This document shows, in pieces, positions 1 to 64,000 of a DNA stretch of 64,000 nucleotides. The notes under the pieces are model-generated. The model saw only the letters and a list, made by a program, of their open reading frames with translations. It was not told the origin of the DNA and made no database searches. Origin of the DNA: Desertimonas flava (lineage in GTDB: Bacteria > Actinomycetota > Acidimicrobiia > Acidimicrobiales > Ilumatobacteraceae); assembly GCF_003426815.1 (NCBI RefSeq), contig NZ_QKYK01000014.1, positions 62,001 to 126,000 on the forward strand. The letters are read 5' to 3'. The translations under genes and the position numbers were made by a program. The number at the start of each line of letters is the position of its first letter. The first letter of the stretch is position 1.

Positions 1-1
1 G

Positions 2-337
2 CTCGACGACGTGCAGCAAGTGTGCGACCACGTCGTCATGATCGACGCCGGCCGGCTGGTGGTGTCCGGGGCCACCGAGTCGCTGCTCGAGACCACCGGC
101 ACGGTCACGCTCGACGTCGGTGGCGCCGACGCCGCCGCCACACTCGCCGCCGCGCTCGAGCGGAGTGGTCTCGGCGCCCGCACGGTCGACGGCCACGCCG
201 AGGTCAGCGTCGAGGGCGACGCCGACCTCGACACGGTCCGCGACGTCGTCGCCGACCTCGGCCTGCCGCTGTACCGACTCTCCAACCGCCTCACGTCGCT
301 CGACGATGTGTTCCTGCGAGATCGGAGCGCGCCATGA
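2..337 (+). CDS. ABC transporter ATP-binding protein, C-terminal part (left-truncated)
   Basis: The last 111 residues of an ABC exporter ATPase; the start and the Walker motifs lie outside the window. The visible part begins just after the H-loop region (LDDVQQVCDHVVMIDAGRLV), as in drug and lantibiotic-type ATPases. It continues into a C-terminal accessory domain that ends with a typical SLDDVFL-like tail. Its TGA overlaps the ATG of the next gene (334-337), so the two are translationally coupled. It is the first visible member of a four-gene set with two ATPases and two permeases. The substrate cannot be told from sequence. Confidence 0.85.
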   Translation, partial: LDDVQQVCDHVVMIDAGRLVVSGATESLLETTGTVTLDVGGADAAATLAAALERSGLGARTVDGHAEVSVEGDADLDTVRDVVADLGLPLYRLSNRLTSLDDVFLRDRSAP

Positions 338-1232
338 GCAGCGTGACGTCCGGCGCCGTCTACGACCGCGGCTACCGACCGTACGACGGCCCGCGGGGCC
401 GGCGCGGAGCGGCGACGTGGGCGCTGTACAAGTCGACCATCCGCCGCGCCCTCGGCATCCGCCGCTCGTGGCGCCAGAAGGTCCCCCCGTTCGTGCTGCT
501 CGCCGTCGTCACCGTGCCGGCCATCGTCAACATCGGCATCGGCTACGTCACACGCGACCGCGCCATCATCTCCGAGCGGTTCGAGATCATCACCTACCGC
601 GACTACGTCGGCGTGTCGTCGGCCCTGCTGTTGTTCGTCGCCCTCGTCGCGCCCGACATCATCTGTCCCGACCGTCGCCAGCACGTCCTGCCCCTGATGT
701 TCGCCCGCCCGCTCAACGGATCGGACTACGTCGCCGCCAAGGTCGGGGCGATGGCGACGATCCTCTTCGCCTTCTCGTTCATCCCCCAGGTCATCCTCTA
801 CGTCGGCAACATGCTCGTCAGCGACAACGCCCTCGACTACCTCACCGGGCACCTCGACGTGTTGTGGCAGATCCCCCTCGCCGTCGTGATGCTCGCCGTC
901 TATTACGCCGTCGTCGGCGTGGCGATCTCGTCGCTCACCGATCGTCGCATCGTCGCCGGCGCCGTGATGATCGGGCTGTTCCTCGTCACCTCGATCGCCG
1001 CCGGCGTGATCGTCGGCGAGGACCCCCGCTTCGATGGCGGATCGATCGCCGCCCTGCTGAACGTGCTGACACTGCCGCTGTTCCTGCGCGACCTCGTGTT
1101 CCTGGGCCACATCGACCGCGGCTCGCAGCTCAACGGGGTCGAGTACGGCGGTCTGCTGGCGATCATCGAGTACGTGGTCATCGTCGTCCTCGGCACGATC
1201 GTGCTGTTGCGCCGCTACCGGTGGGTGGAACG

Positions 1233-1236
<4 letters not shown>
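334..1236 (+). CDS. ABC-2 type transporter permease
   Basis: A 300-residue integral membrane protein with about six hydrophobic segments (roughly residues 50-72, 88-108, 133-156, 171-192, 206-227 and 266-288). The soluble N-terminus is rich in Arg, Tyr and Gly (YDRGYRPYDGPRG), as in ABC-2 permeases of actinobacterial exporters. It presumably forms the membrane channel for the ATPase just upstream. The ATG at 334 overlaps the upstream stop and its own TGA (1234-1236) overlaps the GTG of the next ATPase. Substrate unknown. Confidence 0.85.
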
Positions 1237-2194
<958 letters not shown>

Positions 2195-2198
<4 letters not shown>

Positions 2199-2956
2199 GC
2201 ACCGACAGCCACACGGCTCGGCCGCCGTCGCGGTTCGCCGCGATCGTCGGGTACACGCTTCGCTCGTGCGTGCCGCCACGGCGGTGGGCGGCCATCGTGC
2301 TGGCCAGTACCGGCGCCGTGCTGTTCGGGCTGCTCGCCCACGCCGTCGACGACACCGCCGACCGGGCCTTCGCCAACGTCGCTGCCGAGGGGATCTTGAG
2401 CCTGGCCATGCCCATCGCCGCGCTGGTGATCGGCGACTCCGTCCTCGGGGCCGAGATGCGCTCGGGCACGTTCCACTTCACGTGGCTGACACCGGCGCCG
2501 ACGTGGCAGATCGTCGTGGGCCGATGGCTCGGCGGTGCCCTCGTCGCCCTCGTCACCATCACGCCGGCGTGTGGCCTCGCGGCCGTCGTCGCCGGCTCGC
2601 CGTCGTCGGTCGGTCCGATGCTGCTGGCCGCGGTCGTGGGCAGCGTGTCGTACATCGCCCTGTTCGTGGCCGTCGGCAGCATCACGCGCCGCACCGCCGT
2701 GTGGTCGCTCGCCATCGTCTTCCTCATCGAACGGCTGCTCGGCGCCGCCCTCACCGGAATCGCCCAGCTGTCGCCGACGTGGGAGTCACGGGCGATCTTC
2801 GTCGGTCTCCTCGACGACGCGCCGCGGCGCCTCGTCCGCAAGGGCATCCCCGATGGCGCCGGCGCCATCGTCCGCCTCGCCATCGTCACGCTCGTCGCCC
2901 TCGCCATCGCCAACTGGCGCATGAAGCACCTCAAGCTCTCCGGCGCCAGCGACTGA
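2195..2956 (+). CDS. ABC-2 type transporter permease
   Basis: A 253-residue membrane protein with about six hydrophobic segments and a short cytoplasmic N-terminus. The start GTG at 2195 overlaps the stop of the preceding ATPase, continuing the chain of 4 nt overlaps in this operon. The sequence EMRSGTFHFTWLTP after the second membrane segment is the cytoplasmic coupling region typical of ABC-2 permeases. It ends the operon; the next 560 nt hold only repeats. Confidence 0.85.
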
Positions 2957-2957
2957 C

Positions 2958-3220
2958 GATCGTCCTCGGCTCGCATCGCTTCGCTCGCTCGCCTGCGGCG
3001 AGTTTGATCGTCCTCGGCGAGCGTCGTCGCTTCGCTCCTCGCTCGCTGCGGCGAGTTGTTTGAGCTCGCTTCGCTCGCACGAAAATTGAAAGAAGCGGCG
3101 GCGGAGCAAGCTCCGCTGATCGCCGCATCGAAGGGGGAAGTCCCCCTTCGAGCATCCCCCTTCGGAGTCCGCGCGTTGATCGTCTCGCCACCGGTCTCCA
3201 TCGACGCGTTGGTCGTCGCC
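2958..3220. repeat. Dispersed repeat R2, copy 1 (with a 48 bp internal tandem duplication)
   Basis: Gene-free sequence. Two direct units begin at 2958 and 3006 (both start gatcgtcctcggc, period 48 bp). They are followed by a conserved block at about 3060-3220 that includes gagctcgcttcgctcgcacg and gaagggggaagtccccctt. The block recurs inverted at 37003-37222. Short ORFs across it are not conserved in frame between the two copies, so it is a DNA-level repeat rather than a gene. Many inverted words (cttcgctcgc/gcgagcgaag) would let a transcript fold. Confidence 0.7.
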
Positions 3221-3236
3221 GTCGACGACGAGCTCC

Positions 3237-3346
3237 GGAGTTCAGCGAGCGCAGCGAGCGTCCCGAAGTCCGCGCGGTCAAGGCGAGCGGAGCGCTAGCG
3301 GAGCACGCCGTTCACGCGGCCTGCGTGGCCGGGGAACGCAGCAGCA
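3237..3346 (+). repeat. Dispersed repeat R1, copy 1
   Basis: It contains the R1 core words ttcagcgagcg..agcgagcgtcccg, ggagcgctagcgga, ccgttcacgcgg, cctgcgtggcc and ggggaacgcag, in that order. It lies in tandem with copy 2. Its end closely matches the copy found inside shc. Confidence 0.75.
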
Positions 3347-3348
3347 CG

Positions 3349-3464
3349 GTTCAGCGAGCGTCCCGAAGTCCGAGCACGTAGGCGACCGGAGCGCCAGCGG
3401 AGGGAGCCGGCGCGCGCGGCCTGCGTGGCCACTGAGCTTCAGCGAAGCGCTTGTAGGGAACGCA
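3349..3464 (+). repeat. Dispersed repeat R1, copy 2
   Basis: The second R1 copy, directly after the first. It has the fuller 3' half seen in copy 3: gtaggcgaccggagcg, an imperfect ccggcgcgcgcgg palindrome, cctgcgtggcc, gagcttcagcgaagcgct and tgtagggaacgca. It ends about 43 nt before the -10 element of purN. Confidence 0.75.
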
Positions 3465-3506
3465 AACAAAACGTCAAGGGTCGTCCGGTCGCCGGGGGCT
3501 GGCGCG

Positions 3507-3512
3507 TAGGGT
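3507..3512 (+). promoter_or_regulatory. -10 element of a probable leaderless purN promoter
   Basis: TAGGGT fits the actinobacterial TANNNT -10 and stands exactly 6 nt before the purN ATG, so transcription would begin at the start codon. No Shine-Dalgarno sequence lies in between. I see no clear -35. Confidence 0.5.
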
Positions 3513-3518
3513 CTCTTC

Positions 3519-4151
3519 ATGGAGGTTCCGTTGACGCGGCTGGTGGTGCTGGCGTCCGGCTCGGGTTCCAATCTGCAGGCGATCCTCGCCGCCTGCGCCG
3601 ACGGTCGCCTTCGTGCCGAGGTCGCCGGCGTCGTCTCCGACCAGCCCGACGCCTATGCACTCGAGCGGGCGCGGGCTGCCGGGGTGCCGGGAACGCTGCT
3701 GCAACGACAGCCCGGCGAAGCCCGCGCCGACTACGACACGCGCCTCACCGATGTGGTCGCCGCGGCGGAGCCCGACTGGATCGTGCTCGCCGGCTGGATG
3801 CGCATCCTCACGATGAAGTTCCTCGGCGCCTTCCCCAATCGCGTCGTCAACCTCCACCCGGCCCTCCCCGGCGAGCTACCGGGGACGCACGCCATCGAGC
3901 GCGCCTACGAGCAGTTCCTGCGCGGCGAGCGTGAGCGCACGGGCGTGATGATTCACCTCGTCCCCGACGAAGGAGTCGACGACGGCCCGGTGCTCGCCAC
4001 GGCGGACGTGCCGATCCACGCCGGCGACACGCTCGACGACCTGGCCACCCGAGTCCACGCCACCGAGCACGAGCTGCTCGTCACCACACTGATCGCCCTC
4101 GTCGCCCGATCTCCTCACGCCCGACCCCCCTCACCCCAGGAGCAACCATGA
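3519..4151 (+). CDS. purN: Phosphoribosylglycinamide formyltransferase PurN
   Basis: A 210-residue cytosolic enzyme that transfers formyl from 10-formyl-THF to GAR in de novo purine synthesis. It shows the phosphate-binding [12 protein letters not shown] near the N-terminus, then [10 protein letters not shown], the catalytic stretch with Asn and His in VNLHPALPG (usual form IHPSLLP), and the Asp of [15 protein letters not shown] 3519 is chosen because a TANNNT box lies 6 nt upstream. The TGA (4149-4151) overlaps guaB, so the two purine genes are coupled. Confidence 0.95.
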
Positions 4152-5650
4152 GCAACGGACATCCCAACGACGCGCTGTTCGACCGCTTCGAGGCGCTGAC
4201 GTTCGACGACGTCGTTGTCGTCCCCGGCTACTCGGAGGCGCTGCCCGACGAGGTCGACACCTCCGCCACGTTCGCGGCGGACATCACCCTCGCCATCCCG
4301 CTGGTGTCGGCGGCGATGGACAAGGTCACCGAGGCCCGCATGGCCATCGCCATGGCCCGTCACGGCGGGATCGGCGTCATCCACCGCAACATGTCGGTCG
4401 CCGATCAAGCATCCGAGGTGCAGAAGGTCAAGCGCAGCCAGAGCGGCATGATCACCGATCCGGTCACGTTGCCGGCCGATGCCCGGCTGCACGAAGCCGA
4501 GTCGCTGATGAACCGGTTCAAGTTCTCCGGGGTCCCCGTCACCGATCACGACGGCCATCTCGTCGGCATCCTCACCAACCGCGACATCCGCTTCTGCGAG
4601 AGCTCCGACTACGAGCGCCCGCTCTCCGACTTCATGACCGCCGACGGGCTCGTCACCGCGGCCGTCGGCACGTCACTCGACGAGGCCAAGGCGATCCTCC
4701 AGAAGTACCGCATCGAGAAGCTGCCGCTCGTCGACGACGCCGGCCGACTCGCCGGGCTCATCACGGTGAAGGACATCCAGAAGCGCCAGGAGTTCCCGAA
4801 CGCCAGCCGCGACGACAAGGGCCGGTTGCGCTGCGCCGCCGCCGTGGGCGTGGGCGCCGACCTCGAGGAGCGTGTCGAGGCCCTCGTCGCCCGCGGCGTC
4901 GACGCCGTCACCATCGACACCGCGCACGGCCATTCGGCCGGCGTGCTCAAGGCCATCGAACGCATCAAGGGGGGTTGGCCCGACCTGCCGGTCGCCGCCG
5001 GCAACGTCGTCACGCACGAGGGCGTCGATGCCCTCGCCGACGCAGGGGCCGACGCGATCAAGGTGGGTGTCGGCGCCGGATCGATCTGCACCACTCGCGT
5101 CATCAGCGGTGCCGGCATGCCACAGCTGTCGGCGATCTGGGAGGCGTCCCGGCGAGCGATGCAGCGCGGCATCCCGATCATCGGCGACGGCGGCATCACC
5201 TACTCGGGCGACATCGTCAAGGCGATCGCCGCCGGCGCGGAATGCGTGATGCTCGGCTCGCTGCTTGCCGGCACCGAGGAGAGCCCGGGCGAGATCGAGC
5301 TGTTCGAGGGCCGTCGCTACAAGAGCTACCGCGGCATGGGCTCGATGGGGGCCATGCAAGGCCTCGGCGCCGACCGCTACGCCACCGCGCAGAGCGCGGT
5401 GGGCGCGGCGAGTCGCAAGCTCGTCCCCGAGGGCATCGAGGGGCGTGTCGCCTACGCCGGGGCGCTCGGCGACGTCGTCTACCAGCTCGTCGGTGGGTTG
5501 CGTAGCGGCATGGGCTACGCCGGCACGCCGAGCCTCGACGCCCTACGCCATCGGGCGCGGTTCATGCGGGTCACCACGGCGGGCCGCGAGGAGAGCCACC
5601 CGCACGACGTGACGATCACCAACGAAGCGCCCAACTACCAGCGCAGCTGA
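4148..5650 (+). CDS. guaB: Inosine-5'-monophosphate dehydrogenase
   Basis: A 500-residue enzyme, the usual length, that oxidises IMP to XMP with NAD+, the committed step to GMP. The TIM barrel is split by two CBS domains (about residues 95-210, with ILTNRDIRF and LITVKDIQK). The catalytic loop GAGSICTTR has the nucleophile at Cys314. The flap region with [10 protein letters not shown] is present near residue 430. It begins 4 nt inside purN. A double hairpin follows the stop. Confidence 0.97.
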
Positions 5651-5652
5651 CG

Positions 5653-5723
5653 ACCCATCCGAGTGTGGAATGCCCGACCCCTGGGCATCCCACACTCTGG
5701 CGCGGTTCAACACTCGGATGGGT
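5653..5723 (+). terminator. Candidate guaB terminator with two alternative hairpins
   Basis: Two stems share the same segment. The outer one pairs acccatccgagtgt (5653-5666) with acactcggatgggt (5710-5723). The inner one pairs gagtgtggaatgccc (5661-5675) with gggcatcccacactc (5683-5697) with one mismatch. They cannot form together because they use the same gagtgt. There is no U-tract. Confidence 0.55.
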
Positions 5724-5785
5724 GGGGCGGGGACGAGTTCGGGCGGTTCGGGAACCGGGGGGCGGGCCGTTGACGTCTGAGGGCC

Positions 5786-7588
5786 ATGCGTTACCGACTC
5801 GTGCCCCTCGCCCTCTCCCTCGCCGTCTCGTGCGGGATCCTCGCCGGAACGACCGCCTCGTCCGCACACGCGGCGGGCGGCGATCCGGCCGGCTGCGCCC
5901 CGATCGCCGCGGACGACGCGTCGGCCACCGACGAGTCGGCGGCCGACCCGCCCGACGACTCGATGGCCGAACCGGTCGACGCCGACGATCTCGACTCCCG
6001 CTGCGACATCGACCCGGCGTCGTACTACCTCGGCTACACGAGCCCGCCGATGGACGCCGACGGCGCCGTGGTGTACGCCGCCCCGCCGGGGGGGCCAGCC
6101 CAGACGACCGGCGGGGTTCCGATGCCCGCCGTCGCCGAGGCCGACGCCGCCGCCGTCGAACCCGGCCCGCCGATGATCCCGCTGCCGCCCGACGAGCCCG
6201 GCATCACCGAGGACAACACGTTCGTCGACGCCGGCGACTCCACGTGGGTCACCGCGCAGGACGACCGCGAGTCCACGTTCGCCCTCGACGTCGACACCGG
6301 ATCGATGAGCGTGGCCCGCACGTTCCTCGACCAGGGCTTGCGCCCCGAGCCCGACTCGATCCGGCCCGAGGAGTGGATCAATTCGTTCGACTTCGGCGAC
6401 CCCCCGGCCACCGACGGCGCGCTCGCCGCCACGGTCGAATCCCGGCCCGCCGACGGCGACGACCCGGCCCTCGTCCGCATCGGGATCACGACGGCCGAGC
6501 TCGCCGACGAGGATCGTCCGCCGGCGAACATCACGTTCGTCATCGACACGTCGGGCTCGATGGACATCCGCGAGCGGCTCGGTCTCGTCAAGGCCTCGCT
6601 CGCCCTGCTCGTGCGCAGCCTGCGCACCGACGACACGATCTCGATCGTCACCTACGGAGACGACGCGACGCCCGTGCTGGCTCCGACGGCGGTCGCGGAC
6701 TGGCGCGACATCGTCGATGCAATCGACGCTCTGGGCCCCGGGGGCAGCACCAACATGGAGGCCGGCCTCCGGCTCGGGTACGAGCAAGCCCGCGAGAACC
6801 TCGACCCCGAGGGCCTCAACGTGGTCGTGCTGGCGTCCGACGGCGTGGCCAACGTCGGCGTCACCGACGCCGACGAGCTGACGGCCGACATCACCCAGGC
6901 GAGCGAGGACGGCATCCACCTCGTCACGGTCGGCTACGGCATGGGCAACTACAACGACCATCTCATGGAGCAGCTGTCCAACCAGGGCGACGGCTTCTAC
7001 TCGTACGTGGACACGTTCGGTGAGGCCGTCCGCCTGTTCGTCGACGAGCTCACGCCGACGCTCACGGTCGTGGCCGCCGAGGCCAAGGTGCAGGTGGTGT
7101 TCGATCCCGAGGTGGTCGCCCGCTATCGCCTCGTCGGCTACGAGAACCGCCAGCTCGACGACGCCGACTTCACCGACGACACCGTCGATGCCGGCGAGCT
7201 CGGCGCCGGCCACGCGGTCAGCGCCCTCTACGAGCTCGAGCTCGTCGACCAGGAGGCCGCCGGCCGCGACACCAGCGTCGCCGGCAACGTGCGCCTCCGC
7301 TGGGCCGACCCCGCCACCGACGAGGTCACCGAGACGGAGACGCCGATCGACCTCGCCGACGGGGACGCCTCGTCGACGACGCTGCGGTTCGCCGCCCTCG
7401 TCGCCAACACGGCCGAGGTGCTGAAGGGAGGCTCGGTCGTGACCGAGCGGGGCGTGTCGCTCGAGGACCTGCTCGTCGAGGCCGAGGCGCTCGCTGCCGA
7501 TGGCGTCGAGGGGGCCGCCGACATGGCCGAGGTGATCACGCTGGCGATCCACGCCCAGCCGATCGACACCGTGTCGGTCGAGGACTGA
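5786..7588 (+). CDS. Secreted YfbK-like von Willebrand factor A protein
   Basis: A 600-residue protein with an N-terminal signal peptide (cleavage after about SAHAA). After an acidic, proline-rich linker comes a YfbK N-terminal region (WVTAQDDRESTFALDVDTGS). Next is a vWA domain whose MIDAS motif DTSGS is at residues 254-258, then a DUF3520-like C-terminal region ending in IDTVSVED. The family binds divalent metal and mediates protein contacts outside the membrane; its biological role is unknown. No lipobox Cys is evident. It stands alone between guaB and the SDR gene. Confidence 0.85.
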   Translation: MRYRLVPLALSLAVSCGILAGTTASSAHAAGGDPAGCAPIAADDASATDESAADPPDDSMAEPVDADDLDSRCDIDPASYYLGYTSPPMDADGAVVYAAPPGGPAQTTGGVPMPAVAEADAAAVEPGPPMIPLPPDEPGITEDNTFVDAGDSTWVTAQDDRESTFALDVDTGSMSVARTFLDQGLRPEPDSIRPEEWINSFDFGDPPATDGALAATVESRPADGDDPALVRIGITTAELADEDRPPANITFVIDTSGSMDIRERLGLVKASLALLVRSLRTDDTISIVTYGDDATPVLAPTAVADWRDIVDAIDALGPGGSTNMEAGLRLGYEQARENLDPEGLNVVVLASDGVANVGVTDADELTADITQASEDGIHLVTVGYGMGNYNDHLMEQLSNQGDGFYSYVDTFGEAVRLFVDELTPTLTVVAAEAKVQVVFDPEVVARYRLVGYENRQLDDADFTDDTVDAGELGAGHAVSALYELELVDQEAAGRDTSVAGNVRLRWADPATDEVTETETPIDLADGDASSTTLRFAALVANTAEVLKGGSVVTERGVSLEDLLVEAEALAADGVEGAADMAEVITLAIHAQPIDTVSVED

Positions 7589-7594
7589 CCGGAC

Positions 7595-7637
7595 CGCACC
7601 GACCCGTCTGGTGCCCGGATCGGTGCGCACCGGACGG
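7595..7637 (+). terminator. Overlapping inverted repeats after the vWA gene
   Basis: CGCACCGA (7595-7602) pairs with TCGGTGCG (7620-7627), and ccgtctggtgc (7604-7614) pairs with gcaccggacgg (7627-7637) with one mismatch. The two stems overlap, so this is an alternative-fold region. It could end the vWA transcript or act as an operator for the SDR promoter just downstream. Confidence 0.4.
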
Positions 7638-7638
7638 G

Positions 7639-7644
7639 TAGGTT
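7639..7644 (+). promoter_or_regulatory. -10 element upstream of the SDR gene
   Basis: TAGGTT fits TANNNT and lies 8 nt before ATG 7653. That would give a leader of about 0-2 nt, which supports the choice of that start. Confidence 0.35.
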
Positions 7645-7652
7645 CGCCGGCG

Positions 7653-8492
7653 ATGCATCGACGCCTTCCGCCATCGGTCGTGGTGATCACCGGCGGATCG
7701 CGCGGCATCGGCCTGGAGGCGGCGCGCCGCTTCGCTGCCGACGGACACGCCGTCGGCCTCATCGCCAGGGACCGTGGCGACGTCGAGGACGCTGCGGCGT
7801 CGATCGGTGAGCGAGCCGTCGCTGCCGCCGCCGACGTCGCCGACGCCGCCGCCCTCGGCAAGGCGATCGACGGCATCGCCGGCGAGCTCGGTCCGCCCGA
7901 CGTGCTGGTGAACAACGCCGGCATCGGTGCGTGGGGCGCGGTCGCCGAGACCGGCATCGACGTGTTCCGCCGCACGATCGACGTGAACTACCTCGGGGCC
8001 GTGCACGCCACCGCAGCCGTGCTCCCCGGCATGCTCGAGCGGCATCGGGGGCGAATCGTCAACGTCGGCTCGATCGCCGGCCGGATCGGTGCGCCGTTCG
8101 AGGCGGCGTACTCGGCCAGCAAGTTCGCCCTCGCCGGTTACACCGAATCGCTCGCCGTCGAGCTCCACGGCACCGGCGTCTCGGTCGCCCTCGTCAACCC
8201 GGGACCGGTCGACACCGAGTTCTTCGCCCGGCGCGGGCGGGCCTACGGCAACCGGCGCCCCCGCCCCGTGGACCCGGGCGCCGTGGCTCGGCTCATCGTC
8301 CGGGCGGCCCACGGTGGCGCCGCCGAGCGGTACCTTCCTCGGTGGCTGCGATTCGCCCACGCCGCCAAGGTCGTCGTTCCCATCGCGTCGAGCGTGGGGA
8401 CGCGGCGTATGTTCGCCGGCGAACGGCGTGAGCTGCGCGCCCGCATCTCGACAAACGGCACCCCGAAGGAGCATGGTAAGGCGGATGAGTGA
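7653..8492 (+). CDS. Short-chain dehydrogenase/reductase
   Basis: A 279-residue classical SDR. The cofactor motif TGGSRGIG lies near residue 15 and the NNAG motif near residue 90. The catalytic YxxxK is YSASK, with an upstream Ser in NVGSIAGRIG. A start 42 nt further upstream is possible, but the Rossmann fold begins directly after ATG 7653. The basic residues of RLIVRAAHGG and the C-terminal hydrophobic stretch suggest a lipid-type substrate, which is inference. The stop overlaps the start of the MerR-TetR regulator. Confidence 0.9.
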   Translation: MHRRLPPSVVVITGGSRGIGLEAARRFAADGHAVGLIARDRGDVEDAAASIGERAVAAAADVADAAALGKAIDGIAGELGPPDVLVNNAGIGAWGAVAETGIDVFRRTIDVNYLGAVHATAAVLPGMLERHRGRIVNVGSIAGRIGAPFEAAYSASKFALAGYTESLAVELHGTGVSVALVNPGPVDTEFFARRGRAYGNRRPRPVDPGAVARLIVRAAHGGAAERYLPRWLRFAHAAKVVVPIASSVGTRRMFAGERRELRARISTNGTPKEHGKADE

Positions 8493-9354
8493 ACACGGTT
8501 CGGTGGCCCGTTCGCCCCTCGTCGCGCGCCCGCCCATCGATTGGGGAGACCCGGCGGAGGGCGACTACACCATCCGCGATCTCGTCCAGCTCAGCGCCGT
8601 GCCGGCGAGCTCGATCCACCACTACCGGCGCCTCGGGTTGATCCCCGAACCGTCTCGCTCTCCCTCCAACCAGTACCGCTACGACGATCGGCACGTCACG
8701 GCGTTGACGATGGTCCGGTCACTGCGACGGCGCGGCTGCTCCCTGGACGAGATCCGCGACGTCATGGGCGAGTTCCTCCGCGGACGAGACGGCGGCTGCA
8801 GCGCGATGGAGGGGCTCGAGCTCACCGAGCAGGTGGGCGACCGGACCCCCGAGACCAAGCTGATCGACGCGGCGATCGCCGAGTTCGCCGTCCACGGCTT
8901 CCACGAGGTGAGCATCGCCGCCCTGTGCGAACGGGCCGACGTGGCCAAGGGCACGTTCTACCGCTGTTTCGACAGCAAGGAGGACGTGTTCCTCGCCGCC
9001 GCCCGGGCGATCATCGAGCGGGCGATCGACGGTTTCGACCAGGTGGCAGGCAGCCTTCCCGAGTCCGAGCGGCCGGCCGCCTTCGCCACACACCTCCGTC
9101 CCGGCCTGCCCGTCCTGTTCGAGCTGGCCAAACGCCTCACGCAGGAGAGCGGACCGTCGGTCAGCGAGGCGGTGACGCTGTTCGCCGGACTGGCCCGGCG
9201 GCTCGGGCGGGTCGTCCAGCCGTCGGCGGCCGACGACCAGGCCGAAGCCGGCGGCGGCTGGCTGATCATGCTGTCTCTCGTCGCCATCTTCGAGGATTTG
9301 CTCGCGTCGGAGATCACCGGTGCCCGCTTCACCCCGCCACCCCTCGAACTGTGA
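8485..9354 (+). CDS. MerR-TetR fusion transcriptional regulator
   Basis: A 289-residue protein with two DNA-binding domains. Residues 28-96 are a MerR winged helix (TIRDLVQLS..SSIHHYRRLGLIPEP, YRYDDRHV, LRRRGCSLDEIRDVM). Residues 123-170 are a TetR helix-turn-helix (KLIDAAIAEFAVHGF, IAALCERADVAKGTFYRCFDSKEDVF), followed by a helical ligand-binding part. There is no stop or restart between the halves. An in-frame ATG at 8473 is an alternative start. It overlaps the SDR stop and precedes the hopanoid promoter by 88 nt, so either is a possible target. Ligand unknown. Confidence 0.88.
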   Translation: MSEHGSVARSPLVARPPIDWGDPAEGDYTIRDLVQLSAVPASSIHHYRRLGLIPEPSRSPSNQYRYDDRHVTALTMVRSLRRRGCSLDEIRDVMGEFLRGRDGGCSAMEGLELTEQVGDRTPETKLIDAAIAEFAVHGFHEVSIAALCERADVAKGTFYRCFDSKEDVFLAAARAIIERAIDGFDQVAGSLPESERPAAFATHLRPGLPVLFELAKRLTQESGPSVSEAVTLFAGLARRLGRVVQPSAADDQAEAGGGWLIMLSLVAIFEDLLASEITGARFTPPPLEL

Positions 9355-9378
9355 CGCTTCGGCCCTGCCGAGCGGCGG

Positions 9379-9406
9379 CTCGCGGCCACCGGCGCCGCGC
9401 CGCGAG
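9379..9406 (+). terminator. Candidate terminator hairpin after the MerR-TetR gene
   Basis: CTCGCGGC (9379-9386) pairs with GCCGCGAG (9399-9406) around a 12 nt GC-rich loop, 25 nt after the stop. There is no U-tract. Confidence 0.35.
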
Positions 9407-9442
9407 GGCGCGCGCGACTATGTGACCGTCCCATGACGATGC

Positions 9443-9471
9443 TTGACATACCCACCCCGGGCAACTACAAG
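9443..9471 (+). promoter_or_regulatory. Promoter of the hopanoid operon
   Basis: A perfect -35 TTGACA (9443-9448), a 17 bp spacer and -10 TACAAG (9466-9471), placing transcription start near 9478. This rules out the TTG at 9443 as a hpnC start. It is the only strong consensus promoter I found ahead of this operon. Confidence 0.6.
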
Positions 9472-9505
9472 AACTAGAACGTCTGGTTCAACTCTTGCTC
9501 AGCAG

Positions 9506-10375
9506 GTGGATCCGCTGTCCGACCATCCTGGCACGCTTCCCGAGTTCGACGCGCTCGCTGCCAAGGCCGGCGCCGAGAACTTCCCGGTGGCGTTGCGCGT
9601 GCTCCCCGCAGCGTGGCGCGCCGACCTCCATGCCAGCTACGTGTACGCCCGCCTCGTCGACGACGTCGGCGACGAGTACACCGGCGACCGGCTCGCTGTG
9701 CTCGACCACATCGAGGCCGAGCTCCTCGCCGCCACCGCCGACCCGACCCGACGAACGGCCCATGCGGCGATCGCCGGCGCGGCCGATCTGGCCCGGAGGC
9801 GACCCGCCGTCCTCGGCGAGCTGCGCAAGCTGATCGACGCCAACCGGCGCGATCAGGTGCAACAGCGCTATGCCACGTTCGACGAGCTCCGGGACTACTG
9901 CCGGCTGTCGGCCGATCCCGTGGGCCGCATCGTGCTCGAGATCGTCGACCAGGCGACCGACGATCGGCGCGCGCAGTCCGACGACGTCTGCAGCGCCCTG
10001 CAGATCATCGAGCACCTCCAGGACGTCGCCGAGGACCATGCCGCCGGACGTGTCTATCTCCCCCAGGAGGACCTGGCCCGCTTCGGCTGCACCGACGCCG
10101 ACCTCGGTGCGGCCACGGCGAGCGACGCCGTTCGGCGTCTCGTCGCGTTCGAGGCCGACCGCGCCCGTGCCTTGCTGTCCTCGGCGCGTCCCCTGGCTGC
10201 CGGGCTGCCGTGGCGGGCCCGCCTGGCGATCGCCGGCTTCGCCGCTGGCGGTCTGGCTGCCCTCGACGCCATCGCCGCCGCCGGCTACGACGTGCTCGGC
10301 ACCGCGTGCCGCCCGAGCACGTCGCGCATCGTCCGTCACGCCGTCCCTCTCGCGATGACGTGGCGGCGCCGATGA
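9506..10375 (+). CDS. hpnC: Squalene synthase HpnC (hydroxysqualene synthase)
   Basis: A 289-residue isoprenoid synthase-fold protein. With HpnD and HpnE it turns two farnesyl diphosphates into squalene; in that route HpnC converts presqualene diphosphate to hydroxysqualene. It begins with the family hallmark ENFPVALRVLP. It then has the Asp-rich ARLVDDVGDEY, the partner helix YCRLSADPVG and the second metal motif LQDVAEDHAAGRVYLP. The start is set at GTG 9506 because upstream in-frame sequence overlaps the promoter. The TGA overlaps hpnD. Confidence 0.9.
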   Translation: MDPLSDHPGTLPEFDALAAKAGAENFPVALRVLPAAWRADLHASYVYARLVDDVGDEYTGDRLAVLDHIEAELLAATADPTRRTAHAAIAGAADLARRRPAVLGELRKLIDANRRDQVQQRYATFDELRDYCRLSADPVGRIVLEIVDQATDDRRAQSDDVCSALQIIEHLQDVAEDHAAGRVYLPQEDLARFGCTDADLGAATASDAVRRLVAFEADRARALLSSARPLAAGLPWRARLAIAGFAAGGLAALDAIAAAGYDVLGTACRPSTSRIVRHAVPLAMTWRRR

Positions 10376-11238
10376 CCGCTGGGTTGAGCATCGACGCGGC
10401 CTATGCCGAATGCGCCCGCATCACCAAGACGGAGGCGAAGAACTTCGCCTACGGGATCGCCCTGCTCCCGCCGCCCAAGCGCCGGGCGATGTCGGCGCTC
10501 TACGCCTTCGCCCGGCGGATCGACGACATCGCAGACAGCGACCGGCCGACCGACGAGAAGCTCGTCGACCTCGGTGCCGTCGACCGCGACATCCAACAGC
10601 TGGCCGATGGCGTGCTTCCCCGTGACGACGACGCCGTGATGGTCGGCGTCCATGATGCCGCTCGACGGTTCGCCGTGCCGGTGGCCGCCTTCGCCGAGAT
10701 CGTCGAAGGTTGCCGCCGGGACAGCACCGGGGCGGCCTATGCGACGTTCACCGACACCGAGGCGTACTGCCGGCTCGTCGCCGGCTCGGTCGGCCGGCTG
10801 TCGCTCGGAGTGTTCGGCCACACCGGCGACCCAGCCACGGCAGCGCGGTTGGCCGACGACCTCGGCGTCGCGCTCCAGGTGACCAACATCCTGCGCGACG
10901 TCGCCGAGGACCGCGGGATGGGCCGCGTCTACCTGCCGGCCGACGAGATCAAGCGTCGCGGCTGCGAGCCCGACCTGTCCGGACCGCCGGCGGCGATGGC
11001 CGACCTGGTCGCCCACTTCGCCACGGTCGGCGAGCGGTTCTATCGGCGGGGTCTGCCGCTCCTCGACCTCCTCGACCGGCGGAGCCGGGCGTGCGTCGCG
11101 GCGATGAGCGGCATCTACCGCCAGCTGCTCCGGCAGATCGCCGCCGCGCCGGGCTCGGTGCTCGACCGGCGCGTGTCGGTGTCGACCTCGCAGAAGCTGT
11201 GGGTCGCCGCCAAGAGCCTCTCCGGAGCGACGCCGTGA
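10372..11238 (+). CDS. hpnD: Presqualene diphosphate synthase HpnD
   Basis: A 288-residue squalene/phytoene synthase family enzyme that condenses two farnesyl diphosphates to presqualene diphosphate. It shows KNFAYGIALLP, the first Asp-rich motif RRIDDIADS, YCRLVAGSVG, and the second motif LRDVAEDRGMGRVYLP. It starts at ATG 10372, overlapping the hpnC stop. The next gene is displaced by an R1 repeat of about 155 bp, breaking the otherwise tight operon spacing. Confidence 0.93.
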   Translation: MTAGLSIDAAYAECARITKTEAKNFAYGIALLPPPKRRAMSALYAFARRIDDIADSDRPTDEKLVDLGAVDRDIQQLADGVLPRDDDAVMVGVHDAARRFAVPVAAFAEIVEGCRRDSTGAAYATFTDTEAYCRLVAGSVGRLSLGVFGHTGDPATAARLADDLGVALQVTNILRDVAEDRGMGRVYLPADEIKRRGCEPDLSGPPAAMADLVAHFATVGERFYRRGLPLLDLLDRRSRACVAAMSGIYRQLLRQIAAAPGSVLDRRVSVSTSQKLWVAAKSLSGATP

Positions 11239-11249
11239 ATACAACCGTT

Positions 11250-11404
11250 GGAGTTCAGCGAGCGCTAGCGAGCGTCCCGGAGTTCGAGCGGGTAGGCGAC
11301 CGGAGCGCTAGCTGCCGAGGCTTCAGCCGAGCCGGCTTGTCGGGAAGCCGGCGCGCCGGCCTGCGTGGCCCAGTGAGCTTCAGCGAATCGCTTGTAGGGA
11401 CGCA
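11250..11404 (+). repeat. Dispersed repeat R1, copy 3 (supplies the hpnE leader)
   Basis: The longest copy. It has ttcagcgagcgctagcgagcg, tcccggagttcgagcgggtaggcgaccggagcg with an added segment, the perfect palindrome gccggcgcgccggc, cctgcgtggccc and agcttcagcgaatcgcttgt, and ends tagggacgca against the hpnE ATG. The ribosome-binding AGGGA of hpnE lies inside it. The same end without a start codon is seen in copy 2. Confidence 0.8.
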
Positions 11405-12760
11405 ATGAGAGTCGTCGTGGTGGGGGGCGGGCTGGCGGGGCTGTCGGCGGCGGTGGCGTTGAGCGATGCCGGTGTGCACGTGACCCTGCTGGAGAAGGCG
11501 CCACGGCTCGGCGGAGCCACCTGGTCGTTCCGTCGCGACGGCCGCAGCTACGACAACGGTCAGCACGTGTTCATGCGGTGCTGCACCGAGTATCTCGCCT
11601 TCCTCGATCGCATCGGGTCGTCGCAGCACGTGACGTTGCAGGAACGCATGACCGTGCCGGTGCACCGTCCCGGCGGTCCCAACGCCACGCTGCGCCGCGT
11701 CGGGCTGCCCTCGCCGCTCCACCTCGCCCCGTCGCTGTCCACGTACCGGCATCTGTCGCTCACCGAACGGCTCGGTGCCGTGCGGGCCTCGCTCGCCCTC
11801 AAGCGCCTCGACCTGGACGACCCCTCGCTCGACGAGCAGGCGTTCGGCGACTGGCTCGCCACCCATGGCGTCGCCGCGAGCGCTCTACCCGCCCTCTGGG
11901 ACATCGTGATCCGGGCCACCATCAACCTCCCCTCGAGCGAGGCGTCGCTGCTCCTCGCCACCAAGGTGTTCAAGACCGGACTCCTCGACCGCAACGACGG
12001 CGCCGACATCGGCTGGTCGAACGTCCCGCTCCAACAGCTCCACGGAGACGCCGCACGGCGCGTGCTGGAGGACGCCGGCGCCGAGGTCCGCGTCAGCGCC
12101 AAGGTGGCGGCGATCGAGTCGGGCCCCGACGGTCCGGTCGTCGTGCTCGACGACGGCACGATCGCCGCCGACGCCGTCGTGGTCGCTGTACCCCACGACG
12201 CCGTCGCCGGCCTGCTCCCCTCCGGATCGTTCCCCGGCCAGGACGACGTGGCCACGCTCGGGCGCTCGCCCATCGTCAACGTCCACCTGCACTACGACCG
12301 CAAGGTGATCGACCAGCCGTTCCTGGCCGGCGTCGACTCGCCCGTGCAATTCGTGTTCGACCGCACCGACTCGACGTTCGCCGGCGACGCCCCGGCCGGC
12401 CATCAGGCGGTCGCCATCTCGCTGTCGTCGGCCGAGGAGTACCTCCCGCTCAGTCGCGACCAGCTGGTCGAACGCTTCACCGCCGAGATGGCCCGCCTCG
12501 TCCCCGCGGCCCGCTCGGCCACGGTGGTCTCGTCGATGGTCACACGCGAGGTCGCCGCGACGTTCCGTGGCACTCCTGGCAGCGCCCACCTGCGGCCGGG
12601 ACCGACGACGTCGATCCCCGGTGTCGCCCTCGCCGGAGCATGGACCGACACCGGATGGCCGGCCACGATGGAAGGCGCGGTGCGCAGCGGCAACGTCGCC
12701 GCCCGGGACGTCCTGCGTCAGATCGCTACGACCGAGTCCCGTTCAGGAGCCGCCGCGTGA
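11405..12760 (+). CDS. hpnE: Hydroxysqualene dehydroxylase HpnE (squalene-associated FAD-dependent desaturase)
   Basis: A 451-residue flavoprotein with the N-terminal dinucleotide fold VVVGGGLAGLSAAVAL and, after it, GGATWSFRRDG. The C-terminal FAD-binding segment is VALAGAWTDTGWPATMEGAVRSGN. The family reduces hydroxysqualene to squalene as the last step of the HpnCDE route. The ATG lies directly at the end of R1 copy 3, which provides the AGGGA ribosome-binding site 5 nt upstream. The GTGA overlap links it to the polyprenyl synthase. Confidence 0.92.
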   Translation: MRVVVVGGGLAGLSAAVALSDAGVHVTLLEKAPRLGGATWSFRRDGRSYDNGQHVFMRCCTEYLAFLDRIGSSQHVTLQERMTVPVHRPGGPNATLRRVGLPSPLHLAPSLSTYRHLSLTERLGAVRASLALKRLDLDDPSLDEQAFGDWLATHGVAASALPALWDIVIRATINLPSSEASLLLATKVFKTGLLDRNDGADIGWSNVPLQQLHGDAARRVLEDAGAEVRVSAKVAAIESGPDGPVVVLDDGTIAADAVVVAVPHDAVAGLLPSGSFPGQDDVATLGRSPIVNVHLHYDRKVIDQPFLAGVDSPVQFVFDRTDSTFAGDAPAGHQAVAISLSSAEEYLPLSRDQLVERFTAEMARLVPAARSATVVSSMVTREVAATFRGTPGSAHLRPGPTTSIPGVALAGAWTDTGWPATMEGAVRSGNVAARDVLRQIATTESRSGAAA

Positions 12761-13779
12761 CCGTCACTCCCCCCGTTCTCGCCCGCGCCCGGGAGCTGGT
12801 GCTGCCCGCGCTCCGCCAGGCCGTCGCTCAGCTCACCCCTCGCCTGCGGCTCCCCACCGAGTACCACTTCGGGTGGGTCGAACCGGACGGCACACCCATC
12901 CCGCCTGGTACGGCGCGGACCGGCAAGGCCGTGCGGCCGGCGCTCGCCGTGCTCGGCGCCGAGGCCGCCGGCGGCGACGCGTCCGTCGCCGTGCCCGGCG
13001 CGGTGGCGATGGAGCTGATCCACAACTTCTCACTCATCCACGACGACATCATGGACGGCGACAAGACCCGGCACCATCGACCGACGGTCTGGGACGTGTA
13101 CGGCGTGTCCGAGGCGATCCTCGTCGGCGACGCCGTCCACACGCTCGCCTTCCAGGTGCTCGAGTCGGGCACCTCGTCGTCACCGTACGCGGCCGCGGCG
13201 CTGCGCTCAGTCACAGCGGCGACGGCGGCGATGATCACCGGTCAGGCCCAGGACGCCGACCTCGACGGACGCCTCGACGGCACGCTCGCCGAGTGCATCG
13301 AGATGGAGCGCAACAAGACCGGTGCCCTGCTCGCCGGGTCGATCGGCGTGGGAGCGGTGCTCGCCGGAGCCGGCCCCGAGGTCGTCGGCGCCCTCGAGCA
13401 GTACGGCTTCGAGCTCGGTCTGGCGTTCCAGGCGGTCGATGACGTCCTCGGCATCTGGGGCGACCCCGACGCGACCGGCAAGCCCGTCGGCAACGACCTC
13501 CGTGAACGCAAGAAGTCTGTCCCGGTGATGCTCGCCCTCGAATCCGGCGGGCGCCTCGCCGACGCCGTCCGCGACGCGTTCGCCACGTCACCCGGCCCCA
13601 ACGCGGTGGCGGCCCTGTCGGACGTCCTCGCCGACGCCGGCATCCGTGACCGCACGATCGAACGAGCGCACACGCACCTCGACGCCGCGCTGGCGACGAT
13701 CGCCACCCAGCCCATCGAGCCCGGCGCCGCCACCGAGCTGGAAACCCTGGCCCGGTTCGTCGTCGAGAGGGAGTACTGA
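12757..13779 (+). CDS. Polyprenyl (probably farnesyl) diphosphate synthase
   Basis: A 340-residue trans-prenyltransferase. The first Asp-rich motif is in LIHDDIMDGD and the second in FQAVDDVLGIWGD, with GKAVRPAL for the diphosphate and FELGLAFQ before the second motif. It presumably makes the farnesyl diphosphate used by HpnD and HpnC, given its place between hpnE and shc. Chain length cannot be proven from the visible residues. GTG 12757 overlaps the hpnE stop. Confidence 0.9.
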   Translation: MTVTPPVLARARELVLPALRQAVAQLTPRLRLPTEYHFGWVEPDGTPIPPGTARTGKAVRPALAVLGAEAAGGDASVAVPGAVAMELIHNFSLIHDDIMDGDKTRHHRPTVWDVYGVSEAILVGDAVHTLAFQVLESGTSSSPYAAAALRSVTAATAAMITGQAQDADLDGRLDGTLAECIEMERNKTGALLAGSIGVGAVLAGAGPEVVGALEQYGFELGLAFQAVDDVLGIWGDPDATGKPVGNDLRERKKSVPVMLALESGGRLADAVRDAFATSPGPNAVAALSDVLADAGIRDRTIERAHTHLDAALATIATQPIEPGAATELETLARFVVEREY

Positions 13780-13789
13780 GGAGTCCGGA

Positions 13790-15874
13790 ATGACCGCCTT
13801 GCACCACTCCACCACGTCACACGACGCCGACGCCCTGTCCCTCCTCGGGCCGGAGGCGGCGCGGGCCGCGCTCGAGCGCGCCGTCGACGCGCTCTTCGCA
13901 CTCCAGTCCGAGGCCGGGTGGTGGAAGGGTGAGCTGGAGACGAACGTCACGATGGACGCCGAGGATCTGTTCCTGCGCGAGTTCCTCGGCATCTCGGACC
14001 CACGGATCACCGAGGGTGCCGCCAACTGGATCCGCAGCCAGCAACGCGACGACGGGACGTGGGCGACGTTCTTCGGCGGCCCGCCCGAGCTGTCCACCAC
14101 GGTCGAGGCCTACTGGGCGCTGAAGCTCGGCGGTGATCCGGTCGACGCACCGCACATGCACAAGGCGGCGGCGTACATCGTCGCCGAGGGCGGCGTCGAG
14201 CGCACCCGGGTGTTCACGCGGATCTGGATGGCGCTGTTCGGCCTGTGGTCGTGGGACGAGCTGCCGGCGCTGCCGCCCGAGGTGATCCTCCTGCCCCACC
14301 AGATCTTCGGCCGGCGCGTCCCGCTCAACATCTACGACTTCGCCTGCTGGGCCCGCCAGACGATCGTGCCGCTCACCGTGGTCGGCTCGCACCGGCCCGT
14401 CCGTCCTTTGCGCCCGGCCTGGCTGCCGGCCGGGGAAGCGTTCGGGCTCGACGAACTGCGCACGGGGGCCCCACGCAAGGAGACGGAGCCGCGGCCGCCG
14501 CGCACGCTGGCCCGGGCGTTCCAGCACCTCGATCGCGTGCTGCACCTGCACGAACGCCGCCCGATCGGACCGCTGCGCCGGCGGGCCCTGCGCAAGGCCG
14601 AGCGCTGGATCGTCGAGCGTCAGGAGGCCGACGGCAGCTGGGGCGGCATCCAGCCGCCCTGGGTGTACTCGCTCCTCGCCCTGCACCTCCAGGGCTACCC
14701 ACTCGACCATCCCGTGATGAAGGCCGGCCTCGCCGGCCTCGACTCGTTCAGCATCTGGGACCACACGAAGTGCGCTGGGGACAGTCCGTGTCGGGGTTCA
14801 GCGAGCGCCAGCGAGCGTCCCGGAGTTCGAGCGGCCGTTCACGCGGGATGCGTGGCCGGGGAACGCAGATTAGAGGCGTGCCAGTCGCCGGTGTGGGACA
14901 CCGCGCTGGCGGTCGTCGCCCTCACCGACGCCGGAGTCGACCCCACCGATCCCCGACTCGCCAAGGCAGCGCACTGGCTGCTCGACGAGGAGGTCACCGT
15001 CACGGGCGACTGGAGCGTCAAGCGCCCCGACCTCGCCCCGGGCGGCTGGGCATTCGAGTTCGAGAACGACAACTATCCCGACGTCGACGACACCGCAGAA
15101 GTCGTCTTGGCCCTCGATCGTGTCCGCCGTGTCGATCCGGTGCGCGTCCAGGCCGCCATCGACCGCGCCGTTCGGTGGACGAACGGCATGCAGTGCCGCG
15201 ACGGCGGGTGGGGTGCCTTCGACGTCGACAACGACAGCCGGGTCGCGGCCGAGCTGCCGTTCTGCGACTTCGGCGCGGTCACCGACCCGCCGAGCTCCGA
15301 CGTCACGGCCCACGCCGTCGAGATGCTCTCCCACCTCTGCTCGGTCAGCCGGGACCATGCGGTCGACCGGGCCGCCCTCGACCGCGCGGTCGAGTGGCTG
15401 TCGCAGGAGCAGGAGCGTGATGGATCGTGGTTCGGCCGCTGGGGCGCCAACCACATCTACGGCACCGGCGCCGCCGTGCCGGCACTGGTCTCGGCCGGTG
15501 TCTCGGTCGAGGACGAGCGCGTGCAGCACGCCATGCGCTGGCTCGACTCGGTGCAGAACCCCGACGGCGGCTGGGGCGAGGACCTGCGCTCCTACGCCGA
15601 CGACTCGTGGCGCGGCCGCGGCGAGTCCACGGCTTCGCAGACCGCATGGGCACTCCTCGCTCGCACGTCGGCACGCGACCTCGGCGAATCGACCCGCCGC
15701 GGCGTGACATGGCTTGTCGAGAACCAGCGCGCCGACGGCTCGTGGGACGAGCCGTACTTCACCGGCACCGGGTTCCCTCGCGACTTCTACATCAACTATC
15801 ACCTCTATCGGCTCGTGTTCCCGGTGATGGCACTCGGCCGGTACGTCAAGGCGTTGGGAGCACACGATGGGTGA
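13790..15874 (+). CDS. shc: Squalene-hopene cyclase carrying an in-frame repeat insertion
   Basis: A 694-residue cyclase, longer than the roughly 630-660 usual in bacteria. It has the catalytic DVDD at residues 431-434 (YPDVDDTAEV). QW-type repeats (such as QEADGSWGG, QRADGSWDEPYF and QNPDGGWGED) and the C-terminal TGTGFPRDFYINYHLYR are present. RBS GAGGAG precedes ATG 13790. Between WDHTK and LEACQSPVWDT about 32 extra residues rich in Ala, Ser, Gly, Arg and Cys are encoded by 14773-14868, which is repeat R1. The frame is kept, so the enzyme may still work. It overlaps hpnG::ispH by 8 nt. Confidence 0.93.
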   Translation: MTALHHSTTSHDADALSLLGPEAARAALERAVDALFALQSEAGWWKGELETNVTMDAEDLFLREFLGISDPRITEGAANWIRSQQRDDGTWATFFGGPPELSTTVEAYWALKLGGDPVDAPHMHKAAAYIVAEGGVERTRVFTRIWMALFGLWSWDELPALPPEVILLPHQIFGRRVPLNIYDFACWARQTIVPLTVVGSHRPVRPLRPAWLPAGEAFGLDELRTGAPRKETEPRPPRTLARAFQHLDRVLHLHERRPIGPLRRRALRKAERWIVERQEADGSWGGIQPPWVYSLLALHLQGYPLDHPVMKAGLAGLDSFSIWDHTKCAGDSPCRGSASASERPGVRAAVHAGCVAGERRLEACQSPVWDTALAVVALTDAGVDPTDPRLAKAAHWLLDEEVTVTGDWSVKRPDLAPGGWAFEFENDNYPDVDDTAEVVLALDRVRRVDPVRVQAAIDRAVRWTNGMQCRDGGWGAFDVDNDSRVAAELPFCDFGAVTDPPSSDVTAHAVEMLSHLCSVSRDHAVDRAALDRAVEWLSQEQERDGSWFGRWGANHIYGTGAAVPALVSAGVSVEDERVQHAMRWLDSVQNPDGGWGEDLRSYADDSWRGRGESTASQTAWALLARTSARDLGESTRRGVTWLVENQRADGSWDEPYFTGTGFPRDFYINYHLYRLVFPVMALGRYVKALGAHDG
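14795..14868 (+). repeat. Dispersed repeat R1, copy 4, inside the shc reading frame
   Basis: It carries gttcagcgagcgccagcgag, cgtcccggagttcgagcgg, ccgttcacgcgg and gcgtggccggggaacgcag, the same word order as the intergenic copy at 3237-3346. With flanking 14773-14794 it adds about 96 nt (32 codons) and no stop in the shc frame. Confidence 0.8.
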
Positions 15875-17393
15875 TCGCCGCTTGACCGTCCTCGCGCCGA
15901 TGCGCATCGAGCACGTCGCGATCAAGCGCGGCGCCACGAGCGCGACGGTGCTGCGGACGGGCATGGGGCCGGCGAAGGCGTCGGCGTTCGCCGCTGGGGA
16001 GGGCAGGCGCCGGATCGATCCGGCAGGCCCGATCGCCGTCGTCGGGGTGGCCGGCGCCCTCAGCGACGACCTGAAACCTGGTGACATCATCGTCGCCGAC
16101 TCGTTGGTGTCCACCGACGGCAAGATCTCCGTCGACCTCCCGGGGGCGCCCCTGGTCGCCTCGGCCCTCGCCGCGGCGGGCATCACGTCGCGCATCGGGC
16201 CGCTGTCGTGCGCCCACGTCATCATCAAGGGCGACGCGCGCGACAAGCTCGCCGCCTCGGGGGCGATCGCCGTCGAGATGGAGTCGGCGTGGCTGGCCGA
16301 CGGCCTGGGTGCCACGGAGGGAGGCCGCCCCTTCGCCGTCGTGCGCGTGATCATCGACACGCCGAGCCACGAGTTGTTCTCACGGCACACCATTCGCAAC
16401 TTCCGCATGGTCCTCGGCAAGTTGGCATCCGTCGTGGCCCCGTTGGAGCGGTGGGCCGAGGCGTGCGGTGACCGTGACATCCTTCTCGCCGGGCCACGGT
16501 CGTTCTGTGCGGGGGTCGAGCGGGCGATCGAGATCGTCGAGCGGGCGATCGACCGGTTCGGCGCACCCGTGTACGTGCGGCGTCAGATCGTCCACAACTC
16601 CCACGTCGTGGCCGACCTCGAGCGGCGCGGCGCGGTCTTCGTCGAGGAGCTCGACGAAGTACCGCCCGGCGCCACGGTCGTCCTCGCCGCTCACGGGGTG
16701 TCCCCGATGGTCCGCAGCGAGGCGGACGCCCGCGGCCTCCAGGTGATCGACGCGACGTGTCCCCTGGTCAGCAAGGTCCACAGCGAGGCCCGGCGATTCG
16801 CCGATCGCGACTTCGACATCGTGCTGATCGGTCACGACGACCACGAGGAGGTCATCGGCACGATCGGCGAGGCGCCGGGACGGATCAGCGTCGTGGCGTC
16901 GGCCGAGGACGTCGACCGCTTGGCCGTGCGCGACCCGGACCGAGTCGCCTACCTGACGCAGACGACACTCGCCGTCGACGAGGCCGACGGCATCGTGCAG
17001 CGGCTTCGCGAGCGCTTCCCGAATCTCGCCGGTCCCCGCCGCGAGGACATCTGCTACGCCACTCAGAACCGGCAGGAAGCGGTCACGGCCATCGCCGCCG
17101 AGAGCGACGTGCTGTTCGTCGTCGGCTCGGCCAACTCGTCCAACTCCCGACGGCTCGTCGAGGTCGCCGAGCGGCGCGGCGTGCGCGCTCACCTCGTCGA
17201 CGGGCCCGACGGTCTCGACGTCGCCTGGCTGGAGAAGGCCGTGAGTGTCGGCATCAGCGCCGGGGCGTCGGCCCCCGAATCGAAAGTTCAAGAGGTCGTC
17301 GCGGCGATCGCGTCGCTCGGTCCGGTCACGGTCACCGAGCGCACCGTGGTGGTCGAAGACGTCTCGTTCCCCCTTCCGAGCCTGGTCAAGTAG
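15867..17393 (+). CDS. HpnG::IspH fusion: adenosylhopane nucleosidase/phosphorylase plus HMBPP reductase
   Basis: 508 residues in one frame. Residues 1-200 are a nucleoside phosphorylase/MTAN-like domain of the HpnG type (GVAGALSDDLKPGDIIVAD, AVEMES at 135-140, VRVIIDTPSHE), which would release adenine from adenosylhopane. Residues 203-508 are IspH, which reduces HMBPP to IPP and DMAPP. Its three Fe-S cysteines are at 214 (FCAGV), 298 (ATCPLVSKVH) and 396 (CYATQNRQ), with the SANSSNS motif and His243/His276. I find no internal start between the domains. It joins precursor supply to hopanoid modification. Confidence 0.9.
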   Translation: MGDRRLTVLAPMRIEHVAIKRGATSATVLRTGMGPAKASAFAAGEGRRRIDPAGPIAVVGVAGALSDDLKPGDIIVADSLVSTDGKISVDLPGAPLVASALAAAGITSRIGPLSCAHVIIKGDARDKLAASGAIAVEMESAWLADGLGATEGGRPFAVVRVIIDTPSHELFSRHTIRNFRMVLGKLASVVAPLERWAEACGDRDILLAGPRSFCAGVERAIEIVERAIDRFGAPVYVRRQIVHNSHVVADLERRGAVFVEELDEVPPGATVVLAAHGVSPMVRSEADARGLQVIDATCPLVSKVHSEARRFADRDFDIVLIGHDDHEEVIGTIGEAPGRISVVASAEDVDRLAVRDPDRVAYLTQTTLAVDEADGIVQRLRERFPNLAGPRREDICYATQNRQEAVTAIAAESDVLFVVGSANSSNSRRLVEVAERRGVRAHLVDGPDGLDVAWLEKAVSVGISAGASAPESKVQEVVAAIASLGPVTVTERTVVVEDVSFPLPSLVK

Positions 17394-17410
17394 CAGGCCG
17401 ATCCGTCTCC

Positions 17411-17431
17411 GAGTAGTAGAAGTAGTAGCAG
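17411..17431 (+). repeat. AGT trinucleotide tract before hpnH
   Basis: Six near-perfect copies of agt/agta with one interruption, between the ispH-half stop and the GAGGAG ribosome-binding site of hpnH. Length changes here would alter the intercistronic spacing only. Confidence 0.5.
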
Positions 17432-17444
17432 AGGAGTCCGCAAC

Positions 17445-18449
17445 ATGGGCATCCCGTTCAAGCAGTCCGTGCGTGTCGGCGCCTACCTGGCCAAGAACAA
17501 GCTCAAGGGCCGCAAGAAGTTCCCGCTCATCGTCGAGCTCGAGCCGTTGTTCGCCTGCAACCTGGCGTGCCCCGGCTGCGGCAAGATCCAGCATCCCACG
17601 GAGGTGCTGCGCAAGCGGGTCAGCGTCGAGGACGCCGTGGCCGCGATGGAGGAATGCGGGGCGCCGATGGTGTCGATCGCCGGTGGCGAGCCGCTGCTCC
17701 ACCCCGACATCGACCGCATGGTGGCCGAGCTGGTGAAGCGCAAGAAGTACGTGTACCTCTGCACCAACGGCATCCTGCTCGAGCGCAAGCTCGACCTGTT
17801 CACGCCGTCGCCGTACTTCTCGTTCGTCATCCACATCGACGGTCTCGGGGACCGTCACGATCGCGCCGTCGACCGTGACGGTGTGTGGGACACATGCATC
17901 AAGGCGATCAAAGAGGCGCGGGCGCGCGGGTTCCGCGTCACCACCAACAGCACCTTCTTCAACACCGACTCGGCGAAGAACGTGCGCGAAGTGCTCGACT
18001 ACCTGAACGACGACCTCCAGGTGGACGCGATGATGGTGTCGCCCGGCTACGCATACGAGAAGGCGCCCGATCAGGACCACTTCCTTCCGATCGAGCAGAC
18101 CCACGAGATGTTCCGCGAGGCGTTCGCCGACGGCCGCCGCCGCAAGTGGCGACTCAACCACTCCCCCCTCTTCCTCGACTTCCTCGAGGGCAAGGAGGAC
18201 TTCGAGTGCACGCCGTGGGGCATCCCGAGCTACTCGGTGTTCGGCTGGCAGCGGCCGTGCTACCTGATGAGCGACGGGTACACCGAGACGTATCAAGAGC
18301 TGCTCGACACGACCGACTGGAGCAAGTACGGGCGGGGCAAGGACCCGCGGTGCGCCAACTGCATGGCGCACTGTGGCTACGAGCCCACGGCCGTGCTGGC
18401 GACCACGGCGTCGCTGAAGCAGTCGATCCGCGCCGCGCTCAACCGGTAG
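17445..18449 (+). CDS. hpnH: Adenosylhopane synthase HpnH, radical SAM
   Basis: A 334-residue radical SAM enzyme that joins the 5'-deoxyadenosyl radical to diploptene to give adenosylhopane, the precursor of extended hopanoids. The 4Fe-4S cluster motif CNLACPGC has Cys38, Cys42 and Cys45, and SIAGGEPLLHPDI follows. The C-terminal Cys pair RCANCMAHCGYE is typical of the family. RBS GAGGAG lies 8 nt upstream. It is the last gene of the operon; a convergent gene follows. Confidence 0.95.
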   Translation: MGIPFKQSVRVGAYLAKNKLKGRKKFPLIVELEPLFACNLACPGCGKIQHPTEVLRKRVSVEDAVAAMEECGAPMVSIAGGEPLLHPDIDRMVAELVKRKKYVYLCTNGILLERKLDLFTPSPYFSFVIHIDGLGDRHDRAVDRDGVWDTCIKAIKEARARGFRVTTNSTFFNTDSAKNVREVLDYLNDDLQVDAMMVSPGYAYEKAPDQDHFLPIEQTHEMFREAFADGRRRKWRLNHSPLFLDFLEGKEDFECTPWGIPSYSVFGWQRPCYLMSDGYTETYQELLDTTDWSKYGRGKDPRCANCMAHCGYEPTAVLATTASLKQSIRAALNR

Positions 18450-18465
18450 AACGAGCTCGCCTGGT

Positions 18466-18489
18466 CAGCGGTCAGCCGCTGAGCCGCTG
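18466..18489 (+). terminator. Weak hairpin between the convergent hpnH and vWA genes
   Basis: CAGCGG (18466-18471) and CCGCTG (18476-18481) pair around a TCAG loop. A second CCGCTG at 18484-18489 offers an alternative partner. Its position between convergent stops suits a bidirectional terminator, but the stem is short. Confidence 0.3.
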
Positions 18490-18506
18490 CTCCACGCCGG
18501 GTCGGC

Positions 18507-19979
18507 TCAGGCGAGCTTCTCGACGAACGACTCGAGCTGACGCAGGTTGCGGCACTCGTACACGCCGTCGGTGTGGGTGCCGTACTCGCCGACAATGGAG
18601 TCCCCGGTGTTCCAGTAGGAACGCGGCTCGGGGTTGAGCCAGTAGACGTGCCGGGCCTTGGCGGCCATCTGCTTGACGACCCAGCTCTGGCTGGCGTGGT
18701 AGTTGTTGCGGGCGTCACCGAGGAGCAACACCGTCGACTTGGGGCCGACCTCCTTGCCCCACTTCTGCCAGAACACCTCGAAGGCGTGGCCGTAGTCGGA
18801 GTGGCCGTCCACCCACACCACGTCGGCCTCGGTGTTGACGCGATGGATCGCCTCTTGGATGTCCTCGGTCGTGCGGAAGTACTCGGTGACCTCGTCGATG
18901 CCGTCGATGAAGACGAACGAGCGGACCTTGGAGAACTGGTTCTGGATGGCGTACACCAGCATCAGCGTGAAGCGGGCGAAGGCGGCCACCGATCCGGAGA
19001 TGTCGGCGATGACGATCAGCTCCGGCTTGGCCGGCCGCGGATACTTGAACTTCGGCTCGGCCGGGACACCACCGTAGGAGAGCGAGTGACGCACGGTGTT
19101 GCGGAAGTCGAGGGGCCCCTTGCGGCCGTGGCGGCGCTTGCGCGCCAGCCGTGCGGCGAGCTTGCGGGTGAGCGGATACAGGGCCTTGCGCAGCAGCTGC
19201 ATCTCGTCGCGACTGGCGTGCATGAACTCGACGTCCTCGGGCAGCGGCTTGCGCAGCGTCTTGGCCATCGCCTCGGCGCCTCGGTCGGCGACGAGACGGC
19301 GCCGGATCTCGGCTTCGATCTCGGCCTTGAACTTGTCGATGCGGTCCTGGAACTCCTCGTGCTCGAGACGTTCCTCGAGCGATGTGAGCTCCTGGTTGCC
19401 TTGCTCCCGCGAGGCCTGCATGAGCTTCTCGAGCATGCCGTCGAGGTCGAGGTTCCGCAGCGTGCGGTAGAGGTAGTACGTGCCGCCGACGGGCCGTCCC
19501 GGCTCCATGCCGGCGAACCGCTGCACCGCCTGCCGGGCCATCGCCCGCAGCATCGCCTGGTCGCCGTTGAGCAGCGCCTGCATGAGCAGCTGGGCGATCT
19601 CTTCGGCGGTGAGCGAGTCGAGGCCGCCGCCGGCGCCGGCGTTGCCCTCGCCCGCCGCCATCTGGTCCTGCATCTCGCGCCAGAGCTCGTCGAGGCTGTC
19701 CTCGTCGCCCTCGGCCAGCTTGTACTCGGGGCCGCGGAGGCTGAAGTACACCTCGAACACGGTCTCGAAACTGCGCCAGTGGGCGTTGTTCTTCACGAGC
19801 GTCGCGCCGAGGGCGTACTTGAACGCCTCGCGGTCGTCGACCGGGATGTACTGCACCGCCTCCATGGCGTCGAGGTTCTCGGTGAGGCTGACGGGAAGGC
19901 CGGCGTTGCGCAGCTCGACGACGAAGCCGTTGAGGAGCTCGAGCATCTTCGACGAGGGGGCGGCGGCGGTGTCAGTCAC
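18507..19979 (-). CDS. CoxE-like vWA domain protein
   Basis: 490 residues from GTG 19979. A mostly helical N-terminal half (LLNGFVVELRNAGLPVSLTENLDAM) is followed by a vWA domain whose MIDAS DISGS is at residues 326-330 (VIADISGSVAAF). The family partners MoxR/CoxD-type AAA ATPases in metallocofactor or chaperone-like roles. Here the likely partner is the MoxR gene at 27950-28849, same strand but about 8 kb upstream. Cytosolic; no signal peptide. Confidence 0.88.
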   Translation of the reverse strand: MTDTAAAPSSKMLELLNGFVVELRNAGLPVSLTENLDAMEAVQYIPVDDREAFKYALGATLVKNNAHWRSFETVFEVYFSLRGPEYKLAEGDEDSLDELWREMQDQMAAGEGNAGAGGGLDSLTAEEIAQLLMQALLNGDQAMLRAMARQAVQRFAGMEPGRPVGGTYYLYRTLRNLDLDGMLEKLMQASREQGNQELTSLEERLEHEEFQDRIDKFKAEIEAEIRRRLVADRGAEAMAKTLRKPLPEDVEFMHASRDEMQLLRKALYPLTRKLAARLARKRRHGRKGPLDFRNTVRHSLSYGGVPAEPKFKYPRPAKPELIVIADISGSVAAFARFTLMLVYAIQNQFSKVRSFVFIDGIDEVTEYFRTTEDIQEAIHRVNTEADVVWVDGHSDYGHAFEVFWQKWGKEVGPKSTVLLLGDARNNYHASQSWVVKQMAAKARHVYWLNPEPRSYWNTGDSIVGEYGTHTDGVYECRNLRQLESFVEKLA

Positions 19980-19980
19980 G

Positions 19981-21084
19981 GTGCCCAGAACGGTAGCTGC
20001 CGGCGAGCGATCAACAGCACCCGGAACCGGGCTCGGCTTCCGCACGGTCGGCTTCGAGAACGACTTCGCCAGCGGCGTGCTCATCGACCGGTACGTCGTG
20101 TCTGGAGACGGCCATGCGCGTGAGCTGGTCTCCCAGCTGTCGTCGCCGATGTGGGCGACCGAGGAGATCCTCGGCCTCGTGGAGTGGATGCGGGCGTACA
20201 ACGAGGAGCATCCAGACGACCCGGTTCGATTCCTCGGCACCGACGTCTTGCAGCTTCGCCAGCTGAGCTTCGACGAGATCTCCACGTACGCCGCAGACGT
20301 CGCCCCCGAGCGGGCCGCCGATGTCGATGCGACCCTGGCGGAGGTGGCCCTGCGCGGCGAGCCATACGAGCAGTTCGCGTGGTTCTTCGGACTGGCCGCG
20401 GACGAGCGGCAGGCGGTCGTCGAGAGGGCCGACGACCTGGTCCGCCTCGTCGCGACATTGCCCGTCGGAAGCGACCCCGTCCTCAAGGCGAACATCGACC
20501 AGCACGCCAGGGCGATCGCCGGGTGGTACGAGAACTATTCGCACGACACGGAGTTCCGGGCCGGGCGCGAACGGTTCATCGCCGACTCGATCGCGTGGTG
20601 GCAGGGCCTCACCGGCAGCCGGGTCGCATACTGGGCCGCCAACGTGCACACGGCTGCGGCGCCGGCACTCTCCTACTCCAATCCAGGCGACGGTGAGCAG
20701 ACCGGGGTGATGGCCGGCGGCCACATCGCGGCGCGCCTCGGCGATGGCTACGTGTCGGTCGGGAGCTGGGTCGGTCAGGGCGAGATCAGCCCGGATTACA
20801 GCGACCCGCACCCGCACCCGTTCGGGCCCCCGCCCGCAGAGTTCCTCGAAGCGACGCTGGGCCGCGCCGAGGCGGACACCTACCTGCTTCCGCTCGATAC
20901 CGACGTGCCGGGCGATGTCGCCAGGTGGCGGGCGGGGGCGGCGACAACGCTGATGATCGTGCCGTCGCTGGCCGGCGACGAGGATCCAGCCGCTCACACG
21001 ATGACGGTTCCGTCGTTGGCCGAGGCGTTCGACGCCGTCGTCTACATCGACGAGTCGAGCGCCAGCCGTCTTCTGGGTCGCTGA
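19981..21084 (+). pseudogene. Erythromycin esterase-like gene, 5'-truncated
   Basis: About 368 codons matching the C-terminal four fifths of the erythromycin esterase family: GFRTVGFENDFASGVLIDRYV, LVEWMRAYN, VRFLGTDVLQL, AIAGWYENYSHDTEFRAGRE and VAYWAANVHTA. The N-terminal segment with the GExxHG-type active-site motif is missing. The sequence begins at the divergent vWA gene, with only GTG 19981 (1 nt from that gene's start) as a start codon. If translated it would lack the catalytic Glu and first His. Most likely a remnant left by a rearrangement. Confidence 0.65.
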
Positions 21085-21142
21085 ACGCCGCCCGGCGCTG
21101 TCGGCGTGAGCGGCCGGCACCCGAGCCCGACCGCTCGGGTCG

Positions 21143-21736
21143 TCACGGTGGGGCGCTCGGCGGCGTCGTCGAGGATGCCGGCACGGTGTCGAACGTCGCC
21201 ACCGCGCCGGGTGCGACGTTGAAGGTGAGCATCACGATCCTCGTCGCCTCGTCGCCTGGCGCCGACTGCACCTGTACCACAGCGCTGAACGACTGGTCGG
21301 CTGGGCTCGCCACCACCATGTTCCACGTCATGTGCGTCGCGCCGCAGTCCGTGCCGACCTGCACGATGCCGGTGAAGATGGGGTCGTCGTACGACCTCAC
21401 CTCGAGTGTGGCGCAACCGCCGGTGAGACCGTGGGCGCGGAGAAGCTCGGTGGGGTCGGCAGCGAACGGGAACGCTGCGTACAACACGCCCGGCGCGTCG
21501 AACGACGTCAGGAAGACGTCGAGATCCGGAGACGCGGCGAGGTAGGGCTGGGCGACTCCGTCGCGCACGGCGGGCAGTGGGTCGACGTCGGTCCACGATT
21601 CGGGCACGGCGACCACGAGCAGACCGGTGGAATCGACCAACGGCACGTAGCCGTCGGGGATCGGCGGTGGCTCCGTCGTCGCCGGGGAGAGCACAGAGGC
21701 GAGCGACAGCGCGATCGTGGCGAGCACGGCGATCAC
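21143..21736 (-). CDS. Secreted protein of unknown function
   Basis: 197 residues. A short signal peptide (IAVLATIALSLASVLSPATT) precedes a compact domain with two Cys (GGCATLEV, GTDCGATH) that could form a disulphide, then a Thr/Ser/Pro tail. I do not recognise the family. GTG 21736 overlaps the stop of the LPxTG protein, so the two are coupled and may act together at the cell surface. Confidence 0.65.
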   Translation of the reverse strand: MIAVLATIALSLASVLSPATTEPPPIPDGYVPLVDSTGLLVVAVPESWTDVDPLPAVRDGVAQPYLAASPDLDVFLTSFDAPGVLYAAFPFAADPTELLRAHGLTGGCATLEVRSYDDPIFTGIVQVGTDCGATHMTWNMVVASPADQSFSAVVQVQSAPGDEATRIVMLTFNVAPGAVATFDTVPASSTTPPSAPP

Positions 21737-23742
21737 GGGAGGGTCCGCTTCCGTGTGATCACGACCAGGAAGCCACCGAGCAGCAGCGCCGTCATCGCCG
21801 CGGCGACCAGTTCGTCACTCGTGCTGCCGGTCGCCGGCAGAGTGCCACCGGGCGGAGCCGTGACCGGGGGGCCGAACGGGCGGGGTGGGCTCGTCGTCGG
21901 AGGCACGGTGACACCCGGGGGCAGGGTTGTTCCCGACGGCGGGGCGGTGCTGACCGGAGGTGCCGTGGTGGCCGGCGCGACGCTGGTCGTCGGACCGGGA
22001 GGCAGGGTGGTCGTCGGCGGGGCGAGGCAGTCGAGGTCGTCGGCGTTGATCCGCTGGCAAACGACGACGACTTCGCGATTGGCCGCCGCCGCGTCACCCG
22101 TCATGATCGCGTTGCCGGCGTCGTCCACCGCCAACACGGCCACGGCGTCGCCGGCCTGGAGCGCGTTGACCGCGGCCCCCTGCTGCACGTCCGCCTGAGA
22201 CACGTTGCCACCGGTGTTCGCCTCGGCGATCCCGAGGCTGACGATGACCGAGACCTGTCGGACGTTGGCCCGGGCCCCGCCTTCGGCGAACTGTGCATCC
22301 AGGCCTTGGAAGGCTCCGTCGAGGCGCAGGATGAGCCCCTGGAACGGGATCTCGATGCCTTGGCTGTGCGCGTCGAGGGACGCTTCGTTGGCCGAGCGGT
22401 GCACGAGGCTGAGGAGCTCGGCCATGAAGGCGGCCATCGTGACCACGGCGTCAGCGGTCTCCTGGTCGAGCGGCCGCACGGACCCGAGCGTGTTGCCGCC
22501 CGTGTTGGCGGCCGCCGCCCCCATGTTGGCCACGAGCACATCCTGCACGATGTCGATCTGGCCATCGCCGGACGCCGCGGCCAACGCCACCTGACGGACG
22601 AACGTGTCGCTCTCGTTGCCCACGGCGGTGGCATCACCGGACGCGATCGTGCCCTGGGCCGGACCGTAGCCATAGCTCTGCAACATCGCCGGGAGGAGCA
22701 TGGCGAAGAGCTGTTGGGCGACGGCGTCGTCGTCGGCCTCGCTCGCGGTCAGCAGGCCGGTCGCCACGTTCGACACGTCGTTGAGCCCACTGTTGGCGAG
22801 GGCGAACCCGACGTTGAGGACGGTCGCCCGTTGGGTGATGTTCGTCGTCGACTGATCGACACCGAGGATGTCGGCGTACTGCTCGATCTCGGTGAGCGAG
22901 TCGTTGCCGGTCGCCGACGCGTCGCCGCTGGCGATATCCCCGCCACTCGCGGCGACGCCGGTACCGGCGACCGCGTTCGTGCCGGTGTTGGCCAGCGCCA
23001 GCCCCATCCACAACGAGACGGCGACCTGCGACGAGGCGGCATCGGTGCCGGAATCGGCGTTCTGCCGAGCGATCTGGGTGAGGTACTGCTCGATGTCGAG
23101 TCCGGTCGCGTCGGCGTCGCCCGTGGCGATCACACCCGACGCGCCGGGCCCGTCCGGTGCCGACACGGCGTTGAGCCCGGTGTTGGCGAGCGCCGCGCCG
23201 ATGTTGATGACGAGGGCGACTTGAAGCAGGTTGGCGGTCGCCGAGTCGGTGAGGACGACCTCGGCGCCCTGCGTGATCGCGTTGACGTCGATCGAGCCGA
23301 CGGCGGTGGCGTCGCCGGTGTCGATCTCGGCCAGGGGCGACGACCCGTCGCCGCCCGTGTCGTCGGTGATCACCTCGTTCGAGCCGGTGTTGGCGTCGGC
23401 GACGATCGTCGCCGTGATGACCGCGGTCTGGTTCTGGTCGACCTCGGTCCCGTCGGTCCCGTCGGTCGGGCCGACGTCGGCCGAGCTCACGACCGTCGTC
23501 AGGTCGACGACCGTGTCGGGTCCGGCCGAGGTTCCGTCGGCAGTCGTCGGCTCGGGCTCGACCACGATGGTGACCGGCGTGGTCACCTCGGTGGTCGGCG
23601 AACTCGTTTCGGAGCCGTCGGTTCCGGGGGCTCCGTCGTCACCGACCGGATCCGTCCCCGGTGGAGTACTGGCGCCCACCGTCGCCGTCCCCGCGGCAAG
23701 GACCGCCGAGAACGCGGCGGCCGCCACCGCCTTGAGTTTCAT
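21733..23742 (-). CDS. LPxTG-anchored surface protein with ANTG/GDATA repeats
   Basis: 669 residues. There is a signal peptide (KLKAVAAAAFSAVLAAGTATVGA) and a Thr-rich linker. Irregular repeats of about 75-90 residues follow, each with ANTGxN, then IATGDAxATG and a Gln-containing strand (for example near LNAVSAPDG, TNAVAGTG and LNDVSNVA). Next is a Pro/Thr stalk, then LPATG, a membrane segment and RKRTLP. This is a sortase substrate layout. The repeats suggest a beta-solenoid adhesin or fibre subunit, which is inference. No sortase gene lies in the window. Confidence 0.8.
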   Translation of the reverse strand: MKLKAVAAAAFSAVLAAGTATVGASTPPGTDPVGDDGAPGTDGSETSSPTTEVTTPVTIVVEPEPTTADGTSAGPDTVVDLTTVVSSADVGPTDGTDGTEVDQNQTAVITATIVADANTGSNEVITDDTGGDGSSPLAEIDTGDATAVGSIDVNAITQGAEVVLTDSATANLLQVALVINIGAALANTGLNAVSAPDGPGASGVIATGDADATGLDIEQYLTQIARQNADSGTDAASSQVAVSLWMGLALANTGTNAVAGTGVAASGGDIASGDASATGNDSLTEIEQYADILGVDQSTTNITQRATVLNVGFALANSGLNDVSNVATGLLTASEADDDAVAQQLFAMLLPAMLQSYGYGPAQGTIASGDATAVGNESDTFVRQVALAAASGDGQIDIVQDVLVANMGAAAANTGGNTLGSVRPLDQETADAVVTMAAFMAELLSLVHRSANEASLDAHSQGIEIPFQGLILRLDGAFQGLDAQFAEGGARANVRQVSVIVSLGIAEANTGGNVSQADVQQGAAVNALQAGDAVAVLAVDDAGNAIMTGDAAAANREVVVVCQRINADDLDCLAPPTTTLPPGPTTSVAPATTAPPVSTAPPSGTTLPPGVTVPPTTSPPRPFGPPVTAPPGGTLPATGSTSDELVAAAMTALLLGGFLVVITRKRTLP

Positions 23743-23765
23743 CTGTCCGCCTCTGTGATGTCGGA

Positions 23766-23794
23766 GGGTGGGGCGGCACGCGGTCGCCCCACCC
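23766..23794 (-). terminator. Hairpin between the two surface-protein genes
   Basis: GGGTGGGGCG (23766-23775) pairs perfectly with CGCCCCACCC (23785-23794), loop 9 nt. It lies between the Asn/Gly/Ala-rich gene and the downstream LPxTG gene. The T-rich side faces the plus strand, so on the gene strand it would be a stem without U-tract that pauses or partly ends transcription. Confidence 0.55.
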
Positions 23795-23824
23795 TCGTCT
23801 TGTTTTCCCCGTGGAAGGGATCTG

Positions 23825-24775
23825 TTAGCCGTTCGCCTCGGCGGTGTTCGTCGAGGTGTTGGTGGCGGTCTGCGACACCGTCAGCGACGCCGAGTTGGTC
23901 GCCGTGGCATCGCCGGTGCTGATGGTGTTGCTGGAGCTGGAGGTGTTGCTGCCGGCGTTGGTGTTGCCACTGGTCGCCGTCCCGCCGCCACCGCCTCCGG
24001 CCGTCGCGGTGCCGCCGTCGGCGTCGCCGTCACCACCGTTGGCGTCGGCGTCGGACTCCTGGTAGGCCGAGTTGCCCTGCTCGGTGCCGTTGCCGGCGAC
24101 GTTGTGACCGCTGTTCGCGCCTGCGCTCTGGTCGACACTCACGCCGACCGACTGCGACTGGCTGACGCTGGAGCTCGCCGACGCGTTCGCCGGTGTCGGC
24201 GTGCTCGACGACGCCGTGGCATCGCCTGCCGACGACGAGGCCGTGGCCGCTCCCGCGGTCGCCGTTGCCGTGTTGCTGGACGTGTTGGTGTGCGTCTGGG
24301 AGATGTCCCCGGTCGCGTCGTTGCCCGCCGTGGCGTTGCCCGTGTCGATGGAGTTGGACGACGTGGCGTCGTTCGAGCCGCTGTTGTCGTTCGTCGCGTT
24401 GGCCTCGCCGCCGGCGCCGCCGGCGGCCGTCGCCGTGCCGCCACCGCCGAGATCGAAGATCTTGACCGGCCACGACGGCTTGCAGCCGCAGGCATCCGCG
24501 TCGGCGTCACCTCCGTTGGCGTTGGCATCGGCGTCCTGGTCGGCGTCGTTGCCCTGCCAGGTCTCGTTGAAGGCGAGGTTCCCGCCGGTGTTGGACCACG
24601 CCTTCTGGCGCAGGTCGACGTTCGCCGAAGCGCTCTGGCTGACGTTGTCGTGCGCGTCGGCCGAGGTCGGATCGGCAGGGTCATCGTTGGCGGACACGCC
24701 GCCAGCGGTGAGTGCCGTGATGCCGACCGTCGCAATGGCCGCGACAATGAGTCGCCGCCGGTGCTCTCGTTGCAT
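23825..24775 (-). CDS. Secreted Asn/Gly/Ala/Ser-rich repetitive protein
   Basis: 316 residues. It is started at ATG 24775 because a GGAGA ribosome-binding site lies 5 nt upstream and a signal peptide follows (RRRLIVAAIATVGITALTAGGVSA). The mature part is low in complexity, with motifs SNTGGN, DADANANGGDADAD, IDTGNATAGN and ISTGDATATN. These resemble the ANTG/GDATA repeats of the LPxTG neighbour. One CGCKPSW segment carries the only Cys pair. It has no anchor, so it may be a released or assembled partner. Function unknown. Confidence 0.75.
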   Translation of the reverse strand: MQREHRRRLIVAAIATVGITALTAGGVSANDDPADPTSADAHDNVSQSASANVDLRQKAWSNTGGNLAFNETWQGNDADQDADANANGGDADADACGCKPSWPVKIFDLGGGGTATAAGGAGGEANATNDNSGSNDATSSNSIDTGNATAGNDATGDISQTHTNTSSNTATATAGAATASSSAGDATASSSTPTPANASASSSVSQSQSVGVSVDQSAGANSGHNVAGNGTEQGNSAYQESDADANGGDGDADGGTATAGGGGGGTATSGNTNAGSNTSSSSNTISTGDATATNSASLTVSQTATNTSTNTAEANG

Positions 24776-25027
24776 TGCTGTCTCCTGGATGAGGGCGTCT
24801 CCGCCTGTGGATTCCTCCGGTGACGACGACGCTGGAGACAATCGCTCCCGGTCGGCGTCACGCACCCCTTCCACGTGACCCTTCCACGGTGTGTCCGCCG
24901 CACCGTCACCCGCACCCGGTGACGGTTCTATGACACGCGGCCGATCGTACCCACCACTTGTCAAGCGGTCCAGCGATTTCTTGAACCGGATTTCACGCGC
25001 CCGGTGAGCACCCGCCGGGCCGGAGAG

Positions 25028-25402
25028 TCAGCGGCGACCGATGTCGAACTCGTTGCCCTCGGGATCGGCCATCACGATCCACGAGATCTCCCCGAGGCTC
25101 CCGCTGCCGCGCCGCTCGGCGCCCAGTCCGACCAGCCGCGCGGCCTCGGCGTCGGGGTCGTCGACGTGCAGGTCGACGTGCATGCGGTTCTTGGCGACCT
25201 TGGGTTCGGACACGCCCTGCACGAGGAACATCGGCCCGGGGCGACCGTCAGCCGGGAGCAGGATCTCGTACTGCTCGACCGAGTCGGCGCGGCGGTACCC
25301 GAGCGCCGCGGCCCAGAAGTCGGCGAGCAGGTCCGTGTCGACCGCGTCGATGACGAAGAGGAGGTCGGGCGGCGACGGCGAGGCGTCGGCTGGTTCACTC
25401 AT
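25028..25402 (-). CDS. VOC (glyoxalase/bleomycin resistance fold) family protein
   Basis: 124 residues with the VOC pattern: LLFVIDAVDTDLLADFWAAALGY, MHVDLHVDDPDAEAARLVGLGAE and MADPEGNEFDIGRR, including the His and Glu usually used for metal. ATG 25402 is supported by a TANNNT box 6 nt upstream. Substrate unknown. It is in line with the OYE gene upstream (20 nt gap). Confidence 0.88.
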   Translation of the reverse strand: MSEPADASPSPPDLLFVIDAVDTDLLADFWAAALGYRRADSVEQYEILLPADGRPGPMFLVQGVSEPKVAKNRMHVDLHVDDPDAEAARLVGLGAERRGSGSLGEISWIVMADPEGNEFDIGRR

Positions 25403-25408
25403 TCCCGC

Positions 25409-25414
25409 AATGTA
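25409..25414 (-). promoter_or_regulatory. -10 element of a probable leaderless VOC transcript
   Basis: On the minus strand TACATT lies exactly 6 nt before ATG 25402. No Shine-Dalgarno sequence is present. It lies within the end of the OYE gene's flank. Confidence 0.4.
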
Positions 25415-25422
25415 CGTGGCGG

Positions 25423-26535
25423 TCACCAGTAGTGGTGCTCGTGCTCCTTGCGGTAGTCGACGACGTCGGCGGTGCGCCCCGTCGCGACGAGGCGGACCCA
25501 CTCGGGGTTGCCGAGCAGGGCTCGGCCGACGGCGGCCAGATCGAACTCACCGTCGGCGTGACGGGCTGCCAGCGCGGCGATCGAGTGTGCCTCCTGGGGG
25601 GAGACCATGCGGCTCGCCGACTGGCTGAGACCGACAGAGCCGACGGTGATGGAGGGACGGCCGGTGATGCGCTTGGCCCAGCCGGCGAGGTTGAGTGGCG
25701 AGCCGTCGAAGGCGGGATCCCAGAAGCGGCGTTGCGACGCGTGGAACATGTCGGCGCCGGCATCGACCAGTGGCCCCAACACCTCGGCCAACTCGTCGGG
25801 CGTGTCGGCCAGGCGAGCCTCGAAGGCGCGCTCTTTGAACTGCGAGAAGCGGACGACGACGGGGAATGTCGGGCCCGTCGCCGCCCGCACCGCGGCGACG
25901 ATGTCGGCGACGATCCGTGCGCGGTTGCGCCGGCTGCCGCCGTAGCGGTCGGTGCGCCGGTTCGTCGCAGCCCACAGGAACTCGTCGAGCAGGTAGCCGT
26001 GGGCCGCGTGGACCTCGACGCCGTCGAACCCGACGCGGTGAGCGGCGCGGGCGGCGTCGGCGTACGCCCCGATCAGCACGTCGACCTCGGCGGTGGTCAC
26101 CGCGTGTGAGTTGGGACGTCCGTGCTCGTCGATGCCCGACGGGGTCCACGCAGGATGCCCGTCCGGCGAGTCCCGCTGGCTTCCCATGTGCCACAGCTGC
26201 GCCACGATCGACGACCCCTCGGCGTGGACGGCGTCGACCACATGGTGCCAGCCCGCTGCCGCCTCGTCGGTCAGGCGCGGGACGTCCGGGTCGTGACCGG
26301 CGCTCGGGTGATCGACGAGGATCCCTTCGGTCACGATCAGCCCCACGCCTCCGGCCGCGCGGCGGCGGTAGTACGCCGAGTTTTTGGCCGTCGGGATCCC
26401 ATCCGGCGAGTGGCTGCGAGTCATCGGCGCCATCACGAAGGCGTTGCGGAGGGTCAGCCCGGCCACGGAGATCGGGGCGAACAGGCGGGCGGCCGACGGG
26501 TCGGTCGCCGTCGCGTCGGTTGCGAGTGCGGTCAT
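25423..26535 (-). CDS. Old yellow enzyme family NADH:flavin oxidoreductase
   Basis: A 370-residue TIM-barrel flavoenzyme that reduces activated C=C bonds. It shows VMAPMTRSHS near the N-terminus, AQLWHMGSQ, and the family signature DGVEVHAAHGYLLDEFLWAATNRRTDRYGG (in parts). The FMN phosphate region near SVGLSQ and RALLGNPEWV is present. It is divergent from a MerR gene, with a MerR-type promoter between them, so an electrophile or redox-stress response is likely. Confidence 0.93.
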   Translation of the reverse strand: MTALATDATATDPSAARLFAPISVAGLTLRNAFVMAPMTRSHSPDGIPTAKNSAYYRRRAAGGVGLIVTEGILVDHPSAGHDPDVPRLTDEAAAGWHHVVDAVHAEGSSIVAQLWHMGSQRDSPDGHPAWTPSGIDEHGRPNSHAVTTAEVDVLIGAYADAARAAHRVGFDGVEVHAAHGYLLDEFLWAATNRRTDRYGGSRRNRARIVADIVAAVRAATGPTFPVVVRFSQFKERAFEARLADTPDELAEVLGPLVDAGADMFHASQRRFWDPAFDGSPLNLAGWAKRITGRPSITVGSVGLSQSASRMVSPQEAHSIAALAARHADGEFDLAAVGRALLGNPEWVRLVATGRTADVVDYRKEHEHHYW

Positions 26536-26541
26536 AGAGGT

Positions 26542-26573
26542 ACGCTAAACCCTTACATTGACGTCAAGGTCAA
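26542..26573 (-). promoter_or_regulatory. MerR-type promoter/operator of the OYE gene
   Basis: Minus strand: -35 TTGACC (26568-26573) and -10 TAGCGT (26542-26547) are 20 bp apart, the long spacing that MerR regulators correct by twisting DNA. The perfect palindrome TTGACGTCAA fills 26558-26567, and cctt/aagg arms flank it. The -10 lies 6 nt before the OYE ATG, so the mRNA would be leaderless. Confidence 0.55.
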
Positions 26574-26605
26574 GGGTCTGTGACGGACGGCATGGAGGAC
26601 GCTCG

Positions 26606-26947
26606 ATGAGGATCGGTGAACTGGCGGCGGCGACGGGAGCGAGCGCCTGCGCCCTGCGGTACTACGAGGAGCAGAGCCTGCTGGCCAGCGAGCGCAGCCC
26701 GAGCGGTCAGCGGCACTACCCCCACTCCGCCGTCGAGCGGGTCGAGTTGATCAGGTGCCTGCTCGATGCCGGGCTGTCGAGCGCGACGATCGCCGACGTC
26801 CTGCCGTGCATCGCCGACGACACGATCCGAACGCCGTGGCTGGAACAGCGACTCGGCGAGGAGCTGCAGCGCGTCGATGAGCAACTGGCGTCACTGAAGC
26901 GGACCCGACGCCTGCTGTCGGAGGTGGTCGCCCGCTACCGGGTCTGA
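26606..26947 (+). CDS. MerR family transcriptional regulator
   Basis: 113 residues. The winged helix MRIGELAAATGASACALRYYEEQSLLASERSPSG (shown in parts) with QRHYPHSAVERVELIRCLLDAG is followed by a dimerisation coiled coil (EELQRVDEQLASLKRTRRLL). A GGAGGAC ribosome-binding site precedes ATG 26606. There are no metal-type Cys motifs. The divergent OYE gene with its stretched promoter is the obvious target. Confidence 0.92.
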   Translation: MRIGELAAATGASACALRYYEEQSLLASERSPSGQRHYPHSAVERVELIRCLLDAGLSSATIADVLPCIADDTIRTPWLEQRLGEELQRVDEQLASLKRTRRLLSEVVARYRV

Positions 26948-27067
26948 CGGCTGTCAGGTGTCGACGGCTGCTCGCTCGAACGAACCGAGGCGCTCACCGT
27001 CGCGTGTACTCTCGGCACCGACCATCGGCGACCGACGGGGCCGTCGACGTTGCGGAACGGGGTGAGG

Positions 27068-27925
27068 ATGACGGCCATCGGCTGGGCGAGCGCTCGTGCT
27101 CGCCTGTTCAACGGGCGGAGCGGAGCGGGCGTGCTCATGGCGCTGGCGGCTGTGGCGCCGATCGCCGCGCCGACGTCCGCTGGCACCCCAGCGGTCGCGG
27201 AGCCGGACAGCATCGTCGTGACGTCGTCGCTCAATCCGGCGAACGAGGGGGATGCGATCACGTTCACGGCGGTCGTCACGTGGAACGGCGAGATCCAGGA
27301 ACAGGGCTGGCTGCCGTTCCTCGCCGACGGCGTGTTGCTCGGGACGGTCGCGATGAGCGGCGACGTGAACTCGTTCACCACCAGCGCACTTCCGCCGGGC
27401 ACCCACCAGATCACGACGAACTGGTCGCTCTCACCGAGCAACTTCATGCTCTCCAGCGCACCTCTGGAGCAGGTCGTGATCGCCCGCCCGGTCCCGAGCA
27501 CGACATCGACCACGACGTCCACCACCATGCTGCCGACCACGACCCACCCACCCAGCCCGGCTCCCACGGCGACGGGCATGACGTCGTCGCCGAATCCGTC
27601 GGTGCTGGGGCAGCCCGTCACCTTCGTCGTCACCGTCGCCGGAGCGGACGCCGCGCCGGCCGGTCTCCGGGGCCACCACGCCGCCGCACAGCCCTCAGTC
27701 GATGGCGGCACGGTGACGATCGCCGATGCCGGCGCGGTCCTGGCCACCGTCCCGGTCGTCTCCGGCCGGGCGGTGTTCACCACGTCGGCGCTGTCGGCCG
27801 GCGTGCACACCATCACGGCCGACTTCAGCGGCACGGCCACGGCGGCGCCGAGCAGCTTCGCCCTCCGTCAGCAGGTCGACCGACCGGCCGCTCCCACGCC
27901 ACCGACGTTGCCGGCCACTCGGTGA
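27068..27925 (+). CDS. Secreted protein with two bacterial Ig-like domains
   Basis: 285 residues. After a signal segment (VLMALAAVAPIAAPTSA) two Ig-like repeats follow. Each opens with a VTSSLNPANEGDAITFTAVV or MTSSPNPSVLGQPVTFVVTV type strand and closes with TTSALxxGxHTIT. A Thr/Ser/Pro hinge lies between them. The last residues are PTLPATR, resembling an LPxTG sorting site that ends without a membrane anchor. ATG 27068 is preferred over TTG 27050. Confidence 0.75.
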   Translation: MTAIGWASARARLFNGRSGAGVLMALAAVAPIAAPTSAGTPAVAEPDSIVVTSSLNPANEGDAITFTAVVTWNGEIQEQGWLPFLADGVLLGTVAMSGDVNSFTTSALPPGTHQITTNWSLSPSNFMLSSAPLEQVVIARPVPSTTSTTTSTTMLPTTTHPPSPAPTATGMTSSPNPSVLGQPVTFVVTVAGADAAPAGLRGHHAAAQPSVDGGTVTIADAGAVLATVPVVSGRAVFTTSALSAGVHTITADFSGTATAAPSSFALRQQVDRPAAPTPPTLPATR

Positions 27926-27949
27926 GCGCCGGCGGCCCGAGGCGAGGCC

Positions 27950-28849
27950 TCAAGCGTCGTCGACGGAGAGGTCCTTGGTCGCCTTGGCGATGTCGCTCTG
28001 GTACTTGAGCAGGATGTGGAGCGTGTCCTTGGCCACCTGGGCGTCGATGGCGTCGAGGTTGAGCAGCAGCAGTGTGCGGGCCCAGTCGAGGGTCTCGGAG
28101 ACGCTCGGCGACTTCTTGAGATCCATCTGGCGGATCGACCGCACGACGCGGGCGATCTGATCGGCGAGGTTCTCGGTGACACCGGGAACCTTGGCCAGCA
28201 CGATCTCGCGCTCGCGCTCGAGTGTCGGGTAGTCGACGTGCAGGTAGAGGCAACGCCGCTTGAGCGCCTCGGACAGCTCCCGCGTGTTGTTGGAGGTGAG
28301 GAACACGAGAGGGATCTGCTTGGCGGTGATCGTGCCCAGCTCAGGGATCGACACCTGGTAGTCGGACAGGATCTCGAGCAACAGCGCCTCGGTCTCGACC
28401 TCGACGCGGTCGACCTCGTCGATCAGCAGCACGACCGGGTCGGGCGCCGAGATCGCCTCGAGCAACGGGCGGGTGAGCAGGAACTCGTCGGAGAAGATGT
28501 CGTCGGACACCTCGGCCCAGCTGGTGTCGGCCTCACCAGCGCCGGCCTTGTTGTCGGACTGGATGCGCAGCAGCTGCTTCTTGTAGTTCCACTCGTACAG
28601 CGCCTTGGACTCGTCGAGGCCCTCGTAGCACTGCAGCCGGATCAGGCGAGCGCCGAGCATCTCGGCCACCGACTTGGCGAGCTGGGTCTTGCCCGTACCG
28701 GCCGGTCCCTCCACCAGGATCGGCTTGCCGAGGCGGTCGGCAAGGAACACCACGCCGGCGATGCCGTCGTCAGCGAGGTAATTGACGTCCTTCAGCCCGT
28801 CGCGAACCTGGGGGACGCTCTCGAAGCGGGCAGTCGTTTCAGCGGTCAC
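27950..28849 (-). CDS. MoxR-family AAA+ ATPase (CoxD-like)
   Basis: 299 residues from GTG 28849. Walker A GPAGTGKT is at residues 48-55 and Walker B LLIDEVDR at 141-148, with sensor 1 LTSNNTREL and the arginine region LKRRCLYLHVDYP. The family acts as a chaperone-like motor with CoxE-type vWA proteins. The only fitting partner is at 18507-19979 on the same strand, across an accessory block. Confidence 0.93.
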   Translation of the reverse strand: MTAETTARFESVPQVRDGLKDVNYLADDGIAGVVFLADRLGKPILVEGPAGTGKTQLAKSVAEMLGARLIRLQCYEGLDESKALYEWNYKKQLLRIQSDNKAGAGEADTSWAEVSDDIFSDEFLLTRPLLEAISAPDPVVLLIDEVDRVEVETEALLLEILSDYQVSIPELGTITAKQIPLVFLTSNNTRELSEALKRRCLYLHVDYPTLEREREIVLAKVPGVTENLADQIARVVRSIRQMDLKKSPSVSETLDWARTLLLLNLDAIDAQVAKDTLHILLKYQSDIAKATKDLSVDDA

Positions 28850-28915
28850 GGCTGCGACGTTACCGATCGCTAGCTGCGACGACGCTGTCGGAACCGCGGC
28901 GGGGGGTGAAGATCG

Positions 28916-29764
28916 TCAGAACAATGTCGCCTGATCGACGGGATCGTCGGGCACCGGGAGCGCCTCCAGCGCCGGCACGAGTTGACGAACCTCATCGTGG
29001 AACCGTCGTGCCAGCACGAGGGCGTGGTCGTTGTCGGGCGTGTGGATGAACACCGTGGGCGTGCGCCCCTCGGCGAGCCACGCGGCGACGACGGGCAGCC
29101 ACTCCTGCCAACCGGCGACGGTCACGTTGATGTCGTCGCGGCCGATGTAGCGAACCACGGGCCGATCGGTGAGGGCCTCGACGCGGCGGGGCACGCGCGG
29201 CTTGTTGGACCAGCCCTCGCGCTCCATGTCGGTGACCGGCGGCCGCGAGAACAGCACGGTGGTGTCGAAGATCGTCCACTCGAAACCGACCGACTCGAGG
29301 AGGGAAGCGGCCGATCGCGAGGCCGGGCTCCCGTCGAAGAACGCCGGATGCCGCAGCTCGACCGCGAAGCGGTGCGTCCGCGGCGCCGCGCGTGCGAACG
29401 CCGCCAGAGCCGGCAGATCGGCTGGCCCAAAGCTGGCGGGGAGCTGCACGGCGATCGTGCCGGCCCGCTCGCCAAGTGGCGCGAGCAGTTGGAGAAAGGC
29501 GCCGACGTCGTCGGCCGGCACCCGCAGGCGCCGGTCGTGCGTGAACGTCTTGGGGAGCTTGAAGAAGAACCGGAAGTCGGGCGGGGTCTGGTCGGCCCAG
29601 GCGGCGATCGTGGACGCCGCCGGCTCGGCGTAGAACGTGGCGTTGCCCTCGACGGCGTTGCACCACGTCGCGTACACGGGCAGCTGGGCACTCCGGCCGG
29701 CCGGCAGGTGCCGTCCGATCCAGGCCTTGTGCGCCCACAGCGCGCACCCCACGTACAACCGCAT
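28916..29764 (-). CDS. DUF72 family protein
   Basis: 282 residues with the TIM-barrel-like DUF72 pattern: LYVGCALWAHKAWIG, YATWCNAVEGNATFYAEP, FFFKLPKTFTHDRRL, FAVELRHPAFF, VVRYIGRDD and the C-terminal FIHTPDNDHALVLARRFHDEV. The biochemical role of the family is not settled. It stands alone and is divergent from the AAA gene, 45 nt away. Confidence 0.9.
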   Translation of the reverse strand: MRLYVGCALWAHKAWIGRHLPAGRSAQLPVYATWCNAVEGNATFYAEPAASTIAAWADQTPPDFRFFFKLPKTFTHDRRLRVPADDVGAFLQLLAPLGERAGTIAVQLPASFGPADLPALAAFARAAPRTHRFAVELRHPAFFDGSPASRSAASLLESVGFEWTIFDTTVLFSRPPVTDMEREGWSNKPRVPRRVEALTDRPVVRYIGRDDINVTVAGWQEWLPVVAAWLAEGRTPTVFIHTPDNDHALVLARRFHDEVRQLVPALEALPVPDDPVDQATLF

Positions 29765-29809
29765 CGCCCGACGAGACTATGTGTGCGCTCGGGCGGTGCC
29801 GGGGTGGGC

Positions 29810-31264
29810 ATGACGCGGTGCAACTACGCTCCCGCCGTGGCTGGAGCACTGGCGAAGTACGTCGACGCCTTCGTCGACGGGGTGAGCGCCGACCTGTCGG
29901 AACTGTCGGGCAGGGACCACCGAGCCGACGTGGTCGTCGAGGCGAGCGATCTGGTGGGCGCCGTCATCGACAGCGACGGTCGCCACTCGGGCGCCGAGCT
30001 CGAGGCCTGGCTCGACGACATCGGCCCCCGCCTCCAGCCGGCGGTGCTGGTGTCGTCCGTGCAGCTCAGGGAGTCGCAGCTGCTGGTCGGCAAGGCTCGC
30101 TGGCTCGAGCGTCCGAGCACGCTGTTCGGACTCCTGCTCGACGCCGACGCCAGGGACGCCGGCCGACGCGCCGTGCGCTACTACGAGCTGGGGATCCGCC
30201 TCTGCCACGCCGCGGCGTCGGTCGACCTCGTGCCCTCACCCGACGAGGTGGCGGCGATCGACCGGTACCGCGGCGTCCTGCTCGGCGCGTTCGACCGCGC
30301 CGGCCTGCCCCGGCCCGGCGTGTCGAACCGCGGGGGCGAGCCGCCCCGGCCGCCCTCCGGAGTCCGACCGCAGCAACCCGGAGATCCAGTCGTCGCCACC
30401 GCCACGGACGGAGCACCCGCCGCGCAACCGGTCGAGCTGCCGCCGGCACGCCCGATCGAGGACCTCCTCGCCGAGCTCGATGCCCTCGTCGGCCTGGCGA
30501 CGGTCAAGACGCAGGTGCGGCGGTTGACGTCGTTGCTCCGCATCCAGGCCCTGCGCGTCGAGCGGGGGCTGCCGACGCTCGAGACGAGCCACCACCTGGT
30601 GTTCACCGGCAACCCCGGCACCGGGAAGACGACCGTCGCCCGCCTGCTCAGCCAGATCCTCCGCACGCTCGGCCTGGTGTCGCACGGACATCTCGTGGAG
30701 ACCGACCGCTCTCACCTAGTCGCCGGCTACGTGGGTCAGACTGCCGCCAGGACACGTGGCGTGATGGAGTCGGCGTTGGGCGGCACGCTCCTCGTGGACG
30801 AGGCCTACGCCCTCGCCCGCGGCGGCGAGAACGACTTCGGGCGCGAGGCGATCGACACGATCGTCAAGTTCATGGAGGACCATCGCGACGACCTCGCCGT
30901 GATCGCCGCCGGCTATCCGGCCGAGATGGCCGCGCTGATCGACGCCAATCCCGGCCTCAAGAGCCGCTTCACGCGCACGATCGAGTTCCCCGACTACACC
31001 ACCGACGAGTTGGTCGCCATCTTCGAGGGGATGAGCGACGCCACCCGCTACCACCTCGACGACGCCGGCCGCGAGGCGCTGCGCACGGTGATCGACGCCG
31101 AACCGCGCGGGCGCGGCTTCGGCAACGCTCGCTTCGTGCGCAACCTCTTCGAGGAGGCGGTCGGCCGCCAAGCCGAACGGCTCGCCGCGGTGGAGCATCC
31201 CACCGAGGACGAGCTGACGACGCTCACCGCAAACGATCTTCTCGGGGCCGAATCGCCGGACTGA
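29810..31264 (+). CDS. CbxX/CfxQ-type AAA+ ATPase with helical N-terminal domain
   Basis: 484 residues. Residues 1-160 are helical with an acidic motif (LVGAVIDSDGRHSGAELEAW) like TerB-type domains, which is a weak inference. A Pro-rich linker follows. The AAA core has Walker A GNPGTGKT at 267-274, Walker B LLVDEAY at 327-333, and GYVGQTAARTRGVMESALGG and NPGLKSRFTRTIEFPDY typical of CbxX/SpoVK. ATG 29810 is chosen; GTG 29837 is an alternative. Clients unknown. Confidence 0.88.
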   Translation: MTRCNYAPAVAGALAKYVDAFVDGVSADLSELSGRDHRADVVVEASDLVGAVIDSDGRHSGAELEAWLDDIGPRLQPAVLVSSVQLRESQLLVGKARWLERPSTLFGLLLDADARDAGRRAVRYYELGIRLCHAAASVDLVPSPDEVAAIDRYRGVLLGAFDRAGLPRPGVSNRGGEPPRPPSGVRPQQPGDPVVATATDGAPAAQPVELPPARPIEDLLAELDALVGLATVKTQVRRLTSLLRIQALRVERGLPTLETSHHLVFTGNPGTGKTTVARLLSQILRTLGLVSHGHLVETDRSHLVAGYVGQTAARTRGVMESALGGTLLVDEAYALARGGENDFGREAIDTIVKFMEDHRDDLAVIAAGYPAEMAALIDANPGLKSRFTRTIEFPDYTTDELVAIFEGMSDATRYHLDDAGREALRTVIDAEPRGRGFGNARFVRNLFEEAVGRQAERLAAVEHPTEDELTTLTANDLLGAESPD

Positions 31265-31341
31265 ACGCCTTCCAGCAGTCTTGCCGGCTGCTATCTGGCA
31301 CACCTAACGTCTCGGCGTCGTTCCTCGAGATCGGAGCCCCC

Positions 31342-32388
31342 GTGACCCGCACGCCCAGACGCCTCGCCCCCTACCTCATCGCCACCGCACTGGCCAGCGC
31401 CGCGACAGCCGGCGCCGGCACGGCGGGGGCGTCGACCGCGCCCGAGCCCACGCCTCCCGGCACCGAGACCGCCGGCAGCGACGCGGTCGCCGGGGCGCCC
31501 ACGAGCGCCGAGGACGGTGCGTTCCCGGTGACGATCCCGACGGCCTTCGGCGACGTGACGCTGGACGAAGAGCCACAGCGTGTCGTCGCCGTCGGTTGGT
31601 CCGACGCCGAGACGGCCCTCGCCCTCGGCGTCCAGCCCGTCGGGGTGAGCGACTGGCTCGGCCTGGGTGGCGACGGGCTGGGCCCGTGGGCCGCCGACCT
31701 CTACGAAGAGGAACCGGAGCAGCTCGGCACGATGGATCTCAACCTCGAGCTGCTCGCCGCGCTCGAGCCCGACCTGATCCTCGACACGCGGTCCGACGGG
31801 ACCCCCGAGCGCCACGACGCGTTGAGCGAGATCGCCCCCACCCTGAGCCCGCCGGCCGACGTCGTCGCGTATGGCACCACGTGGCAGCAGCAGCTCGAGA
31901 TGGTGGCCGCGGCCCTCGGCCGTCCAGCGTACGGGGCCGAGCTCGCGGCGAGCGTCGACGACGCCTTCGCCGCAGCGGCCGCCGAGCACCCGGAGTTCGA
32001 CGGCGCCGAGGCGGTCGTCGGTGCCTTCTCGGCCGACGGGTTCGGCATCTACGTCACCGGCGACGCCCGCGTGGAGTTCCTCAGCCAGCTCGGCTTCGTC
32101 CAGAAGCCGGGCATCGACGAGCTCGGCACGGGCAACTTCTACGTCCCGGTGGGCGACGAGAACCTCGAGCTGTTCGACGCCGACGTCACGGTGGTGTTCC
32201 CCATCTTCGTCGAGGCGTCGGAGTTCACCGAGAACCCGGTGTGGCAGGCCGTGCCGTCGGTCGCCGACGGCCGCGCCGTCGTCATCGAGGACCTCGACCT
32301 GCTCAACGCCTTCTCCAGCGGATCCGTGCCCGGCATCCTCTACGCCATCGACGCGATCACCCCACTCCTGGCCGACGCCCTCGCCTGA
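31342..32388 (+). CDS. Iron-siderophore type ABC substrate-binding protein
   Basis: 348 residues from GTG 31342. It has a signal peptide (LIATALASAATAGAGTAGA) and a Thr/Pro linker. A periplasmic-binding fold of the FepB/FhuD class follows: PQRVVAVGWSDAETALALGVQPVGV, LELLAALEPDLILDT and SDGFGIYVTG. No lipobox is evident. The matching permease and ATPase are not in this window. No clear DtxR-type box is visible upstream. Confidence 0.88.
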   Translation: MTRTPRRLAPYLIATALASAATAGAGTAGASTAPEPTPPGTETAGSDAVAGAPTSAEDGAFPVTIPTAFGDVTLDEEPQRVVAVGWSDAETALALGVQPVGVSDWLGLGGDGLGPWAADLYEEEPEQLGTMDLNLELLAALEPDLILDTRSDGTPERHDALSEIAPTLSPPADVVAYGTTWQQQLEMVAAALGRPAYGAELAASVDDAFAAAAAEHPEFDGAEAVVGAFSADGFGIYVTGDARVEFLSQLGFVQKPGIDELGTGNFYVPVGDENLELFDADVTVVFPIFVEASEFTENPVWQAVPSVADGRAVVIEDLDLLNAFSSGSVPGILYAIDAITPLLADALA

Positions 32389-32413
32389 CACACCGCGTCG
32401 CACACCGATGTGA

Positions 32414-32448
32414 GCGTTACGGTTGGTGCCAGGCACCAACCGTAACGC
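32414..32448. terminator. Perfect 17 bp inverted repeat between convergent genes
   Basis: gcgttacggttggtgcc and its exact reverse complement are separated by a single A (32431). It lies between two convergent stops (32388 and 32489), fitting a bidirectional terminator or a mobile palindromic unit. There is no U-tract on either side. Confidence 0.55.
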
Positions 32449-32488
32449 CCGTCTGCGGACGCGGCCGGCGGGGTCGCCGAGCGGGCCG

Positions 32489-33583
32489 TCAGTTCCAGCC
32501 GGGGAGGCGGGCGGTCTCGGCGAACGCGTCCAGGACGGCCATCTCCGGGGCGATGTCGATCCCCTGATCGAACAGCCAGCCGTCGTCGTAGTAGGTGGTC
32601 GCGTAGCGGTCGCCACCGTCGCAGATGAGCGTGACGATGCTGCCCTCGACGCCGGCGTCGCGCAGTTCGGCGGCAAGACCGAGCGACGCCCACAGGTTCG
32701 TGCCGGTCGATCCTCCGGCCCGGCGGCCGGTGACTCGGTGGAGATGTCGCATCGCGGCGATCGAGGCGGCGTCGGTGACCCTCGCCATGCGGTCGATCAC
32801 CGACGGCACGAACGACGGCTCGACGCGGGGCCGGCCGATGCCCTCGATCCGCGAACCGCAGGCGGTGGCCGCCGGGTTCTCGTCGGTCCAGCCGTCGTAG
32901 AACGCCGACCCCTCAGGATCGGCGACGAGCAACTGCGTGCCGAGTCGCCGGTAGCGGACGTAGCGCCCGATCGTCGCGCTCGTCCCTCCCGTGCCGGCAC
33001 CGACGACGACCCAGCACGGGATCGGGTGACGCTCGCGAGTCATCTGACCGAAGATCGACTCGGCGATGTTGTTGTTTCCCCGCCAGTCGGTGGCCCGCTC
33101 CGAGTAGGTGAACTGGTCCATGTAGTGGCCACCCACCGACGTCGCCAGGCGGGCTGCCTCCTCGTAGATCGCCCCCGGCTCGTCGACGAAGTGGCACGAC
33201 CCGCCGGTGCGTTCGATGAGTGCCACCTTCTCGGGGCTCGTGCTGCGCGGCATCACGGCGACGAAGGGCAGGCCCAGCAGGCTGGCGAAGTATGCCTCGG
33301 ACACCGCCGTCGACCCCGACGAGGCCTCGACGATCGTGGTGCCCTCACGGATCCAGCCGTTGCACAGCGAGTAGAGGAACAGCGAACGAGCGAGGCGGTG
33401 CTTCAGACTGCCCGTCGGGTGCACCGACTCGTCCTTGAGATAGAGGTCGACGCCCCACTCCGGTGGCAGCGGGAAGACGTGCAGGTGGGTGTCGGCGCTG
33501 CGGTTGGCGTCGGCCTCGACCTTGTCGATGGCGGCGTCCACCCATGCGCGATCGGCGCCGCAGGGCCGTCGGGTCACGGTCAT
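32489..33583 (-). CDS. PLP-dependent cysteine synthase family protein
   Basis: 364 residues of the beta-family PLP fold. Lys61 in PTGSLKHR is the likely Schiff-base lysine. [20 protein letters not shown] and the phosphate-binding [12 protein letters not shown] follow. It differs from CysK/CysM in its [15 protein letters not shown] opening, typical of an actinobacterial subfamily whose substrate is not established. I start it at ATG 33583, just before the conserved [18 protein letters not shown] 33682 would add 33 unconserved residues. Confidence 0.85.
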
Positions 33584-33703
33584 CGTGATCCCGGCATCCA
33601 CGTGGTCGATCGCATCAGTGGCCGACACTACCGCCGACGCTTGAGCGCTCAGTTGTGCCTCACTACGCTCAGAATCGATCATCCGTCGTCGACGACGCTG
33701 CAC

Positions 33704-33720
33704 CGCCGCGCTACGCGGCG
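33704..33720. promoter_or_regulatory. Hairpin or operator in the divergent region before the sugar operon
   Basis: CGCCGCG and CGCGGCG pair around CTA, and the perfect palindrome gtcgtcgacgac lies just upstream (33685-33696). Both lie within the leader of the solute-binding protein gene. A repressor site is possible but unproven. Confidence 0.3.
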
Positions 33721-33744
33721 ACGAACCCAACGAAAGGGACCGCC

Positions 33745-35127
33745 ATGACGATCACACCTCGGGACCCGTTCTCCTCGGCCTCGATCGGGCGGCGCAAGCT
33801 GCTCGCCATGGGCGGCGGCGCCATCGCCGCGGGGGCGTTCGGCGGACTCGGCGGTTTCGGCCGAGCCGGCGCCGCCGGGCGTCCCGCCACCCGCCGCCCC
33901 CGCAGCGGCGACCTGCCCAAGCTCAGCCAGTGGTACCACGAGTACGGCGAGGAAGGGGTGCGTGAGGCCGTCGAAGGGTACGCCGCCGCCTACCCCGACG
34001 CCGAGGTCTCGGTGGAGTGGGTTCCCGGCGACTACGACAACAGCCTGCTGCCCGCCGCGCTGCTCACCGACGACGGCCCCGACGTGTTCGAGGTGGGCAA
34101 CGGCCCCAACATCGACATGATCCAGTCCGGCCAGGTCATCCCGCTCGGCGACATCCTCGGCGACGCCGCCGACGACTTCAACGCACCGATGATCTCGCGC
34201 CTCAGCTACGACGGCCAGCTCTGGGCCGTGCCGCAGGTGATCGACATGCAGTTCCTGGCGTTCCGACCGTCGCTGCTCGAGGAGGCGGGCGTTGCTCCCC
34301 CGACCACGCTCGACGAGCTGATCGCCGCCGCAGCCGCGCTCACCACGGGCGACCGCAAGGGCTTGTTCGTCGGCAACGACGGCGGCGTCGGCGTGCTCGG
34401 CGGGCCGTCGCTGTGGGCGGCCGGGGCCGACTACCTCACCGCCGACAACCAGTTCGGCTTCGACAACGACGCCGTCTACGCGTCGCTCGCCAAGGTCGCC
34501 GAGCTGTACGCGAGCGATTCGCTCCTGCTCGGCGCGCCGACCGACTGGAGCGATCCCGGCGCCCTGATCAACGAGCTGACGGCGATGCAGTGGACGGGGC
34601 TCTGGACGCTTCCGGCGCTGATGGAGGCCTTCGGCGACGACATCGACGTGGTCGGCTGGCCGGCGCTCGACGCGTCGACCGGAGCGCCGTCCGCACCCAT
34701 CGGCGCGTATGCGTCGGCCGTCAGCGCCAAGACGGCCGACCCCGAGGCTGCCAAGGCGTTCATCAAGTGGCTGTGGGTCGACCAGACGGACTATCAGAGC
34801 GACTTCGCCCTCGGCTACGGCTTCCACATCCCGAGCCGCAACTCGCTCGCCGACGCCGCCGAGCCGCTGCAGTCCGGGGCTGCGGCCAACGCCGTGAAGC
34901 TGAGCCAGGACTACGGCCATGCCCAGTCGATGCTCCTGTGGGCGCCGGCCGCGGCAACGGCGTTCTCCGACGCGCTGTCGCGCATCATCACCGAAGGTGC
35001 CGACCCGGCGAGCGAGATCGCCGGCGTGAAGGAGATCGCCGAAGAGGAGCTGGAGCGCATCGGCGCCGGTTCGGGGAGCGCCGGCTCGGCGGCCCCCACC
35101 GAGGTGACCGCCTCGACGTCGGCGTGA
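33745..35127 (+). CDS. Carbohydrate ABC transporter substrate-binding protein, Tat-type signal
   Basis: 460 residues. A twin-arginine motif ([10 protein letters not shown], Arg16-Arg17) with a long Gly/Ala hydrophobic stretch forms the signal. A family 1 binding-protein fold follows: [27 protein letters not shown]-like segments, [22 protein letters not shown] and [10 protein letters not shown]. The GAAAGGGA ribosome-binding site is clear. It heads an operon with two permeases and probably takes up an oligosaccharide. Confidence 0.9.
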
Positions 35128-35144
35128 CTGCGCCGGCCTGACGA

Positions 35145-36143
35145 GTGAACATCGCTCAGGCAGAAGCGATGCCGGTGGCCCGGGCGTCCACGGCGACGCC
35201 CGGGCCACGTCGCTCATGGTGGCTCCGGCTGGCCGGTCCGCAGAACAACAACCTCTGGTTCTGGGTCTTCGTCGGGCCGTTCCTGCTCGGCCTGATCGCG
35301 TTCGTCGTCGTCCCCATCGGCTGGAGCGTCTACCTCAGCCTCTTCGAGGCTCGCAACACCGTGTCGCCGACCGAGTTCGTCGGGCTGCGCAACTACGGCG
35401 ACATGCTCTCGGACCCCGTCTTCCGGTCGAGCCTCACGACGTTCCTCGCCTTCGCCGCGTTCATCGTCCCCCTCACGTTCCTGTGCTCGCTCGGGCTGGC
35501 ACTGCTCGTGAACCGACTCGGCGTCGCCAAGGCGTTCTTCCGGTCGGTCTTCTTCCTGCCGGTGGCGTGCAGCTACGTGGTCGCCTCGATGATCTGGAAG
35601 CTGTCGATCTTCAACGGCGTGCGCTTCGGACTGGCCAACACCGTGCTCCGCGCGTTCGGGATGGAGGGCAGGCAATGGCTGTCCCGCCCCCATCCCCCGC
35701 AGTACTGGGTCGTCATCGTCAGCGAGCGGCTGTGGCTGCAGGTCGGCTTCTACATGCTGCTGTTCCTCGCCGGGCTCCAGCGCATTCCCCAGAACCTCTA
35801 CGAGGCGGCCGCCGTCGACGGCGCCCGCTCCGCTTGGCAGACGTTCCGCTACATCACCCTGCCGCAGCTGCGCGCCACGTCCGCCGCCGTGGTCGTCCTG
35901 CTGCTGATCAACGCGTTCCAGGCGTTCGACGAGTTCTTCAACCTGATGTCGAACTTCGCCGCCGGCACGTATCCCCCGTACGCCCGGCCGCCGCTCGTGT
36001 ACCTGTACTACGTCGCACTCGGCCGCAATCAGGACTTCGGACACGGGTCGGCGGGCGCGGTGATCCTCACCGCGATGATCGCCCTGTTCACCATCGTCCA
36101 GGGACGCCTCGTGGGCTTCGGGCGACGCGGGAGCTACGGGTAG
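35145..36143 (+). CDS. Carbohydrate ABC transporter permease (MalF/UgpA type)
   Basis: 332 residues from GTG 35145, with six membrane segments. The permease-ATPase coupling motif is seen as NLYEAAAVDGARSAWQTFRYITLPQLR. It works with the next permease and the upstream binding protein. No ATPase gene is in the cluster, so a shared MsiK-like ATPase encoded elsewhere is likely. Confidence 0.92.
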   Translation: MNIAQAEAMPVARASTATPGPRRSWWLRLAGPQNNNLWFWVFVGPFLLGLIAFVVVPIGWSVYLSLFEARNTVSPTEFVGLRNYGDMLSDPVFRSSLTTFLAFAAFIVPLTFLCSLGLALLVNRLGVAKAFFRSVFFLPVACSYVVASMIWKLSIFNGVRFGLANTVLRAFGMEGRQWLSRPHPPQYWVVIVSERLWLQVGFYMLLFLAGLQRIPQNLYEAAAVDGARSAWQTFRYITLPQLRATSAAVVVLLLINAFQAFDEFFNLMSNFAAGTYPPYARPPLVYLYYVALGRNQDFGHGSAGAVILTAMIALFTIVQGRLVGFGRRGSYG

Positions 36144-36145
36144 CC

Positions 36146-36991
36146 ATGGCGATGGTCCGTCCCACCGGCCCGCGGGCCGCCGTCGGCACCGGGGTGCTGT
36201 ACCTCGTCGCCGGGGTCGCCGCGATCCTCTTCCTCATCCCCTTCTACCTGCTCGTCCGCAACGGCCTGTCGACCGACCTGGAGATCTCGGCGCCGGACTG
36301 GAAGCTGTTCCCCAGCACCCTGCACTTCAGCAACGTCACCGATCTCTTCGACAACCGCTCCGTCCGCTTCTCCGAAGGGCTCCGCAACTCGGTCGTCGTG
36401 TCGGTGACCCAGACGCTCGGCGCCGTGACACTGGCGTCGATGGCCGGCTACGGGCTGGCCCGGATCCCGTTCCGGTACGCCAACGCCGTCTTCGTGATGA
36501 TGCTGGCCACACTGATGATCCCGGCGGCCGTCACGTTCGTCCCGAGCTTCATCCTCGTCACCGAGATCGGCTGGATCAACTCGTACCAGGGCCTGATCGT
36601 CCCCGGCATGTTCCAGGCCTTCGCCGCCTTCTTGTTCCGCCAGTACTTCATCGGCTTCCCGATCGAGCTGGAGGAGGCGGCTCGCATCGACGGTCTGTCG
36701 ACGTGGGGCACCTACTGGCGCATCGTCGTGCCCAACTCGAAGTCGATCTTCGCCGCCGTCGGATCGATCACGTTCATCGCCAGCTGGAACGCCTTCCTGT
36801 GGCCGTTCGTCGTCGGCCGCAACCGCCCCACCGTGCAGGTTGCCCTGTCGTCGTTTCTCAACTCCCAGACGCCGAGGATGTCGCAGCTCTTCGCCGCGTC
36901 GGCGATCGCCATCCTCCCCCTCCTGATCGCCTTCGTCCTCCTCCAGCGCTACATCGTCGAAGGCGTCGAACGAACTGGAATAAACGGGTGA
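36146..36991 (+). CDS. Carbohydrate ABC transporter permease (MalG/UgpE type)
   Basis: 281 residues with six membrane segments. The coupling loop ELEEAARIDGLSTWGTYWRIVVPNSK is seen in parts. ATG 36146 lies 2 nt after the stop of the first permease. It completes the membrane part of the sugar importer. An R2 repeat follows the stop. Confidence 0.92.
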   Translation: MAMVRPTGPRAAVGTGVLYLVAGVAAILFLIPFYLLVRNGLSTDLEISAPDWKLFPSTLHFSNVTDLFDNRSVRFSEGLRNSVVVSVTQTLGAVTLASMAGYGLARIPFRYANAVFVMMLATLMIPAAVTFVPSFILVTEIGWINSYQGLIVPGMFQAFAAFLFRQYFIGFPIELEEAARIDGLSTWGTYWRIVVPNSKSIFAAVGSITFIASWNAFLWPFVVGRNRPTVQVALSSFLNSQTPRMSQLFAASAIAILPLLIAFVLLQRYIVEGVERTGING

Positions 36992-37002
36992 TTCCTGCTG
37001 TC

Positions 37003-37222
37003 GCGCGGACCAAGTCGGCCCGCGCGACGATGAAGACCGGTCGAGAGGCGACCAACGATCCGGCGCCGACGGGGGATGCTCGAAGGGGGATTCCCCCTTC
37101 GATGCGGCGGAAAGCGCAGCTTGCTGCGCCGCCGCCTCTTTCAACTCCTTCGTGCGAGCGAAGCGAGCTCGATCGAACTCGCCGCAGGCGGCGAGGGAGC
37201 GCAGCGACCGACGCCGCCGAGG
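37003..37222. repeat. Dispersed repeat R2, copy 2 (inverted)
   Basis: The reverse complement matches 3060-3220, including gagctcgcttcgctcgcacg, the gaagggggaatcccccttcg dyad and accggtct.catcg. It fills most of the gap between the permease and the convergent PfkB gene. The gaagggggattcccccttc dyad at its centre could work as a terminator. Confidence 0.7.
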
Positions 37223-37229
37223 ACGAAAC

Positions 37230-38327
37230 TCACACGTCGTTCACATCCGCGTGGCGGGCGATGGTGGCGGAGGCGCGGCGGTTGGCGTGGGGAGGGACGT
37301 GCGGTGCGAGCTCGCCGAGGAAGGCGTAGCGTCGCACGAGGGACTGGTGATAGCTCCCCGAGCTCGAGTTGGCCTGCAGGGCGTGCCACCAGTCGACGAC
37401 GTCTCCCCAGCCGGGCGCGGCGAGCGAGCCGCCGTACTGCTGCACGGACAGCGCCGAGCACAGGGCGGCGAAGGCGAGCCGGTCGGCGAGCGGCCAGCCG
37501 GCCAACGTGCCCGTCACCATCGCCGCACCGAACACGTCGCCGGCCCCGGTGGGGTCGAGCGCGTCCACCTGCAACGCCGGCACCTGGGCCTCCTCGCCGG
37601 TCGTGGCGTCGATGGCGATTGCACCGTCGGCACCGTTGGTGACGACGGCGAGCGGCACGCGGTCGGCCAGCGCGTAGAGCGCGGCGAGCGGCGAGTCGGT
37701 GCGCGTGTACGACATCGCCTCCACGGCGTTGGGCATGAACGCGTGACAATGTGCCAACTGCTCGAGCATCGACTCGGGCCATTCCTCGTCGGGATCCCAG
37801 CCGATGTCGGCGAACACCAACGCGCCGGCGCCGGCGGCGGCACGAACCCACGTCGAGTCGGCCGGCTCGACACCGCCGAGGTCGACCATCACCGCTCGCG
37901 TCGAGGGCGGCGTCCCGATCATCTCGGTGGCGGAGACCGGCGGTGGGTGGCCGTGGCTGATCATGCTGCGGTCGCGGTCGAACGAGATCGACACCGTGAC
38001 CGGGCTGTGCCAGTCGGAGAACCGCCGCGAGCGACTGAGGTCGACATGCTCCTGCTCACTCAGCGTCCGCCAGCAGAAGTCGCCGTAGTCGTCGTCGCTG
38101 AACGCGGCGGCCAGCGACGTGCGCAGACCGAGCCGGCTCGACGCGATGGCGAGGTTGGCGATCCCACCAGGGCACGACGCCATGCCCTCGGCCCACACCT
38201 CGGTGCCGGGCGCCGGGGCCGTCGGCAACCCGGCGAAGATGATGTCGAGGAAGACCGTCCCCCACAGGAAGACGTCGAACTCCGGCGATGAGGGCGTGCG
38301 GGCGCGGGCGAGCGGATCGAACGACAT
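37230..38327 (-). CDS. PfkB family carbohydrate kinase
   Basis: 365 residues. The N-terminal PfkB signature region is GMASCPGGIANLAIASSRLG. The C-terminal signature is DALDPTGAGDVFGAAMV, whose Asp is the catalytic base. The substrate may be the sugar imported by the adjacent ABC system. ATG 38327 is chosen just before the conserved FDVFLWGTVFLDI; ATG 38372 is an alternative. Confidence 0.88.
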   Translation of the reverse strand: MSFDPLARARTPSSPEFDVFLWGTVFLDIIFAGLPTAPAPGTEVWAEGMASCPGGIANLAIASSRLGLRTSLAAAFSDDDYGDFCWRTLSEQEHVDLSRSRRFSDWHSPVTVSISFDRDRSMISHGHPPPVSATEMIGTPPSTRAVMVDLGGVEPADSTWVRAAAGAGALVFADIGWDPDEEWPESMLEQLAHCHAFMPNAVEAMSYTRTDSPLAALYALADRVPLAVVTNGADGAIAIDATTGEEAQVPALQVDALDPTGAGDVFGAAMVTGTLAGWPLADRLAFAALCSALSVQQYGGSLAAPGWGDVVDWWHALQANSSSGSYHQSLVRRYAFLGELAPHVPPHANRRASATIARHADVNDV

Positions 38328-38390
38328 GGGCACGACGAGTATGCCTCGCCGGGTCGGGCCACCCGCAATCAACGTCCGTCGGGCCGGCTC

Positions 38391-38620
38391 TCAGCCGAGC
38401 CCGTCGGCGTCGAGCCGGAGGATGGCGAGCGCCATCTGGACGGCGAAACGACGGTCGGGGTCGTCCTGGAACGGCCCGGGCTCCTCGGTGAGACGCGCCA
38501 GGCCTGGCGGAACGTGCTCGGCAGGCTGCGCAGGTCGGACGCGGCGCGGCTCGTCCTGAACACGAGCGGCATCCCAACGCGCCTCCCCAATCCGGCTCGC
38601 CCGGCTGCTCGTTCGTGAGC
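38391..38620 (-). pseudogene. Possible gene remnant without a start codon
   Basis: An open minus-strand stretch of about 75 codons ends at tga 38391 with a protein-like tail ([22 protein letters not shown]). It contains no ATG, GTG or TTG before the last 20 codons. The tail vaguely resembles the C-terminus of a TetR-type regulator. It may be the end of a decayed gene or just open GC-rich sequence. No other feature is seen in 38391-38620. Confidence 0.2.
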
Positions 38621-38629
38621 GCCGTTGCT

Positions 38630-38659
38630 TGGATCGGATCAGAGTTGATTGACTAGGGT
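38630..38659 (+). promoter_or_regulatory. Probable leaderless promoter of the DeoR gene
   Basis: -35 TTGGAT (38630-38635), 18 bp spacer and -10 TAGGGT (38654-38659), which lies 6 nt before GTG 38666. Transcription would start at the start codon. Confidence 0.5.
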
Positions 38660-38665
38660 TCCGAC

Positions 38666-39427
38666 GTGCGATACGTGCGACACCGGGAGGTGATTCGCCG
38701 GCTCGAGGCCGAAGGGGCGCTGTCGGTCGAGCAACTGTGTGCGGCCGCCGCCGTGAGCCCGGCGACGATGCGCCGCGACCTCGATGCGCTCGCCTCCGAA
38801 GGTCTCATCGACCGGGTGCGAGGCGGTGCCGTGATCCGCCGCGCTGTCGACGCCGACACGGCCCGACCCTTCGCCCAGGTGGTCACCGCCGACGCCGACG
38901 ACAAGGCCGCCGTCGCCCGGCGCGCCGCGTCCCTCGTCGACGACGGCGACGTCGTGCTGCTCGACATCGGCACCACCACGATGATGCTCGCCCGGCAACT
39001 GTGCGGTCGCCCGATCACCGTGATCACGGCCAGCCTCGCCGTCCTCGACGTCCTGCGCGACGACCCGACTGTCGACCTCATCATCCTCGGCGGTCACGTC
39101 CGCAGGACCTACCACTCCCTCGTCGGTGCGCTGACCGAAGGCGCGCTTCGCGACGTGCGGGCGAACATCGCCTTCCTCGGCGCCAGCGGCGTCCGGCCCG
39201 ACGGGACCGTGCTCGACACGACCGCGGTCGAGGTGCCGGTCAAGCGTTCCCTGCTGCGGTCCGCCGACCGGGCCGTGCTGCTGGCCGACCGGCACAAGTT
39301 CCCCGGAGCCGGCGTGCTGCGGGTGTGCGGCATCGGCGATCTCGGCGGTGTGGTCACCAACGCCGGCGCCGATCGCGCCACACTCGACACTGCTCGGGAC
39401 GCCGGGGTCGAGGTGTGGACGGCGTGA
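38666..39427 (+). CDS. DeoR family transcriptional regulator
   Basis: 253 residues. The N-terminal DeoR helix-turn-helix is [21 protein letters not shown] followed by [15 protein letters not shown]. The C-terminal sugar-phosphate sensing domain has [20 protein letters not shown] and [11 protein letters not shown]. Such regulators usually respond to phosphorylated sugars. The PfkB kinase and the GH4 enzyme on either side are likely targets. Confidence 0.93.
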
Positions 39428-39440
39428 CGAGGCGGGCGCG

Positions 39441-40793
39441 GTGAAGCTCACCATGCTCGGCGGTGGCGGGTTCCGCACGCCACTCGTGTACCGGGCCCTG
39501 CTGGACGATGTCGCCGACCGTCGCATCGACCGCGTCACGCTGTACGACATCGACGCCGGCCGGCTCGCCGCCATCGGTCACGTGCTCGACCAGCTCGCCG
39601 CAGGGTCACCCACGGCCCCCGCCGTCGAGACCACCACCGATCTCGACGCCGCGCTCGAGGGCGCCGATTTCGTGTTCTCGGCGGTCCGTGTCGGCGGCTT
39701 GGACGGCCGCGTCGCCGACGAGCGTGTCGCCCTCGACCTCGGTGTGCTCGGCCAGGAGACCACCGGGCCCGGTGGCGTGGCGTTCGGACTGCGCACGATC
39801 CCGGTCGCCGTCGACATCGCCCGGCGCGTCACCCGGCTCGCCCCGGACGCCTGGGTGATCAACTTCACCAACCCGGCGGGGATGATCACCGAGGCGATGC
39901 GAGCCGTCCTCGGCGACCGGGTGATCGGCATCTGCGACTCGCCGATGGGGTTGGCGCAGCGGGCGCAGCGGGCGCTGCACCTCGACGGTGTCGACGCCGG
40001 CATCGACTACGCCGGGCTGAACCATCTCGGCTGGCTGCAGGGGCTCACAGTGAACGGCGCCGACCGCCTGCCCGATCTCGTGGCCGACGCCGATGCCTTG
40101 GCCGGCACCGAGGAGGGTCAGCTGTTCGGCGCCGACTGGATCGCGTCGCTCGGCGCCGTGCCCAACGAGTACCTGTACTACTACTACTTCACCCGTGATG
40201 CGCTGGCGGCGATCGTCGGCACCGCCGAGACCCGCGGCGAGTTCCTCCTGCGCCAGCAGGCCGACTTCTATCGCGCCGTCGCCGAGCTCCCCGGCTCGGC
40301 CCTGGCCACGTGGAATCGGGTGCGCGTCGAGCGCAACGCCACCTACATGCAGGAGACCCGGGGTGCCGAGCACGCCCGCGACGACGCCGACATCGAAGAC
40401 GGCGGCTACGAGCGGGTGGCCGTGGCGCTGATGGCGGCGATCGCACGCGACGAGCCGGCCGAGCTCATTCTCAACGTCCCGAACGGCGAGACGCTCCCGG
40501 GGTTGCCTGCCGACGCCGTGATCGAGGTGCCCTGCGCCGTCGATTCGCATGGTCCCCGACCGCGTTCGGTGAGCCCGCTCCCGATGCACGGTCTCGGTCT
40601 CGTGCAGCAGGTGAAGGCCGTCGAACGCCTCACGATTGCCGCCGCCCTCGAGGGGTCCGAACGCATGGCGGTGGAGGCGCTCGCGCTGCACCCGCTCGTC
40701 GATTCGGTCACCGTGGCCCGCCAACTCCTCGCCGGCTACCGCCAGCGCATCCCCTCCCTCGCCACCATCTTCTCCGCATCGCCCAAAACCTGA
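39441..40793 (+). CDS. Glycoside hydrolase family 4 (6-phospho-beta-glucosidase-like)
   Basis: 450 residues from GTG 39441. The NAD-binding start is MLGGGGFRTPLVYRALL. The GH4 hallmarks ETTGPGGVAFGLRTIPV, NFTNPAGMITEA, CDSPMGLAQ and GLNHLGW hold the NAD, Mn and catalytic positions. These enzymes cleave by an oxidation-elimination route. The final codons (PKT and TGA) lie inside the left inverted repeat of the nuclease element. It is 13 nt from the DeoR gene. Confidence 0.92.
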   Translation: MKLTMLGGGGFRTPLVYRALLDDVADRRIDRVTLYDIDAGRLAAIGHVLDQLAAGSPTAPAVETTTDLDAALEGADFVFSAVRVGGLDGRVADERVALDLGVLGQETTGPGGVAFGLRTIPVAVDIARRVTRLAPDAWVINFTNPAGMITEAMRAVLGDRVIGICDSPMGLAQRAQRALHLDGVDAGIDYAGLNHLGWLQGLTVNGADRLPDLVADADALAGTEEGQLFGADWIASLGAVPNEYLYYYYFTRDALAAIVGTAETRGEFLLRQQADFYRAVAELPGSALATWNRVRVERNATYMQETRGAEHARDDADIEDGGYERVAVALMAAIARDEPAELILNVPNGETLPGLPADAVIEVPCAVDSHGPRPRSVSPLPMHGLGLVQQVKAVERLTIAAALEGSERMAVEALALHPLVDSVTVARQLLAGYRQRIPSLATIFSASPKT

Positions 40794-40844
40794 TTCTCAG
40801 CCGTCTCCGGTTGCAGAAATGCAACGTGAGAAGCACACGAATTC
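40782..40844. repeat. Left 63 bp inverted repeat of the DUF559 element
   Basis: It matches the reverse complement of 41871-41933 at 55 of 63 positions; the outer 34 are identical (begin cccaaaacctgattctcag). It contains a hairpin GTTGCA-gaaa-TGCAAC, framed by ttctca/tgagaa. It includes the stop codon of the GH4 gene and reaches the stop of the DUF559 gene. Confidence 0.85.
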
Positions 40845-41796
40845 AGGACGCCTGCTCGAGAACCCGAAACTTACGGGCGATCGCGCGGCCAACAGCCGCG
40901 AGATCCTTGCGGTCCTCCTCGTTGAACCGCAGCGTCGTCCAGCCGAGCTCGGCGAGCTCCTTGTCCCGCGCCGCGTCGCGGGCTGCTGAGTGGGCATGGC
41001 CTTCGTGGTACTCGCTGTGGCCCGGTTCGACGGCCAGCTTGACGTCCGGCCACGCAACGTCGATGTGCACGGGTCCGTACGAGAGCATCACGCGGAACTG
41101 TTTCTGCGGCTCCGGCAATCCGACGAGTCGTGCGGCCTGGACGACATCGACCTCGAAGTCGCTCTGCATGGGCCGGGCACGTACGCCGACCTTGCCGAGC
41201 CACCACAGCGTCCGGGCCACCCCGGAACGGCCGCTGCGGCGATACGTCTCGACGTATTCACGCATGCCGTCCGGCGTGATCAACTTTCGGTTCCAGGCCT
41301 TCTCCGCGAGGTGCTCGAACCGCCGGTCGTCGGTGAGCGACGCAATGGTGAACAGCATGGGCTCGGGCCGCTCGAGCCGAAAACCGTCGACCACCACCAC
41401 GTCAGGCTCGTCGTGCCAGTTCGACTGGCTGCGCCGAACCCACGACGGCAATCGCGATTGCTGGTGGCTGTGCGAGCGGAAGCCGAGGTTGCGCCTCGGC
41501 ACCATCGCGTGGATGCGCCGGCCGGCGACCTCGGTGACGCCGTGCAGCCACATCGCCGTGAACGCCGACAGGAACGTGTCGGGTGCACCGTGAAGTTGCA
41601 CCGCCATCGCTCTGGTGAGCGGAGTCTCCGGAACGCTCGCGAGACGCACGACCCCGGGCAGTATCTCGTCCACGTCACCCCGCTGCATCCACCGCCACAC
41701 CGTCACTCGGTGGCAGCCGACGTCGCCGAGTTGACGGACGGCCGCAACGCCATGTTGGGCGAGGAAGAGGGCGTGGATCTCGGGACTCGTCTTCAC
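40843..41796 (-). CDS. AbiEi-like winged helix plus DUF559 (PD-(D/E)XK-like) protein
   Basis: 317 residues from GTG 41796 (GGAGAG upstream). The N-terminal 60 residues look like the AbiEi antitoxin winged helix (VAAVRQLGDVGCHRVTVWRWMQRGDVDEILPGVVRL in parts). The C-terminal 110 resemble DUF559/Vsr-type nucleases: SDFEVDVVQAARLVGLPEPQKQF, VHIDVAWPDVKLAVEPG and ELGWTTLRFNEEDRK, where Glu, Asp and the VEPG segment would form the active site. No AbiEii toxin is adjacent. Function unknown; DNA binding and cleavage is a family-based inference. Confidence 0.75.
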   Translation of the reverse strand: MKTSPEIHALFLAQHGVAAVRQLGDVGCHRVTVWRWMQRGDVDEILPGVVRLASVPETPLTRAMAVQLHGAPDTFLSAFTAMWLHGVTEVAGRRIHAMVPRRNLGFRSHSHQQSRLPSWVRRSQSNWHDEPDVVVVDGFRLERPEPMLFTIASLTDDRRFEHLAEKAWNRKLITPDGMREYVETYRRSGRSGVARTLWWLGKVGVRARPMQSDFEVDVVQAARLVGLPEPQKQFRVMLSYGPVHIDVAWPDVKLAVEPGHSEYHEGHAHSAARDAARDKELAELGWTTLRFNEEDRKDLAAVGRAIARKFRVLEQAS

Positions 41797-41870
41797 ACCT
41801 CTCCGGTGCGTCGCCCGAAGCCCGAATCGGAAGAGGAATCTTCGCCGCGGTCCCAGAATCCCCAGCGCGA

Positions 41871-41933
41871 GAACTCGTGTACTTCTCTAGTTGCAGACAT
41901 GCAACCGGAGACGGCTGAGAATCAGGTTTTGGG
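41871..41933. repeat. Right 63 bp inverted repeat of the DUF559 element
   Basis: The partner of 40782-40844. The hairpin stem GTTGCA/TGCAAC is kept while its four-base loop differs (gaca on the plus strand here, gaaa on the left). The RpiR gene's stop codon (41922-41924) lies inside it. Confidence 0.85.
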
Positions 41934-42827
41934 GGGGACGGAGCGGGAGTGGGTGACGTCGTAGGTGGCGCGGAGGGCGTGCATAGATGCGTCGAAGGAG
42001 GCGGTGGCGACGCCGATGAACAGGCAGTCGACCACCATCAGCTGAGCGATGCGGCTGCCCAGGGCACCGGAGCGGAACTGGGTCTCACGACCGGCGGTGG
42101 TGAGCACGACGTCGGACTGCTCCCCGAGCGGTGATGCTGCGTGGTTCGTGATGCCCACGGTGACCGCGCCGACCGACCGGGCGATGCGCAGGAACTCGAC
42201 GGAGTCCGCCGTGCCGCCGCTGTAGGACACGCCGACGGCGACACAGCCGGCGCCGAGCGTGGCGGCCGACGTCCACGCCGAGTGCGGATCGGGCCAGTTC
42301 ACCGCCATCCGCCCGATGCGGGCCAGCTTGTGCTGGAGGTCGACGCTCACGATCGCACTGGCCCCGACGCCGAACGTGTCGACGCGATGGGCGGCGCCGA
42401 CGGCGGCCACCGCCCGCGCGAGGGCGCCGGTGTCGAGGGCGGCGGCCGTGTCGGCGATCGACAGCGTCTCGGTCATCGCCACCTTGGCGACGATGTCGGC
42501 GAGCGAGTCGTCACGGTCGATGTCGCCCGACACCGTGAACCGGTCGGCGGTGGCGAGATCCTCCCGCGTCGCCGCGCGAGCGAGATCGACCCGCAGGTCG
42601 CGGAACCTGGAGTAGCCGATCTGCTGCGTGCAGCGCAGCACCGACGTGGTCGACGTGCCCACCTTCTCGGCGAGCTCGGCCACCGACAGGTTGGCCACCT
42701 CCTGCGGCTGGGCGAGCAGGAACGCGGCGATGCGGCGCTCGGACGGCCGCAGCCCCGGCATCGCCGCTCGGATGCGGACCATCACCGTGCGGGGATCGAC
42801 CGATCGCGCGTCGCTCATCGCCGCCAT
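41922..42827 (-). CDS. RpiR/MurR family transcriptional regulator
   Basis: 301 residues. The N-terminal HTH region has GLRPSERRIAAFLLAQPQEVANLSVAELAEKVGTSTTSVLR (in parts). A SIS sugar-phosphate domain follows (VDTFGVGASAIVSVDLQHKL, VGVSYSGGTADSVEFLRIARSVGAVTVGIT). It is divergent from a muropeptide importer and murQ, so MurNAc-6-P is a likely effector. ATG 42827 is used; ATG 42818 is possible. Its last residues are encoded in the inverted repeat of the neighbouring element. Confidence 0.92.
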   Translation of the reverse strand: MAAMSDARSVDPRTVMVRIRAAMPGLRPSERRIAAFLLAQPQEVANLSVAELAEKVGTSTTSVLRCTQQIGYSRFRDLRVDLARAATREDLATADRFTVSGDIDRDDSLADIVAKVAMTETLSIADTAAALDTGALARAVAAVGAAHRVDTFGVGASAIVSVDLQHKLARIGRMAVNWPDPHSAWTSAATLGAGCVAVGVSYSGGTADSVEFLRIARSVGAVTVGITNHAASPLGEQSDVVLTTAGRETQFRSGALGSRIAQLMVVDCLFIGVATASFDASMHALRATYDVTHSRSVPPKT

Positions 42828-42845
42828 TCTTAGCAGTCCGGACTT

Positions 42846-42875
42846 TTGATACACAGATGCTGCATCTGCTGTACT
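42846..42875 (+). promoter_or_regulatory. Promoter with overlapping dyad ahead of the muropeptide transporter
   Basis: -35 TTGATA (42846-42851), 18 bp spacer and -10 TGTACT (42870-42875). The dyad CAGATG-ctg-CATCTG (42854-42868) fills the spacer, so a bound regulator would block polymerase. A second palindrome agtccggact (42835-42844) lies toward the RpiR gene. The divergent RpiR protein is the natural candidate to bind. Confidence 0.55.
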
Positions 42876-42928
42876 GTTCATCCAACGACGCCGGGCACCG
42901 ACCGGCGCACGATCCGGGGAGGGCCACC

Positions 42929-44470
42929 GTGTCCCACTTGTCTCGATCAACCACCGTCCGCAAGGGCGCGGGGGTCGCCTCGCTCGCCGCGCTCGCCGTG
43001 GGCGGACTCGTCACCACCGCATCGGCCAGCACCGCCAGCGAGGGTGGCGGCGATCTGGTCATCGGCGTGACCTCCGACCCCGACACGCTGTTCCCCTGGA
43101 AGGCAACGCAGTTCCAGGCCGTCAACGTGCTGCAGAACATCTACGGCACACTCACCGAGTTCGATCAGGACCTCAACGTCGTCCCCGGCCTCGCCGAGTC
43201 GTGGGAGGTGTCCGAAGACGGCCTCACGGTGACCTTCCACCTCCGAGAAGGCGTCACGTTCGCCGACGGCAGCGAGTTCGACTCGGCCGACGTGGTCGCG
43301 TCGCTCGAGGGCATCCAGCTCGAGGAGAACGCCGCCGTCGCCCGCACCACACTCGCGTCGGTCAGCGCCATCGAGGCGCCCGACGCCCAGACGGTCGTGC
43401 TCACGCTGAGCGCCCCCGACGCCGCCCTGCCGGCGGGCCTCGCCACGGTCAACATGGCGATGCTCTCGTCGGATGACACGGAGGAGGCGCTCAACACCGA
43501 GCCCAACGGCACAGGGCCCTACTCCTTCGACTCCCGCGTCCCGTCGCAGTCGCTCACGCTCGTCGCCAACGACGAGTTCTGGGGCGATGCCCCGACGCTG
43601 GGCTCGATCGAGTTCCGGGTCATCCCCGACGAGACCTCGATCGCCTCGGCGATGCAGTCGGGCAACGTGCAGTTCGCCGTCTTCGACGATCCGCTCGTGG
43701 CCGAGACGCTCGGCGGCGACGTCACGGTCGAGGCCACGCCGCAGCTGAGCTACCACGTGCTGCAGCTCAACGCCACCCGTGGCGACCTCGCCGACGTCAA
43801 CGTCCGCCTGGCCATCCAGTGCGCCATCGACCGCCAGGAGGTGCTCGACACGGCGGCCTTCGGCGAGGGTGAGATCACCGGCCCGATCACGTCGCCGGCC
43901 TTCCGCTCCGATCCCGCCGCCCGCCCCTGCCCCGAGCGTGACCTCGACAAGGCCGCCGAGTACCTCGAGGCCGCCGGCCTGCCCGACGGCGTGACGTTCA
44001 CGGCCATCGTGTCGCAGGGCGAGTACGCCACGTCGGTGGCCGAGGCCCAGAGCATCCAGGCCCAGCTCGCCGACGCCAACATCACGATGGACATCGAGAC
44101 GCTCGAGTCGGGCGCGTACGTCGATCGCTGGGTCGCCGCCGACTTCGAGGCCGCCGTCGCCCTCAACGGCGGTCGGCCCGACCCCGACAGCATGTACGGG
44201 CGCTACTTCACGAGCACCGGCAACCTCAACCAGGTGGCCGGCTACAGCTCGGACACGCTCGACGAGCTGTTCGCCGCCGGCAAGGCCGAGACCGACGAGG
44301 CCGCCCGCGTGGAGATCTACAACCAGATCTCGGCCGAGCTGGAGAACAACGCGGCGTGGATCTGGCTGTTCACCAGCTACACCTACACGGCGACGACGCC
44401 CGACGTGAGCGGGTTCGTGCCGATGACCAACGGCTCGCTCCAGTACCTGCGGACGACCACCGTCGGCTGA
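42929..44470 (+). CDS. Peptide/muropeptide ABC substrate-binding protein (DppA/OppA family)
   Basis: 513 residues from GTG 42929, with GGGGAGGG as ribosome-binding site. A signal sequence (GVASLAALAVGGLVTTASAS) is followed by a family 5 binding fold: DPDTLFPWKATQFQAVNVLQNIYGTL, LAESWEVSEDGLTVTFHLREGVTFADGSEF and YSFDSRVPSQSLTLVAN-like segments. The genes downstream argue for a cell-wall peptide or MurNAc-peptide ligand rather than plain dipeptides; this is inferred from context. Confidence 0.92.
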   Translation: MSHLSRSTTVRKGAGVASLAALAVGGLVTTASASTASEGGGDLVIGVTSDPDTLFPWKATQFQAVNVLQNIYGTLTEFDQDLNVVPGLAESWEVSEDGLTVTFHLREGVTFADGSEFDSADVVASLEGIQLEENAAVARTTLASVSAIEAPDAQTVVLTLSAPDAALPAGLATVNMAMLSSDDTEEALNTEPNGTGPYSFDSRVPSQSLTLVANDEFWGDAPTLGSIEFRVIPDETSIASAMQSGNVQFAVFDDPLVAETLGGDVTVEATPQLSYHVLQLNATRGDLADVNVRLAIQCAIDRQEVLDTAAFGEGEITGPITSPAFRSDPAARPCPERDLDKAAEYLEAAGLPDGVTFTAIVSQGEYATSVAEAQSIQAQLADANITMDIETLESGAYVDRWVAADFEAAVALNGGRPDPDSMYGRYFTSTGNLNQVAGYSSDTLDELFAAGKAETDEAARVEIYNQISAELENNAAWIWLFTSYTYTATTPDVSGFVPMTNGSLQYLRTTTVG

Positions 44471-44475
44471 TCCCC

Positions 44476-44519
44476 CCGGTTCGGGACGGGCGGCCGCACC
44501 CGCCCGTCCCGACAACCGG
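44476..44519 (+). promoter_or_regulatory. Strong intercistronic stem-loop after the binding-protein gene
   Basis: CGGGACGGGCGG (44482-44493) pairs perfectly with CCGCCCGTCCCG (44500-44511), loop 6 nt. It is extended by CCGGTT (44476-44481) with AACCGG (44514-44519). It lies between the binding-protein gene and the first permease. There it could protect the upstream mRNA or cut read-through so that binding protein exceeds permease. Confidence 0.6.
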
Positions 44520-44544
44520 TCGCGCCGCCGCTCGACGCGCCCCG

Positions 44545-45513
44545 ATGCTTCACTTCCTCCGTCACCCCCTCGCGCGCCGCCTCCGGGACGTCGTCGCCAC
44601 ACTGTTCGGCGTCGCCGTCGCCGTGTTCGTGATGCTGCGCGCCATCCCCGGTGACCAGATCACCGCCGGCCTCGGCACCGAGGCCGCCGCCCTGACCCCG
44701 GCGCAGCGGGCCGCCCTGACCGACTACTACGGACTCGATCGGCCGCTCCCGGTGCAGTTCTTCTCGTGGCTCGGCAACGTCTTCACCGGCAACCTCGGCT
44801 ACTCCTCTCGTGCGCAGACGAGCGTCGTCGATCTCACCCTCGATGCCCTCCCCGTCACGCTCGAGCTGGCGATCCTCGCCATCGTCCTCTCGCTGCTGAT
44901 CGGCATCCCGCTCGGGTTGCTGTCGGCGTCGAAGCCCAACTCGGTGCGTGACGCGGCCGGTCAGGTCGTCGGCCTCGCCGGGCTGTCGATCCCCTCGTTC
45001 CTGCTGGCGACCGTGCTGCTCACCGTGCTCGCCTCGACCTACCACTTCAACCCCAACGGCAAGGCGTTCGCCACGCTCGTCGACGACCCCTGGCTCAACC
45101 TGCAGCAGATGCTGTTGCCGGCACTGGTGTTGGGGTTCGGGATCGCCGCGCCGATCATGCGCACCACCCGCACGGCGGTGCTCGAGGTGCGATCGCAGGA
45201 CTTCATCCGCACCGCCGTGGCCAAGGGCGTGCCGCCCCGCCGGCTCCAGGTGCGACACGTGCTGCGCAACGCCCTCGTTCCCATCGTCACGATGGCGGGC
45301 CTGCAGTTCGGCTACCTGCTCGGTGGCGCCGTCGTCGTGGAGCAGATCTTCTCCGTTCCCGGCATCGGGCGCCAGGTGTTGCTCGGCATCCAGCAGAAGG
45401 AGTACGCCGTCGTGCAGAGCACCGTGCTGGTGATCGCCGTCGCCTTCGTGCTCGTCAACATGGCGACCGATGTGCTCTACCGGGTGATCGACCCCCGGGT
45501 GCGTGCGTCGTGA
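44545..45513 (+). CDS. Peptide ABC transporter permease, DppB family
   Basis: 322 residues with six membrane segments. The N-terminal region (LFGVAVAVFVMLRAIPGD) and the DppB coupling motif (RTAVAKGVPPRRLQVRHVLRNALVPIVT in parts) are clear, with QKEYAVVQ near the end. ATG 44545 follows the strong stem-loop. It forms the channel with the next permease. Confidence 0.93.
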   Translation: MLHFLRHPLARRLRDVVATLFGVAVAVFVMLRAIPGDQITAGLGTEAAALTPAQRAALTDYYGLDRPLPVQFFSWLGNVFTGNLGYSSRAQTSVVDLTLDALPVTLELAILAIVLSLLIGIPLGLLSASKPNSVRDAAGQVVGLAGLSIPSFLLATVLLTVLASTYHFNPNGKAFATLVDDPWLNLQQMLLPALVLGFGIAAPIMRTTRTAVLEVRSQDFIRTAVAKGVPPRRLQVRHVLRNALVPIVTMAGLQFGYLLGGAVVVEQIFSVPGIGRQVLLGIQQKEYAVVQSTVLVIAVAFVLVNMATDVLYRVIDPRVRAS

Positions 45514-45555
45514 GCGAAGCGAGCGACTGCCGCCCGCGCCGCCCCGGGAGGCGCA

Positions 45556-46464
45556 GTGACTGAGCTGCAGACCGCTGTGCCGGCGGACGCCACTGCGGTC
45601 GTCGCCGGTGGGGCCCGTCACGGCCGCGTCCGGGCCCTGCTGCGCAATCCGAGCGGCGTGATCGGCCTGGCGCTGCTGGCGATCCCGCTCATCCTGGCCG
45701 TCATCGACCGGCTCGGCGTGCTCCCCTACACCCCGACCGAGCAGAACGCGCCCGACCGCCTGCAGGGTCCGTCGGGCGACCATCTCTTCGGCACCGACCA
45801 GTTCGGTCGCGACCTGCTCGCCCGCGTGGCCGGCGGCGTCGCCAACTCGCTGCTCGTGGCGTTCCTCGCCGTCGCCGTCGCCGCGGTCGTCGGCACGCTC
45901 GCCGGCCTCGTCGCCGGGTTCTACCGCGGGGCGGCCGACAGCGTGATCGGCGCCGTGTCCAACGTGATCTTCGCCTTCCCGCCGCTCCTGCTCGCCCTCT
46001 GCGTGGCGTCGGTCGTCGACCGCAACCGCGTCACGGTGGCGTTGTCGATCGCCATCGTGTACGTGCCGATCTTCACCCGTGTCGTGCGCGGCCCGGTGCT
46101 GAGCCTGCGCGAGGTCGAGTTCGTGAGGGCGGCGACGGCGACCGGCCAGAGCCGCCTGTCGGTGATGCTGCGGCACGTCCTGCCCAACGTCACGCCGATC
46201 CTCGTCGTGCAGATCACCCTGTCGCTGTCGTGGGCCGTGCTCACCGAGGCGGCGCTCAGCTTCCTCGGCCTCGGCATCCCGTTGCCGTCGGCATCGCTCG
46301 GCTCGATGATCTACGAGGCCCGCACCCTCATGTATCGCTCGCCGGCGACGATGGTCTTCCCGGGCGTCGTCGTGGTGCTCATCGTCGTGAGTCTCAATCT
46401 GCTCGGCGACGGCCTGCGCGACACGCTCGATCCCCGTGCGACCACCCGGAACGGAACTGCATGA
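45556..46464 (+). CDS. Peptide ABC transporter permease, DppC family
   Basis: 302 residues from GTG 45556. It shows the DppC layout: an N-terminal membrane segment, GDHLFGTDQFGRDLLARV, then the coupling loop VEFVRAATATGQSRLSVMLRHVLPN (in parts) and GDGLRDTLDPR at the C-terminus. The stop overlaps the murQ ATG. With the DppA-, DppB- and fused ATPase genes it makes a complete importer. Confidence 0.93.
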   Translation: MTELQTAVPADATAVVAGGARHGRVRALLRNPSGVIGLALLAIPLILAVIDRLGVLPYTPTEQNAPDRLQGPSGDHLFGTDQFGRDLLARVAGGVANSLLVAFLAVAVAAVVGTLAGLVAGFYRGAADSVIGAVSNVIFAFPPLLLALCVASVVDRNRVTVALSIAIVYVPIFTRVVRGPVLSLREVEFVRAATATGQSRLSVMLRHVLPNVTPILVVQITLSLSWAVLTEAALSFLGLGIPLPSASLGSMIYEARTLMYRSPATMVFPGVVVVLIVVSLNLLGDGLRDTLDPRATTRNGTA

Positions 46465-47432
46465 ATCGCATCGACCGCACCGACGTTGCGGACCACGCCC
46501 CCAACGATGACAGCGACACCGACACCGGAGCTGGGCTCATGACGTCGCTCACCACCGAGGCCGGCGATCCCCGCTACGCCCACATCGACGAGCTGCCGAC
46601 CGCGGCGCTCGCCGACCTGATGAACGATGCCGACGCCACCGTGCCCGCCGCCGTGCGGCGGGCCCTGCCGTCGATCGTTCCCGCGATCGACGCGATCGCC
46701 GCACGCATGAAGGGGGGCGGAGGGCTGCTCTATGTCGGCGCCGGAACCTCCGGCCGCCTGGGGGTGCTCGACGCCTCGGAGTGCCCGCCGACGTTCGGCA
46801 CCGCGCCGTCCCTCGTGCGCGGGATCATCGCCGGAGGCCCGCCGGCGATCATCACGCCCGTCGAGGGCGCCGAGGACGACCCGGTCGCCGGCGCCGCAGC
46901 CATCGACGACGCCGTGGTCACCGCCGCCGACGCCGTCGTCGGCATCGCCTCGAGCGGTCGGACGCCGTACGTGATCGGCGCCATCCGGCGGGCCGCCGAG
47001 CTGGGCGCCCTCACCGTCGGCCTGTCGTGCAACGCCGGCGCCCCGCTCGGTGCAGCAGCCGAGATGTCCATCGAGGTGCCGGTCGGTCCGGAGATCGTGG
47101 CCGGCTCGACGCGGCTCAAGGCGGGGACGGCACAGAAGCTCGTCCTCAACATGATCTCGACGATCGTGATGGTGCGCCTCGGCAAGACCTACGGCAACTT
47201 GATGGTGGACCTCGTCCCGACGAACGAGAAGCTGCGCCGGCGAGCGATCAGGATCGTCGGCGAGATCGCCGAGGTCTCTGCCTCCGAGTCACGAGCAGCG
47301 CTCGACGCGACGGCCTTCGACATCAAGGCCGCGGTGCTGGTGGCGGCGCTCGGCCTGTCGCCCCAGGACGCCACAACCCGGCTGGACAGGAACGGCGGCC
47401 ATCTGCGCCGCGCGATGGAGGAACGGCGATGA
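46461..47432 (+). CDS. murQ: N-acetylmuramic acid 6-phosphate etherase
   Basis: 323 residues. It cleaves the lactyl ether of MurNAc-6-P to GlcNAc-6-P in peptidoglycan recycling. The SIS domain has GAGTSGRLGVLDASECPPTFG (in parts), EGAEDDPVAGAAAI, IASSGRTPYVIGA and KAGTAQKLVLNMIST. It starts at ATG 46461, overlapping the DppC stop; ATG 46539 would remove a nonconserved N-terminus. It is coupled to anmK by a 4 nt overlap. Confidence 0.95.
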   Translation: MNRIDRTDVADHAPNDDSDTDTGAGLMTSLTTEAGDPRYAHIDELPTAALADLMNDADATVPAAVRRALPSIVPAIDAIAARMKGGGGLLYVGAGTSGRLGVLDASECPPTFGTAPSLVRGIIAGGPPAIITPVEGAEDDPVAGAAAIDDAVVTAADAVVGIASSGRTPYVIGAIRRAAELGALTVGLSCNAGAPLGAAAEMSIEVPVGPEIVAGSTRLKAGTAQKLVLNMISTIVMVRLGKTYGNLMVDLVPTNEKLRRRAIRIVGEIAEVSASESRAALDATAFDIKAAVLVAALGLSPQDATTRLDRNGGHLRRAMEERR

Positions 47433-48649
47433 GCACGACCATGACGGTGCTGGGGATGATCTCAGGCACGTCGCACGACGGCATCGACGCCGCGGTCGTC
47501 GACTTCTCGTTCGCCGATGACGGGGTCCTCGAGGGAATCGTCGGACACCGCAGCGTCACCCCCTACGACCCGGGCCTACGTTCCCGCCTGCGTAGCGCCC
47601 TGCCGCCCACGCCCACCACGCTCTCGGAGATCTGCCAGCTCGACACGCTCATCGGCCAGGCCTTCGCCGAGGTCGCCGCGGGTGCCGAGCGGGCCACACG
47701 GGCCGCCGGGCGGCCGCTCGACGCGATCGCATCGCACGGCCAGACCGTGTTCCACTGGGTCGACGGCACCACCCCGCTCGGCACCCTGCAGATCGGTCAG
47801 CCGGCGTGGATCGCCGAGCGCACGGGGGTGCCCGTGGTGTCCGATGTGCGCATCCGGGACATGACCGTCGGCGGCCAGGGGGCTCCGCTGGTGGCCTTCC
47901 TCGACACCCTGCTGCTGCGCGGCCGTGCCAGCGGCGCCGGCATCGCCGCGCTCAACCTCGGCGGCATCTCCAACATGACGGTGCTGCTGCCCGGACGCGA
48001 TCCGTACGCCTACGACATCGGGCCGGCCAACGCCCTGCTCGACGCCGTCATCGCCGACCGCCCACTCCGGAACGGAACGTCCGACTCCCCCGGGTATGAC
48101 GAGGACGGGCGGATCGCGGCGAGTGGCGCGGTGGACGACGCGCTGCTGAGCGTCCTGCTCGAGGAGCCGTACTACGCCCTGCCGGTCCCGAAGACCACGG
48201 GCAAGGAATTGTTCCACCTCGAGTACGTCCAGGCTGCGCTCGCTCGGTCCGGCCGGGAGCCGGCGCTGCCCGACCTCCTGGCCACGCTCACCGAGCTGAC
48301 GGCCGTCACGGTCGCTCACGACGTGAAGGCCGCCGGGATCGGCACCCTCGTGGTGTCCGGAGGAGGCTGCGCCAACGGCTTCCTGATGAGACGACTCGCT
48401 TCCGCCCTGGACGGTGTCGAGCTCGTGCGCTCCGATGAGCTCGGCGCCCCGACCGACACCAAGGAGGCGATCGCCTTCGCCATGATCGGATGGTGCACGC
48501 TCCACGGCGTCCCCGCCAACGAGCCGACCGCGACCGGTGCCGCCGAGCGGCGCGTGCTCGGAACGATCACGCCGGGCCGCACTCCGCTCGTCCTTCCCCC
48601 GCCCCACGAGACACCGCTGCCTGCGCTGCGGCTGACGGTCAGGGGTTGA
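47429..48649 (+). CDS. anmK: Anhydro-N-acetylmuramic acid kinase
   Basis: 406 residues of the hexokinase/Hsp70 fold. It opens the 1,6-anhydro ring of anhMurNAc and phosphorylates it to MurNAc-6-P, the MurQ substrate. Motifs are MISGTSHDGIDAAVV, ASHGQTVFHW, GGQGAPLVAFLDTLL, LNLGGISNMTVL, DIGPANALLDA and VSGGGCANGFLM. Together with MurQ it completes recycling of imported anhydromuropeptides. Confidence 0.95.
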   Translation: MSTTMTVLGMISGTSHDGIDAAVVDFSFADDGVLEGIVGHRSVTPYDPGLRSRLRSALPPTPTTLSEICQLDTLIGQAFAEVAAGAERATRAAGRPLDAIASHGQTVFHWVDGTTPLGTLQIGQPAWIAERTGVPVVSDVRIRDMTVGGQGAPLVAFLDTLLLRGRASGAGIAALNLGGISNMTVLLPGRDPYAYDIGPANALLDAVIADRPLRNGTSDSPGYDEDGRIAASGAVDDALLSVLLEEPYYALPVPKTTGKELFHLEYVQAALARSGREPALPDLLATLTELTAVTVAHDVKAAGIGTLVVSGGGCANGFLMRRLASALDGVELVRSDELGAPTDTKEAIAFAMIGWCTLHGVPANEPTATGAAERRVLGTITPGRTPLVLPPPHETPLPALRLTVRG

Positions 48650-48656
48650 CGTCTCG

Positions 48657-49193
48657 ATGACGAGCCCGTCCGAGCGTGCCGATGCGATCGAGACGATCCG
48701 TCTCCGGCCGGCCGGCCATGACGACCTCGACGCCGTGGTCACCGTGTTCCGGTCCTGCTGGTCGACGTCGTACGCGCCGGTCATGCCCCCGGCACTGGTC
48801 GCCGCGATGACGCCCGAACGCGCACGATCGCTGTGGTTCCGGGCGCTCCGCGAGGCGGCGCCGGGCGAGATCGTCGTCGCCGTCCGAGACCGGGCGATCG
48901 TCGGGGTCACCCGCTGGGCGGTGCCCGGCACGGCGGCGCCGGGCTGGGTGCACTCGTTGTATGTCGATCCGGCGTCGCAGGGCCTCGGCGTCGGGCGCCT
49001 CTTGCTTGGCGCCGCCGAGCAGGCCATCGCAGGCGCCGGCGCCTCCGCGGCCCGCCTGTGGGTGTTCGCCGCCAACGCGCCCTCGCGCCGGTTCTACGAG
49101 GCGCGCGGTTGGTCGGCCGACGGCACCACGCGCGTCGAGGCCGAGTTCGGCGAGCCGGAGATCGGGATGGCCAAGGAGTTGACCGGGCGATGA
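48657..49193 (+). CDS. GNAT family N-acetyltransferase
   Basis: 178 residues. The acetyl-CoA motif is VDPASQGLGVGRLLLGAAEQAI, preceded by WVHSLYVD, with RLWVFAANAPSRRFYEARGW as the last conserved strand-helix. The acceptor is unknown. The position in the recycling operon suggests an amino sugar or a peptide amine. The stop overlaps the serine hydrolase ATG. Confidence 0.92.
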   Translation: MTSPSERADAIETIRLRPAGHDDLDAVVTVFRSCWSTSYAPVMPPALVAAMTPERARSLWFRALREAAPGEIVVAVRDRAIVGVTRWAVPGTAAPGWVHSLYVDPASQGLGVGRLLLGAAEQAIAGAGASAARLWVFAANAPSRRFYEARGWSADGTTRVEAEFGEPEIGMAKELTGR

Positions 49194-50302
49194 ACGCCGA
49201 GTCGCTTGCCGCGCTCGTCGACGAGGTGGTCGCCGCATCCCCGCCGGGATCGACGCCGCCCGCCGGAGTCGCTGTCGGCGTGGCCACGAGAGACGGCGGC
49301 CCCTTGCGCATGGCGACGATCGGCTGGCGGGACGCCGACGCTTCCCTGCCGCTCACCGACACCACCCGTCACGATCTGGCGTCGGTGACCAAGGTGGTCA
49401 CCACGGCGTGCCTGATGACACTGGTCTCTGCCCGCGCCGTCGATCTCGACGACGAGGTGCAGCACTTCCTGCCCGCCGCCCACAGCGGCATCACCGTTCG
49501 CGACCTCCTGCTCCATCGGGGCGGGCTGTGGGAGTGGTACCCGTTGTACGCGGCCGTCGACGACCCGACGGACGTCGATGCGGTCCATGCCTTCGTCGAT
49601 GCCCTGCCGGGCCGGTACCCGCGCGGCCAGGCCCGCCACTACTCGGACCTCGGGTTCATCCAGCTCGGCCGCATCGTCGCCGCGGCGGCCGGCTCGTCGC
49701 TGCCCGACGCCGTCGCCGAGCTGATCGCCTTCCCGCTCGGTCTCCGGTCGTTGCGGTACGGCAGCCCGGACGACGCCGACGACGTGGCGACCAGCGCCCT
49801 CGACGATCGTGTCGAGATGACGATGCTCGACACCGGCGAGCCGTACGCGGTGCCGTTCCGCAGCTCCGACTTCGCCGGCTGGCGCACCGCGCCGGTGACG
49901 GGCTCCGTCAACGACGGCAACGCCTTCCATGCCCTCGGCGGCGTGTCGGGACACGCCGGTCTCTTCGCCACCGTCGACGACCTTGCCACGCTGGGCGCCG
50001 CCCTCGCCGCAGCCGGCGAGCACGACGACCTCTGGGCGCCGCCCGTGGTTGCCGAGTTCTACCGGCCCGGCCCGGACACCGGCCAGTCGCTCGGCTTCCG
50101 TCGGTACTCCGTTCCCGACGTCGACACCGATGTCCTCGGCCACACCGGCTTCGTCGGCACGGGCATCGGGTTCGTGCCCGACGCGGGCATCGCGGCGGTG
50201 CTGGCGAGCAACCGGTTGGTCACGTCCGGCACCCCGGTCTCCTCGGTCGACCTGTGGCACGCCGTACTGAACCAGACGCTGCACGGAGACGGCGATGGCT
50301 GA
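49190..50302 (+). CDS. Serine hydrolase of the beta-lactamase/DD-peptidase family
   Basis: 370 residues. The SxxK motif is S65-V-T-K68 and the second motif is Y151-S-D153. A C-terminal HTGFVGTGIGF segment stands where the KTG-type motif lies. No signal peptide is seen, so it would act in the cytosol, perhaps on imported muropeptides or related esters and amides. It overlaps both neighbours, confirming operon membership. Confidence 0.88.
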   Translation: MNAESLAALVDEVVAASPPGSTPPAGVAVGVATRDGGPLRMATIGWRDADASLPLTDTTRHDLASVTKVVTTACLMTLVSARAVDLDDEVQHFLPAAHSGITVRDLLLHRGGLWEWYPLYAAVDDPTDVDAVHAFVDALPGRYPRGQARHYSDLGFIQLGRIVAAAAGSSLPDAVAELIAFPLGLRSLRYGSPDDADDVATSALDDRVEMTMLDTGEPYAVPFRSSDFAGWRTAPVTGSVNDGNAFHALGGVSGHAGLFATVDDLATLGAALAAAGEHDDLWAPPVVAEFYRPGPDTGQSLGFRRYSVPDVDTDVLGHTGFVGTGIGFVPDAGIAAVLASNRLVTSGTPVSSVDLWHAVLNQTLHGDGDG

Positions 50303-51938
50303 CCCCGTGCTCAGCATCCGCAACCTGTCGGTCACGTTCAGCACCCCGTCGGGGCCGATCGACGCCGTGCGCGACGTGTCGATCGACATCGCTGCGAGCC
50401 AGACCGTCGCCGTCGTCGGGGCGTCCGGCTCCGGAAAGTCCACGACCGCGGCGGCCGTCAACCGGCTCCTGCCACCGAACGCCCGCATCACCTCGGGGTC
50501 GGTGTGGTTCAACGGCACCGATCTGGCCACCGTGCCGGCCCGCCAGATGCAGCGCATCCGCGGCGCGCAGATCGGTCTCGTGCCGCAGGATCCGATGTCG
50601 AATCTCAACCCGATGATGCGGGTCGGCAACCAGGTGGCCGAAGCCCTCGAGGTGCACGGCATCGCCGCCGGCACGGCAGCCCACGCCCGGGTCGTCGAGC
50701 TGCTCGATCTCGTCGGCATCCCCGACGCCGCCCAGCGAGCCAACCAGTACCCCCACGAGTTCTCCGGTGGCATGCGCCAGCGAGTGCTCATCGCCATCGG
50801 CCTCGCGTGCCGGCCCCAACTCCTCATCGCCGACGAACCGACCTCGGCGCTCGACGTGACCGTGCAGCGGCGGATCCTCGACCAGCTGGCCGAGCTCACC
50901 GAAAAGATGGGGACCGCCCTGTTCCTGATCACCCACGACCTCGGGCTGGCGGCCGAACGAGCCGACCACGTGGTGGTGATGAACGAGGGCGCCGTCGTCG
51001 AGGCCGGCGAGGCCGCAGCGATCCTCGGCGATCCCCAGCACGAGTACACCCGCCGCCTCCTCGCCGCCGCACCGAGCCTGTCGTCGGCCTCGATGCTGCC
51101 GGATCCGTCGCCCGGCGAGGCGCCCGACGGCCGATCACCGGATGATGAGGCGCCGCTGGTCACCGTCGACGGTCTCGTCAAGACGTTCCCCATCCGAGGC
51201 CGGGGCCTCGACGCCCCCACCGACTTCACGGCCGTGGACGACGTGGCGATCACGATCCCACGTGGGTCGACCGTGTCGATCGTCGGTGAGTCGGGCTCGG
51301 GCAAATCGACGATGGCCAACCTCGTCCTCGCCCTCGACCACGCGACCGCCGGGTCGATCACGTTCGACGGCGCCGACGTCACGGCGATGGACCGCCGGGG
51401 CCTGTTCGCCCTGCGGCGGCGGGTGCAGCCCGTGTTCCAGAACCCCTTCGCCTCGCTCGACCCCCGCTACACGGTGGAGCGGTGCATCGCCGAGCCGTTG
51501 CGCGTGCACAAGATCGGGACCAAGACGGGCCGGCGCGCCGCCGTGGCCGATCTGCTCGAGCAGGTCGCCCTGCCGGCCGGCCTCGCCGGGCGGTTCCCCC
51601 ACGAGCTGTCGGGCGGGCAGCGCCAGCGGGTCGCCATCGCCCGGGCGCTCGCCCTCGAGCCCGAGCTCATCGTCCTCGACGAGGCCGTGTCGGCGCTCGA
51701 CGTCCTCGTCCAGGCGCAGATCCTCGCCCTGCTCACGGAGCTGCAGCAGGAGCGCCGGCTCAGCTATCTGTTCATCAGCCACGACCTGGCCGTCGTGCGG
51801 ATGATCTCGCACCACGTGTACGTGATGCAGCGCGGACGCATCGTCGAGCACGGCACGCCGGCGGCCATCTTCGACGATCCTCAGCACGACTACACCCGCG
51901 AACTGCTCGCCGCCATCCCCACCCCCGCCCACCGCTGA
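50295..51938 (+). CDS. Fused DppD-DppF type ABC ATPase
   Basis: 547 residues with two complete ATPase domains. Domain 1 has Walker [10 protein letters not shown] (42-50), signature FSGGMRQR and ADEPTSALD. Domain 2 has Walker [10 protein letters not shown] (331-339), signature LSGGQRQR and [10 protein letters not shown]-terminal [11 protein letters not shown] follows each half, as in oligopeptide transporters. It energises the DppB/DppC-like permeases of this locus and ends the operon. Confidence 0.95.
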
Positions 51939-52569
51939 ACCCCGGGGCCCAGATTCTCAGGCGTCGTTCGTCGCGTTTCGGGCGCTCGAGTCGCTCTGGT
52001 GGGTTCTGAACGGTGGAAGTGCGTACGGGGTGGGCCTCGGGGAGCGCGCTGGGTCGGCACTTCGGCAGGGCCGTCGGGCCTCTCTCGTCTTCTGCTGGCC
52101 GGAGGTTGGGCAGGTTCGCCGGTGACGGCTGCTGCTCCGAAGGTGAGGTGATCGACGTCGGTGGCCGGGTGGAAGCTGGACAACGTCGAGAATCTGGGGC
52201 TCGATCGTGCCATTCGGTGACCTGGGGCTGGATCGTGACGAAAACCGTCACGATCCAGCCCGCGAAGTATCCCCACGAGCCGCGCCGGCGTCGAGACCCC
52301 GAGGTATGTGACGGAGATTGCGGAACCGCAACCGGCGACCCAAACCGCCCCGTCACACCGACACGGTGCCGGCGCCCGACGACCGACGACGGCACTCCAG
52401 CCTCACGAGCAGACAATCGTGCCGCAGCACAGCGAACACACCCGTACCCGACCCACAGGTCCGACAGGTTCGTCGCGGTTTCGCGACCGTGGCGGTACAG
52501 GAATTCCGGAAGCGGGGCAGCGGGGGTGGAGGGGTGGGTTGAGCGGGCGCCGATTAGCCTGCGGTCGGG
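51939..52569. other. Gene-free interval
   Basis: I find no convincing gene in these 631 bases on either strand; ORFs across it are arginine- and proline-rich without family features. It holds a perfect hairpin at 52226-52260. A TANNNT box (TAGCCT, 52555-52560) lies 9 nt before the ATG at 52570. Confidence 0.6.
52226..52260. terminator. Perfect 15 bp hairpin
   Basis: ggctggatcgtgacg (52226-52240) pairs with cgtcacgatccagcc (52246-52260) around aaaac. It is the most stable element in the interval; terminator or protein-binding dyad. It lies too far (about 290 nt) from the upstream stop to be that gene's simple terminator. Confidence 0.45.
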
Positions 52570-53292
52570 ATGGGACTCCGCGACCGATTCTTCACTCCCA
52601 AGACGGCGAAAGCCCTGCTGTCGTGGCGGATTCCGGTGGCGGCCGCGGTCGGCGTCGTCCTCGGGCTGATCGGTGTTCCGTGGGTCGGCGCGATCGTGAT
52701 CGGCGTGGCCTTCTACGCCGGATCGGTGCTGCTGGCGATGCCCAAGCAGAAGCGGGCGACTCCCGTCGACGCCTTCGCCCTCAGCGAGCCGTGGCGGCAG
52801 TTCGTGCAGAGCGCGAACCGGTCGCGCCAGGCGCTGCAGGCCACCGTGCGGGGGATCGCCGACGGGCCGCTGAAGGAGCGCCTCGGTGACATCGTCGCCC
52901 GTCTCGAGCAGGCCGTCGACGAGAGCGGCGCCGTCGCCACACGTGGCGACGCCATCGACGACGCCGTGAACCGCATCGACCCCGTGCGCCTCCGCTCCCG
53001 CCTGGCCACCCTCAGGGAGCAGGCGGGTGCCGAGTCGGGCAACGTGGCCGAGGCCATCGCCTCGGTCGAGAGCCAGCTCGCCAGCGCCGACCGCCTCAAG
53101 GCGCTCTCGGCCAGCACCGCCGACCGCCTCCGGCTCACCCAGGCCCGGCTCGACGAGCTCGTCGCCCGCGCCGCCGAGGTGAGCGTCGGCACCAAGGACA
53201 GCGCCACCTACGCCCACGACGTCGACTCGCTCGTCGTCGAGCTCGAGGCCATGCGCCAGGCCGTCGCCGAGGTGGAGCAAGCTTCGTCGTGA
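52570..53292 (+). CDS. Membrane protein A of the SBP-vWA cassette (paralogue of the gene at 56414)
   Basis: 240 residues. The N-terminal motif LRDRFFTPKTAKALL is followed by two adjacent membrane segments (about 20-60). A helical, coiled-coil-prone cytosolic part then includes SEPWRQFVQSANRSRQALQ, ADGPLKERLGDIVARLEQAV and LDELVARAAEVSVGTKDSA. The same blocks recur in order in the protein at 56414-57166. I do not recognise the family; the layout recalls XpaC-like proteins, but that is a guess. It is coupled to the next gene by GTGA. Confidence 0.75.
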   Translation: MGLRDRFFTPKTAKALLSWRIPVAAAVGVVLGLIGVPWVGAIVIGVAFYAGSVLLAMPKQKRATPVDAFALSEPWRQFVQSANRSRQALQATVRGIADGPLKERLGDIVARLEQAVDESGAVATRGDAIDDAVNRIDPVRLRSRLATLREQAGAESGNVAEAIASVESQLASADRLKALSASTADRLRLTQARLDELVARAAEVSVGTKDSATYAHDVDSLVVELEAMRQAVAEVEQASS

Positions 53293-54476
53293 ACGGCAAA
53301 CGCGCCGCCGCCGCGCTCGTGGCCGTGGCGCTCGTCGTCGTCGCCTTCGTCGTGCGCGGGGCGCTCGACGACGACGGGTCACAGGCAGCGCCGACCACCA
53401 CCGTCGCCGCCACCCCCGACGGATCCGGTCCGATCGGCACCGACGCCACGACGCCGGCCGAGCCGGAGGCGACCGAACCGCCGACGGCATCGAGCGTCGT
53501 CTGCATCACCGAGTTGGCGAGCGTGTGCGAAGCGATCGGCGACGCCTTCCCCGACCTGAACGTTCGGGTCGAGGCGGCTGGGACGACGCTCGACCGTCTC
53601 GCCGCTCTCGACGATCCAGCGGCGGCACCGATCTGGGTGACCGCCGACCCGTACCCGGCGATGGTCGACACCGCCCGGCGCGACGCCGACCCGATCGGCT
53701 ACTCCGGCACGCCGGTCGGTGCGTCGGCCCTGGCGGTGGCCGTGCCCAAGCCGCGCGCCGCAGCCACGGCGCCGGCGACCGCGGCAGGGACGAGCGTCAC
53801 CCCCGACACCGCAGCCGACGACACAGCAGCCGACGACACAGCAGCCGACGACACGGGCACGGAGGCCGGTGCGCCCACGGGCCGGGCCGACGTCCTGGCG
53901 AGCGGCTGTGCCGACGACGCGCTGTGGGCCTGCCTCGGCAACCACGCCGGGGCGGCGTGGACCGATCTCGGCGGCGAGGCGTCGTGGGGCGCGATCCGCC
54001 CGTCACTCGGTGACGTGCCCGATTCCGCCCTCGGGTTGCTGTCGTTCGCCGCCGCCGTCTCCGGGTACACCGGCGTCGCGTCCCCGACCGCGTTCGACTG
54101 GGAATCCGACAGCACGTTCGTCGGCTGGGCGCGCCGCCTCGTCCGCCAGAGTGAGCGGGCTCCCGACACGGCTGGAACGCCGCTCCGCACCATGGCGACC
54201 AGGGCGAGCGCCCTCGACGTGGCCGCCACGGCCGACTTCGAGCTCGCCGCCCTCGGCACCTCCGGCGACCGATTCGAGCTGGTCTATCCTCGGCCGGACA
54301 TGTGGTTGCACGCCGTGGTCGCCGCTCCGGCCGGTGTGGCCGCGCCCGCCGACCTCGCGGCGATCGTCACCGACGCGCTGACCGCCGCCGACTGGAAGCC
54401 GGCCGCGGCGGCGACGACCCCGGCGCCCAGCGCCGCCACGATGCTCGCACTCCGCGCCCTTTGGGAGGCCCAATGA
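53289..54476 (+). CDS. Exported SBP-like protein of the cassette
   Basis: 395 residues from GTG 53289. An N-terminal signal anchor (AAALVAVALVVVAFVV) is followed by a Thr/Pro/Glu linker. A solute-binding-like domain follows (ITELASVCEAIGDAFPDLNVRVE in parts, APIWVTADPYPAMVDTARR). An internal tandem of three TAADD units (53807-53853) sits between its halves. No vWA domain. It overlaps both neighbours by 4 nt. Function unknown; a partner of the vWA protein that follows is likely. Confidence 0.7.
   Translation: MNGKRAAAALVAVALVVVAFVVRGALDDDGSQAAPTTTVAATPDGSGPIGTDATTPAEPEATEPPTASSVVCITELASVCEAIGDAFPDLNVRVEAAGTTLDRLAALDDPAAAPIWVTADPYPAMVDTARRDADPIGYSGTPVGASALAVAVPKPRAAATAPATAAGTSVTPDTAADDTAADDTAADDTGTEAGAPTGRADVLASGCADDALWACLGNHAGAAWTDLGGEASWGAIRPSLGDVPDSALGLLSFAAAVSGYTGVASPTAFDWESDSTFVGWARRLVRQSERAPDTAGTPLRTMATRASALDVAATADFELAALGTSGDRFELVYPRPDMWLHAVVAAPAGVAAPADLAAIVTDALTAADWKPAAAATTPAPSAATMLALRALWEAQ
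53807..53853 (+). repeat. 15 bp tandem repeat coding for TAADD
   Basis: Three consecutive copies of acacagcagccgacg within the SBP-like gene. Changes in copy number keep the frame and would alter the length of a flexible linker. Confidence 0.7.
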
Positions 54477-56266
54477 ACCCCACCGCCCGTCGTGCCCTCG
54501 CCGCCGCCGGCCTGCTCGCGGTCGGCGCCGTCGCCGCCGCCCACTCCCCCGCCGGCGCCCGCGCCCCACAGGGTGACGGGTGCATCGTCGTCGACATGGC
54601 GGTGAGCAGCGAGAAGATCACCCTCCTCACCGAACTGGCCGAGGAGTTCAACGACTCTGGCGCCGAGGTCAACGGCGACTGCATCGTGATCGCCCCGCGA
54701 AGCGTCGCGTCGGGCCTCGCCGCGTCGCTGATCCCCGAGGGCTGGCCCGACCCTGACGTCAACGGCGAGCCACCGGTGATCTGGTCGCCGGCGGCGTCGG
54801 GCTGGGGCGCGATCGTCAACGAGCGAGCCGGCGAGGAGCTCGCCCCGGCCGGCACACCGTTCATGCTCACGCCGCTCGTCATCGCCATGCCCGAACCGAT
54901 GGCCGACGCACTCGGCTACCCGGAAACGCCGATCGGGTTCGCCGACCTCGTCGCCCTGGCCCAGAATCCTGAGGGCTGGGGAGCGTTCGGCCACCCCGAG
55001 TGGGGCCCGTTCCGCCTCGGCAAGACGAACCCCAACTACTCGACGAGCGGGCTCAACTTCACCGTCGCCGAGTACTACGCGGCCACGAACACGACGACCG
55101 GACTGAGCACCGAGGACATCGGGAGCCCCGAGGCCGTGGCGTTCGCCACCGACATCGAGTCGGCCGTCGTCCACTACGGCGACATCACGATGACGTTCCT
55201 CAACAACTGGTTCGCCGCCGACCGTCGGGGCACGGCGCTCACCTACGTCAGCGCCGTCGCCGTCGAGGAGAAGAGCGTCATCGACTACAACCTCGGCGAC
55301 CCCGACGGCGTGCTCGCCCCGGGCGAGGAGCTGCGCCCGCCGCGCATCCCGCTCGTGGCGATCTACCCGTCCGAGGGCACGCTCTACTCCGACAGCCCCT
55401 TCATCGTGCTCGACACGGAGTGGGTGGACGACGCCGAGCGTGACGCCGCGGCGATGTTCGAGGAGTTCGTGCAGCGCCCGGAGAACCAGGCGAAGGTCCT
55501 CGAGTACGGATTCCGCCCGAACAACCCCGACGTCCCCTTGGCCGATCCGATCTCGCTGGAGAACGGCGTCGACCCCGACCAGCCGACCGCCGAGCTCGAC
55601 GTGCCCGACCCCGCCGTGCTCGTCGAGATCCTCGACTCGTGGGCCGCTCTCCGCAAGGAGGCCCGCGTCATGCTGCTGCTCGACGTGTCCGGCTCGATGG
55701 GCGACCCCGCCGGACCCGACGGCGAGACGAAGCTCGACCTCGCCGTCGCCGCCGCGCTCGGCGCGCTCGACGACTTCAAGGACACCGACCAGGTGGGCCT
55801 GTCGGTGTTCAGCACCGACCTCGGTGGCGACGACCCCAACTTCCGTGAGGTCGTCCCGATCGGCCCGATGAGCGAGACCCGCGAGCAGATCGCCGATGCC
55901 CTGCAGCAGCAGTTCCCGGTGGCCGGCACACCCCTCTACAACGCCACACAGACGGCGTACGAGACCATGCTCGAGACCTACGACCCGGCGCAGATCAACG
56001 CCGTCGTCGTGCTGAGCGACGGCCAGAACGACGACGAGAACCCGGACGACGACGATGCCGAGTTCCAGGAGCTGATCGCCGCGCTCGAGGAAGGCAGCGA
56101 GGGCAGCCAGTCCCGGCCGGTCCGCGTGTTCACGATCTCGTACGGCGAGGGCGCCGACACCCAGGCCCTGCGCACGATCAGCCAGGCCACCAACGCGGCC
56201 ACCTACAACTCGAGCAACCCGGCGAGCATCAACCAGGTCTTCACAGCAGTCATCTCGAACTTCTAA
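54473..56266 (+). CDS. Secreted SBP-vWA fusion protein
   Basis: 597 residues. After a signal peptide (ALAAAGLLAVGAVAAAHSPAGA) comes an extracellular solute-binding domain (about 35-370: VVDMAVSSEKITLLTELAEEF, WSPAASGWGAIVNE, GEGTLYSDSP-like region). A vWA domain follows with MIDAS DVSGS at 404-408 (VMLLLDVSGSMGDPAG) and VVVLSDGQNDDE. The pairing is found in actinobacterial envelope-stress (Ter/TelA) neighbourhoods, though no TelA or TerD is here. It may sense a ligand and recruit partners in the envelope. Confidence 0.88.
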   Translation: MNPTARRALAAAGLLAVGAVAAAHSPAGARAPQGDGCIVVDMAVSSEKITLLTELAEEFNDSGAEVNGDCIVIAPRSVASGLAASLIPEGWPDPDVNGEPPVIWSPAASGWGAIVNERAGEELAPAGTPFMLTPLVIAMPEPMADALGYPETPIGFADLVALAQNPEGWGAFGHPEWGPFRLGKTNPNYSTSGLNFTVAEYYAATNTTTGLSTEDIGSPEAVAFATDIESAVVHYGDITMTFLNNWFAADRRGTALTYVSAVAVEEKSVIDYNLGDPDGVLAPGEELRPPRIPLVAIYPSEGTLYSDSPFIVLDTEWVDDAERDAAAMFEEFVQRPENQAKVLEYGFRPNNPDVPLADPISLENGVDPDQPTAELDVPDPAVLVEILDSWAALRKEARVMLLLDVSGSMGDPAGPDGETKLDLAVAAALGALDDFKDTDQVGLSVFSTDLGGDDPNFREVVPIGPMSETREQIADALQQQFPVAGTPLYNATQTAYETMLETYDPAQINAVVVLSDGQNDDENPDDDDAEFQELIAALEEGSEGSQSRPVRVFTISYGEGADTQALRTISQATNAATYNSSNPASINQVFTAVISNF

Positions 56267-56283
56267 TGAAGCGTTCCCCACAG

Positions 56284-56400
56284 GCGTGTCGCCGAGGCTC
56301 AGTGGCCACGCAGGCCGGCGCGCCGGCACCCTCCGCTAGCGCTCCGGGCACCTACCCGATCGGACCTCGGGACGCTCGCTGGCGCTCGCTGATCTCCGGA
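56284..56400 (-). repeat. Dispersed repeat R1, copy 5 (inverted)
   Basis: The reverse complement reads atcagcgagcgccagcgagc, gtcccgaggtccgatcgggt, ggagcgctagcgga, gccggcgcgccggcc, tgcgtggcc and tgagcctcggcg, the R1 order. It fills the gap between the SBP-vWA gene and the second membrane paralogue. Confidence 0.75.
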
Positions 56401-56413
56401 CAGGCCACATCAC

Positions 56414-57166
56414 GTGTCTAGATCGTTCAGGGATCGGTTCTTCACGCCCAAGGTGGCGGAGGCGATGATGTCCCCGCTCGGCATCGTGCTCGCCGGAGCC
56501 GGGATGGCCGCCGGTGTCGTCGCCGGGGCTCCGATCGCCCTCGCCGCCGGCATCGGCGCGCTCGCCTGGGGTGGACGGGTCGCCGCCGCCATCCCGCGCG
56601 ACAGCACCGAACGTGTGCAGCCCGAGCGCCTCAGCGAGCCATGGCGCGGCTACGCCCAGGGGGCCCAGAACGCCAAACAGCGGTTCGACCAGGTGGTCGC
56701 CGACGTTTCGCCCGGTCCGTTGCGGGACCGCCTGCTCCGGCTCTCGGCACGTCTCGACGACGGCATCGGCGAGTCGTGGCGCATCGCGAGACGGGGCCAC
56801 GACATCGTCGCCGCGATCGGCAAGATCGACACGCAGTCGGCGGCCGCCGAGCTCCACGAGCTGCGGCGATCGGGGGCCGTGGACACGCCGGCGGGCGCCC
56901 AGACGGCGAAGGCCCTCGAGGCACAGCTGGCGTCGGCCGAGCGCCTCGTCGCCCTCGCCGACCGCAGCCGCGACCGGCTCCGCCTGCTCGACGCCCGCTT
57001 CGACGAGCTGATCGCCCGTACGGTCGAGGTGAGCGTCGGCACCGGCGACTCGGCCGGGCTCGGCGAGGACGTCGACGAACTCGTCAACGAGCTCGAGTCG
57101 CTGCGCGTCGCGATGGAGGAGACGGCCCAGGCGGGTGGCGAGAGCACCCCGGCCGCCGGAGTCTGA
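56414..57166 (+). CDS. Membrane protein B of the SBP-vWA cassette (paralogue of the gene at 52570)
   Basis: 250 residues from GTG 56414. It shares with protein A the opening FRDRFFTPKVAEAMM, two hydrophobic segments (about 22-58), LSEPWRGYAQGAQNAKQRF, SPGPLRDRLLRLSARLDDGI and FDELIARTVEVSVGTGDSA. The end is Glu/Gly-rich. Its stop overlaps the murJ ATG by one base, tying the cassette to lipid II export. Family not recognised. Confidence 0.75.
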   Translation: MSRSFRDRFFTPKVAEAMMSPLGIVLAGAGMAAGVVAGAPIALAAGIGALAWGGRVAAAIPRDSTERVQPERLSEPWRGYAQGAQNAKQRFDQVVADVSPGPLRDRLLRLSARLDDGIGESWRIARRGHDIVAAIGKIDTQSAAAELHELRRSGAVDTPAGAQTAKALEAQLASAERLVALADRSRDRLRLLDARFDELIARTVEVSVGTGDSAGLGEDVDELVNELESLRVAMEETAQAGGESTPAAGV

Positions 57167-59052
57167 TGACACACGCCGGCGACGAGCGCTCGGCCCCGCA
57201 TCGCCGGAATCGATCGGAGGGCTTCGACGGAGGCGACCCGCTGAAGACGGGGATCGTCGATCGCACCGAGCTCGATGCCCTGCTCGCCGCTCCGTCGCTG
57301 GAGCCGATGTCGGGCGCCGACAGTACCGCTGGCGTCGATCTGGAGCGGTCGGCGCTCGCTCGTCTCGAGGACCTCGGCGACTCCCTCGAATGGCGGCGTG
57401 AGCGAGCGGCCCGGCGCGCGCCCCGAGCGGGTCGCGCCAAGGGCGTCGCGCCCGCCCGGCCCACCGCGGGCGGCGGCATGCTGCGCAACAACCTCGTCGT
57501 CGCGTCGGGAACGATGCTGTCGCGCATCACCGGGCTGCTGCGAGTGGTCGCGCTGACCGCCGTGCTCGGATCGGGGGCCCTCACCGACGCGTACCTGATC
57601 GGCAACGAGACGCCGAACATCGTCTACGAGCTGCTGATCGGCGGCGTCCTGGCGGCCACGCTCGTGCCGCTGTTCACGTCGTACCTCCGCGAGGACTCCA
57701 AGGAGTCCGAGGAGGCGACCAACGTCGTGATCACGGCGACGTTGATGGCGCTGACCGCACTGACGCTCATCGCCGTGCTCGCCGCGCCCTTGATCTTCCG
57801 GCTCTACACGCTGAACGTCGAGGAGGGTGTCGATCCCGACCTCCTTCGCCACGTCGGAACCGACCTCACCCGGATCTTCCTCCTGCAGATCTTCTTCTAC
57901 GGAGTGAGCGGGCTGCTCAGTGCCTACCTCAACGCCCGGCGGCAGTTCTTCGCCGCAGCCTGGGCCCCGATCGTGTCGAACCTGATCATCATCGGCACGC
58001 TGCTGACGATCCCCAGCGGTGGCCACGACCTCGCCGAGGTGGTCACCGACCGTCGCCTGCGCCTCACGCTCTCGCTCGGGACCACCGTCGGCATCGCCGC
58101 CATGGCCGGCGTCCTGGTGGTCGTCGCCGCGCGATCGGGTCTGCGCTTCCGGCCGACGTTCCAGCCCCACCACCCGGCGCTCAAGCGACTCCGTTCGCTG
58201 TCGGCGTGGACGCTCGGCTACGTGATCTCCAACCAGGTCGTCGTGGCCTTCGTCCGCAACCTCGCCGACCCGGGATCGGGCGACGCCACGGCGTACCTCC
58301 AGGCTTACACGTTCTTCGTCCTCCCCCACGGCCTGCTCGCCGTCTCGATCGCCACGACGTTCGAACCCGACATGGCCCGCGCCGTCAGCGCCAAGGACCG
58401 CAACGCGTTCAACAGCCAGGCGTCGCTGGGCATCCGGCTCGTCGCCCTTTTGACGATCCCCGCCAGCGTGGCGATGTTCGTGCTCCGCCGACCGATCATC
58501 GGCCTCGTCCTCCAGCGTGGCGAGCTCAGCGACGCGGCCGCGCTCAACGCGTCGCGGGCCCTCGGCGGGTTCGCGCTCGGGCTGGCCGGCTTCTCGGTCT
58601 ACCTGTTCACGCTCCGCGGCTTCTACGCCCACAAGGACACGCGCACGGCGTTCATCATCAACGCCGGCCAGTGCCTGATGAACGTGGTATTCGCCATCCT
58701 TTTCGTCCGCTGGTGGGGCGTGCTCGGCCTCGGCGCCGCCCTCGCCCTCTCCTACCTCCTCGCCGCGCTGTGGGCCCTCCAGGTGCTCACGTACAAGGTG
58801 CGCGAGTTCCCCCTGCGGGCGACGCTGCAGAGCATCGGGCGGATGGCCGTCGCCGGCGCCCTGGGCGGCGAGGCCGCCTGGTTCGTCGCCCGCCACGTCG
58901 GGTCGAACACCGGGATGGAGGCTGTCGCCCGCATGCTCGCCGGCAGCGTGGTGGGCCTCGCCGTCTACGTCGGCGTGCTCTCCGTGCAGGGAGCGCCAGA
59001 GCTGAACTCGGTGAAGCGGGTCATCGACCGCCGCCGCGGCGCCGCCGCCTGA
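57166..59052 (+). CDS. murJ: Lipid II flippase MurJ (MviN family)
   Basis: 628 residues. About 100 soluble residues precede the MurJ core, which opens with LRNNLVVASGTMLSRITGLLRV and has about 14 membrane segments. Other family segments are LIGNETPNIVYELLIGGVLAATLVPLF (in parts), YLNARRQFFAAAWAPIVSN, ATAYLQAYTFFVLPHGLLAVSI and LRGFYAHKDTRTAF. It moves lipid II across the membrane for peptidoglycan synthesis. The N-terminal extension is Arg/Glu-rich, with no membrane segment. It starts one base inside the upstream stop. Confidence 0.93.
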   Translation: MTHAGDERSAPHRRNRSEGFDGGDPLKTGIVDRTELDALLAAPSLEPMSGADSTAGVDLERSALARLEDLGDSLEWRRERAARRAPRAGRAKGVAPARPTAGGGMLRNNLVVASGTMLSRITGLLRVVALTAVLGSGALTDAYLIGNETPNIVYELLIGGVLAATLVPLFTSYLREDSKESEEATNVVITATLMALTALTLIAVLAAPLIFRLYTLNVEEGVDPDLLRHVGTDLTRIFLLQIFFYGVSGLLSAYLNARRQFFAAAWAPIVSNLIIIGTLLTIPSGGHDLAEVVTDRRLRLTLSLGTTVGIAAMAGVLVVVAARSGLRFRPTFQPHHPALKRLRSLSAWTLGYVISNQVVVAFVRNLADPGSGDATAYLQAYTFFVLPHGLLAVSIATTFEPDMARAVSAKDRNAFNSQASLGIRLVALLTIPASVAMFVLRRPIIGLVLQRGELSDAAALNASRALGGFALGLAGFSVYLFTLRGFYAHKDTRTAFIINAGQCLMNVVFAILFVRWWGVLGLGAALALSYLLAALWALQVLTYKVREFPLRATLQSIGRMAVAGALGGEAAWFVARHVGSNTGMEAVARMLAGSVVGLAVYVGVLSVQGAPELNSVKRVIDRRRGAAA

Positions 59053-59108
59053 GCTCGGGCGACGACGATCGTGTCCGAAACGTTCTAGCCACCAGAGTTC
59101 GACAGGAG

Positions 59109-59114
59109 TACCGT
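59109..59114 (+). promoter_or_regulatory. -10 element of the PEP mutase family gene
   Basis: TACCGT lies 7 nt before ATG 59122, consistent with a leaderless mRNA. AGGAG at 59104-59108 is too far upstream (13 nt) to serve well as a ribosome-binding site. Confidence 0.4.
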
Positions 59115-59121
59115 CGGGAAC

Positions 59122-59922
59122 ATGAGTTCGTACGACGACTTCCTCGCGCTCCACGTCAAGGGCCGCCCCCTCCTCCTCGCCAACGCGTGGGACGTCGGCA
59201 CGGCCAAGGCCTTCGCCTTCCTCGGCTACCAGGCCATCGCCACCACCAGCGCCGGGCACGCCGCCGTGCTCGGCCGCCTGGACGGGGCCGTCACCCGGGA
59301 CCAGGCGATCGCCCACGCCGCCGAGCTGTCGGCGGCCACCCCACTCCCCGTCAACGCCGACCTCGAGAACTGCTTCGCCGACGACCCGGCCGGTGTCGCC
59401 GAGACGATCCGCCTGGCCACCGCCGCCGGCATCGCCGGAGGGTCCGTCGAGGACTACAACCCCACCGAGCAGGCGATCTACGACCTCGGGCTGGCCACCG
59501 AGCGGGTCGCCGCGGCCGCCGATGCGGCCCATTCCGGCCCCGACAAGTTCGTGCTCACGGCGAGGGCCGAGAACCACATCCGCGGTGTCACCGACCTCGG
59601 CGACACGATCGCCCGCCTGCAGGCGTACCAGGAGGCCGGCGCCGACGTGCTCTACGCGCCCGGCCTCACGTCGGCCGATGACATCGTCAGCGTCGTCAGC
59701 TCGGTGGACCGGCCGGTGAACGTGCTCGCCCTGCCCGGCGTGCCGCCGGTCGCCGAGCTCGCCGCGATCGGCGTCGGACGCATCTCGGTCGGCAGCGGGT
59801 TCTCGCTCGTCGCCTACGGCGCCGTCGCCACCGCCGCCAAGGAACTGCTGGAGGACGGCACGTACGGCTTCTGGGACACCGCCAAGGCCGCCGGCGCCGT
59901 GCGCGGCGCCTTCGACGAGTAG
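59122..59922 (+). CDS. Isocitrate lyase/PEP mutase superfamily protein
   Basis: 266 residues of a TIM-barrel C-C/P-C lyase: LLANAWDVGTAKAFAFLGYQAIATTSAG, LPVNADLENCFADDP, GIAGGSVEDYNP, VLTARAENHI and GVGRISVGSGF (in parts). Metal-binding Asp/Glu positions are present. The KKCGH motif of true isocitrate lyase is absent. The substrate may be an oxaloacetate- or phosphonopyruvate-like acid. Confidence 0.9.
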   Translation: MSSYDDFLALHVKGRPLLLANAWDVGTAKAFAFLGYQAIATTSAGHAAVLGRLDGAVTRDQAIAHAAELSAATPLPVNADLENCFADDPAGVAETIRLATAAGIAGGSVEDYNPTEQAIYDLGLATERVAAAADAAHSGPDKFVLTARAENHIRGVTDLGDTIARLQAYQEAGADVLYAPGLTSADDIVSVVSSVDRPVNVLALPGVPPVAELAAIGVGRISVGSGFSLVAYGAVATAAKELLEDGTYGFWDTAKAAGAVRGAFDE

Positions 59923-59945
59923 ATCGCTGCCCGCCGGGACGCGAA

Positions 59946-59988
59946 CTGGGCGCGATCCGTGTCGGCCAGCGACACGAATCGCGCCCAG
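59946..59988. terminator. Bidirectional terminator between convergent genes
   Basis: ctgggcgcgatccgtgtcg pairs with cgacacgaatcgcgcccag across a gccag loop with one mismatch, an 18-19 bp stem. It lies between the stops at 59922 and 60014. Confidence 0.7.
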
Positions 59989-60013
59989 ATCCCCAAGGGG
60001 ACGGCGGGTCAGC

Positions 60014-60826
60014 TCAGTTCGCTGATCCCTCGGCCGGCGTCTCCTCGGCAGCAGGTGCCTCCGTCGCCGGCGTCTCTTCGGCGGCCGGAGCGGTGGCTGC
60101 GCCGGACTCGAGGCCGAGCTCGGAGCGCAGCTGGCTGAGCCGGCTCTGAGCCTCGACGTTCGCCGTCGCCTGCTCCACCTCGAGCACGCGCGACTCGACC
60201 GACGTCTCGTTGAGCTCGGACGTCGCCTTGGCCTTGGCGTAACGGGCCTGGATCTTGTCCTCGACCTCCTTGAACGTGGGGACGTCCGCGCCGATGGTCT
60301 CGTTCAGCGAGGCCATCGCCGAGTTCATCTCCTCCTGCATCTTCGCCTGGTCGAGCTGCGACAGCAGCTTCGACTTCTCGGCGATCTTCTCCTGCAGGAT
60401 CCGCGAGTTCTGCGCGACCGCCGCCTTCGCCTGGTCGGAGGCCTGTGCCGACTCCAGCACCAACGACTTGAGGCTCTCGACGTCCTTTTCGACCTGGATC
60501 AGCTGGTTGGCGATCGTCTCGGCGGCCGTGTTGTACTGCGTCGCCTTGGCCGCGTCGCCGGCCTTCTCGGCGTCGGCCGCCATGATGAGGGCCTGGCGGG
60601 CGTTGGCGTTGAGCTTCTCGAGCTCCTCGAGCTTCTTGTTGAGGCGGATCTCGCTCTGCTTCTGGTTGGCGATGACGTTGGCTGCCTGCTCCTTGAGCCG
60701 GACGTGCTGCGACTGGGCCTCGCCGATCGCCTGCTCGAGCTGGATCTTGGGGTCAGCCTTCTCGTTGAACGACCCGGTGAGCTTGGCCGTCAGGTACTTC
60801 CACCACTTCCGGAAGAGCTTGAACAT
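60014..60826 (-). CDS. PspA/IM30 family membrane-associated protein
   Basis: 270 residues, almost wholly helical. Amphipathic MFKLFRKWWKYLTAKL is followed by coiled coils (DPKIQLEQAIGEAQSQHVRLKEQ in parts, LNKKLEELEKLNANARQALIMA). The C-terminal tail is Ala/Pro/Glu-rich and not part of the classic core. PspA proteins bind stressed membranes as oligomers. ATG 60826 is used; TAGCAT 8 nt upstream suggests a near-leaderless start. Confidence 0.92.
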   Translation of the reverse strand: MFKLFRKWWKYLTAKLTGSFNEKADPKIQLEQAIGEAQSQHVRLKEQAANVIANQKQSEIRLNKKLEELEKLNANARQALIMAADAEKAGDAAKATQYNTAAETIANQLIQVEKDVESLKSLVLESAQASDQAKAAVAQNSRILQEKIAEKSKLLSQLDQAKMQEEMNSAMASLNETIGADVPTFKEVEDKIQARYAKAKATSELNETSVESRVLEVEQATANVEAQSRLSQLRSELGLESGAATAPAAEETPATEAPAAEETPAEGSAN

Positions 60827-60834
60827 GAGAGCGG

Positions 60835-60840
60835 ATGCTA
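60835..60840 (-). promoter_or_regulatory. -10 element of the pspA gene
   Basis: Minus-strand TAGCAT (TANNNT), 8 nt before ATG 60826, with no Shine-Dalgarno between. Confidence 0.35.
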
Positions 60841-60940
60841 CTGGAGGCGGCGGTCGGACGGGTCCGGGCCCATTTCGGGCGTGATCGACTGCGGCCACCG
60901 CGCCTGACGGGATGTCTGGCACATCCCGTGAGACGCGGGG

Positions 60941-62035
60941 TCAGGGGAGCATGACGAGGTCATCGCGGTGGATGACCTCGTGGACCATCCCGTCGGGGAG
61001 GTCGCTGGTGCGCAGGCCGGCCACCTTGCGCAATTGTGCCGACTCGACGAACACCATGCCTTTGGCGAACGCCGTACCGTCGGGTCCGACCACCGACACC
61101 GTGTCGCCCTCACCGAACGAGCCCTCAACCCCGGTGACGCCGGCCGGGAGCAGGCTGGTCTTGCGTTCCACCAGCGCCCGGCGGGCACCGTCGTCCACCC
61201 GCACCGCGCCGGCGACGCGTGCGGCGAAGGCGATCCACAGCTTGCGGGCGCCGAGCTTCCGGCGGCGGGCCTCGAAGCGGGTCCCGACCGGTTCACCCGC
61301 CACTGCCCCGGCCAGCACCCCGGGGCGGGCGGCGTTGGCGATCACGGTCGGCACACCCGACCACGACGCGATGCGGGCGGCTTCGAGCTTGCTCGCCATG
61401 CCGCCGCTCCCCCGTCCGCTTCCGCCGCGGCCGGCGGCGATCGACAGCAGCGGGTCGTCGACGCGCACGGAGGTCACGAGCGAGGCCGTGGCATCGATCC
61501 GCGGATCGGCCGTGAACAATCCGTCGAGGTCCGTGAGCAGCACGAGCAGCGACGCCGCCAGGTTGTGGGCGAGGAGGGCGCCGAGACGATCGTTGTCGCC
61601 GTAGCGGATCTCGTCGGAGGCGATCGCGTCGTTCTCGTTGATGATCGGCACGGCGCCGATCTCGAGGAGGCGGGTGAGCGTGCGCCGGGCGTGCAGATAT
61701 TGCCGGCGGTCGACGAAGTCCTGGGGGACGAGCAGGGCCTGGGCGGGCACGAGCCCGTGGCGCCCGAGCGCTGTGTCCCAGCTGCGCATCAGGCGCGGTT
61801 GACCGGCGGCCGAGATCGCCTGCAGCGTCTGCACGTCGGTGGGCCGCTCCGCCAACCCGAGCGCGGCCACGCCGGCGGCCACGGCCCCCGATGAGACGAC
61901 CACGACGTCGTAGCCGGCGCCGCGCAGGGCGGCGACCTCATCGCTGATCTTGCCGATCGCCCCCTCGTCGATCACCCCACGCTCGTCGGTGAGCGACGAC
62001 GTCCCGATCTTGACGATCACCCGAGAAGCAGCCAT
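60941..62035 (-). CDS. proB: Glutamate 5-kinase
   Basis: 364 residues. The amino acid kinase domain (VIVKIGTSSLTD, VVVSSGAVAAG, INENDAIASDEIRYGDNDRLGALLA in parts, LTDLDGLFTADP, GSGGMASKLEAA) is followed by a PUA domain (about 275-350). It catalyses the first step of proline synthesis. It follows obg in the same direction, as in many actinobacteria, but a MITE-like element lies between the two. Confidence 0.96.
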   Translation of the reverse strand: MAASRVIVKIGTSSLTDERGVIDEGAIGKISDEVAALRGAGYDVVVVSSGAVAAGVAALGLAERPTDVQTLQAISAAGQPRLMRSWDTALGRHGLVPAQALLVPQDFVDRRQYLHARRTLTRLLEIGAVPIINENDAIASDEIRYGDNDRLGALLAHNLAASLLVLLTDLDGLFTADPRIDATASLVTSVRVDDPLLSIAAGRGGSGRGSGGMASKLEAARIASWSGVPTVIANAARPGVLAGAVAGEPVGTRFEARRRKLGARKLWIAFAARVAGAVRVDDGARRALVERKTSLLPAGVTGVEGSFGEGDTVSVVGPDGTAFAKGMVFVESAQLRKVAGLRTSDLPDGMVHEVIHRDDLVMLP

Positions 62036-62090
62036 GGCGTCATCAATCCTGCCAGCTCAGCCCCTCGGCCGACCGGTTCCGTTCAGGCCG

Positions 62091-62256
62091 CTAGTGGTCT
62101 GTCGTCGAGTTGGTGAGGTGGATCGCGCCGCTGGGCTCGCCGCTGGCAAGGCGCGAGGACGAAGGAATACACCCAGTCTTTCGAGGACGAGCAACGCAGC
62201 CAGCGGCGAGATCCAGCAAGCGAGACACCCTTACCAATCCGGCGACAGAACACTAG
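62091..62256. mobile_element. 166 bp MITE-like element at the obg stop codon
   Basis: Terminal inverted repeats ctagtggtctgtcg (62091-62104) and cgacagaacactag (62243-62256) differ at one position; both outer ends are CTAG. Inside are a second inverted pair ctcgccgctggc/gccagcggcgag and a repeated cgaggacga. It has no coding capacity for a transposase. The UAG stop of obg is formed by its right-hand CTAG. Confidence 0.7.
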
Positions 62257-63515
62257 GCGCGGTAGTCGAAGGAGAATTCGCCGATCCAGACGACGTCGCC
62301 GTCGACCGCGCCGGCCTTGGCGAGCAGCTTGTCGACGCCGAGACGCTCGAGCCGGTGGCTGATGTAGGCGGTGGCATCGGCCGTCGACACGTCGTTGAGG
62401 GCGACGACCCGCTCGACGTCGCGACCGGTGACCCGGAACTCGTGCTCGTCGATGCGCTCGACGACCGAGCCGGTGAGCACCGGGCGCAGGAGGACGACGC
62501 CTTCGCGCTCGGGCGTCCGCTTGCGGGCCTCGTCGACGGCGGCAGCAAGGGCGCCCACGACCGGGCGCACACCGTCGCCGGTGACGGCCGACATGACGAA
62601 GCGGTCGACGCCGTTGGCCTCGAAGTCGACGTCGGCCGGGTCGACGACGTCGGCCTTGGTGGCCACCACGACTCGAGGGCGTTCCAGCAGCTCGGGGCGG
62701 TACCGGCCGAGCTCTTCGAGCAGCACCCGCTCCTGCTCGGCCACCGAGATGCCCTCGAAGGCGACGGCGACGAGGTCGACCATGAGACACATCACGCGCG
62801 CCCGCTCGACGTGGCGGAGGAACTGGTGGCCGAGGCCCTTGCCCTCACTCGCCCCCTCGATGAGGCCGGGGATGTCGGCGACGACGAACTCGGTCTCGTC
62901 GTCGAGGCGCACCACCCCGAGGTTCGGTTCGAGCGTGGTGAACGGATAGTCGGCGATCTTCGGCTTGGCAGCCGAGATGACGCTGATGAACGTCGACTTG
63001 CCGACGTTCGGGAAGCCGACGAGGCCGACATCGGCCATCAGCCGCAGCTCGAGCTTCAGCCAGCGTTCCTCGCCGTGCTCGCCCTGTTCGGCGAAGCTCG
63101 GTGCCCGGCGCTTGTTGGAGAGGAACTTGGCGTTGCCCCGTCCGCCGCGGCCGCCGGCCGCCGCCAGCCAGCGGTCACCGTGGTGCAGCAGCTCGGCGAG
63201 GATGTCGCCGGTGTACATGTCGGTGACGATGGTCCCCTCGGGAACGGCGACGATCTGATCGGTGCCGCTGCGGCCGTGGAGGTCCTTGCCCTTGCCGTGC
63301 ACGCCGTTGCCGGCCCGCCGGTGCGGGTGATCGCGGAAGGCGAGCAGCGAGGCCACGTTGTGGTCGGCGACGAGCCAGACGTCGCCGCCCTTGCCTCCGT
63401 CGCCGCCGTTGGGGCCGCCCATCGCGACAGGGCCCTCACGGCGGAACGAGACGCAACCGGCACCCCCGTCGCCACCCCGCACGTTGAGTTGGGACTCATC
63501 GACGAAGTGGGACAT
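62253..63515 (-). CDS. obg: Ribosome-assembly GTPase Obg/CgtA
   Basis: 420 residues. The Gly-rich Obg fold (LNVRGGDGGAGCVSFRREG, GGNGGKGG-like GPNGGDGGKGG) precedes the GTPase with G1 GFPNVGKST, G3 DIPGLIEG and G4 TKAD. The C-terminal OCT domain follows (about 340-420). It acts in 50S assembly and stress control. Its last codons CGC GCC TAG run into the MITE-like element, so the stop is supplied by the element's terminal CTAG. Confidence 0.97.
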   Translation of the reverse strand: MSHFVDESQLNVRGGDGGAGCVSFRREGPVAMGGPNGGDGGKGGDVWLVADHNVASLLAFRDHPHRRAGNGVHGKGKDLHGRSGTDQIVAVPEGTIVTDMYTGDILAELLHHGDRWLAAAGGRGGRGNAKFLSNKRRAPSFAEQGEHGEERWLKLELRLMADVGLVGFPNVGKSTFISVISAAKPKIADYPFTTLEPNLGVVRLDDETEFVVADIPGLIEGASEGKGLGHQFLRHVERARVMCLMVDLVAVAFEGISVAEQERVLLEELGRYRPELLERPRVVVATKADVVDPADVDFEANGVDRFVMSAVTGDGVRPVVGALAAAVDEARKRTPEREGVVLLRPVLTGSVVERIDEHEFRVTGRDVERVVALNDVSTADATAYISHRLERLGVDKLLAKAGAVDGDVVWIGEFSFDYRA

Positions 63516-63530
63516 CGGGGCAGCCGGGGT

Positions 63531-63552
63531 TGACGGCCCTTGTGGGCCGTCA
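63531..63552 (-). terminator. Hairpin between rpmA and obg
   Basis: tgacggccc pairs perfectly with gggccgtca around ttgt (plus-strand view), 5 nt after the rpmA stop and 16 nt before the obg start. Without a U-tract it is better seen as an attenuating or mRNA-stabilising stem. Confidence 0.55.
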
Positions 63553-63556
63553 GCAA

Positions 63557-63835
63557 TCAGACGGTGGCGTCAGCCGCAGCGTCGACGAGAGGATTCACGT
63601 CGACGACCTTGCGGCCCTTGCGCTCGCCGAACTTGACGGAACCGTCGACGAGCGAGAACAGCGTGTCGTCGCCGCCGATGCCGACGTTCTTGCCGGGGTG
63701 GAACTTGGTGCCGCGCTGGCGCACGATGATGCTGCCGGCAGTGATCTTGGTGCCGTCGTACACCTTCACGCCGAGGCGCTGCGCGTTGGAGTCACGCCCG
63801 TTGCGGGTCGACCCGCCACCTTTGGTCTTCGACAT
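63557..63835 (-). CDS. rpmA: 50S ribosomal protein L27
   Basis: 92 residues, starting [19 protein letters not shown], with [21 protein letters not shown] and [15 protein letters not shown] in the L27 fold near the peptidyl transferase centre. No N-terminal cleaved extension of the Firmicutes type is present. A GAAGGAC ribosome-binding site precedes the ATG. It lies between rplU and obg, the standard order. Confidence 0.97.
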
Positions 63836-63874
63836 CTCGGTCCGTCCTTCTCGTGAGGTCTCGATCGGCGATCG

Positions 63875-64000
63875 CTACTTGGCGATCTTGACGATCTCGA
63901 CGAGCGTGTACTTCTGGCGGTGCCCGTAGCGACGGCGGTTGTTGGTGCGCCGCTTGTAGGTGAAACCGTTGATCTTCGGGCCCTTGGCGGCGCCGAGGAC
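63875..64000 (-). CDS. rplU: 50S ribosomal protein L21, C-terminal part (right-truncated)
   Basis: The last 41 residues of L21 before the stop at 63875-63877: KGPKINGFTYKRRTNNRRRYGHRQ and YTLVEIVKI. The gene continues past the window edge. It is the first gene of the rplU-rpmA-obg group, 39 nt upstream of rpmA. Confidence 0.95.
   Translation of the reverse strand, partial: VLGAAKGPKINGFTYKRRTNNRRRYGHRQKYTLVEIVKIAK

Follow-up and report, generated by a model that had tools for sequence, protein, structure and literature searches.

The four genes A, SBP, SBP-vWA and B (Table 1) probably encode the membrane-bound and exported part of a PspA-based (ESCRT-III-like) envelope-stress module. They lie in the window, by which I mean the whole 64,000-nucleotide stretch of Desertimonas flava DNA analysed here. 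A conserved unit recurs in relatives, made up of a CbbX/EccA-type AAA+ ATPase, SBP, SBP-vWA, B, in some cases murJ, and PspA/IM30. The frame of the earlier note, the four genes with murJ, was too narrow, since the AAA+ gene and pspA belong to the unit in relatives.

Table 1. Genes and other features of the window discussed in the text.
Feature	Position	Strand	Length	Description	Read as
A	52570-53292	+	240 aa	two transmembrane (TM) segments and helical domain; paralogue of B	translation
SBP	53289-54476	+	395 aa	solute-binding-like	translation
SBP-vWA	54473-56266	+	597 aa	solute-binding and von Willebrand A domains	translation
Gap, SBP-vWA to B	56267-56413	.		dispersed repeat	
B	56414-57166	+	250 aa	two TM segments and cytoplasmic helical domain; putative PspA anchor (PspM-like)	translation
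murJ	57166-59052	+	628 aa	lipid II flippase family; common yet optional neighbour; position confirmed by translation	
PEP_mutase gene	59122-59922			between murJ and pspA	
pspA (PspA/IM30)	60014-60826	-		inverted relative to the cassette	
CbbX/EccA-type AAA+ ATPase	29810-31264	+		AAA and AAA_lid_6; Walker A GNPGTGKT, Walker B LLVDE	
MoxR-type AAA ATPase	27950-28849	-		looser association; divergently oriented next to the unit at many of the order's loci	
VWA_CoxE protein	18507-20084	-		looser association; adjoins the MoxR gene in relatives	
ABC transporter gene	50295-51938			directly upstream of A; within the 21 kb separating the AAA+ gene from A	

The short overlaps that had been taken to couple the genes are there, 4 nt between A and SBP, 4 nt between SBP and SBP-vWA, and, as also claimed, a single nucleotide between B and murJ (TGATG). 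The gap before B is indeed filled by a dispersed repeat, with 54 matches in its own genome, itself included, and its RNA folding is no better than that of shuffles (z 0.36). SBP-vWA and B are mostly less than about 100 nt apart in relatives (the distance was compared there, the repeat searched in its own genome). The gene caller starts B at 56465, but the start at 56414 given in the earlier note is favoured, because relatives begin with the same RDRFFTP-like stretch. Beyond the cassette, murJ scores above the TIGR01695 cut-off, and the PspA protein encoded just past it matches PF04012 with an E-value of 2.4e-31 (109.5 bits, cut-off 33.9). The ATPase has PDB matches to CbbX and then to EccA1, and carries the domains and Walker motifs of that type. 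Its gene opens the unit in many relatives. In the compact Ilumatobacteraceae locus L137, which reads AAA-A-SBP-vWA-B-murJ-PspA, the ATPase gene is separated from A by 123 nt, as against 21 kb in the window. Actinobacteria bacterium IMCC26207 also carries the AAA+ gene, SBP, SBP-vWA, B, murJ and PspA.

To describe the unit more widely I used 80 named loci, of which the 76 with a called SBP-vWA enter the counts. The four left out (L158, L159, L170 and L211) have lower GC and no SBP-vWA gene call; tblastn places B after SBP-vWA in the first three, and L211 ends inside SBP-vWA. Among testable loci, B directly follows SBP-vWA in 61 of 67 and lies within four genes of it in 64 of 67. SBP is found at most two genes upstream of SBP-vWA in 59 of 70, an AAA+ gene at most four genes upstream in 39 of 51, and PspA downstream in 39 of 48 (neither PspA nor murJ in 8 of 48). 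The genes are thus not scattered in relatives, and the order foreseen in the earlier note recurs, but the complete order that includes both paralogues was seen only in the window and L137, the latter being the only one of the 76 with two B-type genes. The mapped loci show no additional recurrent family within the unit; as most other neighbours are without annotation, further components may exist. B stands beside apparently unrelated genes in L036 and L200. Neither B nor PspA was found beside the distant SBP-vWA paralogues (L122, L123 and L126-L132; L124 was left out), nor PspA alongside divergent B-like paralogues (L023, L050-L052, L054, L062, L116 and L118-L121). In one set of 20 loci the gene caller missed pspA in nine, and in two more, L218 and L235, the match reached just 16 and 14 bits, which is very weak; none of these loci is informative.

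As for murJ, it accompanies PspA in 24 of the 39 named loci with PspA downstream and is missing in 15. In families f89, f96 and f103, pspA directly follows B, without murJ, in all ten loci with a strong B. The idea that murJ forms the system's core was therefore dropped, and the link to lipid II export proposed in the earlier note is weak.

The presence of the genes is also nested, as seen in 148 genomes of the order. PspA is present in all 55 genomes with B and in 60 of the 93 without it, and B in 31 of 32 genomes with SBP-vWA as opposed to 24 of 116 without. (Genome G031, with an E-value of only 3.3e-4, was excluded from the B count.) Of the 55 B-bearing genomes, 50 have B no more than 4.5 kb from pspA, 49 of them with both genes on the same strand. 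The Fisher tests of co-occurrence ignore shared ancestry, and the named loci and the genome set are not independent, because they overlap in part; L151 and G072:C95, for instance, have contigs of equal length. The envelope sensing suggested in the earlier note gains support by way of PspA, which went unnamed there. Observations that count against the module include the opposite strand of pspA in the window, the 60 genomes of the order that have PspA without B, the eight named loci with neither PspA nor murJ downstream, the setting of B in L036 and L200, and the SBP-vWA and B-like paralogues that have no PspA beside them.

A and B are paralogues, as had been proposed, with 42% identity over 237 positions (BLASTP E 3e-50). 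In B, two membrane helices form a hairpin that is positively charged at both ends, and a long helical domain (residues about 65-250) follows. Lys/Arg residues average 2.81 before the hairpin, 0 in its loop and 3.84 after it (37 proteins), and the AlphaFold2 model (mean pLDDT 86.3) shows the hairpin and the helical domain. Foldseek comparison of that model to the PDB gave a best E-value of 0.085, with weak matches to BAR/F-BAR and other long-helix proteins; VIA-align Z values reach 11.7, under the level the tool deems telling for helical bundles, and therefore no fold is claimed for B. A search for relatives with a single B protein as query found none. The single copies of three genomes of the same family cluster with A in the tree (100/100), and B falls outside that cluster. 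For this reason, and because L137 alone among the counted loci has two B-type genes, a heterodimer of A and B conserved in all relatives was rejected. Other members of the family may have lost their B and SBP genes, a reading helped by an SBP remnant of 120 aa in L114.

Between A and B the earlier note had placed an SBP-like exported protein and a secreted SBP-vWA protein; family and Pfam matches agree, the export signals of both being judged by eye from the sequence. The two are paralogues: a profile of SBP matches the solute-binding portion of SBP-vWA with probability 98.7 and E 4e-16. SBP of the window has a hydrophobic N-terminal stretch and no Pfam match at E <= 1, so its placement as SBP_bac_11 comes by its family only, 5 of 18 members of which match (best 4.4e-6). 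Its cysteines 72, 80, 207 and 215 are invariant in 18 aligned relatives. SBP-vWA exceeds the cut-offs of both PF13531 (SBP_bac_11; 48.0 bits, cut-off 25) and PF00092 (47.6 bits), and carries MIDAS-type motifs (DVSGSM at 404, GTPLY at 485, SDG at 515). The strict set (DxSxS...T...D) occurs in 65 of 88 distinct relatives, and a lipobox-like motif in 69 of the 88, though not in the window's own protein.

The nearest likeness for B is PspM of the mycobacterial ClgR-PspA-PspM-PspN system, where, according to PMC11237479, PspA stands beside a two-TM protein with a helical domain. B too has two TM helices, a helical domain and a gene beside pspA, and the models of B and PspM have main helices of similar length in the same order. 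PspA lay within the fetched stretch of about 4 kb in all 20 further PspM loci mapped. The profiles of B and PspM score 31.9-34.7 against each other, and every control stayed lower: 30 comparisons with other families gave no more than 22.8, reversed PspM no more than 24.2, and 60 column shuffles no more than 19.1. This suggests a similarity of B/A to PspM that is weak but above control. With 37 versus 5 rows the probability is 2.1 (E 0.023), and with 111 versus 53 rows it is 22-37% locally (E 9.6e-4 to 3.5e-4) and 49% globally; this range of 2-49% falls short of significance by usual standards, and the match was rejected as proof of kinship. Only one PspM protein fell below E 0.1 against the B profile. 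PspM was not among the families listed (best 25 of 47) for the 37 A/B proteins, and, as a difference between the two, the curated PspM model (NF047839, cut-off 80 bits) has no match to A or B at E <= 1. The PspM loci differ further in that AAA+, SBP, SBP-vWA and murJ had no match in the five short loci mapped.

On ESCRT-III/Vps4 and PspA operons, PMC11237479 describes proteins of the PspA/Snf7 superfamily paired with the gene of an AAA+ ATPase, a combination like that seen here, and longer operons that also encode a protein binding solutes and peptidoglycan (PBPB and OmpA). The ATPase of those operons is Vps4 or a double-AAA protein, whereas here it is of the CbbX/EccA type with one AAA domain, and the exported partners here are SBP_bac_11 and SBP-vWA proteins rather than the PBPB/OmpA protein described there. 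Searches of the open-licence PMC literature found no paper joining PspA with CbbX, none on a PspA, MoxR and vWA neighbourhood, none on substrate-binding and VWA domains with PspA in Actinobacteria, and nothing related by title for an operon of phage shock protein, von Willebrand and AAA genes. Papers naming XpaC together with TelA were, by title, mostly on other subjects.

Two other systems were compared. MoxR and VWA_CoxE pairs, which are RavA-ViaA-like, share their domains with the MoxR-type and VWA_CoxE proteins of Table 1, but these genes lie apart from the cassette, and none of the mapped loci from other orders has them next to B. TelA/Ter/XpaC systems also combine a vWA domain with a membrane-hairpin helical protein, and the earlier note had pointed to TelA and Ter genes. 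That link fell away: TelA (PF05816) has no match in the window's own genome (completeness 96.62%), XpaC (PF10112) matches in 2 of 119 genomes of the phylum, and the Pfam search with A and B brought up neither family at E <= 1.

PspM is thought to hold mycobacterial PspA at the membrane. B, and A in this family, would likewise keep PspA, as an ESCRT-III-like filament protein, on the membrane's inner face. SBP and SBP-vWA may face outward and sense the condition of wall or membrane; a metal-dependent contact would be made through the vWA MIDAS, and the signal would pass to the B/A hairpin. The CbbX/EccA-type ATPase might then remodel or release the PspA-B complex, and murJ may be co-expressed where repair includes lipid II supply. 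PspA and the membrane-remodelling ESCRT-III proteins of eukaryotes form one superfamily. A bolder and distinctly tentative version sees a bacterial ESCRT-III module with its own AAA+ remodeller and outward sensor, and B in a PspM superfamily that extends far beyond mycobacteria; PspA filaments docked on the B/A hairpin would be dismantled by the ATPase in the manner of Vps4, with the exported SBP/SBP-vWA pair as switch. How bacterial PspA is anchored, told of damage and disassembled is poorly known beyond a few models. In this unit, candidates for the anchor, the ATPase and the outside sensors lie side by side, and reconstitution could therefore address the question directly. Should B and PspM be related, one type of partner would serve PspA across much of Actinomycetota.

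The genes might instead work in cell-wall assembly or as chaperones of an exported substrate, with the AAA (CbbX/EccA-type, MoxR) and vWA proteins as a chaperone set for secretion or insertion and PspA as no more than a general membrane guard. I consider this unlikely. EccA1, the ATPase's next PDB relative, belongs to ESX-1 secretion, many of the order's loci have divergent MoxR and VWA_CoxE genes next to the unit, and murJ is often inside it; against this, MoxR and VWA_CoxE are absent within eight genes of B in 17 mapped loci outside the window's family, and B tracks PspA strictly (55/55). It is very improbable that the two SBP proteins do the binding for an ABC importer with its permease encoded elsewhere, and that B is a coupling protein. 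SBP_bac_11 proteins do usually serve importers, and an ABC transporter gene sits just upstream of A, but that gene belongs to the stretch between the AAA+ gene and A that measures only 123 nt in L137, the maps show no further family recurring in the unit, and fusion to vWA is unusual for importers.

The neighbourhood could also be an ancestral gene order around proA/proB-obg without shared function, since many of the order's loci have the unit next to proA and/or proB-obg; I regard this as improbable. Relocated copies weaken it: in f89, f96 and f103 the complete AAA-SBP-vWA-B-PspA set occurs in 7 of 10 loci, with no match to proA, proB, obg or murJ within eight genes of B, and the unit is therefore not merely carried by housekeeping neighbours. 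Nor does a frozen order fit the nested presence, in which SBP-vWA implies B and B implies PspA, or locus L115, where two SBP-vWA/B-like pairs adjoin PspA.

Consecutive genes of the cassette (see the table), five in all, overlap by 4, 4 and 1 nt, except at a single gap of 147 nt (56267-56413), which bears out the earlier note's claim that they are coupled by a few nucleotides. The gap is a dispersed GC-rich repeat with 54 matches in the same genome, itself counted; several of these lie in clusters of neighbouring copies (e.g., G000:C1:297148-297736). A and B were rightly called paralogues, since they share 42% identity across 237 positions (E 3e-50). SBP and SBP-vWA constitute a second paralogous pair, whose profiles align across the SBP part (probability 98.7, E 4e-16). 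SBP-vWA carries SBP_bac_11 and vWA domains, both over cut-off, and MIDAS-type motifs. Elsewhere in the same genome, in a different neighbourhood, lies one more A/B-like protein, divergent and 184 aa long (L023, G000:C37:26149-26655), which matches the helical domain alone (query residues 61-238).

Coordinates of the cassette and of genes around it in the window
Feature	Position	Strand	Basis or place
A, SBP, SBP-vWA, B, murJ (in that order)	52570-59052	+	translation
PEP_mutase gene, PspA/IM30, proB, obg, rpmA	directly beyond murJ		domain annotation
PspA/IM30	60014-60826	minus	
CbbX/EccA-type AAA+ gene (AAA)	29810-31264		upstream of cassette
MoxR AAA gene	27950-28849	minus	upstream of cassette
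VWA_CoxE gene	18507-20084	minus	upstream of cassette

The arrangement in many loci of the window's order, Acidimicrobiales, is VWA_CoxE< MoxR< proA< AAA> SBP> SBP-vWA> B> (murJ>) PspA> proB< obg<, and in L137, a locus from an Ilumatobacteraceae bin, AAA> A> SBP> SBP-vWA> B> murJ> PspA> form a single compact run (tblastn identities to the window of 68%, 50%, 28%, 68%, 58%, 54% and 82%, respectively). The window therefore presents the same unit broken up, with AAA and A separated by 21 kb of other genes and pspA inverted. MoxR and VWA_CoxE, side by side in relatives, are separated by about 8 kb in the window (18507-28849); the genes are 84% and 83% identical in L137.

Relatives of SBP-vWA were sought in one genome per species, giving 146 loci, of which 80 were kept and 76 of those had the gene called. 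The next gene is B in 61 of 67 testable named loci, SBP lies at most two genes upstream in 59 of 70, AAA at most four genes upstream in 39 of 51, and PspA downstream in 39 of 48, while 8 of the 48 have neither PspA nor murJ downstream. The recorded taxa are Acidimicrobiia, Ilumatobacteraceae, Microthrixaceae, Nitriliruptorales, Candidatus Microthrix parvicella and Actinobacteria bacterium IMCC26207, and, more distantly, a Nocardioidaceae MAG. Genes of the unit were also seen in L154 (labelled a Bifidobacterium breve MAG) and L148 (an Acidobacteria MAG), possibly mislabelled or mixed bins. The earlier note had read the cassette as an envelope system linked to murJ. The envelope reading gains from the linkage to PspA, a protein of envelope stress, but the murJ link holds only in part: murJ accompanies PspA in 24 of the 39 loci and is missing from the rest.

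Mere shared gene order is argued against by three families of relatives (f89, f96 and f103), where the unit is kept away from its usual neighbours: pspA directly follows B in all 10 strong-B loci and AAA-SBP-SBP-vWA-B-PspA is complete in 7, with no match to proA, proB, obg or murJ within 8 genes of B. At two more distant loci, L115 and L125, PspA again stands in one row with SBP-vWA and a hairpin-type protein; a third, L117, has the latter two, and a gene other than PspA comes next. L115 has two tandem SBP-vWA/B-like pairs ahead of PspA.

Among 148 genomes of the order, B occurs in 55, PspA in 115 and SBP-vWA in 32. PspA is present in all 55 genomes with B, within 4.5 kb of it in 50, and B in 31 of the 32 with SBP-vWA; the remaining case is a fragment at the edge of a contig. 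Fisher tests, which ignore phylogeny, give p-values of 1.9e-8 and 8e-16. Across the phylum, 23 of 394 genomes have B-type matches and 24 of 394 have SBP-vWA at E <= 1e-60. For 42 of the 47 strong B genes mapped, a same-strand PspA gene follows within 8 genes.

Losses from the unit look nested. Four loci (L040, L041, L044, L046) keep AAA, B and PspA and lack SBP-vWA and SBP; six (L042, L045, L047, L048, L049, L063) keep B and PspA alone, with or without murJ. PspA occurs without B in 60 of the 148 genomes; 20 loci were taken from such genomes, and among the 9 where pspA was confidently called, AAA adjoins PspA in L223 and L222 reads AAA-murJ-PspA. Neither B nor PspA stands alongside the distant SBP-vWA paralogues (L122, L123, L126-L132), nor PspA alongside divergent B-like paralogues (L023, L050-L052, L054, L062, L116, L118-L121), so the linkage is true of the close B and SBP-vWA families and not of all their relatives. 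SBP-vWA in L123 is followed by a 334-aa protein (L123:10772-11776), perhaps another type of partner, which by eye seems to have a TM segment and a helical tail and which has no Pfam match at E <= 0.001.

The four-gene order proposed in the earlier note recurs in its latter part, SBP, SBP-vWA and B; A-SBP-vWA-B was seen in the window and L137, and I take this to be an arrangement at family level, not a heterodimer common to relatives at large. A tree of 51 proteins places A with the lone copies from three genomes of the same family (100/100 support), and B falls outside that group. In one of the three, murJ and the A-type gene flank what is left of SBP, 120 aa long (L114:9193-9555), a decayed cassette.

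Matches of B to Pfam and NCBIfam are weak and mostly of coiled-coil type, among the matches listed. In an alignment of 37 family members, a hairpin made up of two hydrophobic segments is followed by a conserved EPWR-like motif and then by the helical domain, and Lys/Arg counts place both ends of the hairpin in the cytoplasm. The AlphaFold2 model of B (mean pLDDT 86.3, pTM 0.68) has the hairpin at 21-36 and 41-59, then helices at 77-96, 102-137, 140-153, 159-207 and 213-242. Its predicted helix plan is similar to that modelled for PspM, the mycobacterial membrane partner of PspA (5 sequences, pLDDT 82.6; hairpin 2-37 and 47-70, then 92-114, 120-153, 155-194 and 202-228).

Comparing profiles of 37 B and 5 PspM sequences gained nothing (probability 2.1). 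Profiles of 111 and 53 sequences scored 31.9 to 34.7, and the highest control scores were 22.8 for 30 comparisons between B or PspM and other families, 24.2 for reversed PspM and 19.1 for 60 column shuffles. Against 2341 proteins, the widened B profile found one PspM (L066, E 0.0053), the fourth protein outside B's own set, among weak matches, and none of the remaining PspM proteins below E 0.5; the PspM profile found a distant B-like protein, L117_B, as its top non-PspM protein (E 0.0052). By the curated PspM model (NF047839), A and B are not members. The profile evidence, short of proof, suggests that B and PspM may be remotely akin.

The unit, its co-occurrence and the topology and domains of its proteins are established; from here on I infer a mechanism. 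PspA would be anchored at the membrane by B, and SBP and SBP-vWA may provide an arm outside (69 of 88 distinct SBP-vWA proteins have a lipobox-like motif, absent from the window's own). The PspA-B complex might be remodelled by the AAA+ protein, whose PDB matches are CbbX (194 bits) and EccA1 (167 bits). The sequence of these events is a guess.

I file the unit with PspA envelope-stress systems, as a variant for which no description was found in the open-licence literature searched. A 2024 survey of PSP systems reports PspA alongside PspM, thioredoxin or AAA+ proteins, a double-AAA protein and operons with a PBPB and OmpA protein among them; its main text has no mention of vWA, MoxR, SBP, substrate-binding, MurJ or von Willebrand (PMC11237479). 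A term search of a second survey gave no mention of vWA, MoxR, PspM or Acidimicrobiia (PMC9239133). The 2024 survey confines PspM to mycobacteria and corynebacteria (PMC11237479). PspM occurs at E <= 1e-10 in 180 of 288 genomes, from many families, of the order around G196; 174 of the 288 are over the model's cut-off (loci mapped, L236-L283). The range of PspM looks wider than those two groups.
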